From positions 1 through 35,778 of the forward strand of contig JAEUUV010000079.1 of assembly GCA_016787285.1 (NCBI GenBank): DNA of 35,778 nt, read 5' to 3'. A model generated the notes under the pieces. The model was not told the DNA's origin, did not search any database, and was given only the letters and a program-made list of their open reading frames with translations. The stretch's first letter is position 1. Every line of letters begins with the position of its first letter. This stretch comes from Saprospiraceae bacterium. GTDB lineage: Bacteria; Bacteroidota; Bacteroidia; Chitinophagales; Saprospiraceae. A program made the translations under genes and the position numbers. Positions 1-35,778 of the stretch are shown piece by piece.

Positions 1-3000
1 TCCGCCGTGCTCCACGCGTAGGCGGCAAAGTTGCCGCCCACCGTCAGGGTGCCGCTGCTGTTGGTGCAAATGGCCGCCGGTCCGTTGATTGTCGGCGTAG
101 GTAGCGGCTGGGCAGTGGCGGCTAAAGATGCGGTGGCAGTACAGCCGAGCGCGTCGGTTACCGTCACCGCGTAATTTCCGGTAGCATTCACGGTAATATC
201 CGACGTGGTTTCGGTGGTGCTCCACAGGTAGGACACGAAGCCCGGCGTGGCGCTCAGCGCGGTGCTGCTGTTTTCACAAAAGTTCGGATTTCCCGAAACC
301 GCCACCACGGGCGGGTCGGGAATGGTCACGGCCAACTGCCCGGTACCGGTGCAGCCCGAAGCGTCGGTTACCACCACGGTGTACGTGTCGTCGGTTGCCA
401 CGGAAATGGTCGGCGTGGTTTCGCCGGTGCTCCACAGGTAGCCGGCAAAACCGGCGCTTGCTTCGAGCGTGATTTGCCCGTTGCAGGCGTAGGGCAGGGC
501 GGAAACGGTGGGTGTTAGTTGGGTGACCACACTCACACTTTGTGCAGTGCTGCCCGTGCAACCGAATACATCGGTCACCGTCACGCCGAAGTTGCCGGCG
601 GTATTGACCGTGATGGACGGCGTGGTTTCCGCCGTGCTCCACGCGTAGGCGGCGAAGTTGCCGCCCACCGTCAGCGTGCCGCTGCTGTTGGTACAGATAG
701 CCGCCGGACCGTTGATTGTCGGCGTAGGTAGCGGCTGGGCAGTGGCGGCTAAAAATGCGGTGGCGGTACATCCGAGCGCGTCGGTTACCGTCACCCCATA
801 GTTCCCGGTGGCATTCACGGTAATACCCGGCGTGGTTTCCGACGTGCTCCACAGGTAAGACACAAAGCCCGGCGTGGCGCTCAGCGCGGTGCTGCTGTTT
901 GCGCAGAAATTTGGATTTCCCGAAACAGCCACCACAGGCGGGTCGGGTACCGTCACGGCCAACTGCCCGGTGCCGGTACAGCCCGAAGCATCGGTCACTA
1001 CCACCGTGTACGTATTGTCGGTTGCCACGGAAATGCTCGGCGTGGTTTCCCCGGTGCTCCACAGGTAGCCGGCAAAACCGGCGCCCGCTTCGAGCGTGAT
1101 TTGCCCGTTGCAGGCGTAGGGCAGAGCGGAAACGGTGGGTGTTAGTTGGGTGACCACACTCACACTTTGTGCGGTGCTGCCCGTGCAACCGAAAACATCG
1201 GTCACCGTCACGCCAAAGTTGCCGGCGGCATTGACGGTAATGGACGGCGTGGTTTCCGCCGTGCTCCACATGTAGGCGGCGAAATTTCCGCCCACCGTCA
1301 GCGTGCCGCTGCTGTTGGTGCAAATGGCCGCGGGGCCGCTGATCTGCGGTGTGGGCAGCGGTTGAGCGGTGGCGCTCAGCGCAGCCGTGGCCGTACAGCC
1401 AAGCACGTCGGTCACGGTCACCGTGTAAGTACCGGTGGCATTCACGGTAATATCCGACGTGGTTTCGGTGGTGCTCCACAGGTAGGACACGAAGCCCGGC
1501 GTGGCGCTCAGCGCGGTGCTGCTGTTAGCACAAAAATTCGGATTCCCGGAAACCGCCACCACGGGCGGGTCGGGAATGGTCACGGCCAACTGCCCGGTGC
1601 CAGTGCAACCCGAAGCGTCGGTGACCAGAACCGTGTACGTGTCATCGGCGGTCACGGAAATGCTCGGCGTGGTTTCACCGGTGCTCCACAGGTAGCCGGC
1701 AAAACCGGCGCTTGCTTCGAGCGTGATTTGCCCATTGCAGGCGTAGGGCAGGGCAGAAACGGTGGGTGTTAGTTGGGTGACCACACTCACCGATTGCGCG
1801 GTACTGCCCGTGCAACCGAATACATCGGTCACCGTCACGCCGAAGTTGCCGGCGGTATTGACCGTGATGGACGGCGTTGTTTCCGCCGTGCTCCACGAAT
1901 ACGAGGCGAAGTTTCCGCCCACCGACAGGGTGCCGCTGCTGTTGGTGCAGATAGCCGCCGGGCCGCTGATTTGCGGTGTGGGCAGCGGTTGTGCAGTAGC
2001 GGTTAAAGATGCCGTAGCCGTACAGCCGAGCGCGTCGGTTACCGTCACCCCGTAGTTCCCGGTGGCATTCACGGTAATATCCGACGTGGTTTCAGTGGTG
2101 CTCCACAGGTAGGAAACAAAACCCGGCGTGGCGCTCAGCGCGGTGCTGCTGTTAGCACAAAAGTTCGGATTCCCCGAAACAGCCACCACGGGCGGGTCGG
2201 GTATCGTCACGGCCAACTGCCCGGTACCGGTGCAACCCGAAGCGTCGGTGACCAGGACCGTGTACGTGTCATCGGCGGTCACGGAAATGCTCGGCGTGGT
2301 TTCGCCGGTGCTCCACAGGTACGTGGCAAAACCTGCATTTGCCTGCAGCGTGATTTGGCCGTCGCAGGCGTAAGGCAGGGCGGATAGCTGCGGGTTGAGT
2401 GCTGTGACGACGCTCACGGTTTGGGCTGCCGTTCCGGTGCAGCCAAAGGAATTTGTCACAGTTACGGTGTACGTTCCGGCGGCATTGACCGGAATAGACT
2501 GGCTATTTTGCATGTTTGACCAGGCATAACTGGAAAATGCACCCACGGCAGTCAGCGTACCGCTGCTGTTGGCACAAATGGACTGGGGGCCGTCTATGCT
2601 GGTGGTCGGCGCCGGATTTACCGCGAGGTCGAACGACGTTTCAGCGGTGCATCCGTAGCCGTCGGTTGCTGTGACGGTGTAGGTGTTGGCCTGATTGACG
2701 GTGATGCTTGGCCCAACCTGGTTGTTGGACCACACGTAAATCCCGAATCCGGGTGTTGCCTCCAGCGTGGCACTTGCATTTTGGCAAATCACATTTGGCC
2801 CCGAAATACCCACGACAGGCGGGTCGGGAATGTTCACCGCCACTTCGGCTGTGCCGGAACAACCGGTGTTGTCGGTGACTGTCACGGTGTACAGATCGCT
2901 GGTGTTTACCGTGATGGTGGAGGTGGTTTCACTGGTGCTCCACAGGTAGGTGCTGAAACCCGTGCCCGCGTCGAGGGTGATTTGTCCGTTGCAGTTGTAG

Positions 3001-5864
3001 GGCTGCTCGGCGATTTGCGGCTCCAGACTGGAGGAAATGTTGAGCGTTTTCGAAGCGGTACCTGTGCAGCCGTTGGCATCGGTGACGGTCACGGTGTACG
3101 TGCCGGCATTACTCACCGTGATTGAATTGGTCGTTTCGGTGGTGCTCCAGAGGTACGAATCGAAGTTGCCCGGTACGCTGAACGTGGCCGAGCCGCCGGC
3201 GCAGATGGAATTTGGCCCGGCTATGGTCGGTACGGGATTGGGCACGACCTGCACGGGGAACACATCGGTGGCGGTGCAGCCAAAACCGTCGGTGGCCGTT
3301 ACGCCGTAGTTGCCGGCGGCATTGACGGTGATGCTGTTTCCGGTTTGGGCGTTCGACCACACGTAAGCGTTCAACCCCGGCGTCGCCGTCAGCACGGTAT
3401 TGCCGCCCTGGCAGATTTGGCTGTTTCCCGAAATTTCCACCACCGGATCGTCGGGGATGTCGGCAAAAAACGTGTCGGTACCGGTGCAGCCGTTGGCTGC
3501 GGTGACGGTGACCGAGTAGTCGTCATCGGCATTCACAGTGATGGGATTGATCGTCTGGTTGGTATTCCAGAGGTAAGTAGAAAAGCCGGGGCCGGCATTC
3601 AAAACCAATTGGTCATTGCACTGGTATGGCCCGGCCGTAATGTTGGGCTGCGGCGAAGGCAACACGGTGAGCGTGTGCGCGGCGGTACCCGTGCAGCCGG
3701 AAAAATCGGTGACCGTCACCACATAGGTACCCGCGGTGCTCACGGTGATGCTCGGCCCTGTTTCCGCGTTCGACCAGACGTAGGAACCGAAACTGCCCGG
3801 CACTTCGAGCGTGGCCGATTCAGTGGAACAGATACTGGCCGGCCCGTTAATGGTGGGTACCGGCGCGGGCAAAATGCTTATGGTAATCGAAGCAGTAGCG
3901 GTGCAACCGAATCCGTCGGAAGCGGTGACGGTGTAGATACCGGCGTTGAAAACCGTGATGTTCGGCCCGGTTTGGTTGGTAGACCACACGTAGGCATTCA
4001 GGCCCGGCGTGGCTTCCAGCGAACTGTTGTCGCCCTGGCAGAATTCGGTATTGCCCGTGATGGCAACTGCCGGCGGAGCAGGAATTGCAACGACAAAATC
4101 ATCTGTGCCTGAGCAGCCGTTGGCATCGGTGACGGTAACGGTGTAGGTTCCGTCGGCATTTACGGTGATGGTGCTGCCCGATTGGTTGGTGCTCCAGTTG
4201 TACGATGCAAACCCGGTCGGCACGCTCAGGGTGATTTGTCCGTTACAGGCGTATGGCGCGGCGGAAATAATCGGAGTCGGGATGGGGTTTACCGCCAGGG
4301 TGAACGAGGCTGTTCCGGTGCAATTGTTTGCGTCGGTAACCGTCACCGTGTACGTGCCGGCGCCGGATACGTCAATGGACTGGGTGGTTTCGCTGGTGCT
4401 CCACAAATATTCGGCAAAACTCGGGGTAACCGTCAGGGTCCCGGACTGCCCGTCACAAATGGCCGGCGGGCCGGAAATGGTGGGCGTGGGAGCCGGAGTG
4501 CTTGTGACGGCAAATGTGGCCGTATCGGTGCAGCCAAAGGCATCGGTAGCGGTTACGGTGTACGTGCCGGCTGAGTTTACGGTAATCGAGGGGCCGTTTC
4601 CGCTCGGACTCCAGGCGTAGTTGGAAAAACCCGGGGTAGCATCAAGCGTACCGGAGCCGTTGGCGCAGATTTGATTGTCGCCGGTAATATCCACCATGGG
4701 CGGCGGGGGAATATTGACGTCAATCGTGGCCGTGCCCGAGCAACCGTTGGCGTCGGTTACCGTGAGTCCGTAGGTACCGTCGGCGTTTACCGTAATGGAG
4801 TTTCCGGGCTGGTTGGTGCTCCAGTTGTACGATGCAAACCCAGTCGGCACACTCAAGGTAATTTGTCCGTTGCAGGCATACGGCGCGGCGGAAATCACCG
4901 GCACGGGGTTGGGGTTTACCGTCAGGGTAAATGTTGCCGTTCCGGTACAGCCGTTGGCATCGGTGACGGTAACGGTATAGGCGCCGGCGCCGGATACGTC
5001 AATGGACTGGGTGGTTTCGCTGGTGCTCCACAAATATTCGGCGAAACTCGGGGTAACCGTCAGGGTCCCGGACTGCCCGTCGCAAATGGCCGGCGGGCCG
5101 GAAATGGTGGGCGAGGGAGCCGGGTTTTGGGATACCGTGAAGGAATCGGAGTCGGTGCATCCGAAGGCATTGGTTACCGTTACGCTGTAAGTTCCGGCAT
5201 TGGTTACTGTGATGGATTCGCCATTGCCGCCGGTACTCCAGGAATACAGTAAAAACCCCGGAGTGGCTTGTAGTACGGTGGATTCATTCGCACAGATGAT
5301 ATTATTGCCGGTAATGGTCACAACCGGGTCAGGGGGGGCAATGACCGTAACCGCCGTCGTACCGGTACAGCCGTTTGCATCCGTTACCGTTACTTCATAA
5401 GTACCATCGCCATTCGTAAAGATGGTGTCGGTTGTCTGACCGGATGACCAATTGTAGGCTGCGAAGCCGCTTGTTACACTGATGGTGAATGTGCCGTTGC
5501 AGTTGTAAAAAGCGGAAGTGATGGCGGGGATGGGCGCCGGGGATTGAGTTACCGTGTACGTGGCAGTGCCCGTACAGCCGGCGCTGTTGGTGACCGTGAC
5601 GGTATAGGTGCCCGGGCTGTTTACCGTCGTGGATTGGTCTGTGTCATTGTTTGACCACAGGTAGGAATCGAAGTTCTGCGGCACGGTGAGCGTAGTGCTG
5701 CCTCCCTCGCAGAACTGGTTGTTTCCGGTGATGGTGGGCTGCGGCGCCGGTACCACATTGAGCGTGACAGAGCCAAGGGTGCAGCCTTGCGCGAACATCT
5801 CATCGTTGGAAAAGGGAGAAACGGCAATCAGAATGCCGAGCACGGAGGGTAAACTTATCCTCAT
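1..5864 (-). CDS. Giant Ig/PKD-like repeat surface adhesin, N-terminal ~1954 codons (3' end outside window)
   Basis: The minus-strand frame stays in phase from an ATG at 5864 to the left edge, so the C-terminus lies outside the window. A short hydrophobic signal peptide ends near residue 26 (FAQ). After it come about 27 modules of 68-72 residues with the pattern xxCxxxxxxLxxxxGFxxYxWSTxETTxxITVxxxGxYTVTVTDxxGCTG, each with two cysteines and one core Trp. Three module types (A, B, C) alternate and form a 209-residue super-repeat. In Bacteroidota such arrays are extracellular stalks of gliding or adhesion proteins exported by T9SS, usually ending in a CHU_C/type B or type A sorting domain; that end cannot be checked here. 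A stop lies two codons upstream, so the start is fixed. It is transcribed away from ompA. The coding assignment is strong. Adhesion as the function is inferred from architecture. Confidence 0.9.
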   Translation of the reverse strand, partial: MRISLPSVLGILIAVSPFSNDEMFAQGCTLGSVTLNVVPAPQPTITGNNQFCEGGSTTLTVPQNFDSYLWSNNDTDQSTTVNSPGTYTVTVTNSAGCTGTATYTVTQSPAPIPAITSAFYNCNGTFTISVTSGFAAYNWSSGQTTDTIFTNGDGTYEVTVTDANGCTGTTAVTVIAPPDPVVTITGNNIICANESTVLQATPGFLLYSWSTGGNGESITVTNAGTYSVTVTNAFGCTDSDSFTVSQNPAPSPTISGPPAICDGQSGTLTVTPSFAEYLWSTSETTQSIDVSGAGAYTVTVTDANGCTGTATFTLTVNPNPVPVISAAPYACNGQITLSVPTGFASYNWSTNQPGNSITVNADGTYGLTVTDANGCSGTATIDVNIPPPPMVDITGDNQICANGSGTLDATPGFSNYAWSPSGNGPSITVNSAGTYTVTATDAFGCTDTATFAVTSTPAPTPTISGPPAICDGQSGTLTVTPSFAEYLWSTSETTQSIDVSGAGTYTVTVTDANNCTGTASFTLAVNPIPTPIISAAPYACNGQITLSVPTGFASYNWSTNQSGSTITVNADGTYTVTVTDANGCSGTDDFVVAIPAPPAVAITGNTEFCQGDNSSLEATPGLNAYVWSTNQTGPNITVFNAGIYTVTASDGFGCTATASITISILPAPVPTINGPASICSTESATLEVPGSFGSYVWSNAETGPSITVSTAGTYVVTVTDFSGCTGTAAHTLTVLPSPQPNITAGPYQCNDQLVLNAGPGFSTYLWNTNQTINPITVNADDDYSVTVTAANGCTGTDTFFADIPDDPVVEISGNSQICQGGNTVLTATPGLNAYVWSNAQTGNSITVNAAGNYGVTATDGFGCTATDVFPVQVVPNPVPTIAGPNSICAGGSATFSVPGNFDSYLWSTTETTNSITVSNAGTYTVTVTDANGCTGTASKTLNISSSLEPQIAEQPYNCNGQITLDAGTGFSTYLWSTSETTSTITVNTSDLYTVTVTDNTGCSGTAEVAVNIPDPPVVGISGPNVICQNASATLEATPGFGIYVWSNNQVGPSITVNQANTYTVTATDGYGCTAETSFDLAVNPAPTTSIDGPQSICANSSGTLTAVGAFSSYAWSNMQNSQSIPVNAAGTYTVTVTNSFGCTGTAAQTVSVVTALNPQLSALPYACDGQITLQANAGFATYLWSTGETTPSISVTADDTYTVLVTDASGCTGTGQLAVTIPDPPVVAVSGNPNFCANSSTALSATPGFVSYLWSTTETTSDITVNATGNYGVTVTDALGCTATASLTATAQPLPTPQISGPAAICTNSSGTLSVGGNFASYSWSTAETTPSITVNTAGNFGVTVTDVFGCTGSTAQSVSVVTQLTPTVSALPYACNGQITLEASAGFAGYLWSTGETTPSISVTADDTYTVLVTDASGCTGTGQLAVTIPDPPVVAVSGNPNFCANSSTALSATPGFVSYLWSTTETTSDITVNATGTYTVTVTDVLGCTATAALSATAQPLPTPQISGPAAICTNSSGTLTVGGNFAAYMWSTAETTPSITVNAAGNFGVTVTDVFGCTGSTAQSVSVVTQLTPTVSALPYACNGQITLEAGAGFAGYLWSTGETTPSISVATDNTYTVVVTDASGCTGTGQLAVTVPDPPVVAVSGNPNFCANSSTALSATPGFVSYLWSTSETTPGITVNATGNYGVTVTDALGCTATAFLAATAQPLPTPTINGPAAICTNSSGTLTVGGNFAAYAWSTAETTPSITVNTAGNFGVTVTDVFGCTGSTAQSVSVVTQLTPTVSALPYACNGQITLEASAGFAGYLWSTGETTPTISVATDDTYTVVVTDASGCTGTGQLAVTIPDPPVVAVSGNPNFCENSSTALSATPGFVSYLWSTTETTSDITVNATGNYAVTVTDALGCTATASLAATAQPLPTPTINGPAAICTNSSGTLTVGGNFAAYAWSTA
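1..5864 (-). repeat. 627-bp in-frame tandem super-repeat, about 9.3 copies
   Basis: One anchor (the codons for the TTGGSG-like shadow motif, read on the plus strand) recurs at 304, 931, 1558, 2185, 2812, 3439, 4066, 4693 and 5320, always exactly 627 bp apart. Copies between 1 and about 2380 are nearly identical at the nucleotide level. Copies from 2400 to 5864 have diverged, yet spacing has not changed by a single base. A second nearly identical pair lies at about 4183-4500 and 4810-5127, again 627 bp apart. The unit encodes 209 residues, three Ig/PKD-like modules of about 69, 68 and 72 residues. Confidence 0.95.
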
Positions 5865-5918
5865 GGTTTACAATTGTGGATGTTAGACAGTTATTCGAAA
5901 AGCCGGTTTTTTGTTTGG

Positions 5919-5948
5919 TAAATGTAACAGGAGTATCTCAGTATCGAA
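5919..5948 (-). promoter_or_regulatory. Possible promoter of the giant adhesin gene
   Basis: On the minus strand TTC, 19 nt, TACATTTA matches the Bacteroidota TTG-N19-TAnnTTTG consensus with one mismatch in each box. It would give a leader of about 50 nt before the ATG at 5864. The rest of 5949-6070 shows no gene. Confidence 0.3.
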
Positions 5949-6074
5949 TTGTTTTATCCGGAGTTGGTTTGTTAAGTTTTGGCATTTGTTCAAAAATGTC
6001 ATTTTAAGTGTATGAAAATGATAAACACGACAAGTTAATGGGTGATTGACATTCACCTGCGGGTCTTCAAGAAA

Positions 6075-6108
6075 CAACGCCCCGACCCTTGTCAGGATCG
6101 AGGCGTTG
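6075..6108 (-). terminator. Rho-independent terminator after the OmpA gene
   Basis: A 7-bp outer stem (CAACGCC/GGCGTTG) continues into an inner CGACC/GG-TCG stem. On the minus strand it is followed by TTTCTT. It lies 46 nt past the ompA-family stop at 6155 and before the adhesin promoter, so it likely insulates the two genes. Confidence 0.6.
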
Positions 6109-6154
6109 AAACAATTTTAGCCGGAAGCATGTGCCTAAGGCCCAGTCTGCCGGG

Positions 6155-7639
6155 TTATTTATTTTCAAAATCCAGCACCAGTTCAAACTCCACGCGGCGG
6201 TTTTTGGCCCGTCCGGCGCTGCGTTTGTTGTCGCCGATGGGCTTGGTGTCGCCGAAGCCGGCGGAGCGCAGGCGCTCGGCCTTGATGCCGCGGTACACGA
6301 AGTAGTCGTAGCAGGTTTTGGCACGGTCGGTGGACAGCGCGAGGTTGCGTTCAGGCTCACCCACGTTGTCGGTATGGCCGCGGATGTCAAGTTTGTAGTC
6401 GGGATATTGCTTCATGATCCCCACGATCTCGTCCAGAATTTTGTACGACGAGGACTTGAGTTCGGTTTTGCCGGTCTCAAACTGCACGTTTTTCATGGCG
6501 AACTCGAGTCGCTCTTTCGTCTCTTTTTTCACTTCCGGGCAGCCGTAGTTGGTAGCCGGCCCCACAGAATTCGGGCACTTGTCGAGGTTGTCGGCCACAC
6601 CGTCGCCGTCGGAGTCGGGGCATCCGTTGAACGGCCCTTTTGCATCCGGGCAGGGGTCTTTGTCGTCGGCTACGCCGTCGCCGTCGCGGTCGGTCACGGG
6701 CGGGCAGCCACCGGTGGCAGCCGTTCCGGGTTCGCGCGGGCATTTGTCGTCCTTGTCGGCCACGCCATCAGAGTCGGCATCCGGGCATCCTTTGACCGTA
6801 CCGGCTTCTGTCGGGCAGTCATCGTCCTTGTCGGCCACGCCGTCGCGGTCGCGATCCGGGCAACCTTTGACCGTACCGGCTTCCGTCGGACAATCATCGT
6901 CTTTGTCGGCCACACCGTCTTCGTCTTTGTCGGGACAGCCGTTGGTGGTGGACGCTCCCGGCTGTGTCGGGCAGTCGTCGTTGTCGTCGGCGATACCGTC
7001 ATTGTCGTAGTCGGGGCAACCGAATGCCGCAGGACGGCCAGGCTTGTCGGGGCACTGGTCGGTAGCGTCGGGTACGCCGTCTTTGTCGCGATCGGACAGT
7101 TCCTGCGGTTTGGGTGGGGCCTTGTGCAACAGGTACACGAAGCCTACGCCGAGTTGGATGTTGTCGCGTTTTTCAGCCGAGGCCTTGCGGTACTCCAACT
7201 GGGCATTGATGAACGCATACTGGGAAATCCGGAAATTGGCGCCTACGCCGAACGGAAACTGCGCGTGGCCGTTTTCAAACTCTTCCAGTGCGTAGCCGGC
7301 ACCGGCAAAAGCATAAGGCGACACCTTGGCCTCGCTGCTGATTTTTCCGAGTTGCACGACCAGGTCGAGGCTGCTGGTCACGGTGTTTCCCGTTACGCCG
7401 GGCAGTTTGGCGATGCCCATTTTCAGCGGCAAACCGATGTTCAGGAACGGTGCCACATTGCGTACATAGCCGATTTCGAAGCCTTCGCCGAGTTTGAAAT
7501 CTTCGTCGTTCAGGGTGCCATAGTCAAAGAAATTGAGCTTGGCATAAACGGCGTTTGGATTTTCCCGGTTTTGGGCCGTGGATGCCGTGGGTGTCAGTAC
7601 CCACAGCGAAAGAAGGAGTAAAAAGGAAAACTTTCTCAT
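6155..7639 (-). CDS. OmpA-family outer-membrane protein with seven TSP3 repeats
   Basis: The 494-residue protein should anchor the outer membrane to peptidoglycan. Residues 1-22 are a signal peptide (hydrophobic run, then TASTAQ). Residues about 25-180 look like a small outer-membrane beta-barrel. Residues about 183-368 hold seven TSP3-type calcium-binding repeats of the form DxDxDGVADxxDxCP. Residues about 385-490 are an OmpA/MotB domain with GHTDNVG and NLALSTDRA, giving the diaminopimelate-contacting Asp (about 424) and Arg (about 439). I chose the ATG at 7639 because the 14 residues upstream of it do not fit a signal peptide. This architecture is common in Bacteroidota as an abundant porin-like protein. 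The exact physiological role is inferred. The gene has its own terminator downstream. Confidence 0.93.
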   Translation of the reverse strand: MRKFSFLLLLSLWVLTPTASTAQNRENPNAVYAKLNFFDYGTLNDEDFKLGEGFEIGYVRNVAPFLNIGLPLKMGIAKLPGVTGNTVTSSLDLVVQLGKISSEAKVSPYAFAGAGYALEEFENGHAQFPFGVGANFRISQYAFINAQLEYRKASAEKRDNIQLGVGFVYLLHKAPPKPQELSDRDKDGVPDATDQCPDKPGRPAAFGCPDYDNDGIADDNDDCPTQPGASTTNGCPDKDEDGVADKDDDCPTEAGTVKGCPDRDRDGVADKDDDCPTEAGTVKGCPDADSDGVADKDDKCPREPGTAATGGCPPVTDRDGDGVADDKDPCPDAKGPFNGCPDSDGDGVADNLDKCPNSVGPATNYGCPEVKKETKERLEFAMKNVQFETGKTELKSSSYKILDEIVGIMKQYPDYKLDIRGHTDNVGEPERNLALSTDRAKTCYDYFVYRGIKAERLRSAGFGDTKPIGDNKRSAGRAKNRRVEFELVLDFENK

Positions 7640-7876
7640 TGTGTTGAATTTTTTTTCGGGGTCAAACAAAAAGGATACCAACTAACCTGAATCGGGTAAC
7701 ACCCCGTGCCAATGTTTGCAGCACTATGGTTGTAAGTCGGCTATCTGACCAAATTGGGTGTTGGCCCCTTTTTCATTCCGAAAGAATATGTCCACGCTAC
7801 GGTGGGTATCCTCCCATTCATCTCGGCCATCGCAGAGCGGACGGATTCCTTCGGAATAACAAATGCAGCCAGCAGC
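7640..7876. other. Noncoding stretch upstream of the OmpA gene with a 12-bp imperfect inverted repeat
   Basis: No convincing gene is seen. ATTCCGAAAGAA (7775-7786) and TTCCTTCGGAAT (7846-7857) are inverted copies with one mismatch, about 60 nt apart. They lie about 140-220 nt upstream of the OmpA start. No exact TAnnTTTG box was found for that gene. Confidence 0.4.
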
Positions 7877-7909
7877 AAAAAAAAACGCCGCCCGGATGTC
7901 CGAACGGCG
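7877..7909 (-). terminator. Strong intrinsic terminator of the 48-aa gene
   Basis: On the minus strand a CGCCG...CGGCG stem (7886-7909), with an inner CGG/CCG pairing around ACAT, is followed by nine Ts (7877-7885). It starts about 30 nt after the stop of the small gene at 7939. Confidence 0.85.
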
Positions 7910-7938
7910 AGTAGTATTTTCAGAAATTTTTTTCAGCC

Positions 7939-8085
7939 TCATTCTTCGTCATGGTCGGAGCCCCCCCTTAAGCGGTATTTTTCACGTTCAACGGGTTTAA
8001 GTTTTTTCTTTTTGTGGGATGTCTGCTGGAGTTCGCGGTCATCCGAGCGGCGGGTGTCTTTTTTGCCTTTTTCCCAGTGTCTCAT
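7939..8085 (-). CDS. Small highly charged protein, 48 aa, unknown function
   Basis: The product is unrecognised. It starts MRHWEKGKKD, is rich in Lys and Arg in its first 40 residues (including a KKKKLK run at about 25-30) and ends in an acidic DHDEE tail. It has no membrane segment and no cysteine. It is supported as a gene by its surroundings: a near-consensus promoter at 8173-8202 and a strong terminator at 7877-7909 bracket only this frame. The composition fits a nucleic-acid- or ribosome-associated peptide, but that is a guess. It reads away from the TerC gene, whose stop is 148 nt upstream. Confidence 0.65.
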   Translation of the reverse strand: MRHWEKGKKDTRRSDDRELQQTSHKKKKLKPVEREKYRLRGGSDHDEE

Positions 8086-8172
8086 GGCAAAAGTGCTTTT
8101 GTAAAGGTTGTTAGAATTTGGTGAAACAATCGTTTGGCGCTACAAAGCCAACCTTGTCGTGCTAAACAGGCA

Positions 8173-8202
8173 CAAAAATAGGCGGTATCCTGTATTGTGC
8201 AA
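8173..8202 (-). promoter_or_regulatory. Bacteroidota promoter of the 48-aa gene
   Basis: On the minus strand TTG (8202-8200), exactly 19 nt, then TATTTTTG (8180-8173), a full match to TTG-N19-TAnnTTTG. The predicted transcript has a leader of about 80 nt. Confidence 0.7.
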
Positions 8203-8233
8203 CACTGTGATTGTTAAATTTTGGGAAACCTGC

Positions 8234-9295
8234 TTACAAAATGTGCGACACCTGCCGTGCAGGCTTTTTTTCCACGTTGTCCGTTTGCTTTTCGGCATCG
8301 GGCTGACTGATCGGCTGAGCGTTGCCGTTCAGGTGCTTGTTCCGTTTTTCCATAACCATGGAAGCAACCACACCTGCCAGCAACATGACTGCGATGGTCA
8401 GCAGCGAAGCGAGTTCTGGAATGTGTATATGCTGTGGCAGAAGCAACATTTTCACCCCGATGAACGATAAAATGCCGATCATACTGTATTTCAGGTAGGT
8501 AAAGCGGTCCAGAATATTGGACAACACGAAGTACATGGACCGAAGGCCCAGTATGGCGAAAATGTTGGAGGAGAATACGAGGAACGGATCGGTAGTAATG
8601 GAAAACACGGCCGGCACCGAATCGAAGGCAAACATGATGTCGGTGGTTTCCACCACAAGAAGCGCCACAAACATAGGAGTGACGGCCCTGCGTCCATTTT
8701 CCCAGGTGAAGAAATTTCCACCGTCGTAGCGTTTGCTCACCGGGTAAAACCTGCGGATAAACCGGACGATGCCGTGGTCGCTAATATCTTCCTCCGCGTC
8801 GCCTTGCCGCCACATTTTGTAGGCCGACCACAGCAGCAGAGCACCAAAAAAGTAGAACAGCCAGGTGAAATAATGCACCAGCGCAAGGCCCGCCCCGATC
8901 AGGATTCCGCGAAAAACCAGTACGCCGAGAATGCCCCAGAACAGGATGCGGTGTTGGTACATTTTGGGTACGCGGAACTGAACGAACACCAGCGCCATAA
9001 CGAACAGGTTGTCCACACTGAGCGCTTCTTCGAGCAGATAGCCGGTCAGGTATTTCAAGGCAGCCTCCCGCCCACCCATCGGCTCATGGGCCGAAAGACC
9101 AAGGCCGAGCCATTTGTATTCGTACGCAAAGTAGATAAAAACGTTAAAAAGCAGGGCCAGACTCACCCAGATGATGGTGCTGAACAAGGCTTCGCGTGCG
9201 GTGGGAGCATGGGCGGTTCGGTTGAAAACGCCAAGGTCGAGCAGCATCAGTAACAATACCAAAGTCACAAAGCCACCCCAAATATATGGTTCCAT
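8234..9295 (-). CDS. TerC/Alx-family integral membrane protein
   Basis: The 353-residue polytopic inner-membrane protein belongs to the TerC family, whose members are linked to tellurite resistance and, in characterised cases such as Alx and MeeF/MeeY, to Mn(II) export. Family signatures are visible: LDLGVFNR at about 19-26 in the first helix, SVDNLFVMALVF at about 93-104 (conserved Asp95), and ETTDIMFAFDSVPAVFS at about 216-232 (Asp219 and Asp225). About eight hydrophobic segments are present. The last ~35 residues form a polar cytoplasmic tail, somewhat longer than usual. The start at 9295 directly precedes the first helix and lies about 25 nt from a TACCTTTG box. Metal export is inferred from the family. 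Confidence 0.9.
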   Translation of the reverse strand: MEPYIWGGFVTLVLLLMLLDLGVFNRTAHAPTAREALFSTIIWVSLALLFNVFIYFAYEYKWLGLGLSAHEPMGGREAALKYLTGYLLEEALSVDNLFVMALVFVQFRVPKMYQHRILFWGILGVLVFRGILIGAGLALVHYFTWLFYFFGALLLWSAYKMWRQGDAEEDISDHGIVRFIRRFYPVSKRYDGGNFFTWENGRRAVTPMFVALLVVETTDIMFAFDSVPAVFSITTDPFLVFSSNIFAILGLRSMYFVLSNILDRFTYLKYSMIGILSFIGVKMLLLPQHIHIPELASLLTIAVMLLAGVVASMVMEKRNKHLNGNAQPISQPDAEKQTDNVEKKPARQVSHIL

Positions 9296-9321
9296 ATTTT
9301 TTATGCATCAGTTTGACGGCG

Positions 9322-9329
9322 CAAAGGTA
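9322..9329 (-). promoter_or_regulatory. -7 box of the TerC gene
   Basis: TACCTTTG on the minus strand matches TAnnTTTG exactly, leaving a leader of about 20 nt. No TTG sits at the standard distance. The leader is too short for a yybP-ykoY manganese riboswitch of the kind that controls some alx genes. Confidence 0.5.
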
Positions 9330-9532
9330 GGCCATCAAAAATTACGGTTTTGACAATTGTGTACAGCGTCGTTCTCAGGACAATGCCGGATATTTATGCC
9401 CGCTTTACACGAACTGCCTGTTGGACGCGGCATAGAACAAACAGCTGCGCTTTCCGTTGTGAAAATTTTTCCGGGAGCGTATTGCGTCCGATGAGCCGTT
9501 CTCTTTTTTCGATTAAACCTGCCGTGTTGATT

Positions 9533-12500
9533 ATGCGAACTCTACTTGTTATTGCCTGCTGGCTTGGCTGTTTTGCCCTTGCGCCGGCCTTTTCCCAAAA
9601 TAACCAACCCGTCCGTTTCGATTGGGGACCGGAGTTTTTCCCCGAAAATTTTCAGACGATCCGGAAGAATCCCGCCGTATCGCCGGACGAACTTGTCCTG
9701 GGCTACTACTTCCGGTACATCCAGTGCGCCGAAATCCCGTCGGCACGCCTGCGTACCGAAGCCGAAAGCGCCGGACTCCGGTTCATTGGTTATGTGTCGT
9801 TTGGCGCATATCTGGTTGCCATTCCGGAAAATTTCGACCTGAATCGTCTGGCGCCGCTCGGCGTACGCAGCGTAGTGCCGGTGCGATCCGAGTGGAAACT
9901 GGCCAGAAGCCTGCGCGAGAAGCCCTGGGGCGAATGGGCCGTGCAGGGCGACATGGTCGAAGTATACCTGCAACTTTACCCGCAAATCCGCATCCCCGAC
10001 GGAGCGGAAATGTGCCGAAGCCGCGGCATCACGGTGGTGGAAGAAGGCAACCAGAACGGTATGCTGCATGTGCGGTTGCGCAAAGACGCCCTTGCGGCTA
10101 CGGCGGCTCTGCCCTTCGTGCGTACCCTCGAGCTGTTGCCGGCGCCGCCAAAACCCGACGATACCGGCGGCCGCGCCCTGCACCGAGCCAACCTGCTCGA
10201 CGTGGATCATCCTTCGGGCAACAAATACGACGGCACCGGCGTAGCCGTGCTCGTGCGCGACGACGGCCCGCTTGGCCCGCACATTGACTTTCAGGGCCGG
10301 AATACCGACATTTTCAGCGCCAACGACGTGTTCGACAGCAACCACGGCGACGGTGTGGCGGGAATTCTTGCCGGAGCCGGCAACCTCGACCCGAATATGC
10401 GCGGTATGGCTACGGGTGCGAAAATTTTTACGATTCGCTACCAGTCCAATTTTCAGGACAACACCATGGACCTGCACTACGATGAAAACGTGACAATTAC
10501 CAATTCCTCCTACGCGGAAGACTGCAACGAGGGCTACACGACCAACACGCAGACCGTCGAAACACAACTTTTTGAAAATCCGACGCTGATGCATGTGTTT
10601 TCTGCAGGAAATGCCGGCACGAGCAACTGCGGTTATGGCGCAGGAGCTACCTGGGGCAACATCACCGGCGGACACAAAATGGCGAAAAATGCCCTGGCCG
10701 TAGCCAACCTGCTGCCCGATGCCACATTAGTGAACAGCTCCAGCCGCGGCCCCGCCCACGACGGGCGCCTCAAACCCGACATTTCCGCCAACGGAAACGG
10801 TCAAAGTTCTACGGATTACAACAACCTCTACCGGGTGTTCAGCGGCACCTCTGCCGCTGCGCCCGGCATAGCCGGCTGCATGGCTCAACTCACGCAGGCA
10901 TACAAGGAAACACACAGCGGCGAGCAACCCGCCGCCGCCCTGCTGAAAGCGGCCATGCTCAATACCGCCAACGACCTCGGCAATACCGGCCCCGACTTCC
11001 GATTCGGCTGGGGACACGTGAATGCCTGGCGCGCACACCAACTTTTGTCCAATAATCGCTGGCAGGAATATTATGCCGAACAAGGCAGTCAGGGACTACA
11101 CGCCATACCCATTCCTCCCGGTACCCGGCAAGCCCGAATCATGCTGTACTGGTCGGATCCGCCTGCAAACGTAGGTGCAGCGCGTGCGCTCGTCAACGAC
11201 CTCGACCTGGAGGTAGTAGCCCCCGACGGCAGCACGGTGCATCTGCCCTGGAAACTCGACCCCACGCCCGACCCGACCATTCTGAACACCCCTGCCGGAA
11301 AAGGGCGCGATTCGCTCAACAACGTGGAGCAGGTGGCGATCAACGACCCGGCGCCGGGCATTTACACCGTACGAGTGCGCGGGCAGGAAGTGCCGATGGG
11401 GCCACAGCCGTACTTCATCGTTTGGGAATTTTACGACGACGGCGTCAAACTCACCTATCCGGCCGGCGGCGAGGGCCTCGTGCCCGGCGAAGTTTGCCGA
11501 ATCCAGTGGGACGCCCTGGGCAATGACGGAAATTTTACGCTGCAATATTCCCCCGACAACGGCGCGCTCTGGGCGCAAATCGGCACCCCGGCAGGCGATG
11601 TCCGTATGTTCGACTGGACGGTGCCCAACACCGTGAACGGACGTATTCGCGTGCAAATCAACCGTGGCGGCCAACGAGATAGCACCGATTTCCCGCTGAC
11701 GATTGCACCGGTGCCCGCGAATTTGCAGGTGAAACAGGTTTGTCCCGATTCGATGACGGTAGCCTGGTCGCGCGTGAGCGACACCTTGCGCTACGACGTG
11801 TATTTGCTCGGCGACAAGTACATGGAAATTGTGGGGAATACCGCCGACACCTTGTTCACCTTGCCGATCCAAAACGCGGGTCGGGAGCAGTGGTTTTCCG
11901 TTCGGGCAGCCGGCACGGCCGGGCTGGCCGGGCGGCGCGCCATCGCAACGTCCTGGGCGGGTGGCCTCAAGGAGTGTCAACAGCCGGATGACCTGGCGCT
12001 GAAAAATGTGCTTGGGCCTACGGTGACCGACATATCATCCACAGTATCGTGCAGCCCGATTCCGGCCACCGTTTCCATCCAGGTCGCCAACGAGGGGCTG
12101 AATCCGGTTAGTGGAGCAGTGGCGAATTACCAGTTGAACAACGCCCCGGTTGTCACCGAACCCTTGCCCGATCTGGCGCCGAATACAAGTCTGGATTTCA
12201 CGTTTACTCAACCGATACTGTTCACCCAGAACGGACAAAATACGTTGCGGGTCTGGTTTACCTACGGAGCGGAGGATGTTTTTTTCAACGACACTATCGT
12301 ACAGAGGTACACAGCGATTGTTGAATCCACAAATCAATTTTTTTCCGAAGGTTTTCAGATTCCGATTTTTCCGCCTCAGGGCTGGGCGGTGGGAAATCCG
12401 GACGGCAACATCACCTGGGACCGAACGGCGTCCAACGTGACCGGTCCCGGCGGCCAGGGTACCCGCGCCACCTTTCTAAACTGCCTGAATTACTCTTTGC

Positions 12501-13630
12501 AAGGCGAAGAGGACTATCTGTACCTGCCGCCGATCAACCTGAACAACTTGCCAAATCCGGGCATTCTGTTTGACCTGGCGCACGCCAATTACGACTCGGA
12601 CTACTACGACAGCCTGCGCGTGGAGGTGTTTGCCAACTGCGATCTGAATAGCATACCGGTGACGGTTTGGGGTAAAGGCGGCCCTGCCCTGGCCACAAGG
12701 CCACCGCTTTCTTCTTCATTTTCCCCCACCAATGCCGGTGAGTGGCGTAAGGAGGGATTCTCGCTCAAGGATTTTGAAGGGCAAACGGTCATCGTGCGTT
12801 TTGCCTCGGTGAATGACTACGGCAATAACATTTTTTTGGACAACATCGCCCTTGTGGAGTATGCGTTGCCACAACCCGTGGCTTCGATAGTGTCGTCGGC
12901 GGACACCCTGTGCCGGCTGGATACCATCCTGTTCAGTTCCGCATCGGTTGGCTCCAATACCACGTACAACTGGACCTTCGGCGCAAGCGCCCAACCGGCC
13001 ACTGCCGCCGGCATCGGGCCGCATGCAGTGCGCTACCTGACGGGCGGAGACAAGTCGGTGCGCCTCATCGTCAGCAATGCCCTGGGGTCGGACACCGCTT
13101 TTTACACGGTTCCGGTGCTGGGACTGGCGTCGGCCAATTTTACCTGGACGACCAACTCCGCTACGGTGACTTTTGCCAACACCAGCACTAACGCGCAAGC
13201 CTACCTGTGGGATTTTGGCGACGGAAACACCAGCACGGCGCCCAATCCGGTGCACAGCTACGCCGCGCCGGGAAATTACACCGTGACCCTGACGGCCACC
13301 AACTCGTGCAGCACCATGTCGAGCACGCGGACACAAAATGTCAATCTGACGTTTGTCGGCACCGAAGTGCCGGACGGGATCAGCATGGCACGGGTTCAGC
13401 CCAATCCTACTTCGGGAGATTTCAGTGTCGAGTTGTCTGCTACGTCGGCCCTCCCCTTGCAAGTTCGCCTGTATGATGCGCGAGGGAAATTGATAAAAAC
13501 GGTACAAACAGCGCTGCAAAGCGGAACCATGCGGATACCCTTCGAGGGGCTGGACTTGCCCGCCGGGATGTATCAGGTTCACATTCAAACCAGCATGGGC
13601 CTGCGAACGTTGAGCGTGGCCGTGCAATGA
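9533..13630 (+). CDS. Secreted subtilisin-like (S8) serine protease with FN3, adhesion-type, PKD and T9SS sorting domains
   Basis: This 1365-residue protein has a signal peptide (about 1-22, ending FSQ), a probable propeptide, and an S8 domain at about 215-520. The catalytic triad reads Asp243 (VRDDG), His271 (NHGDGVAG) and Ser440 (SGTSAAAPG), with oxyanion Asn360 (SAGNAG). Then come an FN3-like module (about 728-810), a CARDB-like module (about 824-925), a MAM/cleaved-adhesin-like beta-sandwich (about 932-1112), a PKD domain (about 1199-1269; YLWDFGDGN) and a type A T9SS sorting domain (PNPTSGDF to the end). It should be exported by T9SS and attached to or released from the surface. The frame extends upstream to 9350, but the ATG at 9533 begins the signal peptide. 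No clear promoter was found. The substrate is unknown. Confidence 0.92.
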   Translation: MRTLLVIACWLGCFALAPAFSQNNQPVRFDWGPEFFPENFQTIRKNPAVSPDELVLGYYFRYIQCAEIPSARLRTEAESAGLRFIGYVSFGAYLVAIPENFDLNRLAPLGVRSVVPVRSEWKLARSLREKPWGEWAVQGDMVEVYLQLYPQIRIPDGAEMCRSRGITVVEEGNQNGMLHVRLRKDALAATAALPFVRTLELLPAPPKPDDTGGRALHRANLLDVDHPSGNKYDGTGVAVLVRDDGPLGPHIDFQGRNTDIFSANDVFDSNHGDGVAGILAGAGNLDPNMRGMATGAKIFTIRYQSNFQDNTMDLHYDENVTITNSSYAEDCNEGYTTNTQTVETQLFENPTLMHVFSAGNAGTSNCGYGAGATWGNITGGHKMAKNALAVANLLPDATLVNSSSRGPAHDGRLKPDISANGNGQSSTDYNNLYRVFSGTSAAAPGIAGCMAQLTQAYKETHSGEQPAAALLKAAMLNTANDLGNTGPDFRFGWGHVNAWRAHQLLSNNRWQEYYAEQGSQGLHAIPIPPGTRQARIMLYWSDPPANVGAARALVNDLDLEVVAPDGSTVHLPWKLDPTPDPTILNTPAGKGRDSLNNVEQVAINDPAPGIYTVRVRGQEVPMGPQPYFIVWEFYDDGVKLTYPAGGEGLVPGEVCRIQWDALGNDGNFTLQYSPDNGALWAQIGTPAGDVRMFDWTVPNTVNGRIRVQINRGGQRDSTDFPLTIAPVPANLQVKQVCPDSMTVAWSRVSDTLRYDVYLLGDKYMEIVGNTADTLFTLPIQNAGREQWFSVRAAGTAGLAGRRAIATSWAGGLKECQQPDDLALKNVLGPTVTDISSTVSCSPIPATVSIQVANEGLNPVSGAVANYQLNNAPVVTEPLPDLAPNTSLDFTFTQPILFTQNGQNTLRVWFTYGAEDVFFNDTIVQRYTAIVESTNQFFSEGFQIPIFPPQGWAVGNPDGNITWDRTASNVTGPGGQGTRATFLNCLNYSLQGEEDYLYLPPINLNNLPNPGILFDLAHANYDSDYYDSLRVEVFANCDLNSIPVTVWGKGGPALATRPPLSSSFSPTNAGEWRKEGFSLKDFEGQTVIVRFASVNDYGNNIFLDNIALVEYALPQPVASIVSSADTLCRLDTILFSSASVGSNTTYNWTFGASAQPATAAGIGPHAVRYLTGGDKSVRLIVSNALGSDTAFYTVPVLGLASANFTWTTNSATVTFANTSTNAQAYLWDFGDGNTSTAPNPVHSYAAPGNYTVTLTATNSCSTMSSTRTQNVNLTFVGTEVPDGISMARVQPNPTSGDFSVELSATSALPLQVRLYDARGKLIKTVQTALQSGTMRIPFEGLDLPAGMYQVHIQTSMGLRTLSVAVQ

Positions 13631-13752
13631 ACCGGCAGGTTTTGACAACCACTTCCTGCGTATGCTGTTGTGGGGGTTCAAGTACCGATTTGATTTTCAG
13701 GGAGTACACTCTACTCATCGTTCATCACTCATAGCTCATCGCTATAACAAAC

Positions 13753-14772
13753 ATGAATTACCGCTTATTTGGAACATCCGGCCTGCGCGTTTCCGAACTC
13801 TGTCTGGGCACCATGACCTTCGGGCTTGAATGGGGCTGGGGCGCCGACAAGGACGAGAGCCGCAAAATTTTTGATACCTACGCCGATGCCGGCGGCAATT
13901 TCGTGGACACGGCCAACCGCTACACGGAAGGCACCAGCGAGCGCTGGCTTGGTGAGTTTGTAAAAAGCGACCGCCACCATTTTGTGGTGGCTACCAAGTA
14001 CACCCTGCGCGACCAGACCGGCGACCCAAACCGGGCAGGCAACCACCGCAAAAACATGATGCGTTCCGTGGAAGAAAGCCTGCGGCGGCTCGACACCGAT
14101 TTTATTGACCTCTTCTGGGTGCATGCCTGGGACGGCATGACGCCGGTGGACGAAGTGTTGCGCGGTCTGGACGACCTCGTGCGGAGCGGCAAAGTGCACT
14201 ACATCGGTATCTCGGATACGCCGGCGTGGGTAGTGAGCCAAGCCAATACCATGGCCGAACTGCGCGGCTGGACGTCGTTTGCGGGCCTGCAAATCGAGTA
14301 CTCGTTGCTTCAGCGCGCACCCGAACGCGATTTGCTGCCGATGGCCAAACATTTCGGCATGGCCGTGACGCCCTGGGGGGCTATCGGCGGCGGCGCCCTC
14401 ACCGGCAAATACCTCAAGGGCGAAGCGGGCAGGGTTGTGGAAGCCAGCGCCCGCCGGAGCGCCCGCGCCAATGCCATTGCTGCCGTGGTCGTCGAACAAG
14501 CCGAAAAACTTGGCGTGCCGCCCGTGCAACTGGCCATCAACTGGACGCGGCAAAAATATGCCGGCATCACGGCCATACCGATTGTGGGCGCACGTACGGC
14601 GGCACAACTGCAGGACTCGCTGGGCTGCCTGAGTTTTGAGATTCCGGAAGCCTCTATGCAGGCTCTTCATGCGGCCAGCGCCATCGAACTGGGATTTCCG
14701 CACGAATTTCTAGCTTCCGATAACATCCGGGAACTGATCTTTGGCGGTCAATACCAAAACATTATCCGATAA
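13753..14772 (+). CDS. Aldo/keto reductase
   Basis: The 339-residue NAD(P)H-dependent oxidoreductase has a TIM-barrel fold and should act in the cytosol. The AKR tetrad is visible: Asp52 and Tyr57 in FVDTANRY, Lys82 in VATKY, and His124 in FWVHAWDG. The start MNYRLFGTSGLRVSELCLG is typical of the Tas/YajO/Shaker-beta-like branch. The C-terminal half has the usual phosphate-binding region around IPIVGARTAAQL. The gene stands 122 nt after the protease and 60 nt before iscX, with no terminator seen between. The substrate cannot be told from sequence. Confidence 0.92.
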   Translation: MNYRLFGTSGLRVSELCLGTMTFGLEWGWGADKDESRKIFDTYADAGGNFVDTANRYTEGTSERWLGEFVKSDRHHFVVATKYTLRDQTGDPNRAGNHRKNMMRSVEESLRRLDTDFIDLFWVHAWDGMTPVDEVLRGLDDLVRSGKVHYIGISDTPAWVVSQANTMAELRGWTSFAGLQIEYSLLQRAPERDLLPMAKHFGMAVTPWGAIGGGALTGKYLKGEAGRVVEASARRSARANAIAAVVVEQAEKLGVPPVQLAINWTRQKYAGITAIPIVGARTAAQLQDSLGCLSFEIPEASMQALHAASAIELGFPHEFLASDNIRELIFGGQYQNIIR

Positions 14773-14832
14773 CCCGTCGGAATTGAGGAACCAGTAACCC
14801 TCCAACCAACAACCTTCCAACCTGAAAAAAAC

Positions 14833-15081
14833 ATGCCTTTCAGCGACATTGACAACATGCCCATTTCCTGGGCCGACCACGAAGACATCGCCATGAAACT
14901 TTATGAGCGTTTTGGCGACGACTTCGATGAAAGCAAAATTTACCGCATCCGCTTCACCGACCTGATCGAATGGGTGTTGGAAATCCCCAACTTCGAAGGC
15001 CTGCGCGATGACTGCAACGAAGCACACCTGGAGCAAATCCAGGCCAAATGGGTTTACGAATGGAGAGACAACAACCGTTAG
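14833..15081 (+). CDS. iscX: IscX-family Fe-S cluster assembly modulator
   Basis: The 82-residue protein matches IscX by motif. WADHEDIAMKLYERF aligns with the first helix, VRFTDLxxWV-type RIRFTDLIEWVLEI with the family core, and WVYEW with the acidic C-terminal end. IscX is a small acidic helical protein that binds IscS and iron and tunes Fe-S cluster assembly. It is somewhat longer than the ~66-residue E. coli protein because of an N-terminal extension of about 12 residues. No other isc genes are near; instead it overlaps kdsC, so the two are probably cotranscribed. Confidence 0.85.
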   Translation: MPFSDIDNMPISWADHEDIAMKLYERFGDDFDESKIYRIRFTDLIEWVLEIPNFEGLRDDCNEAHLEQIQAKWVYEWRDNNR

Positions 15082-15650
15082 TGCCGGCAGATCAAATACC
15101 GGCTTCATCGCCGGAAACAAGTGTCGAACTGGTACACCTGTTTGACAAATTCCAGGCCGTGCGGGCGTTTATCCTGGACGTGGACGGGGTCCTGACCGAC
15201 AACTCCGTACACGTCACGGAAAGCGGCGAGCAACTCCGACGCATGAGTATCCGCGACGGACTGGGCCTGAAGATTGCCCTGAAAAACGGATTTCAGGTGT
15301 GCATCATTACCGGCGGGCGTTCGCAGGGCGTTGTCAAGCGCCTGGCCGGACTCGGCATTGAGCACGTGTATTCGGGTGTGGAAGACAAGTGGCCGGTTTT
15401 TCAGCAATTTTTGCGCACATTCAACCTGAAGGCAAGCGAAATCTGCTACATGGGCGATGATTTGCCCGACCTGCAGATTCTGCAAAAAGTCGGCTTGTCG
15501 GCCTGCCCTGCCGACGCCGTGGCGGAAATCCGTTCGACGGTGGATTACATTTCACCCCTTGCCGGCGGCTCGGGCTGTGTGCGGGATGTGGTGGAAAAAG
15601 TGCTGAAAACGCAGGACAAGTGGCTGGGATTTGTACCGGCTGCTACGTGA
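15060..15650 (+). CDS. kdsC: 3-deoxy-D-manno-octulosonate 8-phosphate phosphatase (KdsC)
   Basis: This HAD-superfamily C0-type phosphatase hydrolyses KDO-8-phosphate to KDO for lipid A/LPS synthesis. Visible motifs are DVDGVLTD (nucleophile Asp40, acid/base Asp42), IITGGRS (motif II), the conserved Lys in EDKWP, and YMGDDLPDL (motif III with metal-binding Asp pair). The length of about 196 residues fits the tetrameric KdsC family with a ~30-residue N-terminal extension. In-frame starts exist at 15048 and 15060. Both overlap the iscX 3' end (by 34 and 22 nt), so translation is probably coupled. I chose 15060 to minimise overlap; certainty on the start is low. Confidence 0.9.
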   Translation: MERQQPLVPADQIPASSPETSVELVHLFDKFQAVRAFILDVDGVLTDNSVHVTESGEQLRRMSIRDGLGLKIALKNGFQVCIITGGRSQGVVKRLAGLGIEHVYSGVEDKWPVFQQFLRTFNLKASEICYMGDDLPDLQILQKVGLSACPADAVAEIRSTVDYISPLAGGSGCVRDVVEKVLKTQDKWLGFVPAAT

Positions 15651-15674
15651 CGATCATTCGTGATTCTGCGTGTC

Positions 15675-15704
15675 TTGTTTCTTATAAACAGGCATGTACC
15701 TTTG
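15675..15704 (+). promoter_or_regulatory. Promoter of the DUF433 antitoxin gene
   Basis: TTG (15675-15677), exactly 19 nt, TACCTTTG (15697-15704): a full match to the Bacteroidota consensus, with the ATG 16 nt downstream at 15720. Confidence 0.75.
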
Positions 15705-15719
15705 TAAAAAATTGGACAG

Positions 15720-15944
15720 ATGCAATACGAGCAATTTATCGAGATCAACCCGAATATCCGATTCGGCAAGCCATGCATTAAAGGCACACGAATCACGGTT
15801 CAGGATGTTCTGGAAATGTTGGCAGGAGGTATGTCATTCGAGGATATTCTGATTGATTTTCCCCAGTTGGACATGGAAAAAATTCGTGCTGCACTGGCAT
15901 TTGCTGCTTCTCGTGAGCGGAAAGTAAAAATGGTGGCAGCATAA
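15720..15944 (+). CDS. DUF433 family antitoxin-like protein
   Basis: The 74-residue protein has the DUF433 pattern: GKPCIKGTRITVQDVLEML at about 17-35, then a second helical part with SFEDILIDFPQLDMEKIRAAL. DUF433 proteins carry a winged/helix-turn-helix-like fold and usually sit upstream of DUF5615 PIN-like toxins as VapB-type antitoxins that bind toxin and operator. The next frame, five nucleotides away, is indeed the start of a DUF5615 gene, but that gene is broken. The promoter is intact, so this gene may now be an orphan antitoxin. Confidence 0.85.
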   Translation: MQYEQFIEINPNIRFGKPCIKGTRITVQDVLEMLAGGMSFEDILIDFPQLDMEKIRAALAFAASRERKVKMVAA

Positions 15945-15949
15945 GTTCT

Positions 15950-16074
15950 ATGAAACTTCTGATTGACGCCAATCTCTCGTTTCGCCTGGTAAAGAAACTT
16001 GAGCACATTTTTCAGAAATTCAGGAGTTCGTCGAAGATGAGGAGCAGAGTATTTTGGAAATTTTTGAGCCTTGA
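15950..16074 (+). pseudogene. DUF5615 PIN-like toxin, internally deleted and frameshifted
   Basis: The first ~21 codons read MKLLIDANLSFRLVKKLEHI, the normal start of DUF5615 toxins with the first acidic PIN-like residue (Asp7). From about 16012 the matching family C-terminus (EIQEFVEDEEQSILEIFEP, stop at 16072-16074) continues in another frame. About 80 middle codons, including the usual TxDxDF segment, are missing. The frame of the ATG runs on to 16189 into unrelated sequence antisense to mlaD. The C-terminal match is from memory of the family and would need a search. Confidence 0.7.
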
Positions 16075-16085
16075 TCTTCTGCCGG

Positions 16086-17105
16086 TCAACGCTTCTGCTT
16101 TTCCAATGCTTTCTTCTTCTCCTTTTCCAGTTTCCGGAAATACCCCCGGAGCAAAAAGTTGTGTTTCAGTGCTTCCATGTCTTCGCTGAAACGCCCGGTA
16201 CCCACCTCGATATTTTCCAGAATAGCCCGCACACGGGCTGCGGCGCTGGAGTCCCGCAGCAGCAGATGTGCCGTGCCCGGCCCCTCCTGAATATCCGCCT
16301 GAACGCTGCTCACCATGCCGGCCATATTCTGCACCAGTGTGTCCATGGATTGCACCAATTGGCCGGCCTGACTTTCCACGGCTTGCAGTTTGCAGGCTGC
16401 CTGATTCAGTTCATACGCCAGTGTGGTGTCGCGGAGCAGGGCGCCCACAGTGCCCTCGCCGTTCCGGACGTCGCGCATCACCGTTTGCAAATCCGTTGCT
16501 GTAGCCGATGCCGCAGCCGTAGTCTGGCGCAGGTTGACCAAAGCGGCTTTCAGGTTGTGTGACAGGCCGACGTCGTCAAGCAAGCCGGCCAATGCAGCGC
16601 TTTTGTTGATCCGGTCAATGGTCTGGATCAGGCCCTCGGAAATTTCGAGCACGTTGCGGTTGGTCTGGTCGAGGGTGTGCAGCATTTCGGACGTGCTCAC
16701 ATCTTTTTCAGACTGGATCACATCGCCCGGTTCGATCAGCGGAGCCGGTTCTTTCGAGGGTAGCAGGTTGACCACGCGGTTGCCCACCAGCCCGTCGGTA
16801 CCAATGGCAGCCACGGTGTTTTTGCGCACCACCTGGCGCATGTTATCGTCGAGTCGCAAAGCGACTTCCACGAGGGTGTCGTTCACCAGCGTGACCGATT
16901 CGACCACACCAACCACGATGCCCGATACCCGGACGTTGCCGCCGGGCGTCAGGCCATTGACGTTTTCGAAGCGGGCAGTCACCAAAAAACGATTGGAAAA
17001 AAGGCTCTGGTCTTTGCCCAGCATGTACAAAAACGCAATGAGCAGCGCCAGGCCGGCCAGGACAAAAATGCCCAGTTTGATGTTGTCGGAAGTGCGATTG
17101 GCCAT
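16086..17105 (-). CDS. mlaD: MlaD/MCE-family lipid-binding protein
   Basis: The 339-residue protein has one N-terminal transmembrane helix (about 10-29) and an MCE domain (about 36-115; FENVNGLTPGGNVRVSGI and GLVGNRVVNL are typical). A long C-terminal helical part (about 145-310) has heptad-like runs, followed by a Lys-rich end. It should sit in the periplasm bound to the MlaEF complex and shuttle phospholipids between the two membranes. It starts 6 nt after the mlaF stop, so it is the third gene of a tight operon. The helical extension is typical of Bacteroidota and longer than in E. coli MlaD (183 aa). Confidence 0.92.
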   Translation of the reverse strand: MANRTSDNIKLGIFVLAGLALLIAFLYMLGKDQSLFSNRFLVTARFENVNGLTPGGNVRVSGIVVGVVESVTLVNDTLVEVALRLDDNMRQVVRKNTVAAIGTDGLVGNRVVNLLPSKEPAPLIEPGDVIQSEKDVSTSEMLHTLDQTNRNVLEISEGLIQTIDRINKSAALAGLLDDVGLSHNLKAALVNLRQTTAAASATATDLQTVMRDVRNGEGTVGALLRDTTLAYELNQAACKLQAVESQAGQLVQSMDTLVQNMAGMVSSVQADIQEGPGTAHLLLRDSSAAARVRAILENIEVGTGRFSEDMEALKHNFLLRGYFRKLEKEKKKALEKQKR

Positions 17106-17111
17106 GGTATT

Positions 17112-17849
17112 TCAGTCAAAAAATGCGCGAATGTTCGGGTCTTTGGAGGTACTCAGTTCCTGATAGGTGCCGGTTGCGCAGCATTTACCTTCCAGCAGGA
17201 TGGCGATGCGTTCGGCGGCGTGCCGGGCCAGTTTCATATCGTGCGAAATCACCAGCGCGGAGGTTTGGTACTCGTGTTGTACCGCCTTGATAAGTTCGAT
17301 TATTTCCATGCCGGTGATCGCGTCAAGGCCGGTGGTGGGTTCGTCGTACAGGATGATGTCGGGTTTGAGGATAAGCGTGCGGGCCAGCGCGATGCGTTTG
17401 CGCATACCACCCGACAATTCAGCGGGCATCATGTCCACGGTATGCGCCAGACCCACACTCGTCAGCACCTTGTGTACCAGGTCATTCACCTCGTTTTGTT
17501 CCACGTTCATCCAGTGCCGGCGCAGGGGAAATTCGAGATTTTCCCGCACGGTCATGGAGTCGTACAGGGCATTGCTCTGAAACAAAAAACCCACACGGGC
17601 GCGCAGTTGATCCAGTTCCATATACGTCAGGTCGGGTACGTTTTGTCCCAGCACCACGATACGCCCGGCATCGGGGCGCAGCAGTCCGATGATGCACTTG
17701 ATGAGCACGGATTTACCCGAACCGGACTTGCCCAGCACCACGAGGTTTTCGCCCCGGTAAAGCGTCAGGTCAAAATGATCAAGCACCACATTGGCGCCGA
17801 AGGCCTTGCAAAGGCCTTCCACTTCGATCACCGGTTCGTTGTTTTTCAT
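17112..17849 (-). CDS. mlaF: MlaF-type ABC transporter ATP-binding protein
   Basis: The 245-residue cytosolic ATPase drives the MCE lipid transport complex. Walker A is GKSGSGKS (about 39-46), the signature is LSGGMRKR (about 145-152), Walker B is IILYDEPTTGLD (about 165-176) and the switch His is in VISHD. LSGGMRKR followed by ALARTL is the usual sequence of MlaF/Mkl ATPases. It follows mlaE by 7 nt and precedes mlaD by 6 nt, which supports coexpression as one complex. Confidence 0.94.
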   Translation of the reverse strand: MKNNEPVIEVEGLCKAFGANVVLDHFDLTLYRGENLVVLGKSGSGKSVLIKCIIGLLRPDAGRIVVLGQNVPDLTYMELDQLRARVGFLFQSNALYDSMTVRENLEFPLRRHWMNVEQNEVNDLVHKVLTSVGLAHTVDMMPAELSGGMRKRIALARTLILKPDIILYDEPTTGLDAITGMEIIELIKAVQHEYQTSALVISHDMKLARHAAERIAILLEGKCCATGTYQELSTSKDPNIRAFFD

Positions 17850-17856
17850 GGTGTTA

Positions 17857-18627
17857 TCAAATTTTCCAGATCAGCGCCGCCACCTGTACCGCCAGCAGAT
17901 CGAGGATAAAAATCAGTACCGAGGCCATGACCACCGCCGAGTTGGCCGAACGGCCTACGCCTTCGGTGCCTTTGGTGGAATAGTAGCCCTTGTAACAGCC
18001 CACAATACCCACGGCAAAGCCGAAAAAGAAGGTTTTGATGATGGCCGGAATGGCATCGTAGTAGTCCAGATTGTCCAGCACTTGCTCCATAAACAGCCGG
18101 AAACTCAGCACTTCGTACATGTTCACCCCGAGGTACGAACCGTACAGGGAAATAGCGTCGGCCAGAATGACAAGCACCGGCAGCATGAGCGTGGCGGCCA
18201 GTGTGCGCGTCACTACGAGGTATTTGAAGGGGTTGGTTCCGGATACCTCCATGGCGTCAATTTGTTCGGTAACGCGCATCGAACCAAGTTCGGCGCCAAT
18301 GCTGGAGCCGATTTTTCCGGCAAAAATCAGCCCCGTGATGACCGGTCCGATCTCCCGGATGATGGCGATGCACACCATAGCGGGAATCATTTTTTCCACC
18401 CCGTAGCGCACCATGCTCGGGCGGAGTTGCATAGTCATCACCAAGCCCATGATGAATGCCGTCAGCCCTACCAGCGACAGCGATTTGTATCCGATCACAA
18501 AACACTGGCGCACCAGTTCCTCCCACTCGTACCGCGGGCGGAAGGCTTCCCGGAAAAAACGCGCTGTGAACCGCGATAGCGCGCCGACCTCCTGAAAAAA
18601 CGATGCCCGAAACACGCCGAAACGCAT
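17857..18627 (-). CDS. mlaE: MlaE-type permease of the phospholipid transport complex
   Basis: This integral membrane permease, 256 residues from the ATG at 18627, has about five hydrophobic helices. Family landmarks are REIGPVITGLIFAGKIGSS, GAELGSMRVTEQIDAMEVSG and GRSANSAVV near the C-terminus. It is the first gene of mlaE-mlaF-mlaD. The frame extends to 18717, but the extra 30 residues are not MlaE-like and that ATG sits inside the oppositely oriented promoter box at 18713-18720, so I prefer 18627. TACCTTTA at 18686-18679 on the minus strand could be its -7 box (one mismatch). Confidence 0.9.
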   Translation of the reverse strand: MRFGVFRASFFQEVGALSRFTARFFREAFRPRYEWEELVRQCFVIGYKSLSLVGLTAFIMGLVMTMQLRPSMVRYGVEKMIPAMVCIAIIREIGPVITGLIFAGKIGSSIGAELGSMRVTEQIDAMEVSGTNPFKYLVVTRTLAATLMLPVLVILADAISLYGSYLGVNMYEVLSFRLFMEQVLDNLDYYDAIPAIIKTFFFGFAVGIVGCYKGYYSTKGTEGVGRSANSAVVMASVLIFILDLLAVQVAALIWKI

Positions 18628-18712
18628 AGTGTCATGCTTGAGTAAGGATAAGAACCAAACGACTTTTTTGGGTTGCCGTAAAGGTAACACAAGCCATTCC
18701 AACCAGACAAGG

Positions 18713-18720
18713 TACATTTG
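18713..18720 (+). promoter_or_regulatory. -7 box of the SGNH hydrolase gene
   Basis: TACATTTG matches TAnnTTTG exactly and lies 12 nt before the ATG at 18733, giving a very short leader. No TTG is found at the normal spacing. It lies back to back with the mla operon start. Confidence 0.45.
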
Positions 18721-18732
18721 TCACCCACAACT

Positions 18733-19719
18733 ATGCAGCCAATCAGTACATTAATTCTCTGCTTCCTTTTTCTGTCGAGCGCAGCAGGCCAACCACCAGC
18801 CGCCAATAATCGCCCGATCCGCCTTGTGGTCATCGGGTCCTCCACCGCAGCCGGCGTGGGCGCCCGCCCGGTGGACAGTTCCTGGGTGAACCGCTACAAC
18901 ATGTATTTGAAAACGCTGCATCCGCGTTCGCAGGTCGTCAACCTCGCCAAAAGCGGCTACCAGACCTGGCAGCTCCTGCCGACCGGGTACCGCACGCCAC
19001 CCGGTCGCAACCTGCCCGATACCTTGCGCAACATCAGCGCCGCCCTTGCACTTCGCCCGGATGCCGTCATCGTAAACCTGCCCTCCAACGATGCATCCGC
19101 CGGATACCCGGCCCGGGAACAACTCGAAAATTTTGAAATTATCGCGTTCTGTGCCTGGGCAGCAGATGTCCCCCTGTGGATTACCACGGTGCAACCGCGC
19201 AATTTCGACACCCTGAAAATTCAAATCCAGTATCAGGTACTTCAGGCCATGAACAAACGCTTTGGCGATCTGGTGATCAACTTCTGGGAAGGACTTGACG
19301 CCGGCAACGGAACCGTACATCCGCGCTACGATTCGGGCGACGGCATCCACCTGAACAACGGCGGGCATGCCCTCCTGTACGAGCGCATGGTGGCGAAAAA
19401 CATACCCGAATTGCTGGCCCAACGCCGCGCCAACCGCTATGCCCTCGACGGCCGCTGGGCACACATATTGCCCCTGAGCGACAACCTGATGCGGCACCCG
19501 CCCCTGCTCACCAAACTGCTGCCTACAGTGCTTCTGCAGGCGGAGCAACCTATGGACGGCGTCTCCGTAGAGGTGTTCGACCCCAACGGCAGGCTCCTGC
19601 GCAGGCAAACACTCAACCTGCCGCACGTGCTTCCGGCCGACTTCGGGCAGGCAGGCGTGTACCGTATTCAGCTGCGCAAGGGCGCCTGGGGCAAAACAAT
19701 CCGCTGGGTAAAGATTTAA
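18733..19719 (+). CDS. Secreted SGNH/GDSL-type hydrolase with a C-terminal sorting-like domain
   Basis: The 328-residue protein has a signal peptide (about 1-19, ending AAGQ). An SGNH esterase fold follows: block I IGSSTAAG (nucleophile Ser37; GSS replaces the usual GDS), block II Gly in NLAKSGYQTWQLL, block III NLPSND (Asn119), and block V DGIH (Asp203, His206). The last ~75 residues (VEVFDPNGRLLRR, then GVYRIQLRKG and a final RWVKI) look like a type A T9SS sorting domain, so surface delivery is expected. Substrates in this superfamily include acyl and acetyl esters on polysaccharides and lipids; the substrate here is unknown. The start at 18733 directly precedes the signal peptide. Confidence 0.85.
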   Translation: MQPISTLILCFLFLSSAAGQPPAANNRPIRLVVIGSSTAAGVGARPVDSSWVNRYNMYLKTLHPRSQVVNLAKSGYQTWQLLPTGYRTPPGRNLPDTLRNISAALALRPDAVIVNLPSNDASAGYPAREQLENFEIIAFCAWAADVPLWITTVQPRNFDTLKIQIQYQVLQAMNKRFGDLVINFWEGLDAGNGTVHPRYDSGDGIHLNNGGHALLYERMVAKNIPELLAQRRANRYALDGRWAHILPLSDNLMRHPPLLTKLLPTVLLQAEQPMDGVSVEVFDPNGRLLRRQTLNLPHVLPADFGQAGVYRIQLRKGAWGKTIRWVKI

Positions 19720-19751
19720 CCCAATACAATGATGTACTTTCGCCGCCGACC

Positions 19752-20366
19752 ATGAATATTCCCGCTGATTTACTTCGCGAGTATGGCGCTGTGCTAAAAA
19801 ACTACCGCCGCCGGGACGAAATTTTCCGCGAGCGGCAGGTGGCGTTTTACTATTTCCAGATCGAGGCCGGCCTGGTAAAAATGGTCAACCACGGCGAAGA
19901 ACACGACCTGATTCAGGGCATTTTCACCGAAGGCGAAAGTTTCGGTGAGCCGCCCATGCTGGGTGAGTTTCCCTACCCGGCATCGGCATGCGCCATTACC
20001 GATACGCAATTGTTAGCGCTTCCGCGCAAACACTTCGTGGAACTGCTCCGCGCCAACTTCGATATTCACCTGAAATTTACCATGCACATTTGCCGACGGG
20101 TGCAGTACAAATCCGAGTTGCTCAAAGCGCTGAACCTCAGTCAACCGGAGGAACGTATCCTGGCAGTGATTGACCTGCTCAAAGGCAAACTTTCGCGGGA
20201 CACTTACGGGCAGGACGGGCACTTTCTTGTACCCGTCACCCGGCAGGAAATTGCCGACATGACCGGTCTTCGGGTGGAAACGGTCATCCGGAAAGTCGGT
20301 TTGCTGGAAGAGCAGGGGAGGTTGATTGTCTCCGACCGCAAGATTTTACGCGCGTATGAGGGGTGA
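19752..20366 (+). CDS. Crp/Fnr-family transcriptional regulator
   Basis: The 204-residue protein has a cNMP-binding-type beta-roll (about 10-115) with GESFGEPPML and YPASACAIT in the ligand pocket region, a dimer helix (about 105-130), and an HTH_CRP domain (about 135-200) with recognition helix VTRQEIADMTGLRVETVIRKV. It lacks the cysteines of an FNR iron-sulfur protein; only Cys80 and Cys114 are present. TACTTTCG at 19735-19742 could be a weak -7 box. It sits between a secreted hydrolase and acetoacetyl-CoA synthetase; whether it controls the latter is unknown. Confidence 0.9.
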   Translation: MNIPADLLREYGAVLKNYRRRDEIFRERQVAFYYFQIEAGLVKMVNHGEEHDLIQGIFTEGESFGEPPMLGEFPYPASACAITDTQLLALPRKHFVELLRANFDIHLKFTMHICRRVQYKSELLKALNLSQPEERILAVIDLLKGKLSRDTYGQDGHFLVPVTRQEIADMTGLRVETVIRKVGLLEEQGRLIVSDRKILRAYEG

Positions 20367-20388
20367 GGTGCTGCCGCTTGCGAGTCAA

Positions 20389-20593
20389 TGGCAACGCGGA
20401 GAACACGGATTTTTCGGATGCCCGCAGATTTTTCCGAGCGCGGCAACAATGGCAACGCAGAGGACACGGATTTTTCGGATTGCCACGGATTTTTTTAAAT
20501 CTGCGGGCATCCGTTTGATCCGCGTACTCCGCGTTGCCATTGTTGCCGCGAGGGGAATCCTCAGCCTCCGCGATGCCATTGTTGCCGCGCTGT
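20389..20593. repeat. Cluster of interspersed direct and inverted repeats
   Basis: CGCGGCAACAATGGCAACGC (20439-20458) is exactly inverted at 20531-20550. CGGATGCCCGCAGATTT (20415-20431) is exactly inverted at 20497-20513. Direct copies of GGCAACGC-GAG-ACACGGATTTTTCGGAT occur at about 20390-20419 and 20451-20480, and a further GCCATTGTTGCCGCG copy lies at 20575-20589. The same GCCACGGAT/CACGGATTTT words recur near 22632-22650 and 23211-23222. This resembles dispersed extragenic repeats; no transposase is linked to it. It fills the gap 20367-20648. Confidence 0.8.
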
Positions 20594-20614
20594 GTCCAAT
20601 CCCGCCACAACGCG

Positions 20615-20622
20615 TATTTTTG
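20615..20622 (+). promoter_or_regulatory. -7 box of acetoacetyl-CoA synthetase gene
   Basis: TATTTTTG matches TAnnTTTG exactly, 26 nt before the ATG at 20649. No TTG is seen at -33. Confidence 0.45.
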
Positions 20623-20648
20623 CCGCCCACCGCACCCAACCTGCACCC

Positions 20649-22625
20649 ATGTCCGACAAACAACCCGCCCTGCTCTGGCAACCCGACGCCGATACACGCC
20701 GCAACGCCCACCTGCAACACTACCTGAACTGGTTGGCCGAAAAAAAAGGTCTGACATTCCCCGACTACCATGCCCTTTGGCAGTGGTCTACCGACCATCC
20801 CGGTCAGTTTTGGGAAACGGTGTGGCAGTTTTTTCAGGTGATCGCTCATGCCCCGTACAGGCAGGTGTTGTCCGGCGGGAAAATGCCCGGAGCGCGCTGG
20901 TTCGAGGGGGCTATGCTGAACTACGCCGAGCATATTTTCCGGATGAAAAACGCCGACCGCCCGGCGCTGCTGTTCCAGAGCGAACGCCAGGGCCTGAGCG
21001 ACATGTCGTGGGCCGAACTGGAGCGCCAAACCGCCGCTATGGCGCATTTTCTGCGCGAAGCGGGCGTCCGGCGCGGCGATCGCGTAGCGGCGTTTCTGCC
21101 CAATAGCCCGCACGCCGTGGTGGCGGTTCTGGCTGCCATGAGCATCGGTGCGGTGTGGTCGAGTTGCTCGCCCGATTTTGGCGCCGGCAGCGTGGCCGAC
21201 CGTTTCGTGCAGATCGAGCCCAAGGTGCTTCTGGTGGTGGACGGTTATACCTACGGCGGCAAACCCTTCGATAAACGCGGCACCGTGCGCGAAATCTGCG
21301 ACCTGCTGCCCACGCTCCAAAAAGTGGTATTCATTCCGTATCTCGATGAAAACGCCCGCCCCGACGGACTGCCCAACGCCGTGCTCTGGGATGATATCAT
21401 GCGCCCGCAAGCATCCGGGCCGCTTCGGTTTGAGGCCCTGCCCTTCGATCACCCGATCTGGGTGCTATACTCTTCCGGCACCACGGGCGTTCCCAAGGCC
21501 ATCACGCACTCGCACGGCGGCAACCTCCTGGAGCACCTGAAATACCTGCATTTTCACAACGATGTACATGCCGGCGAGCGCTTCTTCTGGTTTTCCACCA
21601 CCGGCTGGATGATGTGGAATTTCACGGTGGCCTCCCTGCTAACCGGCGCTACGGCGGTGTTGTACGACGGCAGCCCCGGCTACCCCTCGCTGAATGTGCT
21701 GTGGGAGATGGCTGAAAAAGCCCGCATCACGCACTTCGGTACCAGCGCGCCGTTTCTCGTGAGTTGTATGAAAGCCGGGCTTTCGCCCAAAAACACGTAC
21801 AACCTCTCGGGCTTGCGCAGCATCGGCTCCACCGGTTCGCCGCTGCCGCCGGAGGCCTTCGGCTGGGTGTACGAGCACCTGAAAAACGACGTGTGGCTGT
21901 CGTCCATGGCCGGCGGCACGGACGTGTGTACGGCCTGGGTGGGCGGTAATCCGCTGTTGCCGGTGTATCAGGGCGAAATCCAGTGCCGCTGCCTCGGCTG
22001 CGCGATGGAAAGTTGGGACGAAGAAGGCCGCTCCGTGCCGCCCGGCGAGGTGGGGGAAATGGTCGTGTGCAAACCCATGCCCTGCATGCCCGTGTTTTTC
22101 TGGAACGACCCCGACGGCGAGAAGTACCGATCCAGTTACTTCGAACACTACCCCGGCGCGTGGCGGCATGGCGACTGGCTGTGCATCACCCCCCGCGAAT
22201 CGCTCGTCATCCTGGGCCGATCCGACGCCACACTCAACCGGCAGGGCGTGCGCATCGGTACTGCGGAAATTTACCGGGCGGTGGACAAAATTCCGGAAGT
22301 CCGCGACTCGCTGATCGTCAATATTGAACGCCCCGACGGCTCCGACTGGATGCCGCTGTTCGTGGCTATGGCGCCGGGCGCGGCGCTGACCGACGAGGTA
22401 AAAACCCGCATCCGCCAAACCCTGCGCACCGACTACAGCCCGCGCCACGTGCCCGACGAGATCATCGAGGCGCCGGACATTCCGTACACCATTTCCGGAA
22501 AAAAGATGGAAACGCCCGTGAAGAAAATTCTCCAGCGCAAGCCGCTTGATAAGGCGTACAACTCGGACTCCATGAAAAACCCGGAGGCGATGGCGTTTTT
22601 TCTGGAATACGCGATAGCGGTTTAG
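20649..22625 (+). CDS. aacS: Acetoacetyl-CoA synthetase
   Basis: The 658-residue adenylate-forming enzyme should activate acetoacetate with ATP and CoA, feeding ketone bodies or PHB-type intermediates into acetyl-CoA. Landmarks: the A3 P-loop YSSGTTGVPKAITHSHGG, the WMMWN segment (TTGWMMWN) typical of the acetoacetate-CoA ligase branch, GGTDVCTAWVGGNPLLPV, the A8 hinge (GRSDATLNRQGVRIGTAEIY) and the catalytic Lys in SGKKMETPVKKIL. The length equals the family's ~650. The start at 20649 was chosen over 20592 because the longer frame would start upstream of the predicted -7 box. It stands alone, with the Crp/Fnr regulator as upstream neighbour. Confidence 0.94.
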   Translation: MSDKQPALLWQPDADTRRNAHLQHYLNWLAEKKGLTFPDYHALWQWSTDHPGQFWETVWQFFQVIAHAPYRQVLSGGKMPGARWFEGAMLNYAEHIFRMKNADRPALLFQSERQGLSDMSWAELERQTAAMAHFLREAGVRRGDRVAAFLPNSPHAVVAVLAAMSIGAVWSSCSPDFGAGSVADRFVQIEPKVLLVVDGYTYGGKPFDKRGTVREICDLLPTLQKVVFIPYLDENARPDGLPNAVLWDDIMRPQASGPLRFEALPFDHPIWVLYSSGTTGVPKAITHSHGGNLLEHLKYLHFHNDVHAGERFFWFSTTGWMMWNFTVASLLTGATAVLYDGSPGYPSLNVLWEMAEKARITHFGTSAPFLVSCMKAGLSPKNTYNLSGLRSIGSTGSPLPPEAFGWVYEHLKNDVWLSSMAGGTDVCTAWVGGNPLLPVYQGEIQCRCLGCAMESWDEEGRSVPPGEVGEMVVCKPMPCMPVFFWNDPDGEKYRSSYFEHYPGAWRHGDWLCITPRESLVILGRSDATLNRQGVRIGTAEIYRAVDKIPEVRDSLIVNIERPDGSDWMPLFVAMAPGAALTDEVKTRIRQTLRTDYSPRHVPDEIIEAPDIPYTISGKKMETPVKKILQRKPLDKAYNSDSMKNPEAMAFFLEYAIAV

Positions 22626-22698
22626 CGGCACTAGTCACGGATGCCACGGATGGGACACACAGTTTTTTTGCCGTAGCTGCCCCACATCACCGCACACC

Positions 22699-23247
22699 AT
22701 GCACCCACCCACCCTCACGACTACCCTACTCCGCCGCCTCGTCGGCATCCGTATTCAAACCAGCCTCGCCGAAAACCGCGCTGCCGAACTGTGACGCAAC
22801 TTCCGCTCGCGGGTAGCCGGAATTCACAACCGCATTGGCGCCGACTTCTTCGATGTCAAACGCTACGGCCCGGAAATGACCAACGGACAATTTTCGCACA
22901 TGACGTTTTTTGAAAAATGGGCAGCGGTGGAGGTAGCGGACTTTGGCCACACCCCGCCCGGCATGTCCCCCCTCGACGTGCCCGGTGGACTATATGCGGT
23001 GTTCGTCCACCACGGCCCGGCCAGCGAATTTCGCCACACCTACCAGAATATTTTCGGAACCTGACTGCCCGCTTCCAGGTATCTGCTGGACGAGCGGCCG
23101 CACTTCGACGTCATAGGGCCAGGCTACCGCCCCGACGACCCGGAAGCCACCGAGGAGGTTTGGGTACCGGTCAAGCAGCACCCAGGGGCAGCGCATGTAG
23201 AAACCGATTCGCACGGATTTTCTGCAGATGAATCCGCCATGAAATGA
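22699..23247 (+). pseudogene. GyrI-like (AraC effector-binding domain) protein interrupted by two in-frame TGA codons
   Basis: Frame 22699-23247 encodes a single-domain GyrI-like small-molecule-binding protein: LVGIR early, RVAGIHNRIGADFF, FEKWAAVEV, PGGLYAVFVHHGPAS, YLLDERPHFDVIGPGY and EEVWVPVK near the end. Two TGA codons interrupt it, at 22792-22794 (AEL*RNF) and 23062-23064 (FGT*LPASRY). In relatives both sites are Trp (ELW and TWLP), so each looks like a TGG-to-TGA change. Two other Trp codons in the gene remain TGG. The frame is otherwise undamaged. TGA is a normal stop elsewhere in the window, so I call it a young pseudogene. Both stops are followed by C, a context prone to readthrough. 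Residues past VPVK come from repeat-like DNA. Confidence 0.8.
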
Positions 23248-23297
23248 TACCGTAGTGGTCTACTGCAGTAGATAAGAAAAAAAATATCAAAAAAAGA

Positions 23298-23328
23298 TTG
23301 TGAATGTTCACTAACTAAAATACTTTTG
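23298..23328 (+). promoter_or_regulatory. Promoter of the TetR-RND efflux cassette
   Basis: TTG (23298-23300), 20 nt, TACTTTTG (23321-23328), 26 nt before the first ATG at 23355. An 18-bp palindrome-containing site covers the -33 box and most of the spacer, so a bound repressor would block it. Confidence 0.65.
23299..23316 (+). promoter_or_regulatory. Predicted TetR operator, copy 1
   Basis: TGTGAATGTTCACTAACT contains the inverted repeat GTGAA-TG-TTCAC. The same 18 bases recur, inverted and with one mismatch, at 25047-25064. Position over the promoter and the presence of a TetR gene in the operon make it the likely operator. Confidence 0.6.
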
Positions 23329-23354
23329 TCGCTCAATACTAAAATCAACGAGCA

Positions 23355-23759
23355 ATGGACGGCAAAAAAAATATCTCAATTGGCTTCTTGGTCATGGGTT
23401 TTTTCATGGCTTATGGGTTTTTATTGATTTACCTGCGGGACTTTGCGCCCGATAAGGAAGCATGGGTGAACAGTTATTCACTCGGCAAACACTTCGAGTC
23501 TCGACTGGCACATGTCCACGGTAACCTGTTTGCCTTCCTCAATATCCTGATCGGATACCTGCTTTTGCGTTTTGAAGCGCAATTGTCCAATGTCAAAACA
23601 ATTTCATGGCTCGCACTCGCGGGGCTTCTGATGCCTGTCGGCATTTTGGCGGAAGTCTATTTTGGGTTGCCGCCTGCGCTCATACTTGTCGGCGCTATCG
23701 CCATGACGGCTTCCGTGCTATGGCTGGGCCTTGCTTTTTTACGCTTAAAAACGAACTAA
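23355..23759 (+). CDS. Four-helix membrane protein of unknown function
   Basis: The 134-residue protein has four predicted transmembrane helices (about 10-27, 52-70, 83-102, 108-130). A polar loop between helices 1 and 2 leads into HVHGNLFAFLN at about 53-63, with His53, His55 and Asn57 at the membrane border. I do not recognise the family for certain. Small four-helix proteins with paired membrane histidines include heme-binding ones such as styrene oxide isomerase, so cofactor binding is possible but unproven. It is the first gene of the cassette; the tetR start follows its stop by three nucleotides. Confidence 0.8.
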   Translation: MDGKKNISIGFLVMGFFMAYGFLLIYLRDFAPDKEAWVNSYSLGKHFESRLAHVHGNLFAFLNILIGYLLLRFEAQLSNVKTISWLALAGLLMPVGILAEVYFGLPPALILVGAIAMTASVLWLGLAFLRLKTN

Positions 23760-23762
23760 AAA

Positions 23763-24362
23763 ATGTCCATATCCTCGATTTCCGACCGGCAATTTGAAAT
23801 CATACAGGCGGCGGGCAAGATACTTTCCTCCTCCGGCGTGAGCGGCCTGACCATCAAAAACCTGGCAAAGGAAATGGGCTTTGCGGAAAGCGCCATTTAC
23901 CGCCATTTCGACAGCAAGGAGACGATTGTGGTCGCTATGCTGATCTATTTGGCGGACAACATGGACGAAAGGCTCGGCAAGGTGATATCCAATCGGAACA
24001 CTCCAAAAGAGAACCTTGATGCCATTTTCAACGACCAGTTCGTTTTTTTCTCCGGAAACCCGCACTTTGTGGTCGCCGTTTTCTCGGACGGGCTGATGGA
24101 GGCAAGCCCAAAAATCAACGCCGCCATTCTCCGCATCATGCAGGCAAAAATGAAACACCTGATGCCCATCATCATGGAAGGGCAGCACCAAGGCTATTTC
24201 ACCAACGCCATACCCACAGAGGAACTGATGCACATCATCCTGGGGGCGTTCCGACTTCAAATGTTCAAATGGCGCATCGCCAATTTTCAATTCGACATCT
24301 TCGAAAGGGGCAAATACTTAATGTCAAACATTTCAACAATCATTCAGCCATGCAAAAATTGA
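23763..24362 (+). CDS. TetR/AcrR-family transcriptional regulator
   Basis: The 199-residue protein has a classic N-terminal HTH: SGVSGLTIKNLAKEMGFAES then AIYRHFDSKETIV (about 24-56). The helical ligand/dimer domain (about 65-195) is less conserved. It most likely represses the cassette it belongs to, binding the GTGAAtrTTCAC palindromes at 23299-23316 and 25047-25064 until an efflux substrate is bound. The gene lies second in the operon, so repression would be autoregulatory. Its end overlaps the following lipoprotein gene by 13 nt. The ligand is unknown. Confidence 0.93.
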   Translation: MSISSISDRQFEIIQAAGKILSSSGVSGLTIKNLAKEMGFAESAIYRHFDSKETIVVAMLIYLADNMDERLGKVISNRNTPKENLDAIFNDQFVFFSGNPHFVVAVFSDGLMEASPKINAAILRIMQAKMKHLMPIIMEGQHQGYFTNAIPTEELMHIILGAFRLQMFKWRIANFQFDIFERGKYLMSNISTIIQPCKN

Positions 24363-24745
24363 TTTTTGTTTTTGGAGCACTCCTCTTCTTGGCGGCGTGC
24401 AATTCCGCCCCAACGGGAACTTTGGTCCTGAACGACGGCGAAAAATGGGCGGTCAACGCCGAAATGAAACCGCACCTCGAACAGGGCGAGAAAATCCTCC
24501 ACGACTATCTGGCGCAAAAAGGTGCCGACCACAAAAAACTGGCGGCAGACCTCAAGGCCCAAAACGACCAATTGATCAAGAGCTGCACGATGAAAGGCGA
24601 AAGCCATGAGGAATTGCACAAATGGCTCCACCCGCATATCGCACTCGTGAATAAATTGGCGGAGGAAACCGATCCGAAACAGGTCGAGTCCATCGTTGCA
24701 CAACTCGAAATGTCTTTTGAAACCTATCAAAATTATTTCCAATGA
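24350..24745 (+). CDS. Small alpha-helical lipoprotein in the efflux cassette
   Basis: The 131-residue protein starts with a type II signal peptide and lipobox LAAC (Cys18), so it should be lipid-anchored in the envelope. The mature part is charged and looks fully helical. It contains EMKPHLEQGEKILHDYL, a lone Cys in IKSCTMKG, and a His-rich HEELHKWLHPHI stretch that could bind a metal. I do not recognise the family. The start at 24350 is fixed by the signal peptide. It overlaps tetR by 13 nt and the cupin gene by 4 nt (ATGA), so expression is coupled. Confidence 0.85.
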   Translation: MQKLIFVFGALLFLAACNSAPTGTLVLNDGEKWAVNAEMKPHLEQGEKILHDYLAQKGADHKKLAADLKAQNDQLIKSCTMKGESHEELHKWLHPHIALVNKLAEETDPKQVESIVAQLEMSFETYQNYFQ

Positions 24746-25029
24746 ACATCCGGGAATTGCACGACACACAAAAAGAGGTAAGCACAAAGTCACTTTTCAA
24801 AACCTCCGAAGGCAGCGTGACCGCCATCCAAATTTTGGAAAATGCCCTCTTAAAAGAACACGTGACCAAAGTGCCGGCACTCTTAGTTTGCATGATGGGC
24901 GAGGTGTTTTTTGAAAATGAAAAAGGGCTTAAGCAAACCCTTGGCTCCGGCGATTTTATCCATATCGAACCGTCGGTGACGCATTGGCTGAAGGGCGTCC
25001 GAGAGAGCCAACTTTTGCTCATCAAGTAA
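24742..25029 (+). CDS. Small single-domain cupin protein
   Basis: The 95-residue protein fits a minimal cupin. VTAIQILENALLKEHVTKVPALLVCMMGEVFFENE corresponds to motif 1, with only the first His (HVTK) and a Glu present. GSGDFIHIEPSVTHWL is motif 2, with its PxxxH His. With fewer metal ligands than usual it may bind a small molecule rather than catalyse. It overlaps the lipoprotein gene by ATGA and ends 13 nt before the TolC-like gene. A sensor or stress-related role beside an efflux pump is a guess. Confidence 0.8.
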   Translation: MNIRELHDTQKEVSTKSLFKTSEGSVTAIQILENALLKEHVTKVPALLVCMMGEVFFENEKGLKQTLGSGDFIHIEPSVTHWLKGVRESQLLLIK

Positions 25030-25042
25030 AAAAATTTGTCCA

Positions 25043-26362
25043 ATGAAGTTAGTGAATATTCACACCTTAAGTTTGGCATTATGGGCGGCGGCAGTTGGCT
25101 TACCCCCTACCCTCTATGCCCAAACCATGACCTTGCAGCAATGCGTTGAAGCGGCTTTGTCCAACAACAAAAGCCTACTGGTCGGCAGGAACAACCTCCG
25201 CCTCTACCCGCTCAAACAACAGGAGGCCAAGTCGAATCTTTGGCCAAAGGCAACGGCGACGGCGGACTACAAGTTTTTCACCAATCTGCCCTACCAACTT
25301 TTGCCTTTGTCGGTATTCAACGGTCCCGAAGGACAATACAAAGAGGCACAATTCGGTGTCCCGCACAATCTCGGTGTTAACGTGCAGATGGCGATGCCGC
25401 TCTACCAACCGCAAATCAAAACGGGCATTCGGGGGGCTGAAATTGCCGCGGAATTGGGCGATTTACAGGTTGAAAAAAGTGAAGAACAGGTCATTTTCGA
25501 GGTGACGAGCCTGTATTACAATGCCAAGATTTTACAACACCAGATACTTTTCGTGGACGGCAACCTGGCCAACACCGGGCGGCTGCTCGGCACCATGCAA
25601 TTGTTGCGGACACAGGGCCTGGCAAAAGGAACGGATGTTGGCAAAATAGAACTGCTGCAGGCGCAACTGCAATCCCTACACAATCAATTGAACGGCAAAT
25701 TGGCACAGGTAATTAACGGCCTCAATTTTTTCATGGGCAAAGAGTTGAATTCGCCTTTGTCCATTTCCAAGGAAATAGACGCAGAGAGCGGCAGGGATTA
25801 CCCCGTTTCGCCATCGGTGGACGTCCGCATGGCGCAGGTTCAAAACCGCCTGCTGGCCAATGAACTGGATCTGCTGAAAAAATCAAAATTGCCCACCGTT
25901 TCACTCGTTGCCAGCTACGGTTTGACGGGCTTCGGATATTTCAAACAACCCGAACCATTCTTCAAAATATTCCCCATAGGCTTCATCGGCGTACAGGTCG
26001 CCTACCCGATCTGGAACAAAGCCACCCGCTATAAAACGGCACAGAAAGACGTGGAAATAGCGAGCAACCTGCTGCAATCCGAACTTATCACGGCACAGTA
26101 CGAGCTCCAAATCGCCAATGCCGTGTTGCAAAAAAATACAGCACTGCAGAATATTCCCGTCCTGCGGCAACAAATAGCATGGGCCGATTCAGTCTACCAG
26201 CAAACGCTTGCACAGCAACAGCAAGGCACGGCGACCCTGGCCGATATTTTATTGGCGGACAATGCGCTGCGGGAAGCGCAAACCAGCTACCTCAGTGCGC
26301 TGGTCGAGTATTGGAAAGCCGATCTGGAATGGAAAAAAGCATCCGGTTCAATCAAAAATTAA
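25043..26362 (+). CDS. TolC-like outer-membrane efflux channel
   Basis: The 439-residue outer-membrane factor has a signal peptide (about 1-27, ending LYAQ). Two repeated outer-membrane-efflux-protein halves follow: MTLQQCVEAALSNNKSLLVGRNNL at the start of the first, and later YELQIANAVLQKN with QQQQGTATLADILLADNALREAQTSYL, the usual helix-turn before the C-terminus. It should form the trimeric exit duct for the RND pump encoded next. Its first codons contain the second operator copy (25047-25064). It ends 3 nt before the membrane-fusion gene. Confidence 0.93.
   Translation: MKLVNIHTLSLALWAAAVGLPPTLYAQTMTLQQCVEAALSNNKSLLVGRNNLRLYPLKQQEAKSNLWPKATATADYKFFTNLPYQLLPLSVFNGPEGQYKEAQFGVPHNLGVNVQMAMPLYQPQIKTGIRGAEIAAELGDLQVEKSEEQVIFEVTSLYYNAKILQHQILFVDGNLANTGRLLGTMQLLRTQGLAKGTDVGKIELLQAQLQSLHNQLNGKLAQVINGLNFFMGKELNSPLSISKEIDAESGRDYPVSPSVDVRMAQVQNRLLANELDLLKKSKLPTVSLVASYGLTGFGYFKQPEPFFKIFPIGFIGVQVAYPIWNKATRYKTAQKDVEIASNLLQSELITAQYELQIANAVLQKNTALQNIPVLRQQIAWADSVYQQTLAQQQQGTATLADILLADNALREAQTSYLSALVEYWKADLEWKKASGSIKN
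25047..25064 (-). promoter_or_regulatory. Predicted TetR operator, copy 2 (inside the TolC-like gene start)
   Basis: The minus strand reads TGTGAATATTCACTAACT, identical to copy 1 except for one base. Its core GTGAATATTCAC is a perfect 12-bp palindrome. It occupies codons 2-8 of the channel gene. TAAGTTTG at 25068-25075 just downstream fits a -7 box and might be an internal promoter. Confidence 0.55.
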
Positions 26363-26365
26363 GGC

Positions 26366-27223
26366 ATGAAAAAGATTTTGTCCTACCTGATACCCGCCGT
26401 CATTTTGGTCGGCATTTTCGGCGGCATTGCGCTGAAACTAAAAAAGAACAAAACCGTAGCCGAAGAGCGGGTCTTTCATTTCAACCCCGAGGAAACCCCA
26501 GTTTTGGCGGACAGTATTCTTTCCAAAACGGCGTCAAGCGATGCGGATGACCTTGTTTTCACAGGTACGTTTGAGCCGTTTCGGGAAACAAAAATCAGCG
26601 CTGAAATACAAGGCAAGATCAATCATATTTCGGTAGATGCCGGTAGCATAGTGACCAAAGGGCAAACCCTTGTGCAATTGGACGATGCGCTTTTGCAACT
26701 GCAATTGCAGTCGGTGGAGGTGCAAATCGAGGGCCTGACCGCCGACGTGAACCGCTATTCCATTTTGGCAAAAGCCGACGCGGTGCAGGGCGTTCAGTTG
26801 GAGAAAGCCCAATTGGGCCTGAAATCCGCCCAGATACAACGGGCGACCATTCAGGAGCAGATCAATAAAAGCGCGATCAAGGCCCCGTTCGGCGGGGTCA
26901 TTTTTGCCAAGTTGAATGAAGTGGGCGGCTTTGCGGCGCCCGGGGTGCCGCTTGTGCACCTGCTCGAAATTGATCAAATGAAATTCACGGTAAACGTGGC
27001 TGAAAATGATCTGAAATATTTCAAAATCGGGCAATCCCATAACATCACGGCGGATGTTTTTCCCGATAAAAAAATCATGGGCAAGGTCAGCATAATAGCC
27101 GGCAAAGCCAATGTGGGCAACGGTTTTCCCGTACAATTCACCGTCAACAACTTTCCAAATCATGCGCTGCGCGCGGGCATGTTTGGAAAAATCGAATTAT
27201 CCAGCATTGATCAACGGCTATGA
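26366..27223 (+). CDS. RND membrane-fusion (periplasmic adaptor) protein, short form
   Basis: The 285-residue adaptor has an uncleaved N-terminal membrane helix (about 5-23). A lipoyl/barrel-sandwich half follows (KISAEIQGKINHISVDAGSIVTKGQTLVQLDD), then a short coiled-coil hairpin (about 112-165), the second lipoyl half (KAPFGGVIFAKLNEVGG) and a beta-barrel domain (about 200-280). It stops right after the barrel (RAGMFGKIEL), so it lacks the C-terminal membrane-proximal domain that takes most family members past 350 residues. It shares ATGA with the RND gene. Confidence 0.9.
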   Translation: MKKILSYLIPAVILVGIFGGIALKLKKNKTVAEERVFHFNPEETPVLADSILSKTASSDADDLVFTGTFEPFRETKISAEIQGKINHISVDAGSIVTKGQTLVQLDDALLQLQLQSVEVQIEGLTADVNRYSILAKADAVQGVQLEKAQLGLKSAQIQRATIQEQINKSAIKAPFGGVIFAKLNEVGGFAAPGVPLVHLLEIDQMKFTVNVAENDLKYFKIGQSHNITADVFPDKKIMGKVSIIAGKANVGNGFPVQFTVNNFPNHALRAGMFGKIELSSIDQRL

Positions 27224-30200
27224 ACATCACGGAAATATCCATCAACCGCCCTTCGCTGATCATCGTCTTGTTCAGTGTTTTTGCGTTGCTCGGCCTCATC
27301 GGGTATAAAAATTTGAGCTACGAACTGATGCCCGATTTCAACCAGCCGGTCGTCGTTGTGCGAACGGGCTACCCGGGAGCGACGCCCGACGAGGTGGAAA
27401 CCTCCGTTTCCCGGAAAATCGAGGATGCTTTGTCCAATTTGGAAGGCGTGGATTATTTGGTCGCCAAGTCGCTCCCCAATGCTTCGGTCATTATCGCCAA
27501 CCTAAACTACGGTACCGATCTCGACCAGGCCATGCAGGATGCCCAACGCTACATTGACAACATCCGCAAGGACTTGCCCGCCGAGATTTTAAGCCCTGTG
27601 ATGAGCAAGGTGTCGCCCAATGATTTGCCGATTATGTCCGTCAGCGCGACGAGCGATTTGCCCGCTCCCGTTTTTTATCAAAAAATGAAAGACGAGTATC
27701 TGCCGCAAATTCAGCAACTGAAAGGCGTGGCGGAAATCACTCTGTTGGGCGGCGAAGAACGGGAAATACAGGTAAAGATCAATCAGGAAAGACTGAAATA
27801 CTACCGGGTCTCCTTGCTTCAGGTGGTGGACGCCGTCAACCGTGCCGGGTTGGACCTGCCTGCCGGGGATGTGCAAACCGGTACCGAAACCAATTCGGTT
27901 CGATTGGTCGGCAAGTTCAACACGCTCGAACAGTTGCGCGCGGTGCAAATTGCCATGCCCGCGCCCAACAGCCCGGTTTACCTGAAAGATGTGGCCGACG
28001 TGTCGGACGGTATTCGGGAAGTCGCTTCAGTAAGCCGTTTCAACGGCAAAAACGGCATTGGGCTTCTGCTCAAAAAGCAAGGCGACGCCAACGCCGTGAA
28101 CGTCTCGAAAGCCGTGCGCAAGGCATTTGAAAAAATAGAAAAACAAAATTCCCGGCATGCAGTCAAGTTTGTAATTGCCGACGACAGCACCGACAACACC
28201 ATTGCCGCCGTGGACAGCGTCGTGGTGGACTTGATTCTGGCCGTCATTTTGGTATCCCTGGTGATGCTTTTGTTTCTACGAAGTTTCAGAAATTCGCTGA
28301 TCGTGCTGGTTGCCATTCCCACCTCTTTGATTACGGCGTTCGCCGCCATGTGGATACTGAACTATACGCTCAACCTGATGACGCTTTTGGCCATGTCGCT
28401 GATTATCGGCATCCTTGTCGACGATGCGGTCGTGGTACTGGAGAACATCCAGCGCCACCTGGACATGGGCAAGGAAAAACGAAAGGCCGCCTTGGAAGGG
28501 CGTATGGAAATCGGGTTTTCGGCATTGTCCATCACGCTGGTGGACGTGGTGGTGTTTTTGCCGATTTTGTTCCTGCAGGTGTTCGTGGCGGACATGTTGA
28601 AACAATTTTCAGTGGTGGTCATCACCTCCACATTGACCAGTTTGTTGGTCGGTTTCACGCTCACGCCCTGGCTCGCTTCCCGCATTGGCAAAAAAGAAGA
28701 CTTGCAACCGACCAACCTTTTCAATCGCTTTTTGATTGGCTTCGAAAAAATATTGTACCGTTTCATCGAATGGTACGGCAGGCAACTGGATTGGGTATTG
28801 AACCACAAATTGATTTTTTCAGGCATTGTGCTATTGCTTTTTGCTCTGACGCTGGGCGTGATGAAACAGGGTATCATCGGTAAGGAACTGATTTCCACGG
28901 GCGATCAGGGCAAGTTCCGTTTTGCTTTGGAATTTGACAAAAGTACCGCTCTTCCACGCAACGATGCTGTTTCAAGGGAGATTGAAGCACATATCCTGGC
29001 GCATGCCGAGGTGAAAACCCTGTTCAGCAACGTGGGCGGGCCAGGCACGGGCATCGGCAGTTTGGGCGTGGGCGTGCCGTACAAAACAGAATTTACGGTG
29101 CAGTTGAAAAACAAACAGGAACTACAAAACTTGAGGACGGAAGCCTTCATGATGCGCCTTCGCAGGGATTTGCAAAAACAATATCCCGACATCCGTTTTT
29201 CGATGGCCCCACTGGGCTTGGTGCCCCGTTCGGCGCCCGTGGAAATGACGTTGAGCGGCAGCGACCTCAACCTGGTGATGCAAACGGGCAGTATGCTCCA
29301 AAAAGTGGTGCAACGCATACCCGGAGCCGACAACGTACAATTGTCCGTAGAGGAAGGCAGCCCCGAATATCGGGTTTTGCCCGACAAGTACCGGATGCAG
29401 CGATTGGGCCTGAACACCGCGTACACGGGACAAAACCTGCGCGTCGCTTTTACCGGGAATGACGATGCCCGTCTTACGGAAAACGGCGCCGAATACCCCG
29501 TCAGGATATGGCTGGCCGATTTCGACCGCCGCAATTTTGATGATGTGAACCGGTTCAATATCCTCAACCCGATGGGGATGCCCGTGCAAGTGACGCAATT
29601 TGCCACTGTCGAGAAGGGCCGCACACCCTCGTTGCTGGAACGCAAAGACCGACAGCCTGCCGTCACCATCACCGCCGATGCCTTGGGCAGGCCATCGGGG
29701 ACGGTGGCCGACGAGGTAGTCGCATATTTGAACAACAACCCTTTGCCCGAGGGCATGAGCCTGGCTTGGGGCAGCGACATCAAACGGCAGAACGATAGTT
29801 TTAGGGCATTGGGAAGCGTGTTGGCAATATCGTTCTTATTAATTTACCTCATCATGGTTGCGCTGTACGACAGTTTCGTCTATCCCTTTGTGGCCCTGTT
29901 TTCAATTCCCGTTGCGGCAATCGGGGCGTTTTTGGCCCTGAATCTATCCCTCAGCAACCTGAGCCTGTTCGCCCTGTTGGGCTTGATCATGCTCATGGGC
30001 TTGGTAACGAAAAACGCCATTCTGATCGTGGATTTCGCCAACCAACTCAAAGCCGAAGGCCTGCATTACAGGGCGGCACTGATACAAGCGGGCAAAGAAC
30101 GGATGCGCCCGATTTTGATGACCACGCTTGCCATGGCAATCGGGATGTTGCCGATTGCTCTGGCAAAAGGAACGGCCAGCGAATGGAAAAACGGACTGGC

Positions 30201-30312
30201 TTGGGTTATCATAGGCGGCTTGCTTTCTTCGTTGGTTTTGACGGTGTATTTGGTACCCATGGTATATTATATGGTAGACACCTGGAAGGAGAAAATAAAA
30301 CGCCCCCGGTAA
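27220..30312 (+). CDS. RND efflux pump inner-membrane transporter (AcrB-like)
   Basis: The 1030-residue proton-driven exporter starts NITEISINRPSLIIVLFSVFALLGLIGY (first helix). It has two large periplasmic loops and twelve transmembrane helices. The proton relay is intact: GILVDDAVVVLEN in TM4 (Asp401, Asp402) and LVTKNAILIVDFANQ in TM10 (Lys931). The length and these motifs fit the HAE-1 hydrophobic/amphiphilic drug branch rather than heavy-metal (CusA) pumps, which carry different TM4 motifs. With the TolC-like protein and the adaptor it should form a tripartite pump. The substrate is unknown. It ends the cassette; no clear terminator follows. Confidence 0.95.
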   Translation: MNITEISINRPSLIIVLFSVFALLGLIGYKNLSYELMPDFNQPVVVVRTGYPGATPDEVETSVSRKIEDALSNLEGVDYLVAKSLPNASVIIANLNYGTDLDQAMQDAQRYIDNIRKDLPAEILSPVMSKVSPNDLPIMSVSATSDLPAPVFYQKMKDEYLPQIQQLKGVAEITLLGGEEREIQVKINQERLKYYRVSLLQVVDAVNRAGLDLPAGDVQTGTETNSVRLVGKFNTLEQLRAVQIAMPAPNSPVYLKDVADVSDGIREVASVSRFNGKNGIGLLLKKQGDANAVNVSKAVRKAFEKIEKQNSRHAVKFVIADDSTDNTIAAVDSVVVDLILAVILVSLVMLLFLRSFRNSLIVLVAIPTSLITAFAAMWILNYTLNLMTLLAMSLIIGILVDDAVVVLENIQRHLDMGKEKRKAALEGRMEIGFSALSITLVDVVVFLPILFLQVFVADMLKQFSVVVITSTLTSLLVGFTLTPWLASRIGKKEDLQPTNLFNRFLIGFEKILYRFIEWYGRQLDWVLNHKLIFSGIVLLLFALTLGVMKQGIIGKELISTGDQGKFRFALEFDKSTALPRNDAVSREIEAHILAHAEVKTLFSNVGGPGTGIGSLGVGVPYKTEFTVQLKNKQELQNLRTEAFMMRLRRDLQKQYPDIRFSMAPLGLVPRSAPVEMTLSGSDLNLVMQTGSMLQKVVQRIPGADNVQLSVEEGSPEYRVLPDKYRMQRLGLNTAYTGQNLRVAFTGNDDARLTENGAEYPVRIWLADFDRRNFDDVNRFNILNPMGMPVQVTQFATVEKGRTPSLLERKDRQPAVTITADALGRPSGTVADEVVAYLNNNPLPEGMSLAWGSDIKRQNDSFRALGSVLAISFLLIYLIMVALYDSFVYPFVALFSIPVAAIGAFLALNLSLSNLSLFALLGLIMLMGLVTKNAILIVDFANQLKAEGLHYRAALIQAGKERMRPILMTTLAMAIGMLPIALAKGTASEWKNGLAWVIIGGLLSSLVLTVYLVPMVYYMVDTWKEKIKRPR

Positions 30313-30624
30313 GGTTTTCGCCTTCGCCGCCCGGAGTTCGCGCATGGCCGGCCGCAAGTCCGGTTGGGCGTCGAAAAACCACCGGCCAAGCACTTCCGGT
30401 AGCCGGCTGATGTTCAGACCGTCCGTTTGTTTTAAACTCTATCCGGCGTTTTTTTTGCGGATTTGTTTGGCAAGACAGCGGATACTCTGCTCGAGAGCCT
30501 CCTCGAAGTCGGCGGGCTGGTCTATGATGTGGCGGGCTGGAAGGGGTAAACCTCCCAGCGTTCCTGCTCCACCTAAATTACGAATTACGCGCAGCAAATA
30601 GGCCTACCTCTTGTCCCTGAGCGT
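30313..30624 (-). other. Intergenic stretch with two minus-strand coding remnants
   Basis: On the minus strand a frame ending at about 30449 reads AYLLRVIRNLGG, then HIIDQPADFEEALEQSIRCL and AKQIRKKNAG before its stop. A second frame nearer the pump gene contains RLPEVLGRWFFDAQPDLRP and MRELRAAKAKTLPGA. Both look protein-like but lack starts, and I recognise neither. A short ACGAATTACG direct-repeat word lies near 30580. The stretch is probably the residue of a decayed gene. Confidence 0.35.
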
Positions 30625-31392
30625 TTATTTCAGTTTCACCGCCGTGCCGACGCTCGGCTTGCTTTTCAACTGCTCGTCGTCGAAGGGCTTCAGCGTGATG
30701 CTGAGGGTGTGGCCGTCGCTGCTGATTTCGGACAGGGTGTTGGTGGATTTTTTCACCTTCGAGTCCGGGAAATGATAGACCTGCTTGTAGGTCATGTCGG
30801 CGAAAAAGGTCTTGAGCATATCGGCATCCACGGCGCCGCCCTCGTCGTTTTCTTCGCTTTCGGCCAAGGCGCGTTTCATTTCCTCGCCCAGGTCGGCAGA
30901 GGTCAGGCGCTCAAAATTGCCGCCCTTGAAACGGAAAACTTCCTCCACCTTGCTGTCGTATTTTTCTTTGTGGATGACTTTCATGGCGTTGTTCAAGGCA
31001 GCCACGTTGGCAAAATCGAAGGAGTACCCAAAGCGGAACGAAGCCGTGTCGCTGACTTCCCGGATGTTCGAAAGCCCTTGCACGCCTTTCAGCGACTGTG
31101 CCACCGAACTCAGTTCGCTGCCCATCTGCGTGATGCCGTTGTCGGGCGCACCACCCATGTCGGGCGCCTCGTCGGAGGCATCATCTTCGGCGCCGTCTTC
31201 TTTCGGCATTTCATCGCCCATGCTTTTGAACATGTCCATCATGCCCTTCATTTCACTCATGTCAAGTGTCATCTGGTAAGTGCCGGAGCCGTCGTTTTTA
31301 AAGGTTGCTTCTTCGATGATGTGCAGGCAACCTGTGAGTGCGAGGGAGGTAGTGGCAAGAATTGCCAACAGGTAGTTTCTGAAATTTTTCAT
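30625..31392 (-). CDS. Lipoprotein of unknown function
   Basis: The 255-residue protein has a type II signal peptide with lipobox LTGC (Cys at about 20), then HIIEEATFKNDGSGTYQMTLDMSEM. This opening recalls lipoproteins with a beta-stranded domain that begins IxExxxxxxDGSG. A Met/Asp-rich, low-complexity linker (about 47-90) separates it from a mixed alpha/beta C-terminal part. The frame extends to 31650, but that region is antisense-like and overlaps the propeller gene; the ATG at 31392 starts the signal peptide. It lies 38 nt after the propeller gene on the same strand, so the two may form an operon. Confidence 0.85.
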   Translation of the reverse strand: MKNFRNYLLAILATTSLALTGCLHIIEEATFKNDGSGTYQMTLDMSEMKGMMDMFKSMGDEMPKEDGAEDDASDEAPDMGGAPDNGITQMGSELSSVAQSLKGVQGLSNIREVSDTASFRFGYSFDFANVAALNNAMKVIHKEKYDSKVEEVFRFKGGNFERLTSADLGEEMKRALAESEENDEGGAVDADMLKTFFADMTYKQVYHFPDSKVKKSTNTLSEISSDGHTLSITLKPFDDEQLKSKPSVGTAVKLK

Positions 31393-31430
31393 TGCTTGTG
31401 TTACAAATGTTGTGGTGCGTGTGAATCGGG

Positions 31431-34340
31431 TTATTCGATGGTGAAATTGCCGGAAACGGTCTTGCCGTCTTTCTGCATTTCGAGCACATAACTGCCTTTT
31501 TGCAGATAATATTTCCCGGTGTCGGATTTGGCAAATTCTACCGGTTTCTTCGGGTCTTTCTGGGCGTCCTGCAAGGCTTTTTGGTAGCGTTTGAGCGCTG
31601 TTTCCTGAAAATCGAGTGCGAAGGTAAACGTGTTCAGGCCTTTGGCGCAATCCAGACTGCCGGAATTGAGCGGAATGCCGTCTTTCGTTTTCACCGTCCA
31701 GGTTACTTTTCCCTCAGCACCTGCAAAGTAGGCCACCGGCAGTTCCGGGTCTTTCAATTCCTGCCAGGGGCGTTTTTTGCCCCAATTGGACGCGTGTTTG
31801 GTTTTTGGTAACTCGAACAGGTGTATTGTCGCCGCCAGCACCTCGGGTGTCAACTGTTGCAGGTGCGCCACGTTCACCTTGTACATCGAGCGCCCGTGCG
31901 TACCGAGGATGAGGTGTTTGGCTTTGGCTTGCAACGCCATGTCGTGTACGGGCACGGCGGGCAGTTCGGGACAGAGTGCCTGAAACGTCTGCCCGCGGTC
32001 GAGCGACACGTACGCGCCATGGTCGGTGCCGACGTACAGCACATCGGCGTTTTCGGGGTCTTCCACAACCACATTGACCGGCTCGGCGGGCAGGTTGGCG
32101 CCGATGCGCCGCCATTTTTTTCCGTAGTCGTCCGACAGGTACAGGTAGGCGTTGAAGTCGTCCCAGCGGTAGCCGTTCAGCGCGGCGAATACGCGGCCTT
32201 TTTCGTGTGCGGAAGCCACCACGCGGGATACCCACATTTTTTGCGGCAGCGAGTCGGAAATGCGCGTCCAGGTGTCGCCGCCGTCGCGCGTGACGTGGAT
32301 GCGCCCGTCGTCGGAGCCGGTGTACAGCAGCCCGAACCGGATCGGGCTTTCGTGAATGGTGGACAAGGTGCCGTAAGGCACATTGCCTTTCTGTCCGCCG
32401 GCGGTGAGGTCGTCGGAAATGACTTCCCAGTCGTCGCCGCGGTTGAACGAGCGGTACAGCCGGTGCGCGCCGAGGTAGAGCACATCCTGCTGGTGGCGGC
32501 TGAGGTGGATGGGCGTTTGCCAGTTGAAGCGCGGCGGGCGCTCGCCAAGGTCGTGCCGCGGGGTGATAGGTTTGCGCCTGCCGGAGTTTTGGTCAATCCG
32601 GAAGTAGTTGCCGAACTGAAATCCGGTGTACACAGTGCTGTTGTTCCGGGTATCCACGGCTATTTGCATGCCGTCGCCGCCGAGCAGGCTTTGGTACGGG
32701 TATTTGCCCGATTGATGCCAGTCGGTGGAGGCTTTGTAGGTAGAAGGGCCGTACCACACGCCGTTGTCCTGCGCGCCACCGTACACGTTGTACGGCTCGG
32801 CGGCATCCACGGCCACGGCGTAGAACTGGCCCACGGGCGGGTTGTTGCACAGAATCCAGGAGGCGCCGTTGTCCCAGGAAATGTTGAGGCCGCCGTCGTT
32901 GCCGTTCACGAGGTGGCCGGGGCGATTGGGGTTGAGCCAGAGCGCGTGGTGATCCACGTGCACGTTGTCGCCGTTGATGCTTTTCCAGGTTTTGCCGCCG
33001 TCGGCGCTGGTGATGATGTAAAATCCGAGCAGGTACACCTGGTCGGGGTCGTCGGCCCGGCAGCGGATGTTGGAAAAGTAGTAGCCGTAGGTGAAATTCA
33101 TTTGCTCCAGCGGTTCGTCGTGCGTGCGTTTCCAGGTGCGGCCGCCGTCGTCGCTGCGGTACACTTCGGCGCCGATGTAGTCCACGTCGAAGAGCAGGGC
33201 GTTGGCGTCTTCGAGGTATTCGACCAACGCCCGGGGTGTGATTTTTCCTTTTTCCACCAGTTCCTTCACCTTTTTTGCGCTGTATTTTTCGGGAAAACGG
33301 TTGTTTTTCAGAAACTCGTCCAGTTGGTCGTCGGGCAGTTTCAGGAAAGCCGGCACGGCGATGTCGCGCAGTTGATCTTTGGTCAAAACGCCGTCGGCGG
33401 GTTTGTCTTTTTTCGGCTTGGGGTTTTGGTTGTCCACGCTGGCGTAGAGCACGGTTTTTCCGTCTTTGGCGCCGGCGGCGAGGCCGATACGACCGGTGTT
33501 GGCGCCGGTGGGAAATCCGCTGCCGGGGATGCTGATGCGCCCCCAGGTGCCGCCGCCATCGGTGCTTTTCCAGATGGCCGAACCTTCGCCGGCGCCGCTG
33601 AAGTTCCAGGCGCGGCGCTCGCGTTGCCAGGTGGCGGCGTACAGCGTGTTGGGCGCGGTGGGGTCGAGGCAGAGGTCAATGGCGCCGGAGTTTTTGTCTA
33701 CGAACAGCGTGCGTTTCCAGGTATGGCCGCCGTCGGTGCTGCGGTACACGCCGCGCTCGTCGTTGGGCGAGTACAGGTGCCCGAGTACGGCCACCCAGAG
33801 CACTTCCGGGTCGGTGGGATGCAGCATGATGCGGCCGATGTGGTGGCTTTCAGGCAGGCCGCGCCATTCCCAGGTTTTGCCTCCGTCGGCGCTGCGGTAC
33901 ATGCCCGTGCCGGCGTAGGAAGAGCGGCTGCTGTTGTTTTCGCCGCTGCCCACCCACAGCACGCGGCGCTGCCAGTCCACGGCAATATCGCCGATGGTCA
34001 TGGCCGCTTCCTGATCGAACACCGGCTGGAATGTAGTGCCGTTGTTGGTGCTGTGCCACAGGCCTCCGGAGGCGTAGGCGACGTACATTTCAGTGGGGTC
34101 GGCGGGGTTCACCTCCACGTCGGTGACGCGGCAGGAAAACACCGAAGGGCCGATGCTCTCGGCTTTCAGTGGTCCGAGCAGCGTGTTCTTTTTCAGGTTT
34201 TTGTGCTGCTCGAAGCCGGAGAGGCGGGTGTCAGCGGGGGTGGGTTTTTGGGAAAAAACGGGGCTTGCGAGGGCGAGTAAGGTGAGCGCGAGGAGGAGAT
34301 TTATTTGGGAAAAAGCAATGCTGCGTGGTAGTAGAAGCAT
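31431..34340 (-). CDS. Secreted BNR/Asp-box beta-propeller protein (sortilin/Vps10-like)
   Basis: The 969-residue protein has a signal peptide (about 1-30, ending FSQ) and many Asp-box motifs of the form SxDGGxTW: about 150-157, 201-208, 260-266 and 396-403, with further ones downstream. These are typical of ten-bladed sortilin/Vps10-like or glycosidase-like propellers. A lysine-rich helical insertion at about 308-389 (KPKKDKPADG to EYLEDANALL) interrupts the propeller. After about residue 860 a beta-sandwich tail follows (VTWTVKTKDG ... SYVLEMQKDGKTVSGNFTIE) that could be a T9SS-related or Ig-like end, but no clear sorting motif is visible. It is most likely exported and binding or hydrolytic. 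The substrate is unknown and catalysis is not evident. Confidence 0.88.
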   Translation of the reverse strand: MLLLPRSIAFSQINLLLALTLLALASPVFSQKPTPADTRLSGFEQHKNLKKNTLLGPLKAESIGPSVFSCRVTDVEVNPADPTEMYVAYASGGLWHSTNNGTTFQPVFDQEAAMTIGDIAVDWQRRVLWVGSGENNSSRSSYAGTGMYRSADGGKTWEWRGLPESHHIGRIMLHPTDPEVLWVAVLGHLYSPNDERGVYRSTDGGHTWKRTLFVDKNSGAIDLCLDPTAPNTLYAATWQRERRAWNFSGAGEGSAIWKSTDGGGTWGRISIPGSGFPTGANTGRIGLAAGAKDGKTVLYASVDNQNPKPKKDKPADGVLTKDQLRDIAVPAFLKLPDDQLDEFLKNNRFPEKYSAKKVKELVEKGKITPRALVEYLEDANALLFDVDYIGAEVYRSDDGGRTWKRTHDEPLEQMNFTYGYYFSNIRCRADDPDQVYLLGFYIITSADGGKTWKSINGDNVHVDHHALWLNPNRPGHLVNGNDGGLNISWDNGASWILCNNPPVGQFYAVAVDAAEPYNVYGGAQDNGVWYGPSTYKASTDWHQSGKYPYQSLLGGDGMQIAVDTRNNSTVYTGFQFGNYFRIDQNSGRRKPITPRHDLGERPPRFNWQTPIHLSRHQQDVLYLGAHRLYRSFNRGDDWEVISDDLTAGGQKGNVPYGTLSTIHESPIRFGLLYTGSDDGRIHVTRDGGDTWTRISDSLPQKMWVSRVVASAHEKGRVFAALNGYRWDDFNAYLYLSDDYGKKWRRIGANLPAEPVNVVVEDPENADVLYVGTDHGAYVSLDRGQTFQALCPELPAVPVHDMALQAKAKHLILGTHGRSMYKVNVAHLQQLTPEVLAATIHLFELPKTKHASNWGKKRPWQELKDPELPVAYFAGAEGKVTWTVKTKDGIPLNSGSLDCAKGLNTFTFALDFQETALKRYQKALQDAQKDPKKPVEFAKSDTGKYYLQKGSYVLEMQKDGKTVSGNFTIE

Positions 34341-34380
34341 GGAACGGTGAATTTTTGAAGCGGCAAGGTACGCAAGGCGT

Positions 34381-34388
34381 TACTTTTG
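34381..34388 (+). promoter_or_regulatory. -7 box of the 78-aa gene
   Basis: TACTTTTG matches TAnnTTTG exactly, 18 nt before the ATG at 34407. The diverging propeller gene may use TACCTTGC in the same 66-nt spacer (one mismatch). Confidence 0.45.
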
Positions 34389-34406
34389 TAGAAACAACTG
34401 CGCGCT

Positions 34407-34643
34407 ATGACCGCTACGACTGCTCGAATCATCCTCACCGTTGACAAAAAAAAGAAGGCATTTTTGGAAATGCTCAAGTTGTTCGATTTCGTAAAAGTCG
34501 AAAACAAAGCAGAACTCCTGCGCAGGTTTATTAAAAATGCTCCGAAAGACGTACCCTTGACGGAGGAAGACTGCCTGATACAGGCGATGGCATATCGGTA
34601 CGGAAAAAAGCGCCAGGATAGGCGGGTCAGGGCAGACACCTGA
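34407..34643 (+). CDS. Small antitoxin-like protein, 78 aa, no recognised partner
   Basis: The protein begins MTATTARIILTVDKKKKAFLEM, then LLKLFDFVKVE-like sequence (LKLFDFVKVENKAELLRRF) and a second helical part (LTEEDCLIQAMAYRYG). Its size, charge and the beta-strand-plus-helix start resemble small Bacteroidota antitoxins, but I cannot name the family. The last residues (QDRRVRADT) look like a read-on tail and may come from a frameshift. No toxin-like gene follows within 190 nt. A good -7 box precedes it. Confidence 0.6.
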   Translation: MTATTARIILTVDKKKKAFLEMLKLFDFVKVENKAELLRRFIKNAPKDVPLTEEDCLIQAMAYRYGKKRQDRRVRADT

Positions 34644-34829
34644 AAAAAAGTTGCGCTGTTTTGGGGAATGCCAAACGGTGTGTACATACCTTTCGCTAGC
34701 CAAAACAAAGATCCGATGAAGCACTACCCACGTCACAATGAACATCTCACGGCCTCTACTTCCGGCCCTGCTGCCGGAGACGAGGCGTGTTCTGTTTTAT
34801 TCCTAATGCTTTTCAAAAAAAATGTATCT

Positions 34830-35568
34830 ATGAAAAAAAAATCATCTTTTACTCATCGTGCTTCTGTCTATTGGACACGCTTTCAACAGTTTTGCCCAGA
34901 ATGATCTGAAATTTGAGGTAAACCATGTTCTACCGTATATTTCTATCCAGGAAAATAAATTGACAGAAATACGCACGCTTGCGGATTTGGACAAACGGTA
35001 CCCCACATCCTGGGTAAAAGAATATATTTCCGTGGAGATTTCCGCAAATAAAAACGGGACTAAAACGAAGGCTACAGGTACTAACAATATCCTGAATCAA
35101 GCGCAAAAAGAATTGATACGGTCGGCTGACCGTGGTAGTGATATTGCTGTAACCGTACGGTATCTTCCTGAAAATTCGTTGAAAAACAACACAGTCAAGC
35201 AGTACGATTTTAAGGTTACGGTCATGCCGGATAAAAATGCCCGCTATGCCGAAGGCACAGAGAAACTGATTCAATATCTGCAAAAAAACAGCATTGAAAC
35301 AATTGATGCAGGTAGTTTTACTGGTTATGATTTGACTGCCATAAAATTTACCGTCACTGAACAGGGTCATATTGCGGATATACAAGTTGCCCTGCCATCA
35401 AAAGATGCAACAATTGACGAAATGCTGGTTAAGTCTATTTCAAAAATGCCAAATTGGAGGCCGGCAGAGTTTTCTACCGGGTTAAAAGTCAAACAAGACT
35501 TTGTTTTGACCGTTGGCAATATGGAGAACTGTATGGTCAATACATTGAATATTCGTCCGATTGAATAA
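34830..35568 (+). CDS. Secreted TonB-C-like domain protein with signal peptide out of frame (A9 tract)
   Basis: The continuous frame begins at 34858 (GTG) and encodes 236 residues ending in a TonB C-terminal-like domain: YDLTAIKFTVTEQGHIADI, then SISKMPNWRPAEF and KVKQDFVLTVGN. The ATG at 34830 is followed by nine As (34833-34841) and leads into a different frame that stops at 34904. With eight As it would read MKKNHLLLIVLLSIGHAFNS then FAQND, a textbook signal peptide joined to the long frame. So either the tract carries an assembly error or the gene is switched by slippage. The role is unknown; TonB-C-like domains in such proteins usually mediate periplasmic interactions. Confidence 0.75.
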
Positions 35569-35678
35569 ACCTGTATACCCGTCAGAAGGTGGTCTTATTA
35601 TCTATCCACTGACGCAAATAAAACCCTCCCGGTGTGAAAGTAGGTGTGCAAAATTATTGGGGAGCAAATTCTGCGTAA

Positions 35679-35778
35679 CGTCTGTGCCTTAGGTCTGTGT
35701 AATGTCTGTGCGAAATTTATCGAGTTTGGCTGCGTAGAGTATGTCTCACAGACGCTACACAGACCTAAGGCACAGACG
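35679..35778. repeat. 32-bp inverted repeat with 36-nt spacer at the window edge
   Basis: The arm 35679-35710 and the arm 35747-35778 are inverted copies with two mismatches; the outer 23 bases match perfectly. Each arm holds three GTCTGTG words (or the reverse, CACAGAC). The right arm ends exactly at the window edge, so the element may continue. 35569-35678 shows no gene. Confidence 0.85.

Follow-up and report, generated by a model that had tools for sequence, protein, structure and literature searches.

Expansion in units of several domains has been described for nebulin (by seven), fibronectin-3 (by four) and cadherin repeats (by five) (PMC1553488). Such repeats show an autocorrelation peak at a fixed domain number, reflect internal duplication, and their most similar copies are those in the same phase. 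These features are shared by the repeat-array protein described here, which is encoded on contig C336 of a Saprospiraceae bacterium (C336 array). This protein is, however, bacterial and probably exported by the T9SS, and its unit of three modules is common to arrays of related species. The A-band super-repeats of titin (7 and 11 domains) are also a higher-order repeat of Ig-type domains, in titin together with FnIII domains. The 11-domain repeat is reported to be helical, which fits thick-filament organisation (PMC3859903). In the C336 family, by contrast, length is not strict across relatives, and a partner comparable to the thick filament is known for titin only.

The Periscope Proteins (SasG, Rib, Sgo_0707) resemble the C336 array in having tandem surface domains in varying copy number, and this variation is attributed to intragenic recombination (PMC8201768). 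Unlike in Periscope Proteins, neighbours are dissimilar in the C336 array, and near-identity (up to 96%) occurs between modules that are three apart. Also, the variation in number seen in the C336 family (21-30 modules, seven relatives) is between species, not between strains. The best sequence match among solved chains is GhpA (grappling hook protein A) from Aureispira sp. CCB-QB1 (PDB 9flp and seven more). The profile match (E 2.6e-61) extends over many weak stretches, the best having an i-E of 4.6e-8, and the single-sequence match has an E-value of 8.8e-31. The aligned stretches of GhpA are longer than the C336 modules and are read as modules of about 83 residues, the two proteins being compared by sequence only and an A-B-C triplet being evident only for C336. 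Heptameric grappling hooks secreted by the T9SS have been described for an ixotrophic predator, in a passage that does not name GhpA (PMC11205867).

The stretch of DNA analysed (the window, 35,778 nucleotides) is the entire contig C336 from a draft genome of 5.56 Mb in 345 contigs. The features of the array gene and of the rest of the window are listed in Table 1. The array has 28 modules, each centred on a Trp and the last incomplete, that make up nine full super-repeats (SR) and 37 residues of a tenth. Each SR is composed of the module types A, B and C. Judged by their sequence, the modules are of about 70 residues and Ig/PKD-like. PF22352 (PKD-like) passes its cut-off (60.0 vs 27, with 3 stretches). 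PF24312 (62.3 vs 27) and PF06832 (45.3 vs 26.8) pass for the whole protein, with no stretch being significant alone. Pfam Ig_7 (PF19081, CHU_C-associated Ig) stays below the gathering cut-off (whole protein 25.0 vs 27.3 bits), and an NCBIfam scan of the protein returned nothing at cut-off. All 27 Trp-Trp spacings follow the pattern 69, 70, 70, which occurs nine times. In all 27 full modules, Cys1 and Cys2 are separated by 45 (A), 44 (B) or 45 (C) residues, and the distance from Cys2 to the next Cys1 is 25 in all 26 linkers. The one-residue difference between the types resides in the Cys1-to-Trp stretch of module B. Each module has two Cys, which are probably paired, so that disulfides would form within modules. 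The N-cap carries a motif of the type C-x-GLG-S; a scan of 22 other proteins matched a similar cap in 8 of them, and three of six further arrays (G047, G053, L085) matched as well. The cap looks like the final strand of a module, and might form a cross-link or have a partner complete it.

Table 1. Features of the repeat-array gene and of the remainder of the window.
Feature	Position	Strand	Remark
Repeat-array protein gene, 5' part	3..5864	-	1954 aa, single ORF; 3' end lost at contig start
N-terminal signal-peptide-like stretch	5787..5864	-	About 26 aa; boundary set by inspection
N-cap	5757..5786	-	One Cys without partner in its own module
Super-repeat 1 (A1, B1, C1)	5130..5756	-	
Module A1	5550..5756	-	69 aa; first of A class
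Module B1	5340..5549	-	70 aa as cut; first of B class; Cys1-to-Trp one residue shorter
Module C1	5130..5339	-	70 aa as cut; first of C class
Super-repeat 2	4503..5129	-	
Super-repeat 3	3876..4502	-	Close likeness to SR2 confined to A and most of B
Super-repeat 4	3249..3875	-	
Super-repeat 5	2622..3248	-	Every module nearest SR4 of G022 in module tree
Super-repeat 6	1995..2621	-	B and C cluster with tail copies, A does not
Super-repeat 7	1368..1994	-	
Super-repeat 8	741..1367	-	
Super-repeat 9	114..740	-	
Super-repeat 10, start	3..113	-	37 aa of module A10, cut by contig end
OmpA-family protein with thrombospondin type 3 repeats	6155-7681		Upstream gene
75-bp tandem repeat	6747-6919		In OmpA-family gene
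Subtilase with PKD and Por_Secre_tail	9350-13630		
MlaD/ABC/MlaE set	16086-18717		
OEP and AcrB-type efflux proteins	25043-26362, 27220-30312		
Sortilin/BNR protein	31431-34340		

A super-repeat of three modules had been proposed from anchors at 304 to 5320 in steps of 627, without any indel between the copies. Both points were borne out: all nine anchors are in register, and full modules of the same type align without gaps in 108 of 108 pairs (36+36+36). Self-identity of the protein is 0.70 at a lag of 209, compared with 0.31 at lags of 70 and 139, and is 0.06-0.07 at 208 and 210. The top self-similarity is thus at a lag of several domains, as in higher-order domain repeats. Among the 27 full modules, mean identity is 0.57-0.60 for pairs of the same type and 0.40-0.45 for different types, and for every one of them (27/27) the closest module is located a multiple of three away. 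The peak at lag 209, together with the gapless pairs, indicates that the three-type order is real. The copies are unequally related. Protein identity is 50-58% among SR1-5 (SR2/SR3: 74%), 45-54% between SR1-5 and SR6-9, and 77-79% between SR6 and SR7-9, while SR7-9 share 91-93% among themselves (DNA: 87-90%).

The three-module unit is common to related arrays of the same genus. The SR profile matches 17 of the 42 genomes of the genus, that of C336 included (E up to 1e-60), and relatives in named genomes are nearly all from Bacteroidota, many of them from Saprospiraceae. For comparison, 23 proteins were scanned for Cys and Trp; 15 were classed as A-B-C by lag and phase, while 8 were not. The A-B-C set comprises the C336 array and 14 others, complete or in pieces, that come from nine same-genus genomes. 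The counts of phase and length cover these 15 proteins only, a class that was thus picked partly on the trait itself. With HMMs trained on the C336 array alone, 195 of 227 transitions in the 14 same-genus arrays or pieces follow the A-B-C order. HMMs built from six arrays, excluding the one being scored, gave the same phase and made slips visible in G053, G020 and G008:C80; their labels assume a phase starting at A, and when one of the close relatives G008:C81 and G023:C389 is left out, the other is still in the training set. In a FastTree of 201 modules from 9 arrays (out of 283 modules and 16 arrays; one array is unlabelled, and many branches are weak), there are 8 changes of A/B/C state versus 101 of genome. 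In this tree, all three modules of C336 SR5 are nearest SR4 of G022, while SR7-9 and the B and C modules of SR6 are nearest one another. By phase and tree, the A-B-C phase is placed before the split of the related species, and most module relationships keep the unit.

Among arrays of this domain class, units of several modules are a minority habit in the sample surveyed. In 94 arrays, the peak corresponds to one module in 61 cases, clearly to two in 5 and clearly to three in 16; one array each peaks at four and at six (the latter, L083, is a piece from the A-B-C family), and 10 are unclear. Members of the A-B-C family account for 11 of the 16 arrays that peak at three. The sample was drawn from paralogues in the own genome, relatives and named genomes, similarity to the A-B-C protein being the basis of collection; an ORF needed 8 or more spacings to be included, and the duplicates L024, L084 and L089 were the only ones removed. 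Other higher-order periods were encountered: 251 residues (three of 84) in L061 (G000:C298), 150 (two of 75) in L046 (G000:C52), and 222 and 226 residues in L071 (G026:C2) and L143, respectively. In G012:C33 (L075), the relative is split between ORFs of 549 and 641 aa, and an internal stop occurs in one match. The open frames in G020:C9 and G016:C498 that match the array protein have 9578 and 8678 aa.

The triplet also dominates the relationships from which growth of the array can be read. In the DNA of the C336 array, identity is 0.70 at a lag of 627 versus 0.44 at 210 and 417. Identical runs of at least 30 nt occur only at 627 (60 nt), 1254 (89 nt) and 1881 (32 nt); shorter ones of 29 and 24 nt are found at four and five modules. 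In G047, runs of 24 nt or more occur at 1 and 5 modules. When 17 arrays were analysed for the nearest module within the same array, it was a multiple of three away in 258 of 305 cases over 14 A-B-C arrays, that of C336 included, versus 17 of 71 in three single-module arrays. Three of the 14 follow the triplet badly: G020 (3/16), G008:C80 (8/18) and G053 (13/21). Seven relatives with both array ends have 21, 21, 25, 25, 27, 28 and 30 modules, as counted by the Cys/Trp detector. Since these totals are not all the same modulo 3, not every change in copy number was a multiple of three. The original prediction was that duplication always occurs in units of three. This holds as the rule, but the phase slips in G053, G020 and G008:C80 and the module totals speak against "always", and that stricter version was rejected.

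The tracts of high identity differ in where they start and where they end within the unit: between SR2 and SR3, the tract covers A and most of B, and between SR6 and SR7, it covers most of B and C. Such varied limits match what unequal exchange or conversion would leave behind, whereas a cassette copied between fixed ends would not be expected to produce them. Free drift of the sequence, which had also been postulated, is contradicted by dN/dS values of 0.10-0.23 between SRs of C336 for the seven pairs whose dS is below 1. Values reach 0.39 in saturated pairs and are undefined in 2 of 36. The low ratios imply that the sequence is constrained.

We consider it probable that the C336 protein is a surface stalk of the T9SS type, in which the triplet perpetuates itself by in-register recombination while its length is held mainly by the fold. 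As phase and tree show, the three module types predate the split of the related species. DNA of modules of one type is much more similar than that of neighbours, so that intragenic homologous recombination would pair mostly at multiples of 627 bp, and copies would be gained and homogenised mostly as triplets, as the patterns suggest. The fold presumably tolerates few indels, which would keep module length nearly fixed, mainly as a property of each module and not of the triplet. The C336 array is a clean example of a known growth mode of repeat proteins and not a new kind of system. Its merit is that species of one genus can be compared to see how many domains are duplicated at a time, and that the same genus also has single-module arrays built of similar modules. 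Thus, it becomes testable why repeat proteins duplicate several domains at once, by a mutational ratchet or by selection against misfolding.

Selection against misfolding is at the core of an alternative that we regard as possible but doubtful. It holds that neighbours are kept unlike to avoid misfolding, while near-identical copies three apart permit recombinational changes in length. At the same low level of confidence, the A-B-C order can be taken as an evolved compromise, with nearly all neighbours unlike enough to fold safely and near-identical DNA at every third domain, through which the stalk could lengthen or shorten by recombination: Periscope-like, yet obeying the neighbour-divergence rule. 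According to this rule, neighbours in large multidomain proteins stay under 50% identity, a habit that Periscope Proteins breach (PMC8201768). In an analysis of 12 arrays, adjacent modules are more than 50% identical in 12 of 215 pairs from nine A-B-C arrays, as against 63 of 66 from three single-module arrays. Neighbours in the C336 array have an average identity of 43%. In its tail, they are 41-49% identical, whereas modules three apart share 87-96%. Selection against aggregation has been suggested as a factor that may promote the duplication of several domains at once, but the same source holds that duplication of several domains is itself the main contributor to the trend (PMC1553488). Indeed, any repeat of several modules automatically yields such a pattern. 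Moreover, single-module arrays of the same genus have a mean neighbour identity of 69-76%; as they break the rule, it is not obligatory. These rule-breaking arrays provide a ready-made comparison for this alternative.

The original prediction attributed the constant length to selection on the spacing, with a fixed helical or fibre repeat of 209 residues. The length of the triplet would then be the functional unit, as proposed for titin super-repeats. We consider this unlikely, although part of the evidence points in its direction. Across 14 A-B-C relatives, 59 of 241 Cys-Cys lengths depart from 45/44/45, mostly by one residue, but only 14 of 227 linkers depart from 25. Linkers are thus stricter than modules, which speaks for some constraint on the spacing between modules, at the level of the single module. 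The A-B-C order, moreover, is conserved between species of the genus. Among same-phase pairs with 50-60% identity, length is equal in 62 of 62 pairs in C336, in 113 of 151 in the A-B-C relatives and in 76 of 138 in three single-module arrays; at 40-50% identity, the corresponding figures are 20/20, 222/335 and 6/21 (pairs are not independent). At equal identity, A-B-C relatives are accordingly stricter than single-module arrays, with C336 being the strictest. The looser length of the single-module arrays counts in favour of the original prediction, but may be due to the pooling of odd modules. A degree of constraint linked to the triplet is therefore possible.

The C336 array has no length change in 7.28 substitutions per site. 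In trees of 12 relatives, however, 43 changes of the Cys1-Cys2 length were found per 109 substitutions per site, so that just 2.9 changes are expected for C336 (P(0) 0.057), or 2.4 when the three loosest arrays are left out (P(0) 0.09). These P values are rough, being derived by parsimony on small trees; the 13 arrays considered exclude the L075 pieces, and the counts refer to Cys1-Cys2, not to linkers. G014 comes close in strictness, with deviations in 1 of 21 lengths and 0 of 20 linkers. The C336 array is therefore at the strict end of the range but not clearly outside. Relatives in the same phase vary in length: the peak lag is 210 in one member of the A-B-C family and 211 in others, and it is 222 in another family of the order. 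Finally, single-module arrays of the same genus, devoid of the A-B-C phase, run mostly at 70 or 72: G006 has 11 of 14 spacings at 70, and G016:C87 and G005:C45 have 20 of 26 and 25 of 28 at 72. A nearly fixed length thus does not need a triplet. Taken together, selection on a spacing of 209 residues as such does not find support, while the greater strictness of the A-B-C arrays stands. A strict fibre length of 209 residues was rejected or at least weakened, and a constant repeat length, taken by itself, says little about a fibre period.

It is highly improbable that the regular array is an assembly artefact, a collapse or mis-join of short reads: the contig does end inside the array and SR7-9 are 87-90% identical in DNA, but copies differ at many synonymous positions (pS 0.25-0.35 among SR7-9), and an identical phase is found in relatives whose ORFs have both ends. 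The copy number in C336 is, however, unreliable for these same two reasons, the contig end and the similarity of SR7-9.

Export and anchoring of the stalk are deduced from relatives because the 3' end of the C336 gene is missing. In a search for this end, the first 1300 bases of the contig were matched elsewhere only by pieces of at most 94 bases (40 of 84 candidates scored). The last 500 residues were scanned in six relatives having the 3' end. CHU_C is at or above cut-off in five of them and the SprB repeat is present in four; TIGR04131 passes its cut-off in one, and five match it at E below 0.001. The relatives share these C-terminal features with SprB and the type B CTD proteins of the T9SS (PMC9143113). 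On this basis, export of the C336 protein by the T9SS and its attachment to the outer membrane are probable. PorP-like proteins are believed to tether type B CTD proteins to the cell surface (PMC9143113). The C336 family differs in that no SprB match was reported within the C336 array, and that no PorP-like gene was detected among ten neighbouring genes tested in seven relatives (seven on the 3' side and three on the 5' side). The gene 3' of the array gene codes for a proprotein-convertase P-domain in four of seven relatives (L067, L069, L164, L165).

Concerning function, the stalk would likely serve in projecting or binding at a distance. The parts scanned yielded no recognisable ligand-binding domain of a known kind, and the designation as adhesin is a guess. 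A search by title or abstract opening, with subscription literature mostly outside its reach, returned no published description of the C336 protein.

Within the own genome, matches to this protein class are found near the starts of contigs C15, C65, C207, C217 and C336 (at bases 20, 3, 15, 6 and 3, respectively). With all five matches starting no more than 20 bases into the contig, genes of this kind are a probable cause of assembly breaks. Among relatives in named genomes, an array of 74-residue modules of this class is encoded by a frame of 3985 residues in L110 (CP034120.1), titled Glaciecola amylolytica. This is the sole title among the named relatives that we take to lie outside Bacteroidota, and a transfer between phyla is possible.
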